Under the pieces are notes generated by a model, which saw only the letters and a list, made by a program, of their open reading frames with translations, had not been told where the DNA came from and searched no databases. 64,000 nucleotides of DNA from Komagataeibacter xylinus NBRC 15237 (GTDB lineage Bacteria; Pseudomonadota; Alphaproteobacteria; Acetobacterales; Acetobacteraceae), in NCBI RefSeq assembly GCF_001571345.1, contig NZ_BCTP01000001.1:62001-126000 (forward strand). The letters are read 5' to 3'. Shown in pieces: positions 1-64,000 of the stretch; position 1 is the stretch's first letter, and each line of letters begins with the position of its first letter. The position numbers and the translations under genes are program-made.

Positions 1-1
1 C

Positions 2-118
2 GTGAAGGAAGGCGAACGCGTGGTGACCGATGGCGTGGACCACCTGCGTGATGGCGTGAAGGTCAGCATTCCCCAGGCCACCGACAGCGCCACTGCCCCG
101 CAGAAGGGCAAGGAATAG
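2..118 (+). CDS. RND efflux periplasmic adaptor subunit (MdtA-like), C-terminal end only
   Basis: The window opens inside this gene. Thirty-eight in-frame codons end at a TAG. The residues, including VVTDGVDHLRDGVKV, resemble the C-terminal segment of membrane-fusion (adaptor) subunits of RND pumps, which link the inner-membrane permease to the outer-membrane channel. It lies 63 nt before a MdtB-type permease on the same strand, as mdtA does in mdtABC operons. The signal peptide and main domains lie outside the window, so the family call rests mostly on context. Confidence 0.7.
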   Translation: MKEGERVVTDGVDHLRDGVKVSIPQATDSATAPQKGKE

Positions 119-181
119 GGTGCGCGCCCGCCTGCCCGCCTCCTTGCCTGACCTGCCCTGTGCGTTGCCGGAGATTGCCGC

Positions 182-3100
182 GTGAATCCCTCCCGCCTTT
201 TCATACACCGTCCGGTCGCGACCACGCTGCTCATGCTGGCCATCCTGCTGGCGGGGCTGCTGGGCTATCACTTCCTGCCCGTATCGGCCCTGCCGGATGT
301 GGAATACCCCACCATCACGGTGCAGACCTTCTACCCCGGCGCCAGCCCCGATGTGATGGCCACCTCCGTCACCGCCCCGCTTGAAACGCAGCTCGGCGAA
401 ATGTCGGGGCTGGAGCAGATGACATCGCGCTCATCGGGTGGCTCATCGGTCATTACCCTGCGCTTTGGCCTGACCATGACCATGGACATTGCCGAGCAGG
501 AAGTGCAGGCCGCGATCAACCAGGCCAATTCCCTGCTGCCCACCGACCTGCCCGCGCCGCCGGTCTATGCCAAGGTCAACCCCGCCGATACGCCGGTCGT
601 GACCCTTGGCATCTCGTCGAAGACCATGCCGCTGACGGAGGTGGAGGATTACGTTGATACCCGCCTGGCCGAGAAGATCAGCCAGATCTCGGGCGTGGGG
701 CTGGTGACGCTCTCGGGCGGCAACCGCAAGGCGCTGCGGGTGCGCGTGAACATCCCCAAGCTGACCTCGTTCGGCATCGATCTCGATACGCTGCGCACCA
801 CCATCGGCAACGTGAACATCAACTCCCCCACCGGCACGTTCGATGGCCCCAAGCGCGCGACCACGCTGCGCATCGATGGCCAGATCACCGGGGTGCAGCA
901 ACTGCTTGACCAGGTCATCGCCTACCAGAACAACGGCCCCGTGCGCATCCGCGACGTGGCCAGCGTGGTGATCGGCCCCGAGAACACCGAGCTTGCCGCC
1001 TGGGCCAACCGCACGCCAGCCCTGGTCATGAACGTGCAGCGCCAGCCGGGTGCGAACGTGATCGCGGTGGTGGACAACATCAAATACGCCCTGCCCCGCC
1101 TGCAGGAATCCCTGCCACCAGGCATCACCATCACGCCGCTCACCGACCGGACCACCACCATCCGCGCCTCGGTGGAGGATGTGGAGTTTGAACTGGGCCT
1201 GGCGCTGGTGCTGGTCGTGTGCGTGATCTTCGTGTTCCTGCGCAACGTGCCGGCCACGCTGATCCCCAGCCTGTCGGTGCCGCTGTCACTGGTGGGCACG
1301 CTGGCGGTGATGTACCTGTTCGGCTTCTCGCTCGACAACCTCTCGCTCATGTCGCTCACCATCGCCACGGGCTTCGTGGTGGATGACGCCATCGTCATGA
1401 TCGAGAACATCGCCCGCTACATCGAGATGGGCGATACCCGCATGGAAGCTGCGCTGAAGGGCGCGGGCGAGATCGGGTTCACCATCATCTCGCTCACCGT
1501 ATCGCTGATCGCGGTGCTGATCCCGCTGCTGTTCATGGGTGACGTGGTGGGCCGCCTGTTCCATGAATTCGCCATGACGCTGGCGGTCACGATCATCCTC
1601 TCCGCCGTGGTCTCGCTCACGCTGGTGCCCATGATGTGCGCCCGCCTGCTGCATGAGCACGACACCAAACATGCCGAACCGGCATGGTCGGCCGCCATCG
1701 AGCGCTGGACGGTCGCCACGATCGAGGGCTATGGCCGCGCGCTCGATGTGGTGCTGCGCCACCGCAGGCTGACACTGGGCGTGTTTGGCGCAACACTGAT
1801 GCTGACCGGCGTGCTGGCGGTGATCATTCCCAAGGGGTTCTTCCCCGTGCAGGATACGGGCGTGATCCAGGGCATATCGGTCATGGCGCAATCCACCTCG
1901 TTCAGCGCCATGAAGCGCCACCAGCAGGAACTTGCCGACCGCATCCTGCACGATGAGGACGTGGCCAGCCTGTCCTCCTTCGTGGGGGTGGACGGGCAGA
2001 ACGTCACCCTCAACCAGGGGCGCTTCCTCATCAACCTCAAGCCGGTGGGCAAGCGCTCGGCTACCGCGCAGCAGGTGGCGACCCGGCTGCGGGCGGAGAC
2101 TGCCGACATACCGGGGGCTGAACTATACGTGCAGCCGGTGCAGGATCTCTCGCTCGATACCTCGGTCGCCGCCACGCAGTACCAGTTCCTGCTCGAGAAC
2201 CCCGACTACAGCCAGTTCACCACCTGGGTGCCGAAGTTCATCGCCCGCCTGCAGCAGGAAAAAGCGCTGTCCGACGTGACATCGGACCTGCAGGCGGCGG
2301 GGCTCGTGGCGCATGTCGATCTCGACCGCACCACCGGCGCGCGCTACTCGATCACGCCACAGACCATCGACAACGTGCTGTATGACAGTTTTGGCCAGCG
2401 CCAGATCTCGACCATCTTCACCCAGTCCAACCAGTACCGCGTGATCCTTGAGGCCACGCCGAGCTTCCAGCAGGACATGGGCGCGCTGAGCCAGATCTAC
2501 CTGCCGGGCATCAGCGGCAATGCGGGCGAGAGCACGTCCGGCCCCACCCGCTCGCCCACCTCCGGGCTGGTGCCGCTCGCCTCCGTCACCACGGTTACGC
2601 AGGATACCGCGCCGCTGCTGATCACGCATGTGGGGCAGTTCCCGGCCACCACCGTCTCGTTCAACGTCAGGCCCGGCTATGCGCTGGGGGATGCGACGGA
2701 TGCGATCGAGCGCGCGGCGAAGGACATCCACCTGCCATCAAGCTTCCAGACATCGTTCCAGGGCACGGCGGCGGCCTTCCGCAGTTCGCTGTCAAACGAA
2801 GCGTGGCTGGTGCTGGCGGCGCTGGTTGCGGTCTATATCGTGCTGGGCATCCTGTATGAGAGCTTTGTCCATCCCATCACCATTCTCTCCACCCTGCCCT
2901 CGGCTGGCATTGGCGCCCTGCTGGCGCTGTGGCTGACGGGATCGGGGCTGGACGTGATGGGCATCATCGGGCTGGTGCTGCTGATCGGCATTGTCAAGAA
3001 AAACGCCATCATGATGATCGACTTCGCGCTTGAGGCCGAGCGGGTGGAGGGCATGACGCCGCTGCACTCCATTCGCCACGCCGCGCTGCTGCGCTTTCGT

Positions 3101-3361
3101 CCCATCCTCATGACCACGCTGGCGGCCATGCTGGGCGCCGTGCCGATGATGCTGGGCACCGGCACCGGCTCGGAACTGCGCCGCCCGCTGGGCATCGCCA
3201 TCGTGGGCGGGCTTGCGGTGAGCCAGTTGCTCACGCTCTTCACCACCCCGGTCATCTACCTGCTCATGGACGGGATCAGCCAGAAGCTGGCCCGTCGCTT
3301 TGGCACAACGGACCAGGCCAGACCTGATGGTGGCCAGCCCGGTCCGCAGGCTTCTGCATGA
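182..3361 (+). CDS. mdtB: RND multidrug efflux permease, MdtB type
   Basis: A 1059-residue inner-membrane proton/drug antiporter of the RND (HAE1) family. The N-terminus ([15 protein letters not shown]) and the run [12 protein letters not shown]...YPGASPDVM are close to E. coli MdtB. The proton-relay pair is visible as D401-D402 in [14 protein letters not shown], the TM4 signature. Length is normal for the family (about 1040). The start is GTG at 182, with GGAG about ten bases upstream. The stop overlaps the next gene's ATG by 4 nt (ATGA), implying translational coupling to mdtC. In E. coli MdtB and MdtC form a mixed trimer exporting bile salts and novobiocin; the substrate here is unknown. 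Confidence 0.93.
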
Positions 3362-6300
3362 ACCCGCTTGCCATCTTCGTACGCAGGCCGGTCGCTACCG
3401 TATTGCTGACGGTAGCGCTGATCCTCGGCGGCATTATCGGCTATACCACCCTTCCGGTGGCCGACATGCCCAATGTGGACTTTCCGGTCATACAGGTGCA
3501 GGCGCAGCAGGCCGGCGGCTCGCCGGAGGAAATTGCAAGCTCGGTGGCCGCCCCGCTCGAGCGGCATCTTGGCGCCATTGCCGACCTGACGGAAATGACC
3601 TCGCAGTCATCCGCCAATCAGGCGCGCATCACACTACAGTTCTCGCTTGACCGCGACATCAACGGCGCCGCCCGCGATGTGGAGGCCGCCCTTCAGGCCG
3701 CCCATGCCGACCTGCCCTCCTCGCTGCGGCAGAACCCGAGCTACTTCAAGGCCAACCCCAACGGCGCGCCGGTCATGATCCTGGCGCTGACCTCGCGCAC
3801 GCGCACGCCGCCGCAGCTTTACGACCTGGCCTCGAACGTGCTGCAGCAGCACCTCTCGCAGATTCAGGGCGTGGGCCAGGTCGAGATTGGCGGCAGTTCG
3901 CTGCCCGCCGTGCGGGTGGAGATGAACCCGCTGGCGTTGTACAAATTCGGCATCGGGTTTGAAGATATTCGCGCAGCCCTCGCCTCGGCCAACGCGCATA
4001 CGCCCAAGGGCTTCATCGACCAGGGCGACAGCCGCTTCGTGCTGTCCACCAACGACCAGGCGCATAACGCCCAGGCCTATCGCGACCTGATCGTGGCCTA
4101 CCATGACAGCCGCCCCGTGCGCCTCGAGGACGTGGCGTACGTGCATGACAGCGTGGAAGACGTGCGCAACGCGGGCTATGTGGATGGCAAGTCCGGCGTG
4201 CTGGCCATCATCTTCGCGCAGGCCGGGGCCAACATCATCAACACCAACGACCAGATCCGCGCGCAGTTGCCCATGCTGCGGGCGGCATTGCCTGCCGATG
4301 TGGACCTTGGCAACTTCATGGACCGCTCCACCACCATCCGCGCGGCCCTGGCCGATACGCAGTTCACGCTGGTGCTGTCGGTCGTGCTGGTGGTGCTGGT
4401 GGTGCTTCTGTTCCTGCGCTCGCCGCGCATCACCATCATTCCCGCCATTGTCGTGCCCACCTCCATCATCACCACCTTCGGCGCGATGAAGCTGATGGGC
4501 TATTCGATCGACAACCTCTCGCTCATGGCGCTGACCATTTCCACCGGCTTTGTCGTGGATGACGCCATCGTGGTGGTAGAGAACATCAGCCGCCACATGG
4601 AGGCGGGCATGGACCGGCTGCAGGCCACCCTGCTCGGCACGCGCGAGGTGGCGTTCACGGTCCTGTCGATCACGGTGTCGCTGATAGCGGTGTTCCTGCC
4701 CATCCTGCTGCTCAGCGGGGTGGCGGGGCGCCTGTTCCATGAATTCGCCATGACGATGTCACTCACCATCGTCATTTCCATGGTGCTCTCGCTCTCGCTC
4801 ACCCCCATGATGACCTCGCGCCTGCTCAGGCAGTATGAAAAGCCCACCTCGGGCGGCGGCGTGTTCGGGCGCGTTGGCCTGTGGCTGGAAAGCGGGCTGA
4901 ATGCGGCCCAGCAGGGCTATGCCCACTCGCTGGAATGGGCGATCACGCACCGGCGCATCACCATACTGTCGCTGCCCGTCACCATTGCCATCATGGTTGG
5001 CCTGTTCATCAAGATGCCCAAGAGCCTGTTCCCTGAATCGGATACCGGCATGCTGATGGGCCACCTGATGGGCGACCAGTCGATTTCGTTCCAGGCCATG
5101 CAGTCGCAGGTGCATACCGTGCAGTCCGCCATCATGGCGGATCGGGACGTGTCGCATGTCATGGGCTTCATGGGCGGGCGCGGCAGTTCCAACCAGGCCA
5201 ACATGTTCGTAACCCTCAAGGACAAGTCGGAGCGTAACGACACCCCCGCCCAGACCATTGCCCGCATCTCGCGCCGGCTGCGCAACATGGTGGGGGCGAC
5301 ATTCTATGCCTCGGCCCCCGGGCAGCTACGCATTGGCGGGCGGCAGAGCAATGCGGCCTACCAGTATTCGCTGCATTCCGATTCCTCGAAGGATCTGTAC
5401 AAATGGACGCCGCTGCTGGTCTCGGCACTGCAGAAGCATCATGAGCTGTCCGACATTTCATCGGATGTGCTGCAGGGCGGCTCGGCGCTTGACGTGCAGA
5501 TCGACCGCGATACCGCGAGCCGCCTCAACATCACGCCCCAGCTTGTATCGAACACGCTGTATGATGCGTATGGCCAGCGTTCGGCCTCGGTCATCTATAA
5601 CGCGCTGAACCAGTACCGCGTGGTGATGGAGGTCGAGCCCCGCTTCTGGGCGGACCCGACCACGCTCAAGCAGGTCTGGGTCAGTGTCGCGGGCGGCACG
5701 GCGGGGGGCGGCACGCAGTCCAACACCATCCGCGTCAAGGCCGATACCGGCAATACCGCCTCGCAGCTCAGTGCCGAATCCTTCCGCAACCAGGTGGCCA
5801 ACACACTTGCGGGCGGCAACAGCGCCTCGACCGGTTCGGCGGTTTCCACCAGTTCGGAATCCATGGTGCCACTCACGCTGGTCTCGACCCTCAAGCCCAC
5901 CAAGACCGCGCTCAGCATCAATCATGACGGGCAGACGGTCTCGAGCACGGTCTCGTTCAACCTGAGCAATGGCGTCTCGCTCAGCCAGGCGGTGCAGATC
6001 ATCAATGAGGAAATGGTGCGCCTGCACATGCCCGACAACATACAGGGCGCGTTCGCGGGCAATGCCGCGCAGTTCCAGAAATCGGTCAATAACGAGCCGC
6101 TGCTCATCCTTGCCGCCCTGGCTGCGGTGTACATGGTGCTGGGCATCCTGTATGAAAGCTACGTGCACCCGCTGACCATTCTCTCCACCCTTCCCTCCGC
6201 CGGGGTGGGCGCGCTGCTGGCGCTACAGGTGTTCGGGGAGGCGTTCTCGCTGATTGCCATGATCGGGGTGATCCTGCTGATCGGCATCGTGAAGAAGAAC

Positions 6301-6657
6301 GCCATCATGCTGGTCGATTTTGCCATCACCGCCGAGCGTGATGAAGGCCATACCGCGCTCGAGGCCATCCGCACCGCCTGCCTGCTGCGCTTCCGCCCGA
6401 TCATGATGACCACGTTCGCCGCGGCCCTTGGCGCGCTGCCGCTCATCTTCGGGCATGGCTACGGCTCGGAGTTGCGCCGCCCGCTGGGCATCGCCATCGT
6501 GGGGGGGCTACTCGTCAGCCAGGCGCTCACGCTTTATACCACGCCGGTTGTCTATCTCTATCTCGACCATATGGGGGTAGCCTGCCGCAACCTTTTCAAC
6601 CGGCTGTATGGACGGCTGTCCCGACGCCATCGTCTTTCCCACCAGCAGGATTCCTGA
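3358..6657 (+). CDS. mdtC: RND multidrug efflux permease, MdtC type
   Basis: A 1099-residue RND permease, the second of a tandem pair. [15 protein letters not shown] and [14 protein letters not shown] match MdtC rather than MdtB, so this is a true B/C heteromer pair, not a recent duplication. The TM4 proton-relay aspartates are D401-D402 ([14 protein letters not shown]), at the same position as in the partner. A Ser/Gly/Thr-rich insertion near residues 780-835 (GGTAGGG, GGNSAST) is longer than in E. coli MdtC and probably extends a periplasmic loop. The gene begins inside the mdtB stop and is followed 5 nt later by the outer-membrane channel gene. Confidence 0.92.
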
Positions 6658-6662
6658 ACCGG

Positions 6663-8219
6663 ATGACACGTCCCTCGCCATCCCCCATCCGTGCCAGCCA
6701 TGTGCCGGGCCGCCGCCTGCGTCTTGCCCTGGCCCTTGTGCCGCTCGCAGCCCTGAGCGGGTGCATGATCGGGCCGAAATACCATCGCCCCGCCGCCATC
6801 GTCTCGGCCCACTTCAAGGAATTGCGGCCCGAACCCGGTTGGGAAGCCGCCAACCCCAAGCTTGCGGAACTGCCCAAGCATGACTGGTGGACAATCTATA
6901 ACGAGCCCGTGCTGAACGGCCTGGAGGCGCAGGTTGCGATCTCGAACCAGAACGTGAAGCAGTACGAGGCCAATTACCGTAACGCGCGCGCCATGATCGA
7001 CAGCGTGCGCGCCCAGCTGTTCCCCACCATCAGCGGCAGCCTTGGCTTCAACCGCGCGGGACATGGGGCGGGGTCGCTTTCATCTTCGGGCAGCAATTAC
7101 GCCAACGAGGGCTCGACCTATAACACCTATGATATCGGGCCGAGTGCCAGTTGGGATCTCGACATCTGGGGCAAGATCCGCCGGCAGGTGCAGGAGCAGG
7201 TGACGGCGGCGCAGGCGAGTGCGGCCGACCTTGCCAATGCCACGCTGTCCTATCAGGCGCAACTGGCCACGGCCTATTTCAACCTGCGCTACCAGGACAG
7301 CCTGACCGACCTTCTGCAACGCTATGTCCGCTTCAATGAACAGGCGTTGCAGATTACCCAGAACCAGTTCGAGGCGGGCACGGCAGACCCCACCGCCGTG
7401 CTGCAGGCCCGCACCACGCTGGAGCAGAACCGGGCATCGCTGGTGCAGGCGGGCATCAACCGCGCGCAGTATGAGCACGCCATCGCGGTGCTGGTGGGCA
7501 AGCCGCCCGCCGATGTCACGATCGCCCCGGCGGAGCTGTCGCGCACCGTGCCGCCCATTCCGGTCAGCGTGCCAGCCGACCTGCTGCAACGCCGCCCCGA
7601 CATTGCCGCCGCCGAGCGCACGATGGAGGAATACAACGCCATGATCGGCGCGGACATGGCGGCCTTCTTCCCCGACATCACCATCAATGCCAGCTATTCA
7701 CAAAGTGGCGGCGACCCGGTGACCTCGCTGATGCAGGCCATGAACCGGGTGTGGTCGCTTGGCGCGTCCGCCACCGAAGTGCTGTTTGAAGGTGGCTCGC
7801 GCACGGCGGTCGTGCATGAGGCCAACGCCCAGTATGACAGCGCGGTGGCCACCTACCGCCAGACCGTGCTGACCGCCCTGCAGAACACGGAAGATCAGCT
7901 CTCGAACCTGCGCATCCTGGCCGAGCAGAGCCGCCAGCAGCAGAAGGCGCTCGACTTTGCCAACCGCACGGTCGAGGTCTCGCTCAACCAGTACCAGGCC
8001 GGAACCGCGATCTATACCACCGTCATCACCAACGAGAACTCGGCCCTGAGCGATGCCGAGACGCTGCTTGGCATCCAGCAGCAGCGCATGGTTGATAGCG
8101 TAAGCCTGGTGCAGGCGCTTGGCGGCGGGTGGGATGCCTCACGCCTGCCCACCAAGAACTCGCTGCAGAAGGATAATCCCCTCCTGCCCTCCTTCATCCA
8201 GAAGGACACGAACAAATAG
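6663..8219 (+). CDS. Outer-membrane efflux lipoprotein, NodT/TolC family
   Basis: A 518-residue outer-membrane factor. A hydrophobic N-terminus ends in a lipobox (LAALSGC) with lipidation predicted at C34, followed by IGPKYHRP, a common mature start in NodT/OprM-type channels. Two OEP repeats form the rest, with typical motifs such as ASWDLDIWGKIRRQV and LLQRRPDIAAAERTM. It would provide the trimeric exit duct for the MdtABC-like pump. It is the last gene of the operon and is followed at once by a strong terminator. E. coli mdtABC lacks its own channel and uses TolC; here the system is self-contained. Confidence 0.93.
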   Translation: MTRPSPSPIRASHVPGRRLRLALALVPLAALSGCMIGPKYHRPAAIVSAHFKELRPEPGWEAANPKLAELPKHDWWTIYNEPVLNGLEAQVAISNQNVKQYEANYRNARAMIDSVRAQLFPTISGSLGFNRAGHGAGSLSSSGSNYANEGSTYNTYDIGPSASWDLDIWGKIRRQVQEQVTAAQASAADLANATLSYQAQLATAYFNLRYQDSLTDLLQRYVRFNEQALQITQNQFEAGTADPTAVLQARTTLEQNRASLVQAGINRAQYEHAIAVLVGKPPADVTIAPAELSRTVPPIPVSVPADLLQRRPDIAAAERTMEEYNAMIGADMAAFFPDITINASYSQSGGDPVTSLMQAMNRVWSLGASATEVLFEGGSRTAVVHEANAQYDSAVATYRQTVLTALQNTEDQLSNLRILAEQSRQQQKALDFANRTVEVSLNQYQAGTAIYTTVITNENSALSDAETLLGIQQQRMVDSVSLVQALGGGWDASRLPTKNSLQKDNPLLPSFIQKDTNK

Positions 8220-8224
8220 GCATG

Positions 8225-8261
8225 AAAAAACCCCCTGGCCGCATGGCGCAGGGGGTTTTTC
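8225..8261. terminator. Rho-independent terminator after the mdt-like operon
   Basis: CCCCCT and AGGGGG arms enclose a short GC-rich loop, with an A-run on one side and TTTTT on the other. The structure works in both orientations. It ends the efflux operon and may also stop transcripts of the small minus-strand gene at 8281-8457. Confidence 0.9.
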
Positions 8262-8280
8262 GATAAAGCCGGGCCGGTTG

Positions 8281-8457
8281 CTACCGGAATAATGTATTGG
8301 CCGAGAACAGCACCAGCAGCACCACGACCACAAAGCAGAGAATGGCGATGAAGAACAGGATCTTCGCCATTCCGGCCGAAACGGCGGAAATGCCGCTGAA
8401 GCCGAACACGCCGGCCACCAGCGAGACAATAAGAAAAAACAGCGCCAGTTTCAGCAT
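8281..8457 (-). CDS. Small DUF1328-family membrane protein
   Basis: A 58-residue protein that I translated by hand. It has two hydrophobic stretches (about residues 3-20 and 32-52) separated by a short Gly/Ser/Ala segment (GFSGISAVSAGMAK). This layout matches the DUF1328/UPF0391 family (E. coli YtjA), two-helix inner-membrane proteins of unknown function. AAGGGAATAAGCC precedes the ATG as a plausible ribosome-binding site. It ends 20 nt from the bidirectional terminator and lies 61 nt downstream of the next small membrane protein, with which it may be co-transcribed. Confidence 0.85.
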   Translation of the reverse strand: MLKLALFFLIVSLVAGVFGFSGISAVSAGMAKILFFIAILCFVVVVLLVLFSANTLFR

Positions 8458-8518
8458 GGCTTATTCCCTTGCAAATCAGTCATGCCCCGTTCAACGCGGC
8501 AGCACGGCATATGTTGCC

Positions 8519-8779
8519 TCAGCCGCGCCTGCGGCGCAGGAACACGGTCACGATAAAGCCCAGAAAAGAGGCACCGAGCAGTGCCATGAGCGGGCGGTCG
8601 GCGGTCACGTCACGCAGGCTGTCGCAGATCTCGCCCATGCCCTGCTGGGCTGCACCGCCTGCGCCCTGCATGCGGGCTGACAGCGGCATGCCGGAATCAC
8701 CGACAAAACCATCCAGCCCATCCTGAAGGCGGCCAATGCCTTCCTCGAGATGCGCTTCAAGATTGGGGGGATTTGTCAT
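8519..8779 (-). CDS. Small protein with a C-terminal membrane anchor, possibly ElaB/DUF883-like
   Basis: An 86-residue protein. The ATG at 8779 is chosen over a start 18 codons upstream because GGAAGA lies just before it. The first 60 residues are soluble and partly helical (EAHLEEGIGRLQDGL). One membrane helix (MALLGASFLGFIVTVF) ends in RRRRG. This layout of soluble helices, one C-terminal helix and an Arg tail resembles the ElaB/YgaM (DUF883) proteins that anchor ribosomes at the inner membrane in stationary phase. The resemblance is architectural only. Confidence 0.72.
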   Translation of the reverse strand: MTNPPNLEAHLEEGIGRLQDGLDGFVGDSGMPLSARMQGAGGAAQQGMGEICDSLRDVTADRPLMALLGASFLGFIVTVFLRRRRG

Positions 8780-8878
8780 GTTCTGTCTTCCCTGTGCTTG
8801 CCGGGAGCGCAGGCCTGACCGCCCTGCCCCCATGCCTTCATGCCCACCTGCGCCAGGCAGGGTGAGTGCCGAGACTTA

Positions 8879-9697
8879 TCATATCTCCGATGCCTGCCAA
8901 TAGGCCGCATCCGCGCCGGGGTCGGCTTCACCGGCAATGAGCCGCTTCATCCGCTCGGCCATGGCCTGCACGGCAGCCCCCTCATGCGGGCGTGGCCCCA
9001 CCATGAAGTCGCCCTTCACGCCCGCCGGGTGGCCGTGCAGGATGATGATCCGGTCAGCGAGCAGCAGGGCCTCGTCAAGGTCATGGGTCACGAACAGCAC
9101 CGTGCCCTGCCTGCGGGCATGAATGTCGAGCAGTTCGCGTTGCAGGCTGGCGCGCGTAATCGCATCAAGCGCGCCAAAGGGTTCATCCATGAGCAGCAGG
9201 TCAGGCTCCACCGTCAGGGCACGTGCAACCCCCACGCGCTGGCGCTGCCCGCCCGAAAGCTGGCGTGGCCAGCGCTGCGCCCTGTCGGCCAGTCCCACCA
9301 GTTCAAGGGCGGCCGTGGCGCGGGCATGGCGCTCGGCGCGGTTCAGCCCCAGCCCCTCAAGCCCGAGTTCCACATTGCGCCGCACGCTGCGCCACGGCAT
9401 GAGCTTGGCATCCTGAAACACCATGGCGGCGGGCCGATGCGCCTGCGCGGGGCGCGACTGCAGGGCCACCTGCCCCTCGCTGGGCTGCACAAGCCCCATG
9501 ATGACGCGCAGCAGCGTGGACTTGCCCACGCCCGAAGGGCCGAGCAGCGCCACGAATTCGCCTGCCCTGATTTCAAGATCGACATGGCGGAGAATGAAAC
9601 TGTGCGCGTGATCGTGCGACAGGCCGATATTCTCCAGCCTCACCACGACTTCCCCAGCGCTGGCGGAGCCCGTTTCGCGTATTGCCATCGTGTTCAT
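8879..9697 (-). CDS. ABC transporter ATP-binding protein, nitrate/sulfonate/taurine type
   Basis: A 272-residue cytoplasmic ATPase. Walker A GPSGVGKS lies at about residues 53-60, the Q-loop at Q95 (VFQDAKLMPW), the signature LSGGQ at 147-151, Walker B LLLMDEP at 167-173 and the switch His at H205 (VTHDLDEA). The FQDAKLMPWRSV segment is typical of the SsuB/TauB/NrtD branch. Its start overlaps the permease stop by 4 nt, so the three importer genes are translationally coupled in the order binding protein, permease, ATPase. The substrate cannot be read from the sequence. Confidence 0.92.
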   Translation of the reverse strand: MNTMAIRETGSASAGEVVVRLENIGLSHDHAHSFILRHVDLEIRAGEFVALLGPSGVGKSTLLRVIMGLVQPSEGQVALQSRPAQAHRPAAMVFQDAKLMPWRSVRRNVELGLEGLGLNRAERHARATAALELVGLADRAQRWPRQLSGGQRQRVGVARALTVEPDLLLMDEPFGALDAITRASLQRELLDIHARRQGTVLFVTHDLDEALLLADRIIILHGHPAGVKGDFMVGPRPHEGAAVQAMAERMKRLIAGEADPGADAAYWQASEI

Positions 9698-10458
9698 CCC
9701 TGCCAGCCCAGCAGCCTGCGCCGCACCAGCATGAACAGCATGTCGGTCACGGCATAGAGCAGCGCCATGGTCAGCATGTAGACCACCACCAGATCGGTTG
9801 CGAGCAGGCTTGACGCCTGCATCATCCGCGCGCCAATGCCCGGCACGCCAAACAGTTCCGCCGCCACGACCGACATCCAGGCCTGCCCGATGCCCGTGCG
9901 CAGCCCATCGAGCACGCCGGGGCTTGCAGCAGGCAGCACTACCGTGCGCAACCGCGCCCGGAAGCCGCCATGGCCGAAGGCGGCGGCAACCTCATACAGA
10001 TCCGGGTCGATGGCACGCACCGCGCCGTAGGCGGCGTAAAAATTGATCCAGAAGACCGAGATGGCGATGATGAACGTGGCCCCCGCCGTGTTCAGCCCGA
10101 ACCACAATATGGCGAACGGGACCCACGCCAGACCCGGAATGGGGCGCAGCACCCGCACGATGCCCGACAGCAGGCCATCAAGCACCGGCAGCGCCCCACA
10201 CAGCAGCCCCACCAGCGTGCCCGTGACCGAGCCAGCCACGAGGCCCGTCAGGTAATGGGTCAGGCTGTCGCGGATTGCCTGCACCCATGCCCCGCTACGC
10301 ACCTCATCCAGCCATGCCGGGCCGAGGCTCGAGGGCGCTGGCAGGAAGCCGGACTGTATCCACCCCCCGCGCACCGCCACTTCCCACACGCCAAACAGCA
10401 CGACCAGCCCCGCCAGCCCGAGAGCCGGGCGCAGAAGGCGACCGCGGGCCTGACTCAT
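9694..10458 (-). CDS. ABC transporter permease, SsuC/TauC type
   Basis: A 254-residue inner-membrane protein with about six predicted helices, of the BPD_transp_1 family. The EAA loop that contacts the ATPase is visible as EVAAAFGHGGFRARLRTVVLPAASPGVLDGLRTG (about residues 155-190). The N-terminal LAGLVVLFGVWEVAVRGGW is typical of sulfonate and nitrate permeases. It overlaps the preceding binding-protein gene and the following ATPase gene by 4 nt each. Confidence 0.91.
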   Translation of the reverse strand: MSQARGRLLRPALGLAGLVVLFGVWEVAVRGGWIQSGFLPAPSSLGPAWLDEVRSGAWVQAIRDSLTHYLTGLVAGSVTGTLVGLLCGALPVLDGLLSGIVRVLRPIPGLAWVPFAILWFGLNTAGATFIIAISVFWINFYAAYGAVRAIDPDLYEVAAAFGHGGFRARLRTVVLPAASPGVLDGLRTGIGQAWMSVVAAELFGVPGIGARMMQASSLLATDLVVVYMLTMALLYAVTDMLFMLVRRRLLGWQG

Positions 10459-11498
10459 TGCCGGGCCTGCCGGTAGGTTTCAAGATCGAACAGATCGCCC
10501 ACCGGCTCCGCCTTGCGCAGCAGGCCGCTTTCAACCTCGAAATCCTGCAATTTGCTCACGGCCGCCATAATCCGCTCGGGATCGGACACATAGCCGCCTG
10601 CCGAGGCCTTCAGCGCCTCGACAACGATCGCCTTGGGCAGCATGCCGCCGCCAAGCGCCTGCTGCACGTAAGGTGCGACCTGCTCGGGGTCGGTTGCCAG
10701 AAGCTGCGTGGCCTTGACGAAAGCGCTGACAAACGCCGTCTTCCACGCAGTCCGGTCGGGTGCGTTTGCATTGACGATGGCCAGCACCGATCCCGGCTGG
10801 CCGGGCATGAGGTCATGACCCGAGGCCAGCACCCGTGTTGCAGGCAGGCGATGGCGGATGATGGTCAGGGCCGGTTCACGCAGGATGGCACCATCAACAG
10901 CACCCGCCAGAAAGGCCTGCTGGGCGGCATCGATATCAATGCCCACAATATCGGCCACCTGCGCCGGGTCGAGCCCATTGCCCACCTTCAGCCAGTAGCG
11001 CAGCAGCGTGTCAGGCACCGAACCGAGCGGCTGGGCGGCAATCTTGGGCTTGTGGCCATCCCTGGCCGCAAAGTCAGCCAGGCGCTGGCGCAGCGCCTCG
11101 GGCGTGAGCGTTGCAGGCTGCTCGGGCAGGCCCGTTGCCAGATCCCCGCGCGCGACAACTTCAAGTTCCTCCGTCGCCGCACTGGCCACCACCTTGACAT
11201 CCGCCCCATGCGCACGCGCCTGCAACAGCGGCAACACGCCCGCCACATAGGCATCAATCTTGCCCGATATCAGCGCCTGTATGGCCTGCGGCCCGGACTG
11301 GAAGCGCACAAGCTGCAAATCCATGCCCGCATCATGCCCCCAGTTCGTGCCCTGCATGACAAAAAGCGGTGCCGAACCGATGACAGGAATATAGCCCACC
11401 CGCACGGAGGCCGCCTGCGCCGCGCCGCACAGCACCATCACGCTGGCCATGGCATAAAGCCCGCACCGTAACAAATGCCTCCAAACCTTTGCTGCCAT
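10455..11498 (-). CDS. ABC transporter periplasmic substrate-binding protein, SsuA/TauA-like
   Basis: A 347-residue exported binding protein and the first gene of the importer operon. A Sec signal peptide of about 29 residues (basic start, hydrophobic core, cleavage near CGAAQA) precedes a mature start VRVGYIPVIGSAPLFV, typical of the NMT1/SsuA fold. The segment QAIQALISGKIDAYVAGVLP matches the ligand-lobe motif of this family. No sulfonate mono-oxygenase, taurine dioxygenase or nitrate reductase gene is adjacent, so the ligand is open: sulfonate, taurine, nitrate or a thiamine precursor are all possible. Confidence 0.88.
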   Translation of the reverse strand: MAAKVWRHLLRCGLYAMASVMVLCGAAQAASVRVGYIPVIGSAPLFVMQGTNWGHDAGMDLQLVRFQSGPQAIQALISGKIDAYVAGVLPLLQARAHGADVKVVASAATEELEVVARGDLATGLPEQPATLTPEALRQRLADFAARDGHKPKIAAQPLGSVPDTLLRYWLKVGNGLDPAQVADIVGIDIDAAQQAFLAGAVDGAILREPALTIIRHRLPATRVLASGHDLMPGQPGSVLAIVNANAPDRTAWKTAFVSAFVKATQLLATDPEQVAPYVQQALGGGMLPKAIVVEALKASAGGYVSDPERIMAAVSKLQDFEVESGLLRKAEPVGDLFDLETYRQARQ

Positions 11499-11665
11499 GT
11501 TCTACGCCCCATCCTGCCGCACGGGTGAAACCCGGCTGGTAAGAGATTTTTTAAAAACACCCGATTGATAAAAAGTGCCGCCCGTTTTCAAACTGGACGA
11601 CGTTCTTCAAGGCTTTTCAAACAGAACCCAAGTGTATTAATCAATAATATACGTCACTCTGCCTG

Positions 11666-11694
11666 TATATCTATATAACGATGGAAACGATCAA
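11666..11694 (-). promoter_or_regulatory. Weak candidate promoter for the ABC importer operon
   Basis: On the minus strand TTGATC (11689-11694) is followed after 17 nt by GATATA (11666-11671) inside the most AT-rich stretch of the 259-nt gap between rplQ and the importer. The -10 match is poor, and the distance to the ATG (about 160 nt) is long. The rest of the gap shows no other clear signal apart from the rplQ terminator. Confidence 0.3.
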
Positions 11695-11708
11695 TTAAGC
11701 CCGGAGCA

Positions 11709-11739
11709 CAAAAAAAACCCGGCATAAAGCCGGGTTTTC
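11709..11739 (-). terminator. Terminator of the ribosomal protein supercluster, after rplQ
   Basis: CCCGGC and GCCGGG arms with an ATAAA loop, flanked by TTTT on the plus side and an eight-T run on the minus side. It lies about 20 nt past the rplQ stop and closes the rpsM-rpsK-rpoA-rplQ unit. Because it works in both directions, it also insulates the cluster from the divergent region beyond. Confidence 0.92.
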
Positions 11740-11757
11740 TTGAAGGAACAAGGTTCC

Positions 11758-12183
11758 TCAGGCTGCCAGGTTTTCTTCCGTGGCGGCCTCGGGGCGCGGA
11801 CCGCTGTCCTGGCCCTTGGCCGACACATCGCGGTCAACCAGTTCGATCACGGCCATATCGGCCGCATCGCCATGGCGCATGCCCGCACGCAGCACGCGGG
11901 TGTAACCACCCGAGCGTGCCTTGTAGCGGTCAGCCACGGCAGCAAACAGCTTGGACACGATCTTGTCGTCACGCAGCTGGGCGAAAGCCTGGCGGCGGGC
12001 GTGCAGATCGCCGCGCTTGCCAAGGGTGATCAGCTTTTCCACAACCGGGCGGAGTTCCTTCGCCTTGGGCAGCGTGGTGGTGATCTGTTCGTGCTTGATC
12101 AGGGCGACAGCCATGTTGCGAAACATGGCCTGTCGATGGGACGAGGTAACGCCGAGCTTACGGCCGGCAACACCGTGACGCAT
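11758..12183 (-). CDS. rplQ: 50S ribosomal protein L17
   Basis: A 141-residue large-subunit protein located near the exit-tunnel region. The start [24 protein letters not shown] is the L17 signature. The C-terminus ([10 protein letters not shown]) is an acidic extension beyond the E. coli length of 127. It is the last gene of the alpha operon, 33 nt after rpoA, and is followed by the terminator. Confidence 0.97.
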
Positions 12184-12216
12184 GATGTAATTTCCTGTTT
12201 TATCCGGTTCGGAGGA

Positions 12217-13236
12217 TCAGAACGGCTCGTCGAGCCTCTTGGCCAGATCTTCGATATTTTCCGGCGGCCATGCCGGCACATTCATACCCAGTGAAAGCCC
12301 CATGGCGGTTAGGACTTCCTTGATTTCGTTGAGCGACTTGCGACCGAAATTCGGGGTACGCAGCATCTCCTGCTCGGTCTTCTGAACCAGATCACCGATA
12401 TAGACGATGTTGTCGTTCTTCAGGCAGTTGGCGCTACGGACCGACAGCTCAAGCTCATCAACCTTGCGCAGCAGGTTACGGTTGAACGGCAGGTCATCCT
12501 GCGGCTCTTCCGTACGCACCGTGCGCGGCTCATCGAAGTTGATGAACAGCTGGAGCTGATCCTGCAGGATACGCGCGGCCAGGGCCACGGCATCTTCCGG
12601 GGTCACGGCGCCGTTGGTTTCCACCGTCAGCAGCAGGCGGTCATAATCGGTGACCTGACCCACGCGGGTCTGCTCAACCTTGTACGACACGCGACGGACC
12701 GGCGAGTAGATGGCATCAACCGGGATCAGGCCAATCGGCGCATCTTCCGGGCGGTTTGCCGCTGCCGGAACATAGCCCTTGCCCATGTTCACGGTGAATT
12801 CCATCCCGAACTTCACCCCTTCATCAAGGGTGCAGATCACGAGATCGGGGTTCATGACTTCAATGTCATGCCCGGTCTGGATCTGGCCGGCACGCACTTC
12901 GCCGGGGCCGGTGGCCGTCAGCACCATGCGCTTGGGGCCTTCGCCATGCATCCGCAGCGCGAGCTGCTTGATGTTCAGCACGATGTCGGTCACGTCTTCA
13001 CGAACGCCCGCCACCGACGAGAATTCATGCAGCACGCCGTCAATCTGGATTGCCGTAACCGCAGCCCCCTGCAGGGACGACAGCAGAACCCGACGGATCG
13101 CGTTGCCCAGCGTCATGCCGAAGCCGCGTTCCAGCGGTTCGGCTACGACAGTAGCAATGCGTGAAGGTTCCGCCCCCGGTTCGACTTCCAGTTTTTCCGG
13201 CTTGATCAGGGATTGCCAGTTTTTCTGGAGGACCAA
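12217..13236 (-). CDS. rpoA: DNA-directed RNA polymerase subunit alpha
   Basis: A 339-residue alpha subunit, the scaffold for RNA polymerase assembly. The N-terminal dimerisation domain carries [29 protein letters not shown] (about residues 25-53). The C-terminal domain, from about residue 255, has the helix-hairpin-helix element that contacts UP elements and activators ([25 protein letters not shown]). Its ATG lies 22 nt beyond a strong UUCG-capped hairpin. Confidence 0.97.
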
Positions 13237-13257
13237 GGTAATGGCCTTTCAAGACTG

Positions 13258-13281
13258 ATCTGCCACCCGAAGGTGGCAGAT
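13258..13281 (-). promoter_or_regulatory. UUCG-capped RNA hairpin upstream of rpoA
   Basis: Arms ATCTGCCACC and GGTGGCAGAT form a perfect 10-bp stem; read in the mRNA sense the loop is UUCG closed by a C-G pair, an exceptionally stable tetraloop. It ends 22 nt before the rpoA ATG, so it could affect mRNA processing or translation of rpoA. No U-tract follows, so it is not a standard terminator. Confidence 0.8.
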
Positions 13282-13314
13282 GGTACCCTTTGGCAGGATA
13301 CCGGAATGACAATC

Positions 13315-13334
13315 TTCCCCTGCATGCAGGGGAA
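13315..13334 (-). repeat. Perfect 20-bp palindrome between rpsK and rpoA
   Basis: TTCCCCTGCA is followed directly by its reverse complement, with no spacer. It lies 23 nt past the rpsK stop. In RNA it would form a hairpin; as DNA it is a perfect dyad that a dimeric protein could bind. Confidence 0.75.
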
Positions 13335-13357
13335 ATACGACTAAGGCAGACGGCGTA

Positions 13358-13750
13358 TCAGACGCGACGGCGCTTGCGGGGACGGCAGCCGTTATGCGGC
13401 ACCGGCGTCATGTCACGGATGGCCGTGATCGAGAAACCGACAGCCTGCAGCGCGCGCAGGGCGCTCTCACGCCCCGAACCCGGACCGGAAACCTCGATCT
13501 CCAGCGTTTCCATGCCGTGCTCGCGGGCCTTGCGGCCTGCATCTTCAGCAGCAACCTGCGCCGCATACGGCGTGGACTTGCGCGAGCCCTTGAAACCCTG
13601 GGCACCAGCGGAAGACCAGGCAATCGCATTGCCCTGCGCATCCGAGATGGTGATCATGGTGTTGTTGAAGGTGGACAGCACATGCGCCACACCGGAGATG
13701 ATGTTTTTCCGCTCTTTCTTACGAATACGCGGAGCCGCAGCTTTCGCCAT
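13358..13750 (-). CDS. rpsK: 30S ribosomal protein S11
   Basis: A 130-residue platform protein of the small subunit. [30 protein letters not shown] and the C-terminal [18 protein letters not shown] are diagnostic for S11. It follows rpsM by 77 nt and precedes rpoA in the usual alpha-operon order. Confidence 0.97.
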
Positions 13751-13827
13751 AATTTTCTCGATCCTGTCAGTTCAAACGGTGCACGGAACCCGCAGGCTCC
13801 ATGCACTCATACCAGGCAATCCGCTGA

Positions 13828-14205
13828 TTAGCGGGTCGCCTTCTTCTTGCCCGCAATAGCCACGGCCTTACCCTTGCGGGTACGGGCGTTGGTATGAGTC
13901 CGCTGACCATGGACAGGCAGGCCACGACGGTGGCGCAGGCCACGGTAGCAGCCGAGGTCCATCAGGCGCTTGATGTTCATCGCCACTTCACGGCGAAGGT
14001 CACCTTCAACGCGGTAATCGCTGTCGATCAGTTCACGGATCTTGCCGATCTCGTCGTCAGACAGTTCGTTGACGCGCCGCTCAGCCGGAATTTCCAGCTT
14101 GTCGCAGATCGCCTGGGCCTTGGTGGCCCCGATACCATAGATATAACGAAGGCCAATTGTGACCCGCTTGTTGCTAGGGATGTTCACGCCGGCAATACGT
14201 GCCAC
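13828..14205 (-). CDS. rpsM: 30S ribosomal protein S13
   Basis: A 125-residue head protein contacting the P-site tRNA and bridging to the large subunit. [15 protein letters not shown] and the basic C-terminus ([19 protein letters not shown]) are diagnostic. It is the first gene of the alpha operon here, and a recognisable promoter lies about 200 nt upstream. Confidence 0.97.
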
Positions 14206-14400
14206 GCCACTTACTCCTCGTCCGCCCCTGATTCAGGGCACTAACTATCAGGCAGGGCTGCGTCACACCACCCGCCCTGTCTGGCGGGAGCATCGTGAAC
14301 ATACCGGTTACGGACCGGCCAACCCCATCATCATACATTCTGGCCCTACGAGCCGCCCCTCATGGACGACTCACACGACGCTCATACCTTGAGGGCGCGC

Positions 14401-14428
14401 GATATACTGCTGCCCCCCATTGAGTCAA
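14401..14428 (-). promoter_or_regulatory. Putative promoter of the rpsM-rpsK-rpoA-rplQ unit
   Basis: On the minus strand TTGACT (14423-14428) is followed after 16 nt by TATATC (14401-14406). The -35 box starts about 10 nt past the adk stop, and the gap to rpsM is 233 nt, much longer than between other genes of the cluster. This implies a leader of nearly 190 nt, which could hold a control site for an alpha-operon protein. I see no clear structure in the leader. Confidence 0.65.
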
Positions 14429-14438
14429 TTATTTTGCA

Positions 14439-15098
14439 TCACTTTTTAGTGATACGATCGATAACACCAAAGACCTGTTTGGTCACGTCATCGATATCCG
14501 CCATGCCATCCACACGGTAAAGCCGCGTTTCAGCCTCGTAATAAGGCAGGATCGGCGCCGTGAGTTCCCGATAGGTCTTCAGGCGCGCAGCCACGGTCTC
14601 CCGCCGGTCATCTTCGCGGCGAATGAACTCATGGCCGCCACACACATCGCATGTGCCTTCCACCTTCGGCCGCTTGGACACGTCGTTATACCCCGCACCG
14701 CACTTGGCGCAGGTGTAACGGCCCGCGATCCGGTCGGCCAGGGCATCCTCGTCCACATCAAGCAGCAGCACCGCATCGATGTGCTGCCCGCTGCGGGCCA
14801 GCATGGCATCAAGTGCTTCCGCCTGTGCCCGCGTGCGCGGGAAGCCATCAAGGATGAACCCCCTGGCGCAGTCCGGCTGGCGGATACGGTTTTCAATCAT
14901 GGCAATGATCAGGTCATCGGACACAAGCTGTCCGTTCGCCATGACCGCCTTGACCTTCAGCCCGAGCGGGCTGCCCGTCGCGACTTCAGCCCGCAGCATG
15001 TCGCCGGTTGAAATCTGGGCGATTCCGTAGCGTTCTTCCAGCCGCTTTGACTGGGTGCCTTTTCCAGCACCCGGCGGCCCGAGAAAAATAATATTCAC
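14439..15098 (-). CDS. adk: Adenylate kinase
   Basis: A 219-residue long-form adenylate kinase converting ATP + AMP to 2 ADP. The P-loop GPPGAGKGTQ is at residues 7-16. The DGFPRT motif and LID region follow. The LID carries a four-cysteine zinc site (CAKCGAGYN...CDVCGG), as in Gram-positive and many alphaproteobacterial enzymes but not E. coli. The ATG overlaps the secY stop by 4 nt, the usual secY-adk coupling. Confidence 0.97.
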   Translation of the reverse strand: MNIIFLGPPGAGKGTQSKRLEERYGIAQISTGDMLRAEVATGSPLGLKVKAVMANGQLVSDDLIIAMIENRIRQPDCARGFILDGFPRTRAQAEALDAMLARSGQHIDAVLLLDVDEDALADRIAGRYTCAKCGAGYNDVSKRPKVEGTCDVCGGHEFIRREDDRRETVAARLKTYRELTAPILPYYEAETRLYRVDGMADIDDVTKQVFGVIDRITKK

Positions 15099-16444
15099 CG
15101 CATTTTGCCCTTTCGGCCCCGTCCGCGACGCATGAGGCCCTGATACTGATGCGCCACCAGATGCGACTGCACCTGTGTCACGGTATCGATCGTCACGGTC
15201 ACGATAATGATCAGACTCGTGCCACCAAAATAGAACGGCACGTTGTAATGGCTGATCAGGATCTGCGGCAACAGGCAGACAGCGACAAGATAGAGCGCGC
15301 CAATAGTCGTGATGCGCGTCAGGATCCTGTCAAAGAACGCCGCCGTGTTGGCGCCAGGCCGGATGCCGGGCACAAAGCCGCCCTGCTTGCGCAGGTTCTC
15401 CGCCGTCTCCTGCGGGTTGAACGTCACCGCCGCATAGAAATACGAGAAGAACACGATCATCGCCGCGTAGAACAGCATGTAGAGCGGCTGCCCCTGCCCC
15501 AGCGATTGCCCCAGGAAGGACAACCAGCCAGGCATCGAGCTGTTGTTGACGAATCCCGCAATGGTCACGGGAATCAACAGCACCGATGAGGCGAAGATCG
15601 GCGGAATCGAGCCTGCGGTGTTCACCTTGAGCGGCATGTGCGTCGAGTCACCGCCAAACATGCGCTGGCCGACCTGCCGCTTGGGGTACTGGATCACCAC
15701 GCGCCGCTGCGCGAGTTCCATGAACACGATGAACGCGATGGTCACCGCGGCCAGTACCAGGAAGACCAGCACGAAGAACGGCGAAAGCGCCCCGGTATAG
15801 CCAAGCTGGAACAGGCTTGCGAGCGCATTGGGCAGGTTTGCCACAATACCCGCGAAGATAATCAGCGAGATGCCGTTCCCGACCCCCCGCGACGTTATCT
15901 GCTCGCCCAGCCACATCAGGAACATGGTGCCGCCCACCAGCGTCAGCACGCACGAGACGATAAAGAACAGCCCCGGCGAGACAACGGCCGAGCCCGCCTC
16001 CGTATGCATGTTCTCCAGCCCGATGGCGATGCCGTAGGCCTGGAACAGCGCGATGACCACTGTCAGGTAGCGGGTATATTCATTCAGCTTGCGCCGCCCG
16101 CCCTCGCCTTCCTTCTTCAGGGCTTCAAGGGAGGGAATGGCCGCTGACATGAGCTGCACGATGATCGAGGCACTGATATAGGGCATGATGTTGAGTGCGA
16201 ACACGGTCATGCGCCCCAGCGCACCACCCGTGAACATATCGAACATACCCAGGATACCGCCCTGATGCCGGGCCAGAAGCTGCCCCATCACCGTCGCATC
16301 GACGCCAGGGACGGGGATATAGGTGCCAATCCGGTAGACGATCAGCGCACCGAGGGTAAACCAGATACGCTTCTTCAGTTCCGTTGCGTTGGCAAAGGAG
16401 CTGAAATTCAGATTGGCAGCCAACTGTTCGGCCGCGGAGGCCAT
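15095..16444 (-). CDS. secY: Protein translocase subunit SecY
   Basis: A 449-residue channel subunit of the Sec translocon with about ten membrane helices. Signatures include YRIGTYIPVPGVD near the start, LGIMPYISASII-like NIMPYISASIIVQL (about residues 85-98), and the cytoplasmic loop with GLMRRGRGRKGK at the C-terminus. It would form the inner-membrane channel with SecE, which is not encoded in this window. A 158-nt gap with a terminator-like hairpin separates it from rplO. Confidence 0.96.
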   Translation of the reverse strand: MASAAEQLAANLNFSSFANATELKKRIWFTLGALIVYRIGTYIPVPGVDATVMGQLLARHQGGILGMFDMFTGGALGRMTVFALNIMPYISASIIVQLMSAAIPSLEALKKEGEGGRRKLNEYTRYLTVVIALFQAYGIAIGLENMHTEAGSAVVSPGLFFIVSCVLTLVGGTMFLMWLGEQITSRGVGNGISLIIFAGIVANLPNALASLFQLGYTGALSPFFVLVFLVLAAVTIAFIVFMELAQRRVVIQYPKRQVGQRMFGGDSTHMPLKVNTAGSIPPIFASSVLLIPVTIAGFVNNSSMPGWLSFLGQSLGQGQPLYMLFYAAMIVFFSYFYAAVTFNPQETAENLRKQGGFVPGIRPGANTAAFFDRILTRITTIGALYLVAVCLLPQILISHYNVPFYFGGTSLIIIVTVTIDTVTQVQSHLVAHQYQGLMRRGRGRKGKMR

Positions 16445-16522
16445 GCGCCCATCCTTTCACAAGAACAGCGCCACCGCCGAAAACGGGACGCTGTCATGAT
16501 AAAAAAAACCGCAGAAAGTAAT

Positions 16523-16560
16523 AAAGCGATGCGCCCGCCGAGTGCAAGCAGCATCGCTTT
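16523..16560 (-). terminator. Terminator-like hairpin between rplO and secY
   Basis: AAAGCGATGC (16523-16532) pairs perfectly with GCATCGCTTT (16551-16560) across an 18-nt GC-rich loop. On the transcribed (minus) side the stem is followed by TTTATTACTTTC and, 14 nt further, by an eight-T run. It may attenuate read-through from the spc genes into secY-adk. The loop is long and the U-tract interrupted, so strength is uncertain. Confidence 0.55.
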
Positions 16561-16602
16561 TATCATGCTTCGGGTACAGAACGTGCCTGTGCCCCCAGCC
16601 GG

Positions 16603-17091
16603 TCATTCGGCGGCAGGAGCCTGCTGCTTCTGGACCTTGACCTGCACCTTGCCGCCAGCCTTTTCAACTGCGGCAATGGCACCGGCCGAAGCACCGGACA
16701 CTTCAATGGTCACGGCGTGGTTCAGCGCGCCATCGGCCAGCAGGCGGATGCCATCAAAGCGGCCCGACCCGGCCAGACCGGCAGTGGTCAGAATTTCTCA
16801 CGTCACCACGGCCTTGGCGTCGATCTTGCCAGCAGCAATCGCCTTGTCGAGCACGCCCAGGTTCACCACCGCATAATCCTTGCGGAAGATGTTCTTGAAG
16901 CCGCGCTTGGGCAGACGACGGTAGATGGGCAGCTGACCGCCTTCAAAACCGTTCAGCGACACACCGGAGCGCGCCTTCTGACCCTTAACACCCTTGCCCG
17001 ACGTCTTGCCCTTGCCAGAGCCGATGCCGCGACCAAGGCGCTTCTTGCGATAGCGTGCGCCCTCGTTGTCACGAAGTTCGTTCAGGTTCAT
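16603..17091 (-). pseudogene. rplO: 50S ribosomal protein L15, interrupted by an in-frame TGA codon
   Basis: Reading from the ATG at 17091 gives 97 residues with the L15 signature ([34 protein letters not shown]), then TGA at 16798-16800. In the same frame 64 more codons follow ([17 protein letters not shown] ... [26 protein letters not shown]) to TGA at 16603-16605. The second part is clearly the missing C-terminal rRNA-binding half of L15. Ignoring the internal stop the product is about 162 residues, a normal L15 length. One substitution could explain the break; no frameshift is needed. The gene follows rpmD by 1 nt. It may be a base-call error, a recent nonsense mutation or a readthrough codon. 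Confidence 0.9.
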
Positions 17092-17092
17092 C

Positions 17093-17281
17093 TCAATCCT
17101 CCACCTTGATCAGGTGGGACACCTTGCGGATCATGCCACGAACTGAAGGGGTATCCTCCAGTTCGCGGGTACGACCGATCTTGTTCAGGCCCAGGCCCAC
17201 CAGCGTAGCCTGCTGGCCCGGCTTCTGGCCATTGCCAGAATGCACCTGGGTAACGCGAATGGTTGCCTTGGTATCAGACAT
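17093..17281 (-). CDS. rpmD: 50S ribosomal protein L30
   Basis: A 62-residue protein. The core ([46 protein letters not shown], split here by eye) has the L30 fold signature LGLNKIGRT...PSVRGM. Its start overlaps the rpsE stop by 8 nt, and rplO begins 1 nt after its stop, giving tight coupling rpsE-rpmD-rplO. Confidence 0.95.
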
Positions 17282-17852
17282 CGGCCGCAGCCTCCGTCGC
17301 TACCGCAGCCTCGCGGCGCCCCAGAATGTCCGAAACCTTCTTGCCACGGCGGTTGGCAACCGAACGCGGGCTGGCGCAACGCTCCAGCGCGGCAAACGTC
17401 GCCTTGACCATGTTGTGCGGGTTGCGGGTGCCGAGCGACTTGGCCACCACGTCATTGATGCCCAGGCTCTCGAACACAGCGCGCATCGGACCACCGGCAA
17501 TGATGCCCGTGCCCGCATCAGCGGAGCGCAGGACAACCTTGCCCGCCCCGAAGTGACCGGCCACATCGTGATGCAGCGTACGGCCTTCCTTCATCGGAAC
17601 GCGGATCATCGTCCGCTTGGCGCGGTCGGTTGCCTTGCGGATCGCCTCGGGAACCTCACGGGCCTTGCCCGCGCCGAACCCTACGCGACCCTTCTGGTCA
17701 CCAACAACAACCAGTGCCGCGAATGCAAAGCGGCGACCGCCCTTTACAACCTTGGCAACACGATTGATCGTGACCAGCTTGTCGACCAGATCGTCGCCTT
17801 CGCGGTCACGATCGCGACCACCCCGGCCGCCTTCTCTCGGTTCACGTGCCAT
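17274..17852 (-). CDS. rpsE: 30S ribosomal protein S5
   Basis: A 192-residue small-subunit protein involved in decoding fidelity and helicase activity at the mRNA entry. The double-stranded-RNA-binding N-domain ([33 protein letters not shown]) and the C-domain ([28 protein letters not shown]) are typical. The Arg/Glu/Gly-rich N-terminus ([18 protein letters not shown]) and Ala-rich tail are extensions compared with E. coli. Confidence 0.96.
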
Positions 17853-17869
17853 TATGCGTGACCCTTTCG

Positions 17870-18232
17870 TCAGAACGAGAGACCGCCCTCACGGGCAGCC
17901 TCCGCCAGGGCCTTGATACGCCCATGATACAGATACGCGCCGCGGTCGAAAACGACCTTCGACACACCAGCAGCTACCGCGCGCTCGGCAAGAAGCTTGC
18001 CGACTGCACCGGCTGCCTTCACGTCCGTACCACCCTTGAGGGTGGAACGCAGATCCTTGTCGAGGGTCGAAGCTGCGGCCAGCGTGCGGCCAGCGGCATC
18101 GTCGATCACCTGCGCGTAGATATTCTTGCCCGAACGGAACACCGACAGACGCGGACGGCCACCACTCTTGAGGCGAAGCTGGAAACGGAGACGCTGGCGC
18201 CGCCGCTCCCGCAGATCCTTCTGCGTGCTCAT
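17870..18232 (-). CDS. rplR: 50S ribosomal protein L18
   Basis: A 120-residue 5S rRNA-binding protein. [20 protein letters not shown] and the C-terminal [24 protein letters not shown] are diagnostic. Its ATG overlaps the rplF stop by one base (TAATG), so it is probably translated by reinitiation after L6. Confidence 0.97.
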
Positions 18233-18765
18233 TATTTCTTCTTGCCTTCCTTGCGACGGATGGTTTCCGTTTCATAACGGACACCCTTGCCCTTGTAGGG
18301 CTCAGGCTTGCGGAAGCTACGGATATCAAGCGCAACCTGACCAACCCGCTGCTTGTCGATCCCCTCGACAGTCACGGCCGTCGGCCGCGGGGTGGTGATC
18401 TTGATCCCTTCGGGAATCGCATAGACGATGTCATGCGAATAACCGAGGTTCATGACCAGGTTCTTGCCCTGCACCGCAGCACGGTAACCGGTCCCGGAGA
18501 TTTCCAGTGTCTTGGAAAACCCTTCCGACACACCCTTGACCATGCTCGCGATCAGGGAACGCGTGGTCCCCCACATCATGCGGGCCTGGGCTTCGGTGCC
18601 AACCGGCTTTACCGCAACCTTGCCATCCGCAACATCAACGGCGACATGACCGGACAGCGGCAGCTTGAGCTCGCCAAGCTTGCCCTTCGTGGTCAGCACG
18701 CCACCAGCAACGGAAACCTGAACACCCGACGGAACTTCGACGGGATATTTGCCCACTCGCGACAT
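18232..18765 (-). CDS. rplF: 50S ribosomal protein L6
   Basis: A 177-residue protein near the factor-binding site, with two repeated domains. [17 protein letters not shown] opens the first, and [22 protein letters not shown] closes the second. It sits in the standard spc order rpsH-rplF-rplR. Confidence 0.97.
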
Positions 18766-18775
18766 TTATCCCTCC

Positions 18776-19174
18776 TCAGAACACACGGCAGAGGACTTCA
18801 CCGCCAACATTGGCAGCGCGGGCCTCCGCATCGGACAGAACACCACGCGGCGTCGACAGGATCGACACACCCAGCCCGGCATAGACACGCGGCAGTTCCT
18901 TGATCTTGGAATAGACGCGACGCCCCGGCTTGGACACACGGTGGATTTCTTTGATGACCGGCTCGCCATCGAGATATTTCAGCTCGATGCGCAGCTGGGC
19001 CACACCCTTGCGCAGTTCCTCACGCGAGAAACCACGGATATATCCCTCGCGGCGAAGCGCCTCGAGAACACTGGCGCGCAGCTTGGAAGCCGGCGCCACG
19101 CAGGCAGCATGCCGTGCACGCTGCGCGTTGCGGATCCGGGTGAGCAGATCACCCAAAGGATCAGAAAGTGACAT
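18776..19174 (-). CDS. rpsH: 30S ribosomal protein S8
   Basis: A 132-residue assembly protein that binds helix 21 of 16S rRNA. DPLGDLLTRIRNAQRA at the N-terminus and the C-terminal GVSILSTPRGVLSDAEAR are diagnostic. In E. coli S8 represses the spc operon through a site near rplE; whether that site exists here cannot be judged by eye, although a hairpin covers the rplE stop. Confidence 0.97.
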   Translation of the reverse strand: MSLSDPLGDLLTRIRNAQRARHAACVAPASKLRASVLEALRREGYIRGFSREELRKGVAQLRIELKYLDGEPVIKEIHRVSKPGRRVYSKIKELPRVYAGLGVSILSTPRGVLSDAEARAANVGGEVLCRVF

Positions 19175-19186
19175 CGTTCCCTGCCC

Positions 19187-19492
19187 TTACCAGCTTGACT
19201 TGACCATGCCCGGGATCTGACCATTAGAGGCCAGGTCGCGCAGGGCGATACGGCAGAGTTCAAACTTTCTGTAATTGGCGCGAGGACGCCCGGTGAGCTT
19301 GCAGCGCAGGCGCACGCGCACGCGCGAGCCATTGCGAGGAAGTTCAGCAAGCTTGAGCGACGCATCGAATCGATCTTCAACCGGCAGAGACCGATCCATG
19401 ATGATGTTCTTCAATGCAGTCCGCTTAGCCCGGTCCCGGTCTGCCATGCGCTCGCGCTTGACATTCCGGTTTACGGCGGAAATTTTGGCCAT
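19187..19492 (-). CDS. rpsN: 30S ribosomal protein S14, long zinc-free form
   Basis: A 101-residue S14. The start at 19492 ([10 protein letters not shown]) is chosen over an upstream start 17 codons earlier because 101 is the normal length and the extension does not resemble S14. The C-terminal [26 protein letters not shown] is the family signature. There is no CxxC pair, so it is the zinc-independent form. Confidence 0.96.
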
Positions 19493-19579
19493 GCCTTGTT
19501 TTACCCTCCGGAACCTGTCGGGCCAGTCCCAACGGTTTTCCAAACAACGTGTGTATTAGGTCTTCTGGACTTCAGACGG

Positions 19580-19613
19580 AAGCCCTTTCGCTACATTTTA
19601 TGCAGCGAAGGGC
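19580..19613 (-). repeat. Inverted repeat over the rplE stop codon
   Basis: On the minus strand CCCTTCGCT, at the end of the rplE coding sequence, pairs with AGCGAAAGGG across the TAA stop, with one bulged A. The hairpin lies at the head of the 105-nt rplE-rpsN gap. There is no U-tract. It could slow ribosomes or RNA decay between the two genes. Confidence 0.5.
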
Positions 19614-20167
19614 AGATCAAACGCCTTCAGCAGAGCCTTCGCTTCCGCATCCGTCTTCGCAGTGGTCACGAAGATGATGTCCATGCCGCGGATCTCGTCT
19701 ACCTTGTCGTATTCGATTTCCGGGAAGACAATCTGTTCCTTCAGCCCCATCGCGAAGTTGCCACGACCGTCGAAACCCTTGTTCGCCGGCAGCCCGCGGA
19801 AATCACGCACGCGTGGCAGGGCGATCGTCACGAAACGATCAAGGAATTCGAACATCTGGGCACGGCGCAGAGTCACCTTGCACCCGATGGGCAGACCTTC
19901 GCGGATCTTGAAACCGGCGATCGCCTTCTTGGCAACCGTCTTGACCGGCTTCTGACCAGCGATAAGGGTCATTTCCTTGACCGCCGCGTCGAGCTTCTTC
20001 TGGTCGCCAGCGGCTTCGCCAACACCCATGTTCAGGACAATCTTCTCGAGACGCGGAACCTGCATCTCGTTCTTGTACCCGAATTCCTCGCGCAGCTTCG
20101 CGCGCAGCTCGTCCTGATAACGCTGCTGCATGCGCGGCAGGGCGCGGGCTTCTTTCACTTCAGACAT
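19598..20167 (-). CDS. rplE: 50S ribosomal protein L5
   Basis: A 189-residue 5S rRNA-binding protein contacting the P-site t[40 protein letters not shown] and the C-terminal [21 protein letters not shown] are diagnostic. It lies 10 nt after rplX. The N-terminus carries about ten extra residues ([10 protein letters not shown]) before the conserved region. Confidence 0.97.
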
Positions 20168-20177
20168 TCCCGCCCCC

Positions 20178-20498
20178 TCAGCCTTCGATTACTTCGCCGG
20201 TCGCCTTGGCGACACGAACCTTGCGACCATCTTCCAGAACACGGAAGCCGACTTTCGTCGGGTCGCCGCTCTTGGGGTCGATCAGCTTCAGGTTGGACAG
20301 GTGGACCGGCATTTCCTTCTGGACAATGCCACCCTGCTCACCCATGCGCGAAGGACGGGTATGACGCTTCGCAATGGCAACGCCACGCACCACAGCCTTG
20401 TTGGCTGCGGGGAGGACCGTAACAACCTCGCCACGGGTTCCCTTGGAACCACCGGTGGTGACCAGAACCTGGTCACCTTTCTTGATACGAGCAGCCAT
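20178..20498 (-). CDS. rplX: 50S ribosomal protein L24
   Basis: A 106-residue assembly-initiator protein near the exit tunnel, with a KOW motif ([22 protein letters not shown]). Its start overlaps the rplN stop by one base (TAATG). Confidence 0.97.
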
Positions 20499-20866
20499 TA
20501 CAGCACCTCCGGTGCCAGCGAGATGATCTTCATGAACTTGCGCGCACGCAGCTCACGCACGACCGGGCCAAAGATACGGGTACCGATCGGCTCCTGCTGC
20601 TTGTTGATCAGCACGGCCGCGTTGCGGTCAAAACGGATGGCGCTGCCATCAGCCCGGCGCACGGGGTAGGAAGTACGCACGATCACCGCCTGGTGAACGT
20701 CGCCCTTCTTGACCTTGCCGCGGGGAATGGCTTCCTTGACGGACACGACAATCACGTCGCCGACCGAGGCAGACTTCCGCTTGGAACCGCCCAGTACCTT
20801 GATGCACTGCACCTGACGGGCGCCGGAATTGTCGGCGACGTCAAGGTTGGTCTCGGGATGGATCAT
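20498..20866 (-). CDS. rplN: 50S ribosomal protein L14
   Basis: A 122-residue protein forming an intersubunit bridge. [28 protein letters not shown] and the C-terminal [26 protein letters not shown] are diagnostic for L14. It is tightly packed with rpsQ (14 nt) and rplX (1-nt overlap). Confidence 0.98.
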
Positions 20867-20880
20867 GGTCTATGCCTTCT

Positions 20881-21162
20881 TTACGCCTGGGCGCCAGACG
20901 CAGCACCGGCGGCTGCCGCGAGCGGCTGGCCATTCCGGACAACGACCGTCCAGGTCTTGCGGCGGGAAATCGGCTTGCATTCTTCAATGCGCACCGTGTC
21001 GCCCACCTTGCATTCGTTCAAGCCGTCATGCGCCGCATACTTCTTCGAGCGACGAATGAACTTCTTATACAGCGGGTGGATAATGCGACGATCGACAAGA
21101 ACCGTAACGGTCTTGTCCATCTTGTCGCTCGTTACCCGCCCGGTCAGGACGCGCCTTGGCAT
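20881..21162 (-). CDS. rpsQ: 30S ribosomal protein S17
   Basis: A 93-residue protein. The start at 21162 ([19 protein letters not shown]) is chosen because upstream residues in the longer frame look like intergenic translation and would run into rpm[20 protein letters not shown] is the S17 core. The C-terminus has an Ala-rich tail ([12 protein letters not shown]). Confidence 0.96.
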
Positions 21163-21175
21163 CGCCCGTCTCCCT

Positions 21176-21412
21176 TCAGGACTTTGCTGCCGGCGCGTGG
21201 CCGGCAGAACTCTTCTTAACAACCTGGGTCGCAATCGTCTTCACACGCGCGATCTCACGACGCACCACGCGCATGCGGGACTGCCCCTCGGTCTGGCCGG
21301 TCGCGTGCTGAAACCGAAGATTGAACTGCTCGCGCTTCAGATCGACGAGAAGCGTATCCAGTTCTTCAACAGTCTTGGCACGCAGATCGGCGGGCTTTGT
21401 TGCCTTTGCCAT
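21176..21412 (-). CDS. rpmC: 50S ribosomal protein L29
   Basis: A 78-residue protein at the tunnel exit, near the docking site for trigger factor and [35 protein letters not shown] is the L29 signature. It starts 1 nt after the rplP stop. A short Lys/Ala/Ser tail extends beyond the E. coli length of 63. Confidence 0.97.
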
Positions 21413-21413
21413 C

Positions 21414-21830
21414 TCACGCCTCTCCGATACGGGTCACGAACTTGGTCTTGATCGGCAGCTTTGCCGCACCGAGAGCCAGCGCTTCACGCGCGACTTCCGG
21501 CGACACGCCTTCGATCTCGAACAGGATTCGACCCGGCTTCACACGAGCCACCCAAAATTCGGGCGACCCCTTGCCGGACCCCATACGCACTTCTGCCGGC
21601 TTTGTCGAGACCGGAAGATCAGGGAAAATCCGAATCCAGACACGACCCGCACGCTTCATGGCACGGGTAATGGCCCGGCGGGCCGCTTCGATCTGGCGGG
21701 CCGTGATCCGTTCAGGCTGGAGAGCCTTCAGGCCAAAAGCCCCGAAATTCAGGGTTGTGCCGCCCTTGGCCAACCCGTGAATGCGCCCTTTGTGGGCCTT
21801 GCGGTACTTTGTCCGCTTGGGAGAAAGCAT
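21414..21830 (-). CDS. rplP: 50S ribosomal protein L16
   Basis: A 138-residue protein near the A-site t[27 protein letters not shown] at the start and the [27 protein letters not shown] core are diagnostic. The conserved Arg region targeted by the YcfD hydroxylase in E. coli (VRMGSGKG) is present. Confidence 0.98.
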
Positions 21831-21875
21831 TTTTCAAATCCTCACGCGCCGCCTGGCGCATCTAGGTCCATTGGA

Positions 21876-21897
21876 CCCCGCAGTTAGCGCTGCGGGG
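21876..21897 (-). repeat. Hairpin at the rpsC stop codon
   Basis: CCCCGCAG and CTGCGGGG form a perfect 8-bp stem with a six-base loop that contains the rpsC stop. The 53-nt gap to rplP also holds two smaller inverted repeats, GCGCC/GGCGC at about 21846-21859 and GGTCC/GGACC at about 21866-21878, so the spacer is almost fully self-complementary. Confidence 0.65.
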
Positions 21898-22561
21898 CCT
21901 GTTCGGCGGCGCGACGGTCCTGCGCCAGCGGATCATGGGCAAGAATCTCGCCCTTGAAGATCCAGACCTTCACACCACAGGTGCCATAGGTCGTCTTGGC
22001 GGTCGCCACACCATAGTCGATGTCCGCACGCAGCGTATGCAGCGGCACCCGACCTTCACGATACCACTCGACGCGCGCGATTTCCGCGCCGCCAAGACGG
22101 CCCGAGCAGTTGATCCGGATACCCTGCGCGCCAAGGCGCATGGCGGACTGCACGGCGCGCTTCATGGCGCGACGGAAGGCCACGCGGCGCTCGAGCTGCT
22201 GGGCGATGTTCTCGGCCACCAGGGTCGCGTCGATTTCCGGCTTGCGGATCTCGACGATGTTCAGCGCGACATCGGTCTTGGCCATCCGGGCCAGGTCCTT
22301 GCGCAGCACATCAATGTCCTGGCCCTTCTTGCCGATCACCACGCCGGGGCGTGCAGCGTAGATGGTCACGCGCGGCTTCTTGGCCGGGCGCTCGATCACC
22401 ACGCGGGACACGCCGGCACCTGCCAGCTTACGGCGCAGGTAGGCGCGCAGCTTCAGGTCGTCATGCAGCAGGCGGGCATAGTCCGCATCGGCGTACCAGC
22501 GGCTGTCCCATGTCCGGTTAATACCGAGCCGAAGCCCGATCGGATTAACTTTATGTCCCAT
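21884..22561 (-). CDS. rpsC: 30S ribosomal protein S3
   Basis: A 225-residue protein at the mRNA entry channel. [24 protein letters not shown] is diagnostic. The KH type-2 domain ([21 protein letters not shown], about residues 68-90) and the C-terminal domain ([13 protein letters not shown]) are intact. It lies 3 nt after rplV and 53 nt before rplP. Confidence 0.98.
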
Positions 22562-22564
22562 GGA

Positions 22565-22966
22565 TCAGGCCGCCTTTTTTTCGGTTTCAGCTTCGGGCTT
22601 CTTTTCCGCCACGACGATGGTCAGGTGGCTGAAAAACTTCTCGATGCGGGCCGAACGGCCACGACCACGTGCGTGGAAACGACGCATCACGATCGACTTG
22701 CCCACCTCAGCGCGGGCAACAACCAGCTGGTCAACGTCCAGCTGATGGTTGTTCTCGGCGTTGGCGATCGCACTTTCCAGCGTCTTCTTGACCTGCTGGG
22801 CAATGCGACGCTTGGAGAATGTGAGGGTGGCGATTGCCTGCGCAGCCGGCTTGTTGCGGATCAGACCCGCAACAAGGTTCAGCTTGCGCGGGCTGATGCG
22901 GATGTTCCGCGTCAGCGCCTGCGCCTCGGTTTCCGCGAGCGTGCGCGGATGCTTAGGCTTGCTCAT
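22565..22966 (-). CDS. rplV: 50S ribosomal protein L22
   Basis: A 133-residue protein lining the exit tunnel. [22 protein letters not shown] and the beta-hairpin loop ([17 protein letters not shown]), which reaches into the tunnel and is the site of macrolide-resistance mutations elsewhere, are intact. The tail is Ala/Glu/Lys-rich. Confidence 0.97.
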
Positions 22967-22968
22967 GT

Positions 22969-23247
22969 TCAGCCCCGCTTCGCTTTCTTGTCCGAAGAAT
23001 GACCCGTGAAGGTACGGGTCGGTGAGAACTCACCGAACTTGTGGCCCACCATGTTCTCGGAAACCTGCACGGGCAGGAATTTGTGCCCGTTATAGACGCC
23101 GAACGTCAGTCCGACGAACTGCGGCAGGATGGTGGATCGACGCGACCAGATCTTGATCACTTCGTTACGGCCCGACGCGCGCGATGCATCGGCTTTGTTC
23201 AGCAGATACCCGTCTACGAACGGGCCCTTCCAGACGGAACGTGCCAT
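22969..23247 (-). CDS. rpsS: 30S ribosomal protein S19
   Basis: A 92-residue head protein contacting S13. [42 protein letters not shown] and LGEF-like [15 protein letters not shown] are diagnostic. It sits 2 nt before rplV. Confidence 0.98.
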
Positions 23248-23259
23248 CTTAAATGCCCC

Positions 23260-24090
23260 TTACTTGCCGGTCTTCCGGCGACGGATGATCAGACTGTCCG
23301 TACGCTTGTTGACCCTGGTCTTGTAACCCTTAGTCGGCTTGCCCCATGGCGTAACCGGATGACGCCCACCCGAAGTGCGTCCTTCACCACCACCATGCGG
23401 ATGGTCAACCGGGTTCATGACGACACCACGGTTGTGCGGGCGGCGGCCCAGCCAGCGATTGCGGCCGGCCTTGCCCAGGTGCTGGTTCATGTTGTCCGGG
23501 TTGGACACGGCACCGATGGTGGCCATGCATTCCGCGCGAACAACACGCAGCTCACCGGACTGCAGCTTGATCTGGGCATAGCCCATGTCCTTGCCGACCA
23601 GCTGCGCATACGTGCCAGCCGAACGGGCGATCTTGCCACCAGCACCGGCCTTGAGCTCGATGTTGTGGATGATCGTGCCCACCGGAACGGCAGACAGGGG
23701 CATGGCGTTGCCCGGCTTGATATCGGCGCGCGCACCGGCGATGACTTCGTCACCAACCTTCAGGCGCTGCGGCGCGATGATGTAGGCCAGCTCGCCATCG
23801 GCATACTTGATGAGCGCGATGAACGCCGTACGGTTGGGATCGTATTCAAGGCGTTCCACCGTGCCGACCACGTCGAACTTGCGACGCTTGAAGTCAACAT
23901 AACGGTAGGACTGCTTGTGTCCGCCACCGATGAAACGCGAGGTGGTGCGACCGTGATTGTTACGGCCGCCGCTCTTGTTCTTCCCCTCGGTCAGGCCCTT
24001 GACGGGCTTGCCTTTCCACAGCTCCTTGCGGTCGATCAGAACCGTTCCGCGCAGGCTGGGGGTAACTGGATTAAAGTGCTTCAATGCCAT
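23260..24090 (-). CDS. rplB: 50S ribosomal protein L2
   Basis: A 276-residue core protein of the peptidyl transferase region. The conserved loop [28 protein letters not shown] carries the His residue (in HPHGGGEG) near the active centre. The N-terminal [21 protein letters not shown] is typical. Length is normal (273 in E. coli). Confidence 0.98.
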
Positions 24091-24106
24091 TTCTTGTCAC
24101 CCCGCG

Positions 24107-24442
24107 TCAGACCAGCTTCGCGGTCAGGTCGATGGACTGACCTTCTGCAAGCTGAACAAACGCTTTCTTAACATCCGAACGCTGGCCGGGACGTCCCTTG
24201 AAGCGCTTGGCTTTTCCCTTCTGGATGAGCGTGTTCACACCCAGAACCTTCACGCCAAACAGCGTCTCGACCGCAACCTTGATCTCCGGCTTCGTGGCGC
24301 TGATCGCAACCTTGAAGCCAACCTGGTTCTTCTCGGAAAGGGCGGTCGCCTTTTCCGTGATCAGGGGGGAGCGGATGATGTCGTACATCGCTTCCCGAGA
24401 CATGCGTTCCGCCTTCTTGCGGATTGCCAGGATGTTGGTCAT
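24107..24442 (-). CDS. rplW: 50S ribosomal protein L23
   Basis: A 111-residue protein at the tunnel exit, where trigger factor and SRP dock. [14 protein letters not shown] and [29 protein letters not shown] are the family core. The ATG overlaps the rplD stop by 4 nt, which supports this start and its 17-residue N-terminal extension. Confidence 0.95.
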
Positions 24443-25053
24443 GCCAGACGCTCCTTCAGACCCTCAACCCCGGCGCGCGTGATCGCGAGCACATCGTGGT
24501 TCAGGATGTCGTAGACATTGGCGCCCACCGTCGGAAGAATGTCGATCTTCGGCAGGTTGCGCGCAGCACGGCCAAAGTTCTCTTCAACCGCGGCATCCAC
24601 GATCAGCGCGGATGTCCAGCCCAGGACCTTCAGCTTCTTGGCCAGTTCGGCCGACTTGCCCGAGGCGGTCGCTGCATCGAGCACCACCAGCTTGCCTTCC
24701 GCCGCCTTCTGCGACAGGGCGGAAATCAGGCCAAGGCGACGCACCTTCTTGGGCAGGTCATAGCCATGGTCACGCACCACGGGACCATGAACGATGCCAC
24801 CGGTGCGGTACTGCGGCGCGCGCAGCGAACCCTGGCGGGCGCTACCCGTGCCCTTCTGGCGGTACGGCTTCTTGGTCGTGCCGGAGACTTCCCCCATGCC
24901 CTTGACCTTGTGCGTACCAGCCCGGCGCTTGGCCAGCTGCCAGTGCACCACACGCGCCAGGATGTCCGTGCGCGGCGTTGCGGCGAAAATCTCGTCGGGA
25001 AGGCTGGCGGTACCTGCGCTTCCGTTATCGAGGGTTTTGATCTCGTAATCCAT
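24439..25053 (-). CDS. rplD: 50S ribosomal protein L4
   Basis: A 204-residue protein with a long loop reaching the exit tunnel ([41 protein letters not shown]), where erythromycin-resistance changes map elsewhere. In E. coli L4 represses the S10 operon through the rpsJ leader; the leader here is only the 105-nt tuf-rpsJ gap unless transcription starts further upstream. Confidence 0.97.
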
Positions 25054-25065
25054 TGCCCTCTATCC

Positions 25066-25749
25066 TCAGCCCGCAGCCTCAACCAGGGCCGCCGGATACG
25101 GCGCCTCGGCATGACGGGCCTTCTTGATCGCATCACGAACGAGAACCGTTTCATTCTTTCCGCCCGGCACGGAGCCGCGGATCATGATCAGGTTCTTTTC
25201 GGCGTCAACAGCCGCAACCTCAAGGTTCAGCGTAGTGATACGCTCGGAACCGAGATGGCCGGCCATCTTCTTGTTCTTGAAAACCTTGCCCGGATCCTGG
25301 CGGTTACCCGTGGAACCGTGCGAACGGTGACTGATCGAGACACCGTGGGTGGCTTCGAGACCGGCAAAGTTCCAGCGCTTCATCGCGCCGGCAAAACCCT
25401 TACCCTTGCTGGTGCCGGTAACGTCCACCTTCTGCCCCACCACGAAATGGGCGGCGGACAGAGAAGCCCCGACTTCCAGGACGGCGTCATCCGATACACG
25501 GAATTCCGCCAGCTTCTTCTTGGGCTCGACCTTGGCCTTGGCAAAATGGCCGCGATTCGGCTTGGACACATTTTTGACCTTGGCCTTGCCCGCGCCAAGC
25601 TGGACGGCTGTGTAGCCATCACGCTCGGTCGTGCGAACATCAACCACCTGCAGATCATCAAGCTGCAGGACAGTCACCGGCACATGTGTGCCGTCTTCCT
25701 TGAACAGCCGGGTCATACCCAGCTTTTTTGCGATCAATCCGGTGCGCAT
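25066..25749 (-). CDS. rplC: 50S ribosomal protein L3
   Basis: A 227-residue protein near the peptidyl transferase centre. The start [16 protein letters not shown] at 25749 is preferred over a start ten codons earlier, which would run into rps[51 protein letters not shown] (described in parts) is the L3 signature and includes the Gln that PrmB methylates in E. coli (GNRQDPG). Confidence 0.97.
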
Positions 25750-25759
25750 CGTCTGGACC

Positions 25760-26068
25760 TTAGAGTTTAATCTCGACATCTACGCCAGCGGCGAGGTCGA
25801 GTTTCATGAGAGCGTCCACGGTCTGCGGGGTCGGCTCGACAATGTCGAGCAGCCGGCGATGGGTCCGAATTTCGAACTGCTCGCGGCTTTTCTTATCCAC
25901 GTGGGGGGAGCGGTTTACGGTAAACCGTTCAATATGCGTCGGCAGCGGGATAGGACCCCGAACCCGCGCACCCGTACGCTTCGCCGTATTGACGATCTCC
26001 TTCGTGCTGTTGTCTAGCACCCGATGATCGTACGCCTTCAGGCGAATGCGGATGTTCTGGTTGTCCAT
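25760..26068 (-). CDS. rpsJ: 30S ribosomal protein S10
   Basis: A 102-residue protein, also the NusE antitermination factor. [21 protein letters not shown] and [35 protein letters not shown] are diagnostic. It starts the S10 block, 105 nt after tuf and 10 nt before rplC. Confidence 0.98.
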
Positions 26069-26124
26069 CTTTCTGTTTCAGTCCAACTTTACCTGATTCG
26101 GGGGAACCCGATCCGCAATGGAAA

Positions 26125-26148
26125 CCCGGCCGGATTGCTCCGACCGGG
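26125..26148 (-). repeat. Hairpin in the tuf-rpsJ gap
   Basis: CCCGGCCGG and CCGACCGGG pair around a six-base loop with one internal mismatch. It begins 25 nt past the tuf stop. No U-tract follows, so it is more likely a processing or stability element than a full terminator. I see no convincing promoter in the gap. Confidence 0.6.
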
Positions 26149-26173
26149 ATGCCACAGTTCAGTTACTGTCCAA

Positions 26174-27364
26174 TCACGCCGTGATGGAAGCAACAACACC
26201 TGCACCAACGGTGCGACCGCCTTCGCGGATAGCGAAGCGCAGGCCTTCATCCATGGCGATCGGAGCGATCAGCTCGACATCCATGGCGACGTTATCGCCA
26301 GGCATGACCATTTCCGTGCCTTCCGGCAGGTGAACGACGCCGGTGACGTCGGTCGTGCGGAAATAGAACTGCGGACGATAGTTGGTGAAGAACGGCGTGT
26401 GACGGCCACCCTCTTCCTTCGTCAGGATGTAGGCTTCCGCCTTGAACTTGGTGTGCGGGGTGATCGAGCCCGGCTTTGCCAGCACCTGGCCACGCTCAAC
26501 GTCTTCACGCTTCGTGCCACGCACCAGTGCGCCGATGTTGTCACCTGCTTCACCACGGTCGAGCAGCTTGCGGAACATTTCAACGCCGGTCACGGTCGTC
26601 TTCTGCGTCGGGCGCAGGCCAACGATCTCGATTTCGTCGCCAACGTTTACCACGCCACGCTCGACACGGCCCGTCACCACGGTGCCACGGCCCGAGATGG
26701 AGAACACGTCTTCGATCGGCATCAGGAACGGACGGTCGACCGGACGCTCCGGCTGCGGGATGTATTCGTCCACAGCGTTCATCAGGTCCAGAACGCGGTT
26801 TTCACCGACTTCCGCGTCGCCGTCTTCCAGCGTCACCAGGGCCGAACCCTTGATGATGGGGATATCATCGCCGGGGAACTGGTAAGCGGAAAGCAGCTCG
26901 CGCACTTCCATTTCCACCAGCTCAAGCAGCTCCGGATCATCAACCTGGTCAACCTTGTTCAGGAAGACGACCAGAGCCGGCACGCCAACCTGGCGGGCAA
27001 GCAGGATGTGCTCGCGGGTCTGGGGCATCGGGCCATCAGCGGCCGACACGACCAGGATCGCGCCGTCCATCTGCGCGGCACCGGTGATCATGTTCTTCAC
27101 ATAGTCAGCGTGGCCGGGGCAGTCGACGTGTGCGTAGTGACGCTTCGCGGTCTCGTACTCGACGTGGGCGGTCGAGATGGTGATGCCACGGGCGCGCTCT
27201 TCCGGCGCGGCGTCGATCATGTCGTACGCCTTGAATTCCGCGCCACCGGACTTCGCCAGCGTCTTGGTGATAGCAGCGGTCAGCGAGGTCTTGCCGTGAT
27301 CGACGTGACCAATCGTACCGATGTTGCAGTGCGGCTTATTCCGCTCAAATTTAGCCTTTGCCAT
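26174..27364 (-). CDS. tuf: Elongation factor Tu
   Basis: A 396-residue GTPase that delivers aminoacyl-tRNA to the ribosome. The G1 loop GHVDHGKT is at residues 19-26, followed by switch I ([12 protein letters not shown]), G3 DCPGHADY and G4 NKVD. The C-terminal barrels are intact to [15 protein letters not shown] precedes the ATG. It follows rpsG directly, without fusA between them. Confidence 0.98.
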
Positions 27365-27379
27365 CGTTTTCTCCGTTAA

Positions 27380-27448
27380 CTCGGCCTCGTGCCGAGAGTC
27401 GGGTTGGAAAGTTCCGTTTCGGAAGCCGGGCCGGTGAATAGACCGGCC
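27380..27448 (-). repeat. Two hairpins in the rpsG-tuf gap
   Basis: GGCCGGT/ACCGGCC (27429-27435 with 27442-27448, loop of 6) lies about 10 nt past the rpsG stop. CTCGGC/GCCGAG (27380-27385 with 27391-27396, loop of 5) lies just upstream of the tuf ribosome-binding site. Together they fill most of the 93-nt spacer where many related genomes carry fusA. Confidence 0.65.
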
Positions 27449-27457
27449 AGACCGCCT

Positions 27458-27934
27458 TTACCAGCGGTAATGACTGAATGCCTTGTTGGCTTCTGCCATG
27501 CGGTGCGTGTCTTCGCGCTTCTTGACCGCGGCGCCACGATTATTGACGGCGTCAAGAAGTTCGTTCGACAGACGATCCTGCATGGTGTTCTCGCCACGCT
27601 TGCGCGAGGCGTCGATCAGCCAGCGGATGGCCAGCGCCTGACGACGCTCGGCCCGGACTTCGACCGGAACCTGGTAGGTGGCGCCACCAACACGGCGGGA
27701 ACGCACCTCGACAGCCGGCTTGACGTTGTCCAGCGCGCTGTGGAACATGACCACAGGGTCCGCAGCAGCGCCACCACGGCGGCGCAGCACCTCAAGGGCG
27801 CCATAGACGATCCCTTCAGCGGTGGACTTCTTGCCGTCGTACATCAGGGCGTTCATGAAACGCGTAATGACGACATCACCAAATTTCGGATCGGGAAGAA
27901 TCTCGCGCTTGACTGCGCGATGACGGCGACTCAT
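27458..27934 (-). CDS. rpsG: 30S ribosomal protein S7
   Basis: A 158-residue head-assembly protein. [43 protein letters not shown] and the C-terminal [21 protein letters not shown] are diagnostic. It follows rpsL by 15 nt. Confidence 0.98.
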
Positions 27935-27949
27935 GCCTCGTTATTCCTT

Positions 27950-28321
27950 TTACTTAGGACGCTTCGCGCCATAGAGCGAGCGACGCTGACGACGCTTGGC
28001 GATACCCTGGGTGTCCAGAACGCCGCGCAGGATGTGATAACGCACGCCAGGAAGATCCTTAACGCGACCACCACGGATCAGGACAACGCTATGTTCCTGG
28101 AGGTTATGCCCCTCACCCGGAATATAGCTCACAACCTCATAACCGTTGGTCAGGCGTACTTTTGCCACCTTACGCAGAGCCGAGTTCGGCTTCTTCGGTG
28201 TGGTTGTGTAAACACGAGTGCAAACGCCACGCTTCTGCGGACAGCCCTGCAGGGCAGGAACCTTATTGCGTTTGGCTGCGGGTTCGCGACCTTTCGCGAT
28301 CAACTGGTTGATGGTCGGCAT
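27950..28321 (-). CDS. rpsL: 30S ribosomal protein S12
   Basis: A 123-residue decoding-centre protein. [30 protein letters not shown] and [28 protein letters not shown] are diagnostic. The two lysine sites where streptomycin-resistance changes arise (K43 in TPKKPNS and the Lys of GRVKDLPG) are wild type. It is the first gene of the str block and lies downstream of a candidate promoter. Confidence 0.98.
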
Positions 28322-28736
28322 ACGCCTTTCCCGATCCTTACAAAATTCGGCCGGCCAACCCCATATCTGGTTGCCGACTGTCGTTCACAACAAAACCCCA
28401 ACGAATGACAACCATTCGTTCGGGCATCATATTTACATCCGGCCTGGGCAGCCCGATTCCCGGACTGCGGCACCGCATGTCTGCATGCTGCATTCGACGG
28501 CCAACGACGTCTTTCAGACAGGGCTAGCCGAGGGCGCGTTACCTACGGGCAAACTGACCAAAAGTCAAGCCTTGCGCAGGATTCGCTAGCAGTCTGGCGA
28601 AACGACTCTGTTCCGCCGGACTCGGAGCACCGCTCCGTCAGGCTGCTGATACCGCCTGAATCGGATGGTGACAATAGTGCAGCACCGAATCATGCCGGAT
28701 AGCGGTCCCCCGCCATCCGGCATTTCTCTCGTGTGG
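28322..28736 (-). other. 415-nt gap between rpoC and rpsL: hairpins, promoter and long leader
   Basis: This is the longest gene-free stretch in the window. Next to the rpoC end it holds a 9-bp inverted repeat, ATGCCGGAT/ATCCGGCAT (28692-28700 with 28715-28723), with an inner GCG/CGC pair, and a second hairpin CGGAGC/GCTCCG near 28623-28637. Neither has a U-tract. A candidate promoter lies at 28540-28569. The remaining 200 nt to rpsL is an unusually long leader. No protein-coding gene is supported. Confidence 0.6.
28540..28569 (-). promoter_or_regulatory. Putative promoter of the rpsL-rpsG-tuf block
   Basis: On the minus strand TTGACT (28564-28569) is followed after 18 nt by TAGGTA (28540-28545). 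The -35 box is near consensus; the -10 is poor by E. coli standards. The same spacing and the same unusual -10 (TAGGTR) appear before rplK, which raises confidence in both. Confidence 0.5.
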
Positions 28737-37214
<8,478 letters not shown>

Positions 37215-37251
37215 CGCCTATCCAGCCCCCATCCACACAGGCCCGCACGGT

Positions 37252-37271
37252 CGTGACATGGTCATGTCACG
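37252..37271 (-). promoter_or_regulatory. 20-bp dyad 38 nt upstream of rpoB
   Basis: CGTGACATG and CATGTCACG are separated by only two bases. In DNA this is a near-perfect dyad of the kind bound by dimeric regulators. As RNA the two-base loop would force the end pairs open. It lies between the rplL-rpoB hairpins and the rpoB start. Confidence 0.55.
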
Positions 37272-37345
37272 CGGACTGCGCGGCCCTTGAAAATCCTTGG
37301 CAGATCGACCGGACCTGCGCCCGACCAATCTTTCACTACCGCCAA

Positions 37346-37411
37346 AGGCACCCGAAGCCTCGCGGCCAGGGTGCCTGTAACGCCCAAGGGGGCGGAAACC
37401 AGACGGTTTCC
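37346..37411 (-). promoter_or_regulatory. Candidate attenuator hairpins between rplL and rpoB
   Basis: AGGCACCC/GGGTGCCT (about 37346-37376) encloses a smaller GCC/GGC stem. GGAAACC/GGTTTCC (37394-37400 with 37405-37411) lies next to it on the rplL side. In E. coli a partial terminator in the rplL-rpoB gap sets the lower level of RNA polymerase subunits relative to L7/L12. The position is the same; there is no long U-tract, so function is inferred. Confidence 0.55.
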
Positions 37412-37470
37412 ACCCTCACCTGAACAATCAGCCTGAGTGCGTCATAAACGACGCATCCCGATTGGCCAAC

Positions 37471-37845
37471 TTATTTGATTTCGACCGAAGCGCCGTTGTC
37501 TTCAAGGGTCTTCTTGATCTTCTCGGCTTCATCCTTGCTGGCGCCTTCCTTGACGGTCTTGGGCGCGCCCTCGACCAGGTCCTTGGCTTCCTTCAGGCCC
37601 AGACCGGTGATCGCACGGATTTCCTTGATCACGTTGATCTTCTTGTCGCCGGCCTTGGTCAGGACAACGTCAAATTCGGTCTTCTCTTCTGCCGGAGCAG
37701 CGCCAGCGCCCGGAGCCGCAACGGCAACGGCGGCCGGAGCAGCGGCGGAAACGCCCCACTTCTCTTCGAGCAGCTTGGACAGCTCGGCAGCTTCCAGAAC
37801 GGTCAGGGCGGACAGGTCTTCAACAATCTTGTTCAGATCGGCCAT
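37471..37845 (-). CDS. rplL: 50S ribosomal protein L7/L12
   Basis: A 124-residue stalk protein that recruits translational GTPases. The N-terminal dimerisation helix ([30 protein letters not shown]), an Ala-rich hinge (about residues 35-55) and the factor-binding C-domain ([39 protein letters not shown], described in parts) are all clear. It follows rplJ by 103 nt. Confidence 0.98.
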
Positions 37846-37923
37846 GGTATTGGTCTTCCTAATTTATACACTGGTTGGCACGACACAATCCCGTTTTTTA
37901 GGGAAAATGCCGTTTTGTTGATA

Positions 37924-37939
37924 GCCCGGCGGGCCGGGC
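37924..37939 (-). repeat. GC-rich hairpin directly after rplJ
   Basis: GCCCGGC and GCCGGGC are separated by two bases, 9 nt past the rplJ stop. An A/T-rich stretch follows on the transcribed side. It may be a processing or partial termination site between L10 and L7/L12, which are needed in a 1:4 ratio. Confidence 0.55.
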
Positions 37940-37948
37940 CATGGGGTC

Positions 37949-38467
37949 TCAGGCGGCTTCGCCCGTCTTGGCATAGGCACCAAAAACCCGTGCAAGCTGT
38001 CCGGCCGGCGCCTGCAGCACGCCTGCGATACGCGTAGCGGGGGTGGAGATAAGCCCCACCAGCTGCGCGCGCAGAACGTCAAGCGACGGCAGTTCGGCCA
38101 GAGCCTTGATGCTTTCGACGTTAAGCGTCTGTGCACCAAGCGATCCGCCGAGCAGAACAAGCTTGTCATTGGTTTTGGCGAACTCGACGAGCACCTTCGC
38201 CACTGCTACCGGTTCATCCGCCCACGACAACGCGGTCGGCCCCTTGAGCAGCGGCTTGATGCCTTCGAACTGGGTCCCTGCCAGGGCGAGAGAGGCCAGC
38301 CGGTTCTTCGCGACCTTGTGTGTAGCTCCAGCCGCACGCACGCGACGCCGAAGGTCCGTCACATCAGCCACGGTCAGCCCGTCATTACGGGTGACAATGA
38401 CCATGGACGTTTCAGCGAACACGGCTGCGAGGGAGGCAACAAACTCCCGCTTCTCCGTACGGTCCAA
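37949..38467 (-). CDS. rplJ: 50S ribosomal protein L10
   Basis: A 172-residue stalk-base protein that anchors L7/L12 dimers. MDRTEKREFVASLAAVFAETSMVIVTRNDGLTVADVTDLRRRVRAAGATHKVAKNRLA (described in parts) contains the family signature. The C-terminal helix that binds L12 (ARVFGAYAK) is present. In many bacteria L10 with L12 binds the rplJ leader to repress itself; the 279-nt leader here is highly structured. Confidence 0.97.
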   Translation of the reverse strand: MDRTEKREFVASLAAVFAETSMVIVTRNDGLTVADVTDLRRRVRAAGATHKVAKNRLASLALAGTQFEGIKPLLKGPTALSWADEPVAVAKVLVEFAKTNDKLVLLGGSLGAQTLNVESIKALAELPSLDVLRAQLVGLISTPATRIAGVLQAPAGQLARVFGAYAKTGEAA

Positions 38468-38746
38468 ATCCCGTCTCCATCATCACCTGCCAGCCTGGGC
38501 CAGCAGGTAGGGTTTACCCTGGGGATGCGCCGACAAGCCGGTAGCATCCCGGTTCGCCTGTCCTTTTAACGGAACAACCAGTGTGGGCTTTCGCCCCGAT
38601 CCGGCAATCCCCGTCTCCCGGCTGCGGCCCTTTCGGGGCCATCAAGGCTTGCGCCACATCCGGTCATGGACAGGTTCGGAAACTGGCGGCCAGGCCGCCA
38701 GCCCCTGTCCCCTTTCCCTGGCGGGAAAGGGTCATTCCTTGGCTGA
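38468..38746 (-). promoter_or_regulatory. Structured rplA-rplJ gap, candidate L10 leader
   Basis: This 279-nt spacer contains several inverted repeats. CCCTTTCCC/GGGAAAGGG (38710-38718 with 38723-38731) lies just past rplA. CTGGCGGC/GCCGCCAG (38683-38690 with 38694-38701) is enclosed by GGACAGG/CCTGTCC (38668-38674 with 38704-38710). Near rplJ are GGGATGC/GCATCCC and ACCTGC/GCAGGT. The position matches the L10 autoregulatory leader of other bacteria. No clear -35/-10 pair is visible. Confidence 0.55.
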
Positions 38747-39442
38747 TCAGCCCGCCGTGAAGGCGGCGACGTCAACCGTAACACCCGGCCCCATGGTGGA
38801 GGACAGGGCGATTTTCTTCACGTACGTGCCCTTGGCACCCGTGGGGCGGGCCTTCTGCACGGCATCCACGAATGCGCGGATGTTCTCGGCCAGCTTGGAT
38901 TCGTCAAACGAAGCCTTGCCAACGCCTGCATGCACGATACCGGCCTTTTCAGCGCGGTATTCAACCTGGCCGGACTTGGCAGCGGAAACCGCGCCCTTCA
39001 CGTCCATGGTCACGGTGCCCAGCTTGGGGTTGGGCATCAAGCCACGCGGGCCGAGGATCTTGCCCAGACGGCCCACGAGCGCCATCATGTCCGGCGTGGC
39101 AATGCAGCGGTCGAAGTTGATCTCGCCAGCCTGCACCTTCTCGGCCAGGTCTTCGGCGCCAACCACGTCGGCACCGGCTGCCTTCGCTTCCTCGGCCTTG
39201 GGGCCACGGGCGAACACGCCAACGCGCAGGGTCTTGCCCGTGCCGTTGGGCAGGGACAGCAGGCCACGGACCATCTGGTCGGCATGACGCGGGTCGATGC
39301 CGAGGTTCATGGAGATCTCGACCGTCTCGTCGAACTTCGCCTTGGCGTTGTTCTTGATCAGGCTGATCGCCTCATCGAGGCCATACTGCTTGTTGGTATC
39401 GACTGCGGCGCGGGCTGCGGTCAGACGCTTGTTCTTTGCCAT
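38747..39442 (-). CDS. rplA: 50S ribosomal protein L1
   Basis: A 231-residue L1-stalk protein that helps move deacylated tRNA out of the E site, and often a translational repressor of its own operon. [25 protein letters not shown] and [15 protein letters not shown] are diagnostic. It starts 5 nt after rplK. Confidence 0.98.
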
Positions 39443-39447
39443 TGGTA

Positions 39448-39882
39448 TCAGCCCTCCACCACGTCGAGGCCCATGGAGCGGGCAGAACCTGCCAGCATGC
39501 GCACGGCGCCGTCGATGTCGTTGGCGTTCATGTCTTTCTGCTTAGTCTCGGCAATCTCGCGCAGCTGCGCAATGGTCACCTTACCAACGGTCGCGGCCTT
39601 GCCTACGGTCGAGCTGCCCTTAGAGACCTTGGCAGCCTTCATCAGGAAGTAGGTGTTCGGCGGGGTCTTGGTAATGAAGCTGAACGTACGGTCGGCATAG
39701 GCGGTAATCACGACCGGGATCGGCATGCCGGGCTCGAGGCCCTGCGTCTTGGCGTTGAACTCCTTGCAGAACTGCATGATGTTCAGGCCGCGCTGACCGA
39801 GTGCCGGACCAACCGGCGGTGACGGATTCGCCTTGCCGGCGGGGATTTGCAGCTTGATGTAGCCAACGATTTTTTTGGCCAT
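39448..39882 (-). CDS. rplK: 50S ribosomal protein L11
   Basis: A 144-residue protein of the GTPase-associated centre and the site of thiostrepton binding. The start [44 protein letters not shown] (in parts) is the family signature, so the ATG at 39882 is preferred over an upstream start 16 codons earlier. The proline-rich N-terminal helix that contacts 23S rRNA is intact. secE and nusG, usually just upstream, are absent here. Confidence 0.97.
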
Positions 39883-39928
39883 ATCCGGGGCTCCTGACTG
39901 TTTCACCCGGACCGCGGTTCTGGTGGCC

Positions 39929-39957
39929 ACCCGCCTGCCCGCATGGACAGGGCGGGC
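39929..39957 (-). repeat. Hairpin in the rplK leader
   Basis: CCCGC-CTG pairs with CAG-GCGGG, with a bulged base, across a 10-nt loop, about 50 nt before the rplK ATG. The L11-L1 leader of other bacteria carries an L1-binding site, and this is the only structure large enough to be considered; the L1 recognition bases were not checked. Confidence 0.4.
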
Positions 39958-39985
39958 GACCTCCCGCGTTCCGATAAGAGGCGCG

Positions 39986-40015
39986 CACCTACCGCTGTTT
40001 TGGGGTGGCTGTCAA
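39986..40015 (-). promoter_or_regulatory. Putative rplK promoter inside the end of the efflux channel gene
   Basis: On the minus strand a perfect TTGACA (40010-40015) is followed after 18 nt by TAGGTG (39986-39991). The -35 box lies in the last codons of the outer-membrane channel gene, and the -10 includes its TAG stop. The predicted leader is about 100 nt. It would separate L11-L1 expression from the efflux operon just upstream, which has no visible terminator. Confidence 0.5.
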
Positions 40016-41617
40016 GTCTTTGTCATGAAATCCGCTGCCGGACAGGTCAAGGGACTCGGGCCCATTATCGACACTGACCCCGCTGACGGCCTTGGGCATG
40101 CGCAGATGGCTGTACTGCATCACGTCAAACGGGCGGATCTGCTTGTTGTTGGGCAGTTCGGCCGTGCTCCAGCCGCCACCAAGCGAGCGGATGAGTTCCA
40201 CCTGCGCCTGCATGTAGCGGGTCTCGACCTGCACCTCGGCAATGCGGGCCTGAAGGGCCGCCACCTGCGCCACCACCACGTCGAGGTAGTTGGTCAGGCC
40301 ACCGGTGTAGAGCTGCATGGTCATGTTCTGCGTGCGCATGGAGGCCTGCACGGCCTCGGCCTGCTGGCCGGCCTCGATATTGAGGTCATGCGTCATGCTC
40401 AGCCCGTCTTCCACGTCCTTGAAGGCATCGAGCACGGTGGCGCGGTACTGGTCCTCCGACTGGCGGTACTGCGACCAGTTGCGTTGCAGTTCCGCGCGCC
40501 GCAGGCCCCCCTGGAACAGCGGCAGCACCGCCTGCGCGGCATAATTGTACATGCCGTTGGCGATCTTATCGAGCGTGAAGCCGTTATCCATGAAACCGGC
40601 CATCGCGCTGAAGGTCACGTGCGGGTAGAACGCCGCGCGTGAAATGCCGATGGCCCTGTTGGCCGCCGCCATGTGCCGCTCGGCGCTGGCAATGTCGGGC
40701 CGCCGCTCCAGCAGCGTCGAGGGAAGCCCCACGGGGGTCTTCACCTTGGGGAAGCTGATCTGTGCGCGCGGCGCGATACGGAAGCTGGAAGGCGCCACGT
40801 TGCACAGGATGGCGATGGCATGCTCCATCACCGCGCGATGGGCCTGCAGGTCGGTATCCGCCGCCTGGGTCGAGGCAAGCTGGGTCTGCGCGCGGGCCAC
40901 GTCGATACCCGCTGCGATCGCGCCCGCCTGCCGCATCTTCGTAATCTGCACGGCGGTCTGGTAGTAGCGGATCGAGTCGAGATAGACAGCGTGCTGCGCG
41001 TCCATGCCGCGTAGCTGCATGTAGTCATTGGCCAGCTCGGACTGGATGCTCAGCCGGGCCACGGCAAAATCCGCCGCCGCCGCCTGCGCCAGACGCTGCT
41101 GCACCCGCCTGCGGTTACGGATGCCCGACCAGAAATCCGGCTCCCACCGCGCCGTGGCGCTGTACTGCTCGGATGACATGTAGATCGGCCCCGTCGAACC
41201 CGCGCCACGCCACAGCCTGTGCGACGACCCCTGATTGTTCGAGGCCTCGCTGCCCCCCGTTATCTGCGGATAGAGGTTGGACTGCGCCTCGGCTGCGATG
41301 TCACGCGCCTGGGTGAAGGTTTCCGCATCCGCCTGCAGGTTGGGGTTCATGCGGCTGGCACGGTCCTCGAGGTCATCGAGGGTGGAGTCGTTGAAGACAG
41401 TCCACCAGTCTCCGCGCGACGCGCCATCCTGCGGCGTGCCGTACTGCATAAGGCTGTCGCCCTTCCAGTTATCGGGCAGGAGATAATGCTGGTGGCGGTA
41501 TTTGGGCGCCAGGTCCACGCACCCGGCCAGACTGCCCGCAAGGGCGGCGCATCCGGCCAGGGAAAGCATGCGACGGGACAGGACCTGACGTGACCGGCTA
41601 CGCGGCGCTGCACTCAT
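39989..41617 (-). CDS. Outer-membrane efflux lipoprotein, NodT/TolC family (second pump)
   Basis: A 542-residue outer-membrane factor. The signal sequence ends in LAGSLAGC, with lipidation predicted at C33, followed by [12 protein letters not shown]. The two OEP repeats contain [18 protein letters not shown] and [15 protein letters not shown]. It would form the exit duct of the second RND pump. The ATG overlaps the adaptor stop by 4 nt. It has little obvious similarity to the other channel beyond family motifs, so the two systems are not a recent duplication. Confidence 0.93.
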
Positions 41618-42900
41618 TGACGCACTCCCGCGTCACTTGCACTGCTGTCTCCTGCTGGCATGGCCCGCACGTCATCTCCCTTGCCCACGGCGGCCGAGGC
41701 CGTGGCGCCCGCATCGTTATAGCCGGGCGTCGACCCGACCAGATAGACCTTCTGGCCTTCGAGCAGCCCCGCGGAAGGGTTGTTCACAATCCTGTCCTGC
41801 GGGCCGATGCCTGCAAGAATCTGCACTTTGGTACCCAGGTTCGTCCCCACCGTTACATTGCGCAGGCGGATGCGGTCGTCCTTGTCCACGAGCGCCACCT
41901 GCATGCCCTGCGCGCGGAATACGAGCGCGCCTTCAGGCACTATCAGGATATCGGGGTCACCGGGTGCGACAAAGTGTACATTGGCGTAAGAATCCGGCCA
42001 CAGTTCACGCTTGTCGTTATCAACCACCAGTTCCGTGGTCACGGTGCGGGTGCCCGCGTTGAACGCCTTGGCGGTGGCCAGGAACTTGGCCTTGAACACC
42101 CGGCCCGGATACTGCGGCACCGACACGTCACCCTCAAGCTTGGGGCTGATGATATCGGCATAATCCTGCGGCACGGACACGAACACGCGCATGCGGTGCA
42201 CATCGGCCACGCTGAACAGCTCGGTGGCCGTGCCGCGTGAGGAGACATCACCGCCGCCCGCGTTCACGTAGTCGCCCACATCGGCCAGGCGGGTGGTGAC
42301 CACGCCATCAAACGGGGCGACAAGCTGCTTGAAGCCGATCAGCGCCGCATAGCGCGAGACCTCGTGGCGGGCGGCCTCCACCTCGGCCTGCCGGGCCTCG
42401 GCATCGGCGGCCTGCACGTCCACCTCCTGCTGCGAGACGGCCTGCGTGCCCTGCAGCGCGCGCCAGCGCCTGGCCGTGATCTGGGCCAGGCGGTACCGCG
42501 CCATCGCCACGTCAAAATTGGCTTTTGAAGCCGCGTACTGCGCATCAAGGCCCGGCGTGTCGATGGTAGCGAGGATCTCGCCCGCCTTCACTTTGGCGCC
42601 GATATCCTTGTACCACATCTGCACGTAACCCGAGACCTGCGCATAGATCGGCGCCTGGTACCATGCCGAGATATTGCCCGGCAGGTCGAGCGTGCGGGTG
42701 GTGGGGCCTTTTTCAGCCATGATGACCTGCACGCGCGGGATGGCCGCATCCTGCGCTGCCTCCCTGAGGCTGGAGACATGGATGCGCCGCTCGAGAATGC
42801 CCCCGGCAACGATGGCGGCCACAACAACCCCGCCAAGGGTCACGTACAGCCGCCCACGCCTGGACATGCGCGGCGTCTGGTTTTCCCCTGAGGCGGTCAT
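41614..42900 (-). CDS. RND efflux periplasmic adaptor subunit (second pump)
   Basis: A 428-residue membrane-fusion protein. The ATG at 42900 is chosen because it overlaps the permease stop as ATGA; a start 22 codons upstream would lie inside the permease. A membrane helix (about residues 16-36, LYVTLGGVVVAAIVAGGIL) anchors it. A lipoyl-like domain (GYVQMWYKDIGAKVKAGEILATIDTPGLDAQY), an alpha-helical hairpin (about 95-155) and beta-barrel domains follow. It links the permease to the outer-membrane channel encoded next. Confidence 0.92.
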   Translation of the reverse strand: MTASGENQTPRMSRRGRLYVTLGGVVVAAIVAGGILERRIHVSSLREAAQDAAIPRVQVIMAEKGPTTRTLDLPGNISAWYQAPIYAQVSGYVQMWYKDIGAKVKAGEILATIDTPGLDAQYAASKANFDVAMARYRLAQITARRWRALQGTQAVSQQEVDVQAADAEARQAEVEAARHEVSRYAALIGFKQLVAPFDGVVTTRLADVGDYVNAGGGDVSSRGTATELFSVADVHRMRVFVSVPQDYADIISPKLEGDVSVPQYPGRVFKAKFLATAKAFNAGTRTVTTELVVDNDKRELWPDSYANVHFVAPGDPDILIVPEGALVFRAQGMQVALVDKDDRIRLRNVTVGTNLGTKVQILAGIGPQDRIVNNPSAGLLEGQKVYLVGSTPGYNDAGATASAAVGKGDDVRAMPAGDSSASDAGVRQ

Positions 42901-45900
42901 GCGTGCTCTCCTTCGCCTGCGGCGGCTTTCTTGGACTTTCTGGAATGGATCAGCGCAAACACGCACGGCACGAACAAAAGCGTGGCGCAGGTGGCCACCA
43001 GCAGGCCGCCCATCACCGCGCGCCCGAGCGGCGCATTCTGTGAATTGCTCAGCGACATGGGCAGCATGCCGATGATCATGGCCGAAGCCGTCATCAGCAC
43101 CGGACGGATACGCTCGTAGCCCGCCTCGATCGCAGCCTTTACCGCATCGCCATGCAAATCCATCCGCTCACGCGCAAACGAAACGACAAGGATGGAGTTG
43201 GCCGTGGCCGTGCCCATGCACATGATCGCCCCCGTCAGCGCCGGAACCGACAGCGCCGTGTGCGTGAGGAACAGCGCCCACGCGATGCCGCCAAGTGCGC
43301 CCGGCAGCGCGGTGATGATGATGAACGGATCAAGCCATGACTGGAAGTTGACGACAATGATCAGGTACACCAGCAGGATCGACATCGCGAGGCCGCCGAT
43401 CAACTGGGTATAGGCGCCGTTCATGGTCGAGGCCTGGCCATAGATTGTCAGGCTCGAGCCCTGCGGCAGTTCCTTGCGGGTTTCATCCACCACGCGCTGG
43501 ACCTCACGCGAGACCGCGCCAAGGTCCAGCCCCTCGTTCGAGGCATAGATGTTGAACACGGGCATGATGTTGTAGTGCGACACCTCGCCCGGCGTGCCGG
43601 TCTGCACGATCTGGCTCAGGCCACCAAGGATCTGGGGCGCCTTGTCGGAAGGGTTGCCATCACCCTTGTCGATGGGAATGGTCTCGAGGTCGTTCATGGT
43701 CTGCAGGAACTGCAGCGGCGTCTGGATATCGACCAGATGCGAAACCCCGGTCTTGGGGTCGAGCCAGTAGGTCGGCGCCACCTGCCCGCTGCCCGACAGC
43801 ACGGCGAGCGCGTTATTGGCCACGTCCGATTCCGTCAGCCCCGTGCCCAGCGCGTAGGTGCGGCGTGCATTGACGCGCAGCGTGGGCGTGTTGAGCGGCT
43901 CCTGCACCGACACGTCGGCAATGCCGGTGACGTGGCGCAGCTTCTCGGCCAGCTTCTCGGCAAAATCGAAATTGTCATACAGGTTGCGCCCCGACACCTG
44001 CACGTCGAGCGGCGCGGGCAGCCCGAAATTCAGGATCTTGGCGGTCAGGTCGGCAGGCAGGAAGGTAATGTCGGTGCCGGGAAATTTCTCGGCCAGTCCC
44101 TTGCGCAGGATGCCACGGAACTTCGCCACCGGCGCTTCCTCGTCCTTCAGCGTCACGGTCAGGTCGCAATCCTGCGCGCCGACGGTGGGCGTGGGAATGA
44201 AGGCCTGGTTGAGCGGGCTGAACGGCAGGCCGCAGTTATTGACAATGCCCTCGACCTGGCCGGGCAGCAGGCGCTCGATCTCGCCATTGACCAGCATGGC
44301 GATCTTGCCGGCCTCCGCGATCTTGGTGCCCATGGGCGCGCGCATGTGAATGGCCAGCGCGTTGGAATTGATCTCGGGAAAGAAGTCCTGCCCGGCAAAC
44401 AGCAGCAGCCCCAGCGAGGCGAATGCAGCAATGCCAAAGATCGGCACGAAGCGCCCGCGAATGAGCAGCAGGTGCACGAGCAGCGCCTTGTAGCGGTTGC
44501 GGAAGGTGATGAAACGGCGCTCGAAGCCCTGCTGGAAGCGGCCAAAGATGTTGGTCGGCTCGTGGTGGCCGCCCTCCGCCTTGGCCCTGGCGTGGGCTGC
44601 GACCTGCGCTGCGAGCATGTATTTGGCCATGGTCGGCACCAGCGTGCGCGACAGGATGAACGACGCGATCATGGCGAAGATGATGGCTTCCGCCATGGGC
44701 ATGAACAGCCAGCCCGCAACGCCCGTGAGCTGGAACAGCGGCATCCACACGATACAGATGCACAATGTCGAGACGAAGGTGGGAATGACGATCTGGTTGG
44801 CGGCGTCGATGATGGCCGTTTCCAGATCCTTCTCCATTTCAAGATGCGCGTCGATGTTCTCGATCATCACCGTCGCATCATCGACCAGAATGCCCACGGC
44901 AAGCGCCAGGCCGCCGAGCGTCATGACGTTGATGGTCTGGCCCGCGGCCCCCAGCCCCACGACCGAGCACAGCATGGCCAGCGGGATGGAGGTGGCGATG
45001 ATCACGGTCGATCGCCACGAGCCGAGGAACAGGAGCACCACAAGGCTGGTCAGCAACGCTGCGGTGCCCATTTCCTGCACCACGTCGCGCACCGCCTCCT
45101 TCACGAAGGTCGAGGCATCGCCCAGCACGGTAATATCAACACCGGGCGGCAGCGTGCGCACGATGGAGGGCAGCAGCGCCTTGATCCCGCTCACCACCGA
45201 CAGCGTCGAGGCATCGCCGCTTTTCATGATCACGATCAGCACCGCCTGGTGGCCCTTGACCAGCACCATGTTGGTCTGGGGCGGGCCGCCTGCGTGCACC
45301 CACGCTACATCACGCAGGTAGACGACGGAGTTCCCCTCCTGCTTGATGGGCATGTTGTTGAAGCTGTCGATCTCCTCAGGCGAGGCGTTGGTCTGCACCA
45401 TCCAGTCAAACGCGCCGATCTGCTGGTCGCCTGCTGGCAGCACGATGTTCTGCTTGCTCAGCGCATTGCCGATATCGGTGGCCGAAAGCCCGTGCGCGAG
45501 CAGCTTGTTCTGGTCGAGATCGACCATGATGTTGCCCGGCTGGCCACCATAGGGGTTGGGGATGGCCGCACCTGCCACCGAGACCAGCGCAGGCCGGATC
45601 AGGTTGGAGGACATGTCGTAGATCTGCGACGCGGTCATGGAATCCGATGAGACCTGCAACGTCAGCACCGGCACGGACGAGGCATTGTAGGTCAGCACCA
45701 ACGGCGGCGTCATGCCCGCGGGCATCTGTTTGATGACGGTCTGGGAGACGGCGGTGATCTGCGTCTGCGCCACGGCGGTGTTGGTGCCGGGCTGGAAGAA
45801 CACCTTGACGATGCCACGCCCGTAATAGGACTGGCTCTCGATATGTTCGATATTGTTGACCGTGGCGGTCAGGGCGCGCTCGTAATAATAGACCACGCGG

Positions 45901-46085
45901 CCGGACATGTCCTCGGGCATGAGGCCGGTATAGGTCCAGCAGATCGCGACCACGGGAATGTTGATGCTGGGGAAGACATCGGTTGGCGTACGGAGCAGGC
46001 CACGGACACCGAACACGACGATGAGAATGGACAGGACAACAAAAGTATACGGCCGCTTGAGCGCGGTAACGACAATACCGTTCAT
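42897..46085 (-). CDS. RND efflux permease (second pump)
   Basis: A 1062-residue inner-membrane RND antiporter. The N-terminus reads ALKRPYTFVVLSILIVVFGV, and the TM4 proton-relay pair is D402-D403 (GILVDDATVMIENI). GATM-like NSILVVSFARERM and the C-terminal VPCVFALIHSRKSKK are typical. It differs clearly from the MdtB/MdtC proteins and is closer in wording to uncharacterised HAE-type permeases of proteobacteria; I do not assign a substrate. A two-component system lies directly upstream, separated by a 159-nt gap with a large hairpin. Confidence 0.92.
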   Translation of the reverse strand: MNGIVVTALKRPYTFVVLSILIVVFGVRGLLRTPTDVFPSINIPVVAICWTYTGLMPEDMSGRVVYYYERALTATVNNIEHIESQSYYGRGIVKVFFQPGTNTAVAQTQITAVSQTVIKQMPAGMTPPLVLTYNASSVPVLTLQVSSDSMTASQIYDMSSNLIRPALVSVAGAAIPNPYGGQPGNIMVDLDQNKLLAHGLSATDIGNALSKQNIVLPAGDQQIGAFDWMVQTNASPEEIDSFNNMPIKQEGNSVVYLRDVAWVHAGGPPQTNMVLVKGHQAVLIVIMKSGDASTLSVVSGIKALLPSIVRTLPPGVDITVLGDASTFVKEAVRDVVQEMGTAALLTSLVVLLFLGSWRSTVIIATSIPLAMLCSVVGLGAAGQTINVMTLGGLALAVGILVDDATVMIENIDAHLEMEKDLETAIIDAANQIVIPTFVSTLCICIVWMPLFQLTGVAGWLFMPMAEAIIFAMIASFILSRTLVPTMAKYMLAAQVAAHARAKAEGGHHEPTNIFGRFQQGFERRFITFRNRYKALLVHLLLIRGRFVPIFGIAAFASLGLLLFAGQDFFPEINSNALAIHMRAPMGTKIAEAGKIAMLVNGEIERLLPGQVEGIVNNCGLPFSPLNQAFIPTPTVGAQDCDLTVTLKDEEAPVAKFRGILRKGLAEKFPGTDITFLPADLTAKILNFGLPAPLDVQVSGRNLYDNFDFAEKLAEKLRHVTGIADVSVQEPLNTPTLRVNARRTYALGTGLTESDVANNALAVLSGSGQVAPTYWLDPKTGVSHLVDIQTPLQFLQTMNDLETIPIDKGDGNPSDKAPQILGGLSQIVQTGTPGEVSHYNIMPVFNIYASNEGLDLGAVSREVQRVVDETRKELPQGSSLTIYGQASTMNGAYTQLIGGLAMSILLVYLIIVVNFQSWLDPFIIITALPGALGGIAWALFLTHTALSVPALTGAIMCMGTATANSILVVSFARERMDLHGDAVKAAIEAGYERIRPVLMTASAMIIGMLPMSLSNSQNAPLGRAVMGGLLVATCATLLFVPCVFALIHSRKSKKAAAGEGEHA

Positions 46086-46105
46086 GCGCAGCCTGTTGCC
46101 CCCTG

Positions 46106-46163
46106 CCCTGTCGGCAGGCCCGGCCCCACGGAGCGCGCGCGGGGCGCTCCGGGCCGGGACAGG
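46106..46163 (-). promoter_or_regulatory. Large GC-rich hairpin between the sensor kinase and the RND permease
   Basis: GGAGCGC/GCGCTCC (46130-46136 with 46144-46150) is stacked on CCCGGCCC/GGGCCGGG (46119-46126 with 46151-46158) and on CCTGTC/GACAGG (46107-46112 with 46158-46163). The combined stem exceeds 18 bp with small bulges. It sits about 20 nt before the permease ATG. There is no U-tract. It could attenuate read-through from the kinase gene or mask translation of the pump. Confidence 0.6.
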
Positions 46164-46244
46164 TGGTGTTCTTGCATCTCTCGTCTCCCCGTCTGTCCAT
46201 TCGGTGTTAATGGGGGTGCGTCAGGTGGCAAATGAAATTTCAAT

Positions 46245-47642
46245 TTAGTTTCCGGCCTGCACCACACAAAAAGGCGGAAAAATTATGTTCATGGTGACAC
46301 CGGGCATCCGCTCGTGCACGCGCGTGGGTGTGATGTCGAGCCGCGCATGGTGCAGCGCCACGATGGCCGAGACCAGGCTCAGCCCCAGACCGGATCCGGG
46401 AATGTGGCGGCTCTTGTCCGAGCGGTAGAAGCGCCCCGTCACCGCCTTGCGCTCGGCTGCCGGGATGCCGATGCCCGTATCGCTCACCTGCAGCAGGGCG
46501 CACTCCCCATCCATGGCGGTATGAATTTCAACCCGGCCGCCACCGGGGGTGAACTTGATGGCGTTGTCCACCAGGTTGGCCAGCACCTCGATCAGGAGGT
46601 CGCGGTCGCCCTGCACCTTGATCGGCACCTCACGGGCGGCACAGGCCAGGATGATACCCTTGGTTTCGGCTATGGGTTCATACAGATCGACGATATCGGC
46701 CACCAGCGCATCGAGGTCCACCGTGCCGAATCCGGCCCGCCTGCGCCCGTTCTCGATCTCGCCTATGCGCAGCAGCGCGGTGATGATGGCAAAGGACTGG
46801 TCAAGGTCATCAATCGTACGGGCGATGACGTTGCGCAGCGCCTCCGCCGAGTGATCGGCATTGAGCGCGCGGTCAAGCCGCGCACGCACACGGGCGAGCG
46901 GCGTGCGCAGGTCGTGGGCAATGTCGTTGCCCACGTCGCGTATTTCATCGAGCAGTTGCTCAAGGCGGTCGAGCATGCGGTTGACGCTGCCTGCAAGGCG
47001 CTGGAGGTCGTCATTCTGCCTGCCCGCGGGCAGGCGCTCGTGCAGGTCGCCCTCCATGATGCGGTCGATCGCCTCATGCATGACCTTGACGCGCGAGAGC
47101 GCGCGGTGGCTGAGGATGATGCCGGTAATGAGCGCGAACAGCACGGTCGGCACGATCGAGACCAGCATGGAATGCCGCATCATCAGCCGCAGTTCGGTGC
47201 GCATCTGCCGGCTGCGCCCCAGCACCAGGTAGCGCCCGCCGGGCACGCCCACGGCCACCATGCGCAGCACGGTGGCCGAACTGCCCCCCGTAGCCTCGGG
47301 GGCCACGACATGCACGCGCCCGTCGGCCACAAGCCCCGTGGGCCAGCTATGCAGGTCACCCACGATATAATGCTGCCCGGCATCGAACAGGGTGGTGGCG
47401 TTCATGATGATGCGCAGGTCATCGGTGGCGCTGTCGCGCACCTGCTGCTCCAGCGCCGCAGGCGTTTCACGCTGCAGGATGCCCGCCTCGCGCAGCAGGA
47501 GCAGGTCGGAGCGCTTGGCCTCGAACACGTTGGCCTGGCTGTAGCCAAAAAAGAACTGCAACGCCGCCGAGCCGATCATCGCCGCCACGACCGCCAGCGT
47601 GAGGCGGAAGGTGGCGGTGCGGAACAGCTCGTTACGAAACAC
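46245..47642 (-). CDS. Sensor histidine kinase of a two-component system
   Basis: A 465-residue membrane kinase. Helix 1 (about residues 13-33) and helix 2 (about 158-178) enclose a 120-residue periplasmic sensor. A HAMP linker follows, then HisKA with the phospho-acceptor H243 (NDIAHDLRTPL), an N-box ending at N360 (LANLVDNAIKF) and a G1 box DTGIGIP at 388-394. It overlaps the response-regulator gene by 11 nt. Its periplasmic domain resembles no family I can name. It probably controls the RND pump encoded downstream. Confidence 0.94.
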   Translation of the reverse strand: MFRNELFRTATFRLTLAVVAAMIGSAALQFFFGYSQANVFEAKRSDLLLLREAGILQRETPAALEQQVRDSATDDLRIIMNATTLFDAGQHYIVGDLHSWPTGLVADGRVHVVAPEATGGSSATVLRMVAVGVPGGRYLVLGRSRQMRTELRLMMRHSMLVSIVPTVLFALITGIILSHRALSRVKVMHEAIDRIMEGDLHERLPAGRQNDDLQRLAGSVNRMLDRLEQLLDEIRDVGNDIAHDLRTPLARVRARLDRALNADHSAEALRNVIARTIDDLDQSFAIITALLRIGEIENGRRRAGFGTVDLDALVADIVDLYEPIAETKGIILACAAREVPIKVQGDRDLLIEVLANLVDNAIKFTPGGGRVEIHTAMDGECALLQVSDTGIGIPAAERKAVTGRFYRSDKSRHIPGSGLGLSLVSAIVALHHARLDITPTRVHERMPGVTMNIIFPPFCVVQAGN

Positions 47643-48369
47643 GCAGCATGAACCCCGCGCCGCGGATGCTCTGGATCAGGGGCGGCCGGCCCGTCTCGTC
47701 AATCTTGCGGCGCAGCTTGCCGATATGCACGTCCACGAGGTTGGTCTGGGGAATGAAGCGGTAATCCCACACATCCTCGAGCAGCATGTTGCGCGTAAGC
47801 ACCTGGTTGGGGCGGCGCATGAGGTATTCAAGCAGCCGGAACTCACGCGGCAGCAGATCGATCAGCATGCCATCGCGCCGCACGGTGCGGGTGATGAGGT
47901 CCATCTCCAGCGGGCCCGCGCGCAGCATGGTGTGGCGCGAAGTATCGGGGCGGCGCAGCAGGGCCTCGAGGCGGGCGGCGAGTTCCTCCATGGCGAACGG
48001 CTTGGTCAGGTAGTCGTCACCACCCGCCTTGAGCCCGCTCACCCGGTCATCCACCGCCGAAAGGGCGGAGAGCACCAGCACCGGCACATGCACCTGCCGC
48101 TCGCGCAGGGTCTCGATCAGCGTCAGGCCATCGAGTTCGGGCAGCATGCGGTCAACGATCATCACATCGAAATGCGCGTTCAGCCCCATCGACAGCCCCG
48201 CCGCGCCCGAAAACTCGTGCTGCACCACGAAGTGCCGGCTTTCCAGTTCCTCGATCACTTCCTGCGCAATCTTGCCATCGTCCTCCACCAGCAGCACGCG
48301 CGGCGTGGCCTCGGGCCGGGGCACGGTGGGCATGGGGTCGGGCGGCAGGTTTTCAGACGGAACACTCAT
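47632..48369 (-). CDS. OmpR-family response regulator
   Basis: A 245-residue regulator. The start at 48369 is chosen because GGGAGGGG precedes it; an upstream in-frame start lacks such a site. The receiver domain (about residues 23-140) has acidic residues at VLLVEDD, the phospho-acceptor D73 (IVDRMLPELDG) and K123 (LTKPF). A winged-helix DNA-binding domain follows (about 150-240, LPREFRLLEYLMRRPNQVLTR, DVHIGKLRRKI). It pairs with the kinase encoded after it, and its likely targets include the adjacent pump operon. Confidence 0.95.
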   Translation of the reverse strand: MSVPSENLPPDPMPTVPRPEATPRVLLVEDDGKIAQEVIEELESRHFVVQHEFSGAAGLSMGLNAHFDVMIVDRMLPELDGLTLIETLRERQVHVPVLVLSALSAVDDRVSGLKAGGDDYLTKPFAMEELAARLEALLRRPDTSRHTMLRAGPLEMDLITRTVRRDGMLIDLLPREFRLLEYLMRRPNQVLTRNMLLEDVWDYRFIPQTNLVDVHIGKLRRKIDETGRPPLIQSIRGAGFMLRVS

Positions 48370-48439
48370 CACCCCTCCCTTATGCCGCGCGGAGCAAAAT
48401 ACGGCCAATTAAAATCATTTTCAGCGAGAGGCAGCACCC

Positions 48440-49753
48440 TCATCCCCCCCACTGCGCCGTCATGTCGGCCTGTGCATCAGGGCCAGGGGCATCAGGGCCG
48501 GGGGGCGTGGCGGATGAATCGGGGGCGGCCGCATCCTGCGTATCGATATCAAGCTCACGCAACCTGCGGCTGACAAGCCCGGTGCGGCGGCGGGCCTCGT
48601 CAATGGAGGAGGACATGGCCGACGCATTGCGGGCCAGTTTTTCCAGCACGCCATCCATGCGCAGCATTTCCTGCCGCGTGGCGCCCAGCAGGCGGGCGAT
48701 GTCATCGGTGCGGCGTTCAAGCGCAAGCGTGACATAGCCAAGGTGGATGGTACGCAGCATGGCGGGCATCAGCCCCGGCCCCATCACGATCACGCGGTAG
48801 GTGCGCCCGATTTCATCAAGCAGGCCCGGAATGCGCGCCACCTCGGCATACAGCCCGTCAGTGGGCAGGTACAGCACCGCGAATTCCACCGTAACGGGCG
48901 GGACGATGTATTTGGTGGCAATCTTGCGGGCCTCGATGCGCAGCGTGGTCTCGAGCGCGCGGCGGGCGGCGCGCTCGGCATCGGGGTTGCAGTCCTCCAC
49001 GGCCTGCAGCAGGCGTTCATACGCCTCGGTGGGAAATTTGGAATCAATGGCCAGCACCGGCGGCACGGTGGCGCGCACCGGCATGCGCACGGCAAACTCA
49101 ACCACCTCGCGGCTGTCATCGCGCAGGCGGCGGTTGGTGTCGTAGCTGCCCGCGGGCAGCACATCGTCAAGGATGGTGCGCAACTGCGCCTCCCCCCAGC
49201 CGCCACGGGTCTTGACGTTGGAGAACAGCCGCTTGAGGTCGCCCACCTGCGCGGTCATGGCCGAGACCTCGCCCATCGCCTTCTGCATCGCGCCGATCTG
49301 CTCGAGCACGCGCTGGAAGGAGGTCTGCATCTGCTTTTCCACCGCCTCGTGCAGGCGTTCGTTGACGGCGGCACGCAGTTCATCGCTGTTGCGCCTGCCC
49401 TCTTCCGCCATCTCGCGCAGGGATTCCGACTGGGTCACCCGCATCTCGGACAGGTCGCGGCCCATCATGCGGGCAATGCGGTTGAAGGTCTCGGTCAGTT
49501 CCTGGTGCCGCTGGTCGAGGCGGTTGGAGAGAGCGCGCTCGATCTCGGCCATGCGGGCGCGCTGGGCCTCATTCTCGGCCATGCGGGCGGCGGTCTCGCG
49601 CTCCATCATCACGCATAGCCGCCCGAGCAGTTCCGTGTCCTGCCCGGTTCCCATGAAAGACAGCCTGCGCAGCACGATAAACGACACCAGGCACGATATG
49701 ACGGCGCACAGCAGGCTGATCCAGATAACGGGCGACGCGGACAGATCAGCCAT
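48440..49753 (-). CDS. rmuC: DNA recombination protein RmuC homologue
   Basis: A 437-residue protein. The start at 49753 is chosen because GGAAG lies about ten bases upstream; two earlier in-frame starts precede it. A membrane helix (about residues 7-27) is followed by a long coiled coil (about 45-180) rich in Glu/Arg/Met and then by the RmuC domain (GGWGEAQLRTILDDVLPAGSY, about 195-215; PPVLAIDSKFPTEAYERLL). In E. coli RmuC limits inversions at short inverted repeats; the domain has a nuclease-like fold. The C-terminus is a Pro/Asp/Ala-rich tail. Confidence 0.92.
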   Translation of the reverse strand: MADLSASPVIWISLLCAVISCLVSFIVLRRLSFMGTGQDTELLGRLCVMMERETAARMAENEAQRARMAEIERALSNRLDQRHQELTETFNRIARMMGRDLSEMRVTQSESLREMAEEGRRNSDELRAAVNERLHEAVEKQMQTSFQRVLEQIGAMQKAMGEVSAMTAQVGDLKRLFSNVKTRGGWGEAQLRTILDDVLPAGSYDTNRRLRDDSREVVEFAVRMPVRATVPPVLAIDSKFPTEAYERLLQAVEDCNPDAERAARRALETTLRIEARKIATKYIVPPVTVEFAVLYLPTDGLYAEVARIPGLLDEIGRTYRVIVMGPGLMPAMLRTIHLGYVTLALERRTDDIARLLGATRQEMLRMDGVLEKLARNASAMSSSIDEARRRTGLVSRRLRELDIDTQDAAAPDSSATPPGPDAPGPDAQADMTAQWGG

Positions 49754-49884
49754 GATGCACGGACTTCCCATAATAAAGAACAAACCATGACCGTGCCCTG
49801 TCATGCGGCTGATGTAAAGTCATCATGTTTTTTTGGAATATCTGGAAACCGATGATATGCACCAACCGAAACGATCGGCATCTC

Positions 49885-49899
49885 ACCTGATTTTCAGGT
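49885..49899 (+). promoter_or_regulatory. Small inverted repeat upstream of dctA
   Basis: ACCTGA and TCAGGT are separated by three bases, about 100 nt before the dctA start and inside the 245-nt divergent gap shared with rmuC. It could be an operator for either gene. The gap also holds a short AT-rich segment near 49820-49850. No confident promoter is visible. Confidence 0.3.
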
Positions 49900-49998
49900 T
49901 CGCGCCGCGCCAAAACCCACTAGCGTGCCCCTGGCATGCCGCCACCCCGCCCGTTTGCGGCACATAAAACCGACCCGACCCCAAGGACCCGCGTCATC

Positions 49999-51360
49999 AT
50001 GCCCAAGCCAACGCCGACCTGCCCGCAGGGCCAGCCCGCGCGCGGCAGATCCCTGTTCACCAGCCTGTACGCGCAGGTGATCATCGCGGTGGTGGCAGGC
50101 ATTGCGCTGGGGCATTTCTGCCCGCATGCGGCGGTCACCCTCAAACCGCTAGGCGATGGCTTCATCCGTCTGGTCAAGATGGTGATCCCGCCGGTGATCT
50201 TCCTCACCGTGGTGACGGGGGTTGCCGGCCTGTCCGACCTTGGGCAGGCAGGCAGGCTTGCGGGCAAGGCGATGGTCTATTTCCTTACCTTCTCCTCACT
50301 TGCGCTGGTTGTGGGCATGATCGTGGCCAACGTGGTGCAGCCGGGCGCGCATATCCACGCAAACCCCGCAACGCTCGATGCGCACGCGGTGGCGGCCTAC
50401 ACGGCAAGGGCGCAGTCGCATTCGTTCAGCGATTTCCTGCTCAACATCATCCCCGATACGGTGGTCAGCGCCTTTGTGTCGGGCGACATATTGCAGGTGC
50501 TGCTCGTTGCCATCCTGTTCAGCATCAGCCTCTCGCGCATGGGCAGCAGGGGCCAGGCCATCCTGGCCCCGCTCAAGCAGTTGACGCAGCTCGTGTTTGG
50601 CGTGGTGCGGCTGGTCATGTACGCAGCCCCCATCGGGGCGCTGGGCGCCATGGCCTTCACCATCGGGCGCTTTGGCATTGGCGCGGTGCTGCACCTTTTC
50701 TTTCTGGTGGCCACGTTCTATGCCACCTCCGCCCTGTTCGTGCTGGTCATTCTGGGGGCCGTGGCGCGGTGGAACGGGTTTCGCATCCTGCCGCTGCTGC
50801 GCTACCTGCGCGAGGAACTGCTGATCGTGCTGGGCACGAGTTCATCTGAATCCGCCCTGCCCACCCTCATGACCCGGCTGGAAAACGCAGGCTGCGCCCC
50901 CTCCGTAGTCGGGCTTGTGGTGCCGATGGGCTATTCCTTCAATCTTGATGGCACCAACATCTACATGTCGCTCTCGGCCCTGTTCATTGCCCAGGCGACC
51001 GACGTGCACCTGGGGCTGGGCCAGCAGCTCAGCCTGCTGCTCGTGGCCATGATCAGTTCCAAGGGGGCGGCAGGCGTTACGGGCGCCGGGTTCGTCACCC
51101 TTGCGGCCACACTTGCGGTGGTGCCGGACGTGCCGGTGGCGGGCATGGGGCTGATCCTGGGCATTGACCGCTTCATGTCCGAATGCCGGTCGCTGACCAA
51201 CATCATCGGCAACGCGGTGGCCACCATCGTGCTGGCCCGATGGGAGGGCGCGCTCGACACGCAGCGCCTTGCCGCCGCCCTGTCAGGACGGATCAGCGAT
51301 GCACAGGCCGATACACCCGTCCTTGCCGCCAACGGGCAGCCCCGGCCCACCATTCACTAA
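49999..51360 (+). CDS. dctA: C4-dicarboxylate:cation symporter DctA
   Basis: A 453-residue inner-membrane carrier for succinate, fumarate and malate. The start at 49999 is preferred because AAGGA lies upstream and the conserved region ([21 protein letters not shown]) follows closely. The serine-rich substrate/cation loop [18 protein letters not shown] and the [14 protein letters not shown] motif are both DctA signatures. The downstream kgtP starts 50 nt later, suggesting joint transcription of an organic-acid uptake pair. Confidence 0.95.
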
Positions 51361-51410
51361 CACCCTGCTTTTCCTTCCGGCCCTCTATTTGCGTCCATAG
51401 GTTTCACACC

Positions 51411-52712
51411 ATGCCTGTTTTCAAGCCCCAGACCGGCGCACTCACCACCGCGCAGAGAATACGAAGCATTGTTGCGGGTTCATCGGGCAATCTGATCGAA
51501 TATTACGACTGGTACGTCTATGCGGCATTTTCCATGTATTTTGCCCATTCGTTCTTCCCGCCCGGCAACCCGACGAGCGAGCTGCTGCGCAGTGCTGCGG
51601 TGTTTGCCATCGGCTTCCTCATGCGCCCGGTGGGCGGGTGGCTGATGGGGCTGATGGCCGACCGGCATGGCAGGCGGGCGGCGCTGAGCGTGTCGATCAT
51701 CGCCATGTGCGCGGGTTCGCTCGCCATTGCCCTGTGCCCGACCTATGAGCAGATCGGGCTGGCGGCCCCCTCCGTGCTGCTGTTCGCCCGCCTGTTGCAG
51801 GGGCTGAGCCTTGGCGGGGAATATGGCGCGAGTGCCACCTATCTTTCCGAAATCGCGCCCCCGGCCCAGCGCGGGTTTTATGCCAGCTTCCAGTATGTGA
51901 CACTGGTAATGGGGCAGTTGCTCGCACTCGTGGTGCTGCTTGCGCTGCAATTCGTGCTGCTCAGCCCCGCACAGCTTGGCGCATGGGGCTGGCGGGTGCC
52001 GTTTGGCATTGGCGCGCTGCTTGCGCTGTCCATCCTGTGGTTTCGCCGCGGCATGGCCGAGAGCGAGCAGTTCAGCGCCGCGACAAAAGACAGGAACACG
52101 CATGGCGGCCTGCGCGTGCTGCTCCAGCACCCGCGTGAGGTGCTTGGCGTGTGTGGCCTGACGCTGGGCGGCACGGTGGCGTTCTATACCTTCACCATCT
52201 ACATGCAGAAATATCTGGTCAACACCGCGGGGCTGGCCAAGGAGCAGTCCACACTGGTCTCGACCGCATCGCTGTTCGTGTTCGCGCTGATCCAGCCCGC
52301 CTTTGGCGCGCTGTCCGACCGGGTGGGCCGCAGGCGGCTGCTGCTGTCCTTTGGCGTGATCGGCTGCCTGGGCACCGTGCCGCTCATGCAGGCCATTTCC
52401 ACCGTGCGCTCGCCGCTCGCAGCCTTCGCCCTGGTCACGGCGGCACTGATCGGCATTTCGGGCTATACGTCAATCAACGCGGTGGTGAAGGCCGAACTCT
52501 TTCCCACCCGGGTGCGCGCGCTTGGCGTGGCACTCCCCTATGCGCTGACCGTATCGGTGTTTGGCGGCACGGCGGAATATGTGGCGCTGTGGTTCAAGCA
52601 GATCGGGCATGAGGGGCTGTTCTACTGGTATGTGACCGGCTGCATCGCCTGCTCGCTGCTGACCGTGCTGTTCGTGCTGCCCGGCCATGACCGCATCACG
52701 CCAGAAGCCTGA
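51411..52712 (+). CDS. kgtP: 2-oxoglutarate permease, MFS metabolite:H+ symporter family
   Basis: A 433-residue transporter with twelve predicted helices. GSSGNLIEYYDWYVYAAFSMYFAHSFFPPGN and ARLLQGLSLGGEYGASATYLSE match E. coli KgtP closely. MFS motif A appears as GLMADRHGRRAAL (about residues 80-92) and again as GALSDRVGRRRLLL. The ATG at 51411 is used; a longer in-frame reading runs back into dctA. It could also carry a related organic acid. Confidence 0.9.
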   Translation: MPVFKPQTGALTTAQRIRSIVAGSSGNLIEYYDWYVYAAFSMYFAHSFFPPGNPTSELLRSAAVFAIGFLMRPVGGWLMGLMADRHGRRAALSVSIIAMCAGSLAIALCPTYEQIGLAAPSVLLFARLLQGLSLGGEYGASATYLSEIAPPAQRGFYASFQYVTLVMGQLLALVVLLALQFVLLSPAQLGAWGWRVPFGIGALLALSILWFRRGMAESEQFSAATKDRNTHGGLRVLLQHPREVLGVCGLTLGGTVAFYTFTIYMQKYLVNTAGLAKEQSTLVSTASLFVFALIQPAFGALSDRVGRRRLLLSFGVIGCLGTVPLMQAISTVRSPLAAFALVTAALIGISGYTSINAVVKAELFPTRVRALGVALPYALTVSVFGGTAEYVALWFKQIGHEGLFYWYVTGCIACSLLTVLFVLPGHDRITPEA

Positions 52713-52722
52713 AATCAAAGAT

Positions 52723-52803
52723 AAAAGTTTTTGGGTGCCGCCTTTGTTCAAAAAGGCGGCTTTCTTCTGAAGCTTTTTGAAAAAAGCTTCACCAAAAACT
52801 TTT
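52723..52803. repeat. Composite AT-rich element of nested hairpins between convergent genes
   Basis: Terminal arms AAAAGTTTTTGG (52723-52734) and CCAAAAACTTTT (52792-52803) are perfect 12-bp inverted repeats. Inside lie two perfect hairpins: GCCGCCTTT/AAAGGCGGC (52737-52745 with 52752-52760) and GAAGCTTTTT/AAAAAGCTTC (52769-52778 with 52781-52790). The T-runs on both strands make it a likely bidirectional terminator for kgtP and the AsmA-like gene. Its core is shared with the element at 63637-63676. Confidence 0.88.
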
Positions 52804-52813
52804 CCTTATGTTC

Positions 52814-55800
52814 TCAATGCACATGCATCAGGTTGCGCAGGAAGCCGGGCAGCAGCATGGCATAGGGGTTCACATGCACCGCCGGGTTGCCCATCGGCCC
52901 GGTCACCTGATAGGTGGCCGACACCACGCCGCCATTCTTCTCCGGGCTGAACAGCCAGCCCAGCAGGCCCGGCAGATGGCCGGGGGCGGCATTGACCGCA
53001 AAGGCGGGGATGATGGTGCCGTCCAGATTGAGCGTCTTCTTCTCCAGATCCACATCACCTGACACCGTGGCGCCAAGGGAGGCGTTGCTGACCAGCCCGT
53101 CGGAAATGTGGATGTCGCCTTCATCCATCTTCACCGGCGCGTTGAGCTGCTCGATCTGCATGCCCGGCGCATGCGGCGCGCGCAGCCAGCCATAGATCGA
53201 GGCGTTATTGGCCAGCCTGACAACAGCAGGCACGTTGCGCAGCTTGAACGGCCCCATATGCACCGTACCCGAGAAGGGGGCCGTGGCTACGCTGTCATCG
53301 AACTGACCGGTGATGTCGGTCACGCCGCCCTGCATCTCGTCAGTCACCTTCATGTCATGCAGCAGGTCGCCCAGGCTTGCCACATGCACGTCGAGCAGGC
53401 GGGCATTGCCCTGCTGGGTCAGGTGCGCCTGGGCGGGCACCGGGCCTTCCACCGTCAATATGCCACGGGTCAGGCGCACGCCATTGGTTTCAAGGTGGCT
53501 GTGCACGTTGGTCAGCGTATCGGTGGGGCCGTAATACAGGGTGTGGGCATCCACGTTCAGATCCCACCGGCGGCCCGGCGGGCCATTGACACGCCCGGTC
53601 GCCATTTCGGGCATGTGGTAGCCGCCGCTCCCGCCCTGATGGGCGGCCACCTTTTTCGCCGCCGTGTCATCAGGCGCGGTCTGGAACGAGACCAGCGGCG
53701 AGAGGTCAAGCACCTTCGCCGCCACGTTCACGCCAATGGGGTCGCTCTCGCGCTGCGGCAGCAGCACCGAGGCATTGCCCATCGAGCGCCCGATGCGGAA
53801 GCCGCGCAGCACCAGCCGGCGCGTCACCCCGCCCGCGGTCTCGGCATGGCCATCAATCAGCAGGTCGGGGCCGACGGCGCGCATGTTCTCGATGCCTGCA
53901 ATCTGCCCGTGGTCGAGGTCCAGTTCAACCGAGGCATTGGCCTCCTGCCCCACCTTCTTGGACCAGATGGGAATGGCCAGCGCCGCGCGATCAAGGTCGA
54001 GATCGATATTCACCTGCGCCTTGCCACCCACATACCGGTCGTAATCCACATCAAGCAGGGCGCTGCCCGAGAAATGCTCGCCCATCTCGAATCCGGCCCG
54101 CTTCACCCCTTCTGGCGTGACATGGCCCTGCAGGCTCGCACTTTCCACCGCGTGCACCATCGGCCCGCTGCGGAAGTCCATGGTGTAGATCACGCTTGAG
54201 GGAATGCCCGCCAGCACGCCCGTGCCCTGCAAAAGCAGGCCCTTGGTGGTGGCGTCGATGCCAAGGCTGCCATTATCGAGCGGGCGCCCCACCACCACGT
54301 TGCCCAGATGCACCTGCGCCAGGTCGGTATGGCTGCGCAGGTCGATCTGCTCAAGGCGCACATGCGCATCAAGCGGCAGGGCTATGTGCAGCGACACGTT
54401 GGCCCGCCCTGACGGATGCGTGAACGACATGGGGTGGCGCGAGAGCACGTTGAGCCGGGGCTCGGCCAGCAGTGCGAGCACATCGCGCGCATTGCCCAGC
54501 AGGGTCACGTTGATGTCGCCTACCTGCACCTTCTCGTTCAGGCCGGTAATGCGCATGGAGCCGGGTCCAACCTCGATCCGTCCGGTGCCCGTGGCATCGA
54601 CATGCCGCCCCGCGAGATCGACAAGCTGATAGGCATGGCCGAAATGGATCATGATCTGATCCGGGCCATCAAAGGTCAGGTGGGCATCCATGTCGTGCAG
54701 CGGCGGGATGGGGCTGAGCCAGTGCAGTTCCATCGCGTCGGCATCGATCGTGCCGCCAAGCGAGGCAAGGTCCAGCCCGCCCCAGCCCTTGTGGCTGGCC
54801 AAGCCCATATTGACCTGCAACTGCCGCACATGGCCATGCGGTATGTTTTCGGTCACCCACCGGCGCGCGCCCTTCATGGCGCGCGGCGGCCAGAAATCGG
54901 CCAGCGTTTCAAACTCCAGCGCCCGCGCATGCGCGCCTACGTCAAGCTGGACACGGGCCGGGTTGAGCAGCGATACAGCACTGAGTGCCGCCGTGGCGTT
55001 CAGCGTAGGGCCGCTGCCATCATCATCGGCATGGCCCGGCGCGCGCAGGTGCAGCTCAAGGTTGCGCAGCGCCACCTTCAGCGGGCCATCAAACGGCGCG
55101 TTGGCCGGTCCCGGCCCCAGCGTGCCAGCGAGGTCGGCCGTCCCCTCGCCCACCAGGAACTGCCCGGCCTTGCGCGTGGTGACCTGGCCATTGCCCGCAT
55201 CAAGATGCAGCGTGAAATCACGCGGCATGAGGAAACCCTGATCCTGCCCCCCATCGCGGAAAGCAACCTGCAACCGGCCGCCCACCGGCAGGTCGAGCGG
55301 GGCGACTTCCTTCTGCCCCGGCGCAAAGGCCGCCGGGCTGATGGGGTCGAGCACCAGGCTCCAGTCCACATGGCGGGGACCGGCATGGATGCCCTGCCCG
55401 TGCAGCACCAGCCGCTCGCCATTGCCTTCCAGCCCGAGGCGGATATCGCCTTCCACCCCTTTCTGCCCGGTATCGTTCACCACTTTCAGCCGGGCATCCG
55501 CCTCGCCCAGCCGCCAGTTGCGCCCGGTCATGCGATCGGTGAACTGCACATGCGTATCCGACACCACGGCCTGGCGCAGCGCGTTCATGTCGAGGGGAGA
55601 TTTCTCTTCGGGCTTGTGCGAGGGGTAGGGCGTGTCAGGCCCGAGGTCGAGGCCGATCTTGCCCTCACGGCTGCGCGCAAGCTGCAGCCGCCCATGCGAG
55701 GCCGAGAGTTCAAGAATGCGCACGATGCCATGCGCCAGCGCCGGGGTATCGAGCGTGATGCGGCCCCGGCGCAGCGTATCGGCCACGTGGCCATCGCGGC

Positions 55801-56149
55801 GCGCGATGCGCACATCCTCCACCCAGATCACGAACGGCGCGCGCAGCCCCTCATGCATCGCATTCCAGCCCAGCCGCACATGGGCTGCCGACAGGCTGCC
55901 AATAATATCCTCATGCCTGAGCCCATGCGCCACGGGCAGCGGCATGAACAGGCGCACCACCGGCGTAACCTCAAGCGGGCCAGCCGAAAGGCGCATGGTC
56001 AGCACCAGCAAAAGCACGGCAGGCAGCGTAATGCACAGCAGTACCAGCCACACCACCACGCGGCCCGCGGCCAGCACCGCGCGCCGCACGCGGCTCGGGC
56101 GTTGCGGCATGCCACCGGGCGGCGGCGAGGCTTGACCTGCCTGCGTCAT
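52814..56149 (-). CDS. Large AsmA/YhdP-like envelope protein
   Basis: A 1111-residue protein. The ATG at 56149 is chosen because the 63 codons before it lie in the divergent glnE region. One N-terminal membrane helix (about residues 27-50, VVVWLVLLCITLPAVLLLVLT) is followed by a very long periplasmic repeat-rich region. The C-terminus (SPEKNGGVVSATYQVTGPMGNPAVHVNP) is the AsmA-like C-terminal motif seen in YhdP-type proteins. E. coli members form periplasmic bridges that move phospholipids to the outer membrane; the same role here is inference. Confidence 0.85.
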   Translation of the reverse strand: MTQAGQASPPPGGMPQRPSRVRRAVLAAGRVVVWLVLLCITLPAVLLLVLTMRLSAGPLEVTPVVRLFMPLPVAHGLRHEDIIGSLSAAHVRLGWNAMHEGLRAPFVIWVEDVRIARRDGHVADTLRRGRITLDTPALAHGIVRILELSASHGRLQLARSREGKIGLDLGPDTPYPSHKPEEKSPLDMNALRQAVVSDTHVQFTDRMTGRNWRLGEADARLKVVNDTGQKGVEGDIRLGLEGNGERLVLHGQGIHAGPRHVDWSLVLDPISPAAFAPGQKEVAPLDLPVGGRLQVAFRDGGQDQGFLMPRDFTLHLDAGNGQVTTRKAGQFLVGEGTADLAGTLGPGPANAPFDGPLKVALRNLELHLRAPGHADDDGSGPTLNATAALSAVSLLNPARVQLDVGAHARALEFETLADFWPPRAMKGARRWVTENIPHGHVRQLQVNMGLASHKGWGGLDLASLGGTIDADAMELHWLSPIPPLHDMDAHLTFDGPDQIMIHFGHAYQLVDLAGRHVDATGTGRIEVGPGSMRITGLNEKVQVGDINVTLLGNARDVLALLAEPRLNVLSRHPMSFTHPSGRANVSLHIALPLDAHVRLEQIDLRSHTDLAQVHLGNVVVGRPLDNGSLGIDATTKGLLLQGTGVLAGIPSSVIYTMDFRSGPMVHAVESASLQGHVTPEGVKRAGFEMGEHFSGSALLDVDYDRYVGGKAQVNIDLDLDRAALAIPIWSKKVGQEANASVELDLDHGQIAGIENMRAVGPDLLIDGHAETAGGVTRRLVLRGFRIGRSMGNASVLLPQRESDPIGVNVAAKVLDLSPLVSFQTAPDDTAAKKVAAHQGGSGGYHMPEMATGRVNGPPGRRWDLNVDAHTLYYGPTDTLTNVHSHLETNGVRLTRGILTVEGPVPAQAHLTQQGNARLLDVHVASLGDLLHDMKVTDEMQGGVTDITGQFDDSVATAPFSGTVHMGPFKLRNVPAVVRLANNASIYGWLRAPHAPGMQIEQLNAPVKMDEGDIHISDGLVSNASLGATVSGDVDLEKKTLNLDGTIIPAFAVNAAPGHLPGLLGWLFSPEKNGGVVSATYQVTGPMGNPAVHVNPYAMLLPGFLRNLMHVH

Positions 56150-56214
56150 GCCGTCCACGCTACGCGCCCGCGCCAATATGCGTGCATTCCCAGTCTCTTG
56201 CCGGACATTTCTCC

Positions 56215-59200
56215 ATGGATCAGCCCATTCCGCCCCTGCCCGCGCCACATTCCTCGTGGCAGGAATGCACATGGCCCGAACCCGCCGACCCGCGCGCCGC
56301 GCGTATCCTGCGCGAGAACCTGCATGACGCCTGCGCACGCGCTGGGCTGCCCGACCTTACGGCCATACCGGGCATCATGCCCATGCTCGATGCGCTGGGG
56401 GGCAACAGCCCCTACCTGTCCGACCTGGCGCTGCGCGATACTGAAGCCTTCGCGGCCCTTGTGCATGAAGGGGCGGATGCCTGCGTGCAGCGCATCCTCG
56501 CAACACTCGACGCCCTGCCACCTGATACGGCCCGCGCCGACATCATGGCCGAACTGCGCGAGGCCAAGCGGCAGGCGGCTCTGGCCATAGCGCTGGCTGA
56601 TATCGGGGGCGCATGGTCGCTCGAGCAGGTAACCCTGGCACTGAGCGAACTGGCCGAGAACGCGCTGAACGCGGCACTCAGGCATCTGCTGCTCCAGGCG
56701 CACGAGACCGGACGCCTGCGCCTGCGTTACCCCGAAACCCCGTGCCGGGGCAGCGGCTTCGTGGTTCTGGCAATGGGGAAGCTGGGCGCGCGGGAACTGA
56801 ACTACTCCTCGGACATAGACCTGATCATTCTGTACGACCCGGACCGTCACCCCGACAATGGGGAACTGCGACATACCTTTGTGCGCATGACTAGCGATCT
56901 TGTCACGCTTATGGAAGCGCGTGATGCAAATGGTTACGTTTTCCGCATGGACCTGCGGCTGCGGCCCGACCCGAGCGCAACGCCCGCCGCCGTGTCGTTT
57001 CCCGCCGCCATACAGTATTACGAGAGCATGGGCCGCACATGGGAGCGCGCGGCCATGACCAAGGCGCGACCCGTGGCGGGCGACATCACGGCGGGGCGCC
57101 GTTTCCTCAAGAGCATTCATCCGTTCATCTGGCGCCGCCACCTGGATTTCGCGGTAATTGATGACCTGCATGACATGAAAGCCCGCATCGACCGCCACCG
57201 TAACGCAGGCCACGCCAACCTGGACAGCCTGCGCGCGGAAGATATCCGCAATCCCGACACCGCCATGCGCTGGCTGCTCGGCCAGAATGTCAAACTCGGA
57301 CAGGGCGGCATTCGCGAGGTGGAATTCGTAGCCCAGGCGCTGCAGCTCGTATGGGGCGGCAGAAGGCCCGAACTGCGCGACCCCACCACGCTTGGCGCGC
57401 TGCGCAGGCTGCGCCGGGCGGGGCTGCTGGCGCGTGAGCAATCCGCAATACTGGCCCGCAACTACCGCATGCTGCGCCAGGCCGAGCACCGGCTGCAGAT
57501 GCGCCTCGACCACCAGACCCACAGCCTGCCCGACGCGGCGGACGGATTCGCGCGCTTCGCCACCTTCATGAACATGGGACCGCCCGATGAACTGGCCAGC
57601 AACCTGCTCGCGGTCATGCAGCGCTCGCGGCGCATTTTCGACCAGCAGTTTGCCGAAAGCGGGCCAGAAGACATCACCATCGCCCCCGAGGATGCCGATG
57701 CCGCCGACCGCCTGCGCGCGCACGGCTTCCCTGCGCCCGACATCAATGACGCGCTGGCCATTCTCAACCGGTGGGAGGGCAACCGCCTGCGCGCCCTGCG
57801 CTCGGACCGCGCGCGCAAGCTGCTGCGCCGCCTCCTGCCCGGGCTGCTGGCCGAGATTGGCCGCCGCCAGCAGCCGCTGGCCGTTCTGCGCCGCTTTGAT
57901 GCGCTGCTGGAGCGGCAGTGGGCGGGGGTGCAGTTCCTGTCGCTGCTTGAGCGCAACCCCGCCCTGATCCACCGCATCGTGACCGTGCTGGACTGCGCCC
58001 CCTTCCTGGCTGACCACCTGGCCGAGACCCCCTCCGCGCTTGATGGCCTGCTCGACATGGATGGCGGCCCCGGCGCCATCAGCACGGTGACAGTGCTGGC
58101 GCGGCGGCAGGTGGCGGCGGCGCAGTCGGCCGAGCAGGTGCTGCCGGTGCTGCGCGGGCTGGTCTGTGGCGAGGAGTTCCGCCTGTCGGTCGCCCGCCTT
58201 GAACATCGCATGAGCGAGGACCGCGCTGCCCGCGCCCGCACCGCCATGGCCGAGACGGTCATGCGCGGCCTGCTGCGCGTGGTCAGCGCCGAGCACCGCC
58301 AGCGCCACGGCACCGTGCCCGGCGGCGCGGTGGCGGTGGTGGCATTCGGCAAGGTGGGCTCGCGCGAGATGATGCCCGGCTCGGACCTTGACCTGATGGT
58401 GGTGTTCGACCACCCCGAGGATGTGAGCGAGAGCGTGGTCACCCCCGGCGATGGCCCGCGCGCGCGCGCCCTTTCGGCTGGCACCTATTACGTGCGGCTG
58501 GCGCATGCCTTTGTCGCGGCGCTGACGGCACCGGGGCGCGAAGGCCCGCTCTATGAGGTGGACATGCGGCTGCGGCCCTCGGGCTCGAAGGGGCCGGTGG
58601 CTGTCTCGCTCTCCGCCTTCCGCCGCTACCATGCCGAATCCGCCTGGACATGGGAGCGCATGGCACTGACCCGCGCGCGCGTGGTGGCAGGCGCGCCCGT
58701 GCTCGCGGTCCCGCTGCGGGCCGCCATTGCCACGGCGCTCGACCACGCGCCGCGCACCGCGCAGGCCCGCGCGCAGGTGCTCCATGACGTGCGCCACATG
58801 CGCGAACGCCTGGCGCGCGAACGCCCCGCCTCGAGCCCGTGGGACATCAAGCGCCGCCGGGGCGGGCTGATGGATGTGGAATTCGTGGCCCAAGGGCTGC
58901 AACTCGTGGCCCCCTCGCCCGCCTGCCGCAGCCAGTCCACCCGCACCGCACTCCTGCGGCTGGCGCAGGCAGGCCAGATCAGCAAAGCCGATGCGCGCCT
59001 GCTGCGCCGGGCCGATCTGTTCTGGCGCGCCCTGCAGGGGCTGATCCGCATCATCTGCGGCCATGACGTGCCCGACACCATAGCACCGGCAAGCCTCGAG
59101 ATCCTGACCGGCGAGGTCGGCGCCGCCGATGCGGCCGGGCTGTTCGCCCGCATGGACCGCATGGCCAATGATGTCACAGCCGTGTTCGACCGGCTGATTG

Positions 59201-59274
59201 CGCTCACGGATGCGCCCGATGGCGGCGAAGAAGGACATGGCAGAGGTTCCCCCGCCGCCCCAGGCGTTGCATGA
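56215..59274 (+). CDS. glnE: Bifunctional glutamine synthetase adenylyltransferase/deadenylase
   Basis: A 1019-residue enzyme that attaches or removes AMP on glutamine synthetase in response to PII. Two nucleotidyltransferase domains are visible. The deadenylase half has GKLGARELNYSSDIDLIILYD near residues 188-208, and the adenylyltransferase half has GKVGSREMMPGSDLDLMVVFD near 710-730. An ATG at 56215 or a GTG at 56182 could start it; the ATG is preferred. Only 65 nt separate it from the divergent AsmA-like gene. The stop overlaps a possible upstream start of the next gene. Confidence 0.94.
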   Translation: MDQPIPPLPAPHSSWQECTWPEPADPRAARILRENLHDACARAGLPDLTAIPGIMPMLDALGGNSPYLSDLALRDTEAFAALVHEGADACVQRILATLDALPPDTARADIMAELREAKRQAALAIALADIGGAWSLEQVTLALSELAENALNAALRHLLLQAHETGRLRLRYPETPCRGSGFVVLAMGKLGARELNYSSDIDLIILYDPDRHPDNGELRHTFVRMTSDLVTLMEARDANGYVFRMDLRLRPDPSATPAAVSFPAAIQYYESMGRTWERAAMTKARPVAGDITAGRRFLKSIHPFIWRRHLDFAVIDDLHDMKARIDRHRNAGHANLDSLRAEDIRNPDTAMRWLLGQNVKLGQGGIREVEFVAQALQLVWGGRRPELRDPTTLGALRRLRRAGLLAREQSAILARNYRMLRQAEHRLQMRLDHQTHSLPDAADGFARFATFMNMGPPDELASNLLAVMQRSRRIFDQQFAESGPEDITIAPEDADAADRLRAHGFPAPDINDALAILNRWEGNRLRALRSDRARKLLRRLLPGLLAEIGRRQQPLAVLRRFDALLERQWAGVQFLSLLERNPALIHRIVTVLDCAPFLADHLAETPSALDGLLDMDGGPGAISTVTVLARRQVAAAQSAEQVLPVLRGLVCGEEFRLSVARLEHRMSEDRAARARTAMAETVMRGLLRVVSAEHRQRHGTVPGGAVAVVAFGKVGSREMMPGSDLDLMVVFDHPEDVSESVVTPGDGPRARALSAGTYYVRLAHAFVAALTAPGREGPLYEVDMRLRPSGSKGPVAVSLSAFRRYHAESAWTWERMALTRARVVAGAPVLAVPLRAAIATALDHAPRTAQARAQVLHDVRHMRERLARERPASSPWDIKRRRGGLMDVEFVAQGLQLVAPSPACRSQSTRTALLRLAQAGQISKADARLLRRADLFWRALQGLIRIICGHDVPDTIAPASLEILTGEVGAADAAGLFARMDRMANDVTAVFDRLIALTDAPDGGEEGHGRGSPAAPGVA

Positions 59275-59345
59275 TTGCCCCCGTTTCAACCCCGCCGGGG
59301 CCAGCGCGTGACGTGGCCCCCGCACCCGGAGCAGCAAGGCAGGTC

Positions 59346-59855
59346 ATGAGCAAGGCTTCCATTCCGTTTCCCGAACCCGGCAGCGCCGTCCCCGATTTTG
59401 ACATGCCCGCAAGCGGTGGCCGCACGGTCAGCCTCAACGGCGAGAAGGGTCATCCCTTCGTGCTGTATTTCTACCCCAAGGCCAATACGTCGGGCTGCAC
59501 CAAGGAGGCCTGCGAATTCGAGGCCGCCCTGGCTGACCTGCAGAAAGATGGCGTGAGCGTGATCGGCGTCTCGCGCGACGGCATGCCCGCCATCGAGAAA
59601 TTCGCAGCCGACCATGCCCTTACTTTCCCGCTCGCCTCCGACGCGGATGGCAGCGTGACCGAGGCCTATGGCGTGTGGGTGGAAAAATCGATGTATGGCC
59701 GCAAATACATGGGCATCGAACGCGCGACCTTCTTTGTCGATGCCACCGGCCACCTTGTGCAGGCCTGGCGCAAGGTCAAGGTCACGAACCATGTGGCTAC
59801 CGTGCGCAAGGCCATTACGGCCCTGACGCTACAGGCTGGCGCACGCACTCAGTAA
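59346..59855 (+). CDS. bcp: Thiol peroxidase of the Bcp/PrxQ family
   Basis: A 169-residue peroxiredoxin that reduces hydrogen and organic peroxides. The peroxidatic Cys C51 lies in NTSGCTKEAC, with the resolving C56 five residues later, the PrxQ pattern. VLYFYPKANTSGC and the later KYMGIERATFFVD are family motifs. The start at 59346 gives a normal length; an in-frame ATG at 59271 overlaps the glnE stop as ATGA and would add 25 Pro/Ala-rich residues. The 3' end overlaps the convergent small gene by 7 nt. Confidence 0.93.
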   Translation: MSKASIPFPEPGSAVPDFDMPASGGRTVSLNGEKGHPFVLYFYPKANTSGCTKEACEFEAALADLQKDGVSVIGVSRDGMPAIEKFAADHALTFPLASDADGSVTEAYGVWVEKSMYGRKYMGIERATFFVDATGHLVQAWRKVKVTNHVATVRKAITALTLQAGARTQ

Positions 59856-60157
59856 TACGGGCGCGGCGGCCCATACGGAGCATAGAACGCACCCGGTGGC
59901 GGCGGCGGCGGCGGCGCGTAATAGGCGACCGGCGGGGGTGGCGGCGGCGGGCGGTAATAGACCGGCGGCGGAGGGGGTGGTGGCGGACCATAGGCATCGA
60001 CCATGGCGCCCCCAACGACACCGCCCACAAGGCCACCCACCAGCCCGCCTACAAACGCATCGCCCGCGCCACGCCCGTGAGCCTGGGCCTGCGGCGCTGC
60101 CATCGCCATCCCGGCAATGAGGGTCAGCCCCGCTGCAATACGCCCCATGTTCTTCAT
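59849..60157 (-). CDS. Exported Gly-zipper and polyproline small protein
   Basis: A 102-residue protein. A signal peptide of about 27 residues ends near PQAQAHG. A glycine-zipper-like segment (GGLVGGLVGGVVGGAM, about residues 37-52) follows. The C-terminal half consists of three blocks of seven or eight prolines separated by Tyr-rich spacers (VYYRP, VAYYAP). The zipper could insert in or pair within a membrane and the Pro/Tyr tail could extend through the periplasm or wall. Similar Pro/Tyr-tailed proteins occur in acetic acid bacteria, but I know of no function. Low-complexity triplets in the DNA make it prone to slippage. Confidence 0.85.
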   Translation of the reverse strand: MKNMGRIAAGLTLIAGMAMAAPQAQAHGRGAGDAFVGGLVGGLVGGVVGGAMVDAYGPPPPPPPPVYYRPPPPPPPVAYYAPPPPPPPGAFYAPYGPPRPYY

Positions 60158-60284
60158 GACCTGTATCCTGATCCTGTCCTGTTCTGGCAGGGCACGCGGC
60201 CCCGCCTGAACCCCTTAGACAGGGTGGAAATGGCGATTTACGGGCAGGCCATGCCCTTTTCATGCCATAAACCGGACCGGGCCG

Positions 60285-60884
60285 TTACGGATGGGCGGCG
60301 CGCAGTTCCTTCAGCCCGGACGGGATCTGGAACACGCCCGCATCCTGCGTGGCGTGGTTGACCGATGTCGCCTCGACCATGACCTTGCCATCGCGGATGA
60401 CCTCGAGCATCACGCCATCATCGGTGTAGCAGATCTCGCTGGCGCGCTGGTCGGTATCCTGCGTCTGCCACAGGGCACAGGGCAGGCCCGCCACTTTCGA
60501 GACACCCGTGCGCAGCCACGTGCCCTGCGCGCGTTGGCCCATCTGCACATTGGCCGCACCCGGGGCGGGAATGATGGTCTTGATCTTCTGGTCGGCGTTC
60601 ACCACCGTCAGCGTGCCTGCGCGGTAGTCGGTAATCATGTAGGTGGTGGCATTGGCGGGATCGACGCGCTGCATCATGCGGCTGGCCGACCACCGCATGC
60701 GCTGGCTCATGGTCTGGCTCGTGTCGTGCGGGGGGTAGATGGTGTAGGTCACGTCCACATCGCCCTGCGGGGTGACATAGGGCGATGAAGGCTCATCGGC
60801 GGCCCGCGCGGCACCGCCCGCGCCCGCAACGATCAGGCAGGCAAGCAGGGCGGCCCGGCCCAGGGCTGGGGTAATCCGTGTCAC
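60285..60884 (-). CDS. Secreted DUF4412-like protein, paralogue 2
   Basis: A 199-residue exported protein. The GTG at 60884 is chosen because AAGGA lies about ten bases before it. A signal peptide of about 30 residues ends near AGGAARAAD. The mature part contains DVDVTYTIYPP, RMRWSASRMMQRVD and VAGLPCALWQTQDTDQRASEICYTDDGVMLEVIRDG, aligning by eye with the gene just upstream. Two cysteines (in LPCALW and EICYTD) are conserved in both and could form a disulfide. The architecture recalls DUF4412 outer-membrane-lipid carrier-like folds, but this is tentative. Confidence 0.82.
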   Translation of the reverse strand: MTRITPALGRAALLACLIVAGAGGAARAADEPSSPYVTPQGDVDVTYTIYPPHDTSQTMSQRMRWSASRMMQRVDPANATTYMITDYRAGTLTVVNADQKIKTIIPAPGAANVQMGQRAQGTWLRTGVSKVAGLPCALWQTQDTDQRASEICYTDDGVMLEVIRDGKVMVEATSVNHATQDAGVFQIPSGLKELRAAHP

Positions 60885-60918
60885 GTCATGCAATCCTTGA
60901 AAAAAACGGGCAGGCCGG

Positions 60919-61599
60919 TCAGCCGCCCTTGTTGTCCCTGGCGGCAGGCGTGCCGGGTGGCGGGGGCGGCTCGACCTTGCGGTACCCTTCGGGCGGCTGG
61001 AACATGCTGTCGGGTATGGGGCCATAGACCACTTTCGTCGCCTCCAGCCGGCCTTTCAGCCCGTCGCCATCCACCCCGATCTCCTGCAGCACCACACCAT
61101 CATCGGTCACGCAGGCGGTGGCGTTGCCCTGGTCGGTCGTGACATCCCACTGCGTGCAGGCCACGCCCGCCACGCTCGACGCGCCCTTGCGGGCAAACGT
61201 CATGGACAGGTCAAGCAGGAAGGGGTTGCGGATGCCGTAGCGGGCATCAAGCTGGCTGTACACCTTCTGCGGGTTGATGATGATGGTGACCTGGCGGCTC
61301 ATGCGGTTGAGAATCGTCTCGCCCATGCCCTGCGGGCTGTCGATTCGCATCAGCCCGCCATTATAGGCAAACCATGTGCGGATGGGCTTGGGCTCGGGCA
61401 CGCCATCGGGCTGCACGTTATAGTCCACCTGCACATCACGGGTGGGGGTAAGCGGCGGATGCACGCCCGCACCGTCCTGCGCCCGTGCGGCGCACAGACC
61501 CGTGGCGGACAGCGCGGCCGCCACAAGCGCCACCCTGCCCGGCAGCCACATGCGCCTCATCATCGCGCGCCGCGCCGGGCGGGCCGTTGCATGCTTCAT
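60919..61599 (-). CDS. Secreted DUF4412-like protein, paralogue 1
   Basis: A 226-residue exported protein. The ATG at 61599 is used because AGGGGAT precedes it. A signal peptide ends near CAARAQD (about residues 40-42). DVQVDYNVQPDG, IRTWFAYNGGLMRIDSPQG and VAGVACTQWDVTTDQGNATACVTDDGVVLQEIGVDGDG mirror the downstream gene. The C-terminus has a short Pro run (EPPPPPGTP). It lies 34 nt before its paralogue, so the two are probably one operon. A scavenging or lipid-binding role cannot be excluded. Confidence 0.82.
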   Translation of the reverse strand: MKHATARPARRAMMRRMWLPGRVALVAAALSATGLCAARAQDGAGVHPPLTPTRDVQVDYNVQPDGVPEPKPIRTWFAYNGGLMRIDSPQGMGETILNRMSRQVTIIINPQKVYSQLDARYGIRNPFLLDLSMTFARKGASSVAGVACTQWDVTTDQGNATACVTDDGVVLQEIGVDGDGLKGRLEATKVVYGPIPDSMFQPPEGYRKVEPPPPPGTPAARDNKGG

Positions 61600-61650
61600 C
61601 ACATATCCCCTTTCATCTGCGCAGACGGAAGCCCGCATGCACCGCCCCTG

Positions 61651-62334
61651 TCAACCGCCTGCCCCATCGGCCCCGCCACGCAGGGCCAGCAGGGCAGCGT
61701 GCAGCCGCGCGCCCTCATCGTTGCCCACCCATGCAGCCTGCCCCGCGACCGCGCGGCCAAGCTGGCGCATGTAGTCATCGGCCGGGATCTCGACACCGCC
61801 AAACCCGGCCAGATGCGCCGTGCCAAACTGCGTATCGAGCAACGTGAAGCCACCAAGACGCAGCCGGGCGACCAGATGCACCAGCGCCACCTTCGAGGCA
61901 TCACGCACGCGGCTGAACATGCTCTCGCCAAAAAATGCCTGCCCGATCACCACGCCATACAGGCCGCCCACCAGGCGACCCTCATGGCGCACCTCAACGC
62001 TATGGGCATGGCCCATGGCATGAAGCTGGCAGAACAGGGTGCGGATGCGCGGGTTGATCCATGTATTCTCGCGCCCCGGCGCGGGCTCCGCGCAGCCATC
62101 CATCACGGCGGGAAAGTCATGGTCGGTCGTGACCCCGAAACGCTGCGACAGCACGGTGCGCATGAGCCTGCGCGGCGCATGGAAGCCGCCATCAAGCGGC
62201 AGGATGCCCCGCATTTCGGGGTAGAACCATTCCAGATCATCGGAACGGGCATCGGGCGCCATGGGGAACAGCCCTGCCCTGTAGGCGCGCAGCATAAGGT
62301 CCGGCGTGATGGGAACCGTCTCTTGACCCGTCAT
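61651..62334 (-). CDS. aat: Leucyl/phenylalanyl-tRNA-protein transferase
   Basis: A 227-residue enzyme that adds Leu or Phe to proteins with N-terminal Arg or Lys, marking them for the ClpS/ClpAP N-degron pathway. [30 protein letters not shown] and [24 protein letters not shown] are the family signatures. The ATG at 62334 gives a normal length; longer in-frame readings overlap the divergent dehydrogenase gene. Confidence 0.93.
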
Positions 62335-62415
62335 GTTCTTAGGATAACCCTTTCGCACGCAATCATGGGCATGATCGCCCCCGCATGCACCCATCTGGCA
62401 GGAGAAACCACCCCC

Positions 62416-63390
62416 ATGTCCGACACCCGTCCCCGCCTTCTGCTGACCCAGCGCCAGACCCTTCCCGTAATGCAGCGTATTGAACAGAGTTTTAACATAT
62501 CCGGCGTGCCGGAGCATAAACTCACAACGCGCGAACTGCTTGAGGGTGCCCGCGCTTTCCAGCCGCAGGCGATCCTGATTTCCACCAGCCTGCCGCTGCG
62601 CCATGATGACGTGCTCCAGTTGCCCGACTGCGTGAAAATCGTGGCCACCGTCAGCGTTGGCACCGACCATCTTGACATTGCAGCCCTGCACGCGCGCGGC
62701 ATCATCGTGACCAACACGCCCGACGTGCTGACCGACTGCAATGCCGACATGGCCATGCTGCTCATGCTTGCCGCAGCCCGCAGGGCGGCGGAATACACCA
62801 CGCTGATGCGCCAGGGCTGGGGGCGCGGGCTGGCGATGGACGAGATGCTGGGCACGCGCATCAGCGGCAAGCGGCTGGGCATTGTGGGCATGGGGCGCAT
62901 TGGCCGCGCCGTGGCAAGGCGCGCGCGCGGGTTTGACATGCAGGTGATGTATTCCAACCGCCGCCGCCTGCCCGCCGACCAGGAGGAAGGAGCCACCTAT
63001 TTCAGCACCGTGACCGACATGCTGCCGCATTGCGACATACTGAGCCTGCACCTGCCTGCATCACCGGAAACGGATGGCATGATCAATGCCGACCTGCTTG
63101 GCCGCCTGCCCAAAGGCGCCATTTTCATCAATGCCGCCCGTGGCGCGCTGGTTGATGAGGATGCGCTGATCGCGGCGCTGAAAAGCGGGCAGCTTGCGGC
63201 TGCCGGGCTGGATGTGTATCGCAACGAACCCAACCCCGATCCGCGCTTTCTCGAACTGCCCAACGTATTCCTCACCCCGCATGTGGGCAGCGCCACCACC
63301 GAGACGCGCAGCGACATGGGCATGCTCGCCCTCGATAACGTGGAGGCCGTGCTGAACGGACGCGGGGCCCTGACCCCGGTCAAGAACTGA
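62416..63390 (+). CDS. D-isomer specific 2-hydroxyacid dehydrogenase, glyoxylate/hydroxypyruvate reductase type
   Basis: A 324-residue NAD(P)-dependent dehydrogenase. The Rossmann motif GMGRIGRAV starts at about residue 158. Catalytic Arg, Glu and His are visible at R242 ([10 protein letters not shown]), E271 ([12 protein letters not shown]) and H289 ([15 protein letters not shown]). The ATG at 62416 is preferred because GGAG lies upstream; the long open extension before it runs antisense through aat. The likely substrate is glyoxylate or hydroxypyruvate, by resemblance to GhrB/GyaR, but other 2-oxo acids are possible. Confidence 0.93.
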
Positions 63391-63415
63391 CCGCCCCCTT
63401 TACGGAGACGCAGGC

Positions 63416-63616
63416 ATGGGCATTGCCGGTATTTTTGTCATCTTCACGCTGCTCGCCATCGGGCTGGACCTGCTTGTCCCCCGCTACGGGGGCATACTGG
63501 GCACGCTGGTGAAGTTCTATCTGGGCTTCATGCTGGTGGCGACGTGCATTGAACTGCGCAACGCCTTCCGCCCCGCCGGGGCCAAAGAGGGCAACGCCGG
63601 CTCGGAGACGGCCTGA
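63416..63616 (+). CDS. Small two-helix membrane protein of unknown function
   Basis: A 66-residue protein with two hydrophobic stretches (about residues 2-19 and 26-43) linked by PRYGGILGT, and a charged tail (RNAFRPAGAKEGNAGSETA). ACGGAG lies about nine bases before the ATG. It follows the dehydrogenase by 25 nt, so the two may be co-transcribed. Confidence 0.75.
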   Translation: MGIAGIFVIFTLLAIGLDLLVPRYGGILGTLVKFYLGFMLVATCIELRNAFRPAGAKEGNAGSETA

Positions 63617-63636
63617 AACACGCTTTGAAAACAGAC

Positions 63637-63676
63637 GTTTCTGGTGAAGCTTTTTTCAAAAAGCTTCACCAGAAAC
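63637..63676. terminator. Bidirectional hairpin sharing the core of the 52723-52803 element
   Basis: A 19-bp perfect stem (63637-63655 with 63658-63676) begins GTTTCTGG and ends GAAGCTTTTT, with a two-base spacer. Six Ts border the loop. It sits between two convergent genes, 20 nt past the small membrane protein and 8 nt past the EcsC-family gene. It would terminate both. Confidence 0.88.
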
Positions 63677-63683
63677 ATTTATC

Positions 63684-64000
63684 TCAGGCTTCGCGCGCCT
63701 GGCTTGCGGCATGAGCCTTGAGGTCGGCTGCGGTGCGGCGCACTTCCGGCCCGTATTCGCGCTCAAGCCTGCGGATGGTGAAATGCGCCTGCGCCACCGC
63801 GCGGTAATGCGACAGGAACGCAGCGTTGAGCGAGGCCCCGCACAGGGCACCGGCCACCGGCATCATCTGCAACGCGAATTTGCGCGACAGGCCCAGCCCG
63901 TAATGGGTAGCGACCTCGCTGACCAGCATCACAACCGGGCGGCCACGCAGCATGGCGCGGGCGGAGAAATAGCCCAGCTCGCTTTCCTCTGCCGGGCCTT
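63684..64000 (-). CDS. EcsC-family protein, C-terminal part
   Basis: The reading frame stays open to the window edge, so the N-terminus is missing. The visible part, including EESELGYFSARAMLRG, HYGLGLSRKFALQMMPVAGALCGASLNAAFLSHY and RAVAQAHFTIRRLEREYG, matches the EcsC family, proteins linked to an ABC exporter and secretion in Bacillus but poorly understood in proteobacteria. GALCGASLNAAF is the glycine-rich helix typical of the family C-terminus. Confidence 0.82.
   Translation of the reverse strand, partial: GPAEESELGYFSARAMLRGRPVVMLVSEVATHYGLGLSRKFALQMMPVAGALCGASLNAAFLSHYRAVAQAHFTIRRLEREYGPEVRRTAADLKAHAASQAREA

Follow-up and report, generated by a model that had tools for sequence, protein, structure and literature searches.

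An in-frame TGA codon interrupts the ribosomal protein L15 gene in the draft genome of Komagataeibacter xylinus NBRC 15237: a candidate recent loss-of-function allele

Interrupted rplO gene in the ribosomal operon

The gene encoding ribosomal protein L15 (uL15), rplO, is interrupted at codon 98 by an in-frame TGA in the genome record of Komagataeibacter xylinus NBRC 15237, and the presence of this premature stop in the record is certain. The best reading, which we favor with modest confidence, is a recent strain-level loss-of-function allele that would have arisen by clustered mutation. This null allele ranks first among the explanations considered, with a local consensus error close behind. 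A limited literature search found no published account of a stop in rplO of Komagataeibacter.

The window analyzed is the whole 64,000-nucleotide stretch of contig 1 presented above. Translation of the minus strand from 17091 to 16603 gave 97 residues of L15, a TGA (16800-16798), and a further 64 L15 residues that end at a terminal TGA, just as the first-pass annotation had described. Its remark that no frameshift is needed for the full frame was likewise confirmed, with the downstream L15 sequence continuing in the same frame after the TGA. The neighboring proteins are presumed to be the products of rpmD, rpsE, and secY. The position of rplO between rpmD and secY in the ribosomal operon is the usual place of the uL15 gene. 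The predicted product matches PF00828 with 67.8 bits (curated cut-off 21.5), and one TGA lies inside the match, which spans residues 75-150; the TGA takes the place of its 24th residue. rplO of NBRC 15237 does not form the one uninterrupted reading frame of a uL15 gene. The 3.62 Mb assembly (156 contigs, 100% complete, 1.84 contamination) was searched for a second L15 gene, and the single PF00828 match was rplO itself. The lesion is located approximately 78.8 kb into the 196,956-base contig 1, far from the contig ends.

Table 1. Features of rplO and its neighbors (window coordinates).
Feature	Position	Strand	Remarks
rplO (uL15) frame	16603..17091	-	162 codons and stop, broken at codon 98
In-frame TGA, codon 98	16798..16800	-	glutamate in congeners (18/18)
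97-residue 5' half	16801..17091	-	N-terminal extension and first part of globular domain
Intact 3' half	16603..16797	-	64 codons and normal terminal TGA, common to 18 congeners
PF00828 globular domain	16642..16869	-	residues 75-150; TGA inside; coordinates converted from contig to window
Three-difference cluster, 6 bp	16795..16800	-	private versus six nearest congeners
rpmD (L30), presumed	17093..17281	-	directly upstream; protein identical in six nearest congeners
rpsE (S5), presumed	17274..17852	-	protein identical in six nearest congeners
secY, presumed	15095..16444	-	next gene downstream, open

Some other features were observed elsewhere in the window. Several copies of an interspersed repeat of about 88 bp, one of them at 52717-52803, occur on contigs 1 and 2 as well as in the congener genome G017; as single-stranded DNA, the repeat is predicted to form a long hairpin with branches (z -7.0). 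No Rfam family matches the window at gathering score. Positions 1145-3261 and 4321-6557 are neighboring diverged copies of similar genes, with cross matches of 70-76%, and the translated part of 1145-3261 resembles an RND efflux pump.

Comparison with relatives

L15 is uninterrupted over residues 1-162 in all 18 other genomes of the genus that were searched. Alignment with the rplO genes of these relatives at 16798-16800, a check suggested in the first-pass annotation, showed glutamate at column 98 in 18/18. None of the congeners shares the TGA (0/18), and absence of the disabling change from close relatives is what is looked for in a null allele. When the stop is read as tryptophan, the protein shares 98-99% identity across residues 1-162 with that of the six nearest congeners. 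L16, encoded in the same operon and used as a control, is uninterrupted in 19/19 genomes of the genus. A second, weak L16 match with a TGA inside was seen in G010; showing 36% identity across 73 positions, it was judged not to be L16.

Among the best 80 of 559 confirmed loci, those from Komagataeibacter swingsii and K. europaeus match the first half best (96% identity over 97 residues). Column 98 is occupied in these best 80 of the 559 loci by E (49), A (13), H (11), Q (3), I (2), G (1), and T (1); tryptophan was found there in none of these best 80 more distant loci. Their proteins are at least 151 residues long in 79 cases, and the remaining one (L063, 114 residues) ends off its contig. A survey of the family matched 240 of 249 genomes at E 1e-20, leaving nine without a match, and listed 150 matches, NBRC 15237 included. 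A stop was flagged in five of the 150 family matches listed. Four of the flags (G061, G081, G147, and G153) come from intact L15 proteins in which the alignment extends beyond the normal terminal stop, and NBRC 15237 alone among these 150 has an interior stop. Judging from the family matches listed, such interior-stop alleles appear to be rare.

Clustered private changes at codons 98-99

The stop codon differs from the corresponding codon of the congeners at two adjacent bases or more in all 18, and because of this a single miscalled base would be insufficient to explain the stop. The earlier suggestion of a base-call error is thereby narrowed: an artefact of sequencing stays viable, but one wrong base does not suffice. 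A third private change, relative to the six nearest congeners, is located in codon 99; it is synonymous, and the same base also occurs in other congeners. The codon difference of two bases or more and the private change beside it are new points beyond the first-pass annotation.

In an alignment of 3,486 columns with the six nearest congeners, NBRC 15237 has 15 private sites, compared with 30, 22, 29, 12, 16, and 22 in those six genomes. rplO holds six of the 15, and three of them fall in a span of 6 bp at codons 98-99. For 15 sites scattered along the alignment, a hand estimate puts the expected number of such triplets below 0.01. Adjacent private pairs occur in one genome only of the six nearest congeners (L005, with two). 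Such pairs thus appear to be uncommon, yet not unique to NBRC 15237.

The sequence 3' of the stop contains one private change in 195 bases, which is synonymous, and a hand estimate gives about 0.8 private changes of any kind expected there whatever the cause of the stop. The intact downstream half emphasized in the first reading was therefore observed again, but tells little about the origin of the TGA.

The altered 14-mer has no second site in the genome at ≤1 mismatch, and the idea that the altered bases were copied from another genomic site was rejected. A scan of viral contigs for the rplO allele gave no match.

Possible local sequence error

A local consensus or assembly error, in which rplO of the strain is normal and about 6 bp of the draft are incorrect, is the strongest alternative and a serious possibility, although it is considered less probable than a null allele. 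The glutamate in 18/18 congeners, the perfect frame after the stop, and the clustering of changes, which resembles a bad patch, are all consistent with such an error. Contig 1, however, has zero non-ACGT letters in its 196,956 bases, no contig end is near, and the altered 14-mer occurs nowhere else. The synonymous nature of the third change, whose base is also found in other congeners, argues against error as well. Scattered consensus error would also produce three private changes in 6 bp, two of them adjacent and at a site without a second copy, less readily than one wrong base. An adapter-like 8-mer was examined as a possible cause of lost reads, and this source of error was rejected: of the four sites that two congeners have in common, three are retained and only that in rplO is lost, with no such loss seen elsewhere.

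Contig 1 is collinear with G017, with approximately 94% identity over the longest match, and the two were searched for further interrupted genes. A first test based on the longest open frames flagged 26 of 167 frames in G017 and 27 of 161 in contig 1, and was dropped because long antisense frames are abundant in this GC-rich DNA. With gene sets based on codon usage, 152 of the 168 genes from the G017 stretch were intact in contig 1, seven were flagged, and nine had no hit; in the reverse test, 146 of the 159 contig 1 genes were intact, nine were flagged, and four had no hit. All seven flags of the G017 set and eight of the nine of the reverse set were inspected, the ninth sitting at the edge of the G017 stretch. 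Four of the seven were judged to be start-codon extensions (stops at 42/556; 13, 24, and 55/732; 4/1184; and 18/475), one to be a wrong frame at a contig end (stop at 66/446), and one to reflect a 5' part that differs (245 residues, in two pieces). rplO (98/162) was judged to be the sole genuine interruption among the seven, and the lack of any other contig 1 gene judged to be truly interrupted also weighs against a consensus error.

Clustered private changes occur across contig 1 at a frequency similar to that in G014 and G017, with 249 adjacent private doublets versus 290 and 209 and 151 clusters of three in 6 bp versus 192 and 123, respectively. The ribosomal-protein stretch (11701-27400), in contrast, has more of them in NBRC 15237 than in two congeners (eight doublet positions versus 0 and 1; five cluster starts versus 0 and 0), which favors a consensus error. 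One of the eight doublets is the rplO site, two are intergenic, and five are in adk, rplF, and tuf, whose frames stay open despite them. An excess of clusters with open frames leaves room for local recombination and for patchy error alike. Private differences are also dense at the end of adk (14500-14999; 17 here, 15 in G017, and 2 in G014) and in tuf (26500-26999; 16 here versus 4 and 3 in two congeners). As a guess, short local recombination tracts may lie behind the adk and tuf bursts.

A broken rplO in a genome record has a precedent. In the accessible part of PMC2330054, sequencing error is suspected to have split certain genes of Vibrio fischeri ES114 version 1.0, rplO among them; rplO is tabled as a frameshift, and the clarification gave a 3' extension. 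That case resembles the apparently broken rplO of NBRC 15237 and supports the possibility of error. The V. fischeri lesion, however, was a frameshift addressed by strain comparison and resequencing (PMC2330054, same part), whereas the NBRC 15237 lesion consists of two adjacent base differences with no frameshift.

Decoding of the TGA

Efficient readthrough of the TGA, with production of full-length L15, is improbable. The intact downstream half is in keeping with it, but TGA is the main stop codon, ending 204 of the 291 genes predicted from contig 1 together with 160 kb of contig 2, and the terminal stops of rpsE and rpmD are both TGA. The view that the genetic code is unchanged was borne out by these counts. 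RF00005 detected 42 tRNAs, and ARAGORN read a UCA anticodon in none of these 42, a set that is incomplete and contains no tRNA-Ile(GAT), perhaps because of collapsed rRNA operons. The 12 matches to tRNA-Sec (RF01852) were all under the gathering score. With no UCA anticodon among the 42 tRNAs, only sub-threshold tRNA-Sec matches, and TGA as the main stop, a suppressor tRNA was rejected.

A comparison of decoding components that covered RF2, tRNA-Trp, and S5 revealed no alteration. RF2 is present and has no position whose residue is common to ≤2 of the 18 congeners, and four congeners carry an identical tRNA-Trp gene. The identity of S5 to that of the six nearest congeners suggests that it carries no private accuracy-changing residue. 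The RNA near the stop shows no unusual fold (z -0.5), with 57 of 200 shuffles folding as well. Tests for a readthrough or selenoprotein gene therefore found neither a UGA-reading tRNA in the incomplete tRNA list, nor a stop conserved in relatives, nor a stable adjacent structure, and the lack of tryptophan at column 98 in the best 80 of the 559 loci also speaks against insertion of this residue. Less probable still is a TGA that is real and fixed in the species, with leaky UGA decoding at codon 98 such that ribosome accuracy would set the supply of L15.

A two-piece L15, produced by termination at codon 98 and reinitiation, with the two fragments assembling together, is very improbable. Both halves are open and conserved, as it would require, but the first in-frame ATG/GTG/TTG beyond the stop is codon 127, so that 29 residues would be lost; of the rarer starts, just ATT (codon 100) and CTG (codons 101 and 106) are close by. 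The break also lies within the PF00828 domain and not at its edge. Neither readthrough nor two-piece translation, both raised in the first-pass annotation, thus drew support from the tRNA, RF2, tRNA-Trp, RNA-fold, and restart-codon checks. Genome-wide reassignment of TGA, for which the in-frame TGA is the only argument, is hardly credible and was rejected, being contradicted by the use of TGA as the commonest stop, the set of tRNAs found, an ordinary RF2, and contig 1 genes in which no other interior TGA was judged to occur. Under either the null-allele or the error reading, no decoding new to biology is called for.

A candidate null allele and the dispensability of L15

For the preferred reading, a recent null allele, the following course of events is proposed. 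A clustered mutation would have changed two adjacent bases and created the TGA at codon 98, and the third private base, 4 bp on, would probably belong to the same event. Ribosomes would halt at the TGA and release a fragment of 97 residues. With the TGA at residue 24 of the PF00828 match, this fragment would keep the N-terminal extension and lose most of the globular domain. The cell would survive if L15 is not strictly required for a working 50S subunit, and the second half of the gene would be clean because the event is young. We infer that the base calls are right, that full-length L15 is not produced, and that the strain may pay a cost in growth. Nonsense by a double base change is a rare type of mutation, which counts against a null allele.

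The earlier statement that L15 can be dispensable with slow growth receives mixed support from the literature. In the accessible part of PMC5319836, L15 is counted as non-essential in Escherichia coli and Bacillus subtilis, and five ciprofloxacin-selected mutants of Mycobacterium smegmatis carry rplO frameshifts. Doubling times of the M. smegmatis ribosomal mutants are 4-6.5 h versus 2.4 h, and ribosome assembly is impaired in rplO-1 (PMC5319836). On the other side, L15 is termed a critical assembly protein in the text seen of PMC7535068, and that of PMC2330054 lists rplO among the genes essential to E. coli and further bacteria. When rplO-1 was passaged, three of three cultures returned to wild-type growth with the open frame restored (PMC5319836, same part), so a null allele would be under pressure to revert.

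The M. smegmatis mutants rplO-1 to rplO-3 (PMC5319836) resemble NBRC 15237 in that a small rplO lesion removes, or in NBRC 15237 would remove, intact L15 from a living bacterium. As described in the accessible part of that paper, they differ in having frameshifts at residues 26-28 obtained under ciprofloxacin selection, whereas NBRC 15237 has an in-frame stop at codon 98. One M. smegmatis rplO isolate was also hit in a second gene, and the growth effect was confirmed by allelic exchange, while the candidate allele of NBRC 15237 comes from a draft genome. On the available text of both papers, the M. smegmatis rplO mutants and the split rplO of V. fischeri provide precedents for the null-allele and error readings, respectively.

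If the base calls are wrong, the case would warn that even in a long contig free of ambiguous letters a core gene may contain a clustered error. If they are right, NBRC 15237 would be a strain living without normal L15, and would be useful for studying the role of this protein in 50S assembly outside laboratory mutants.
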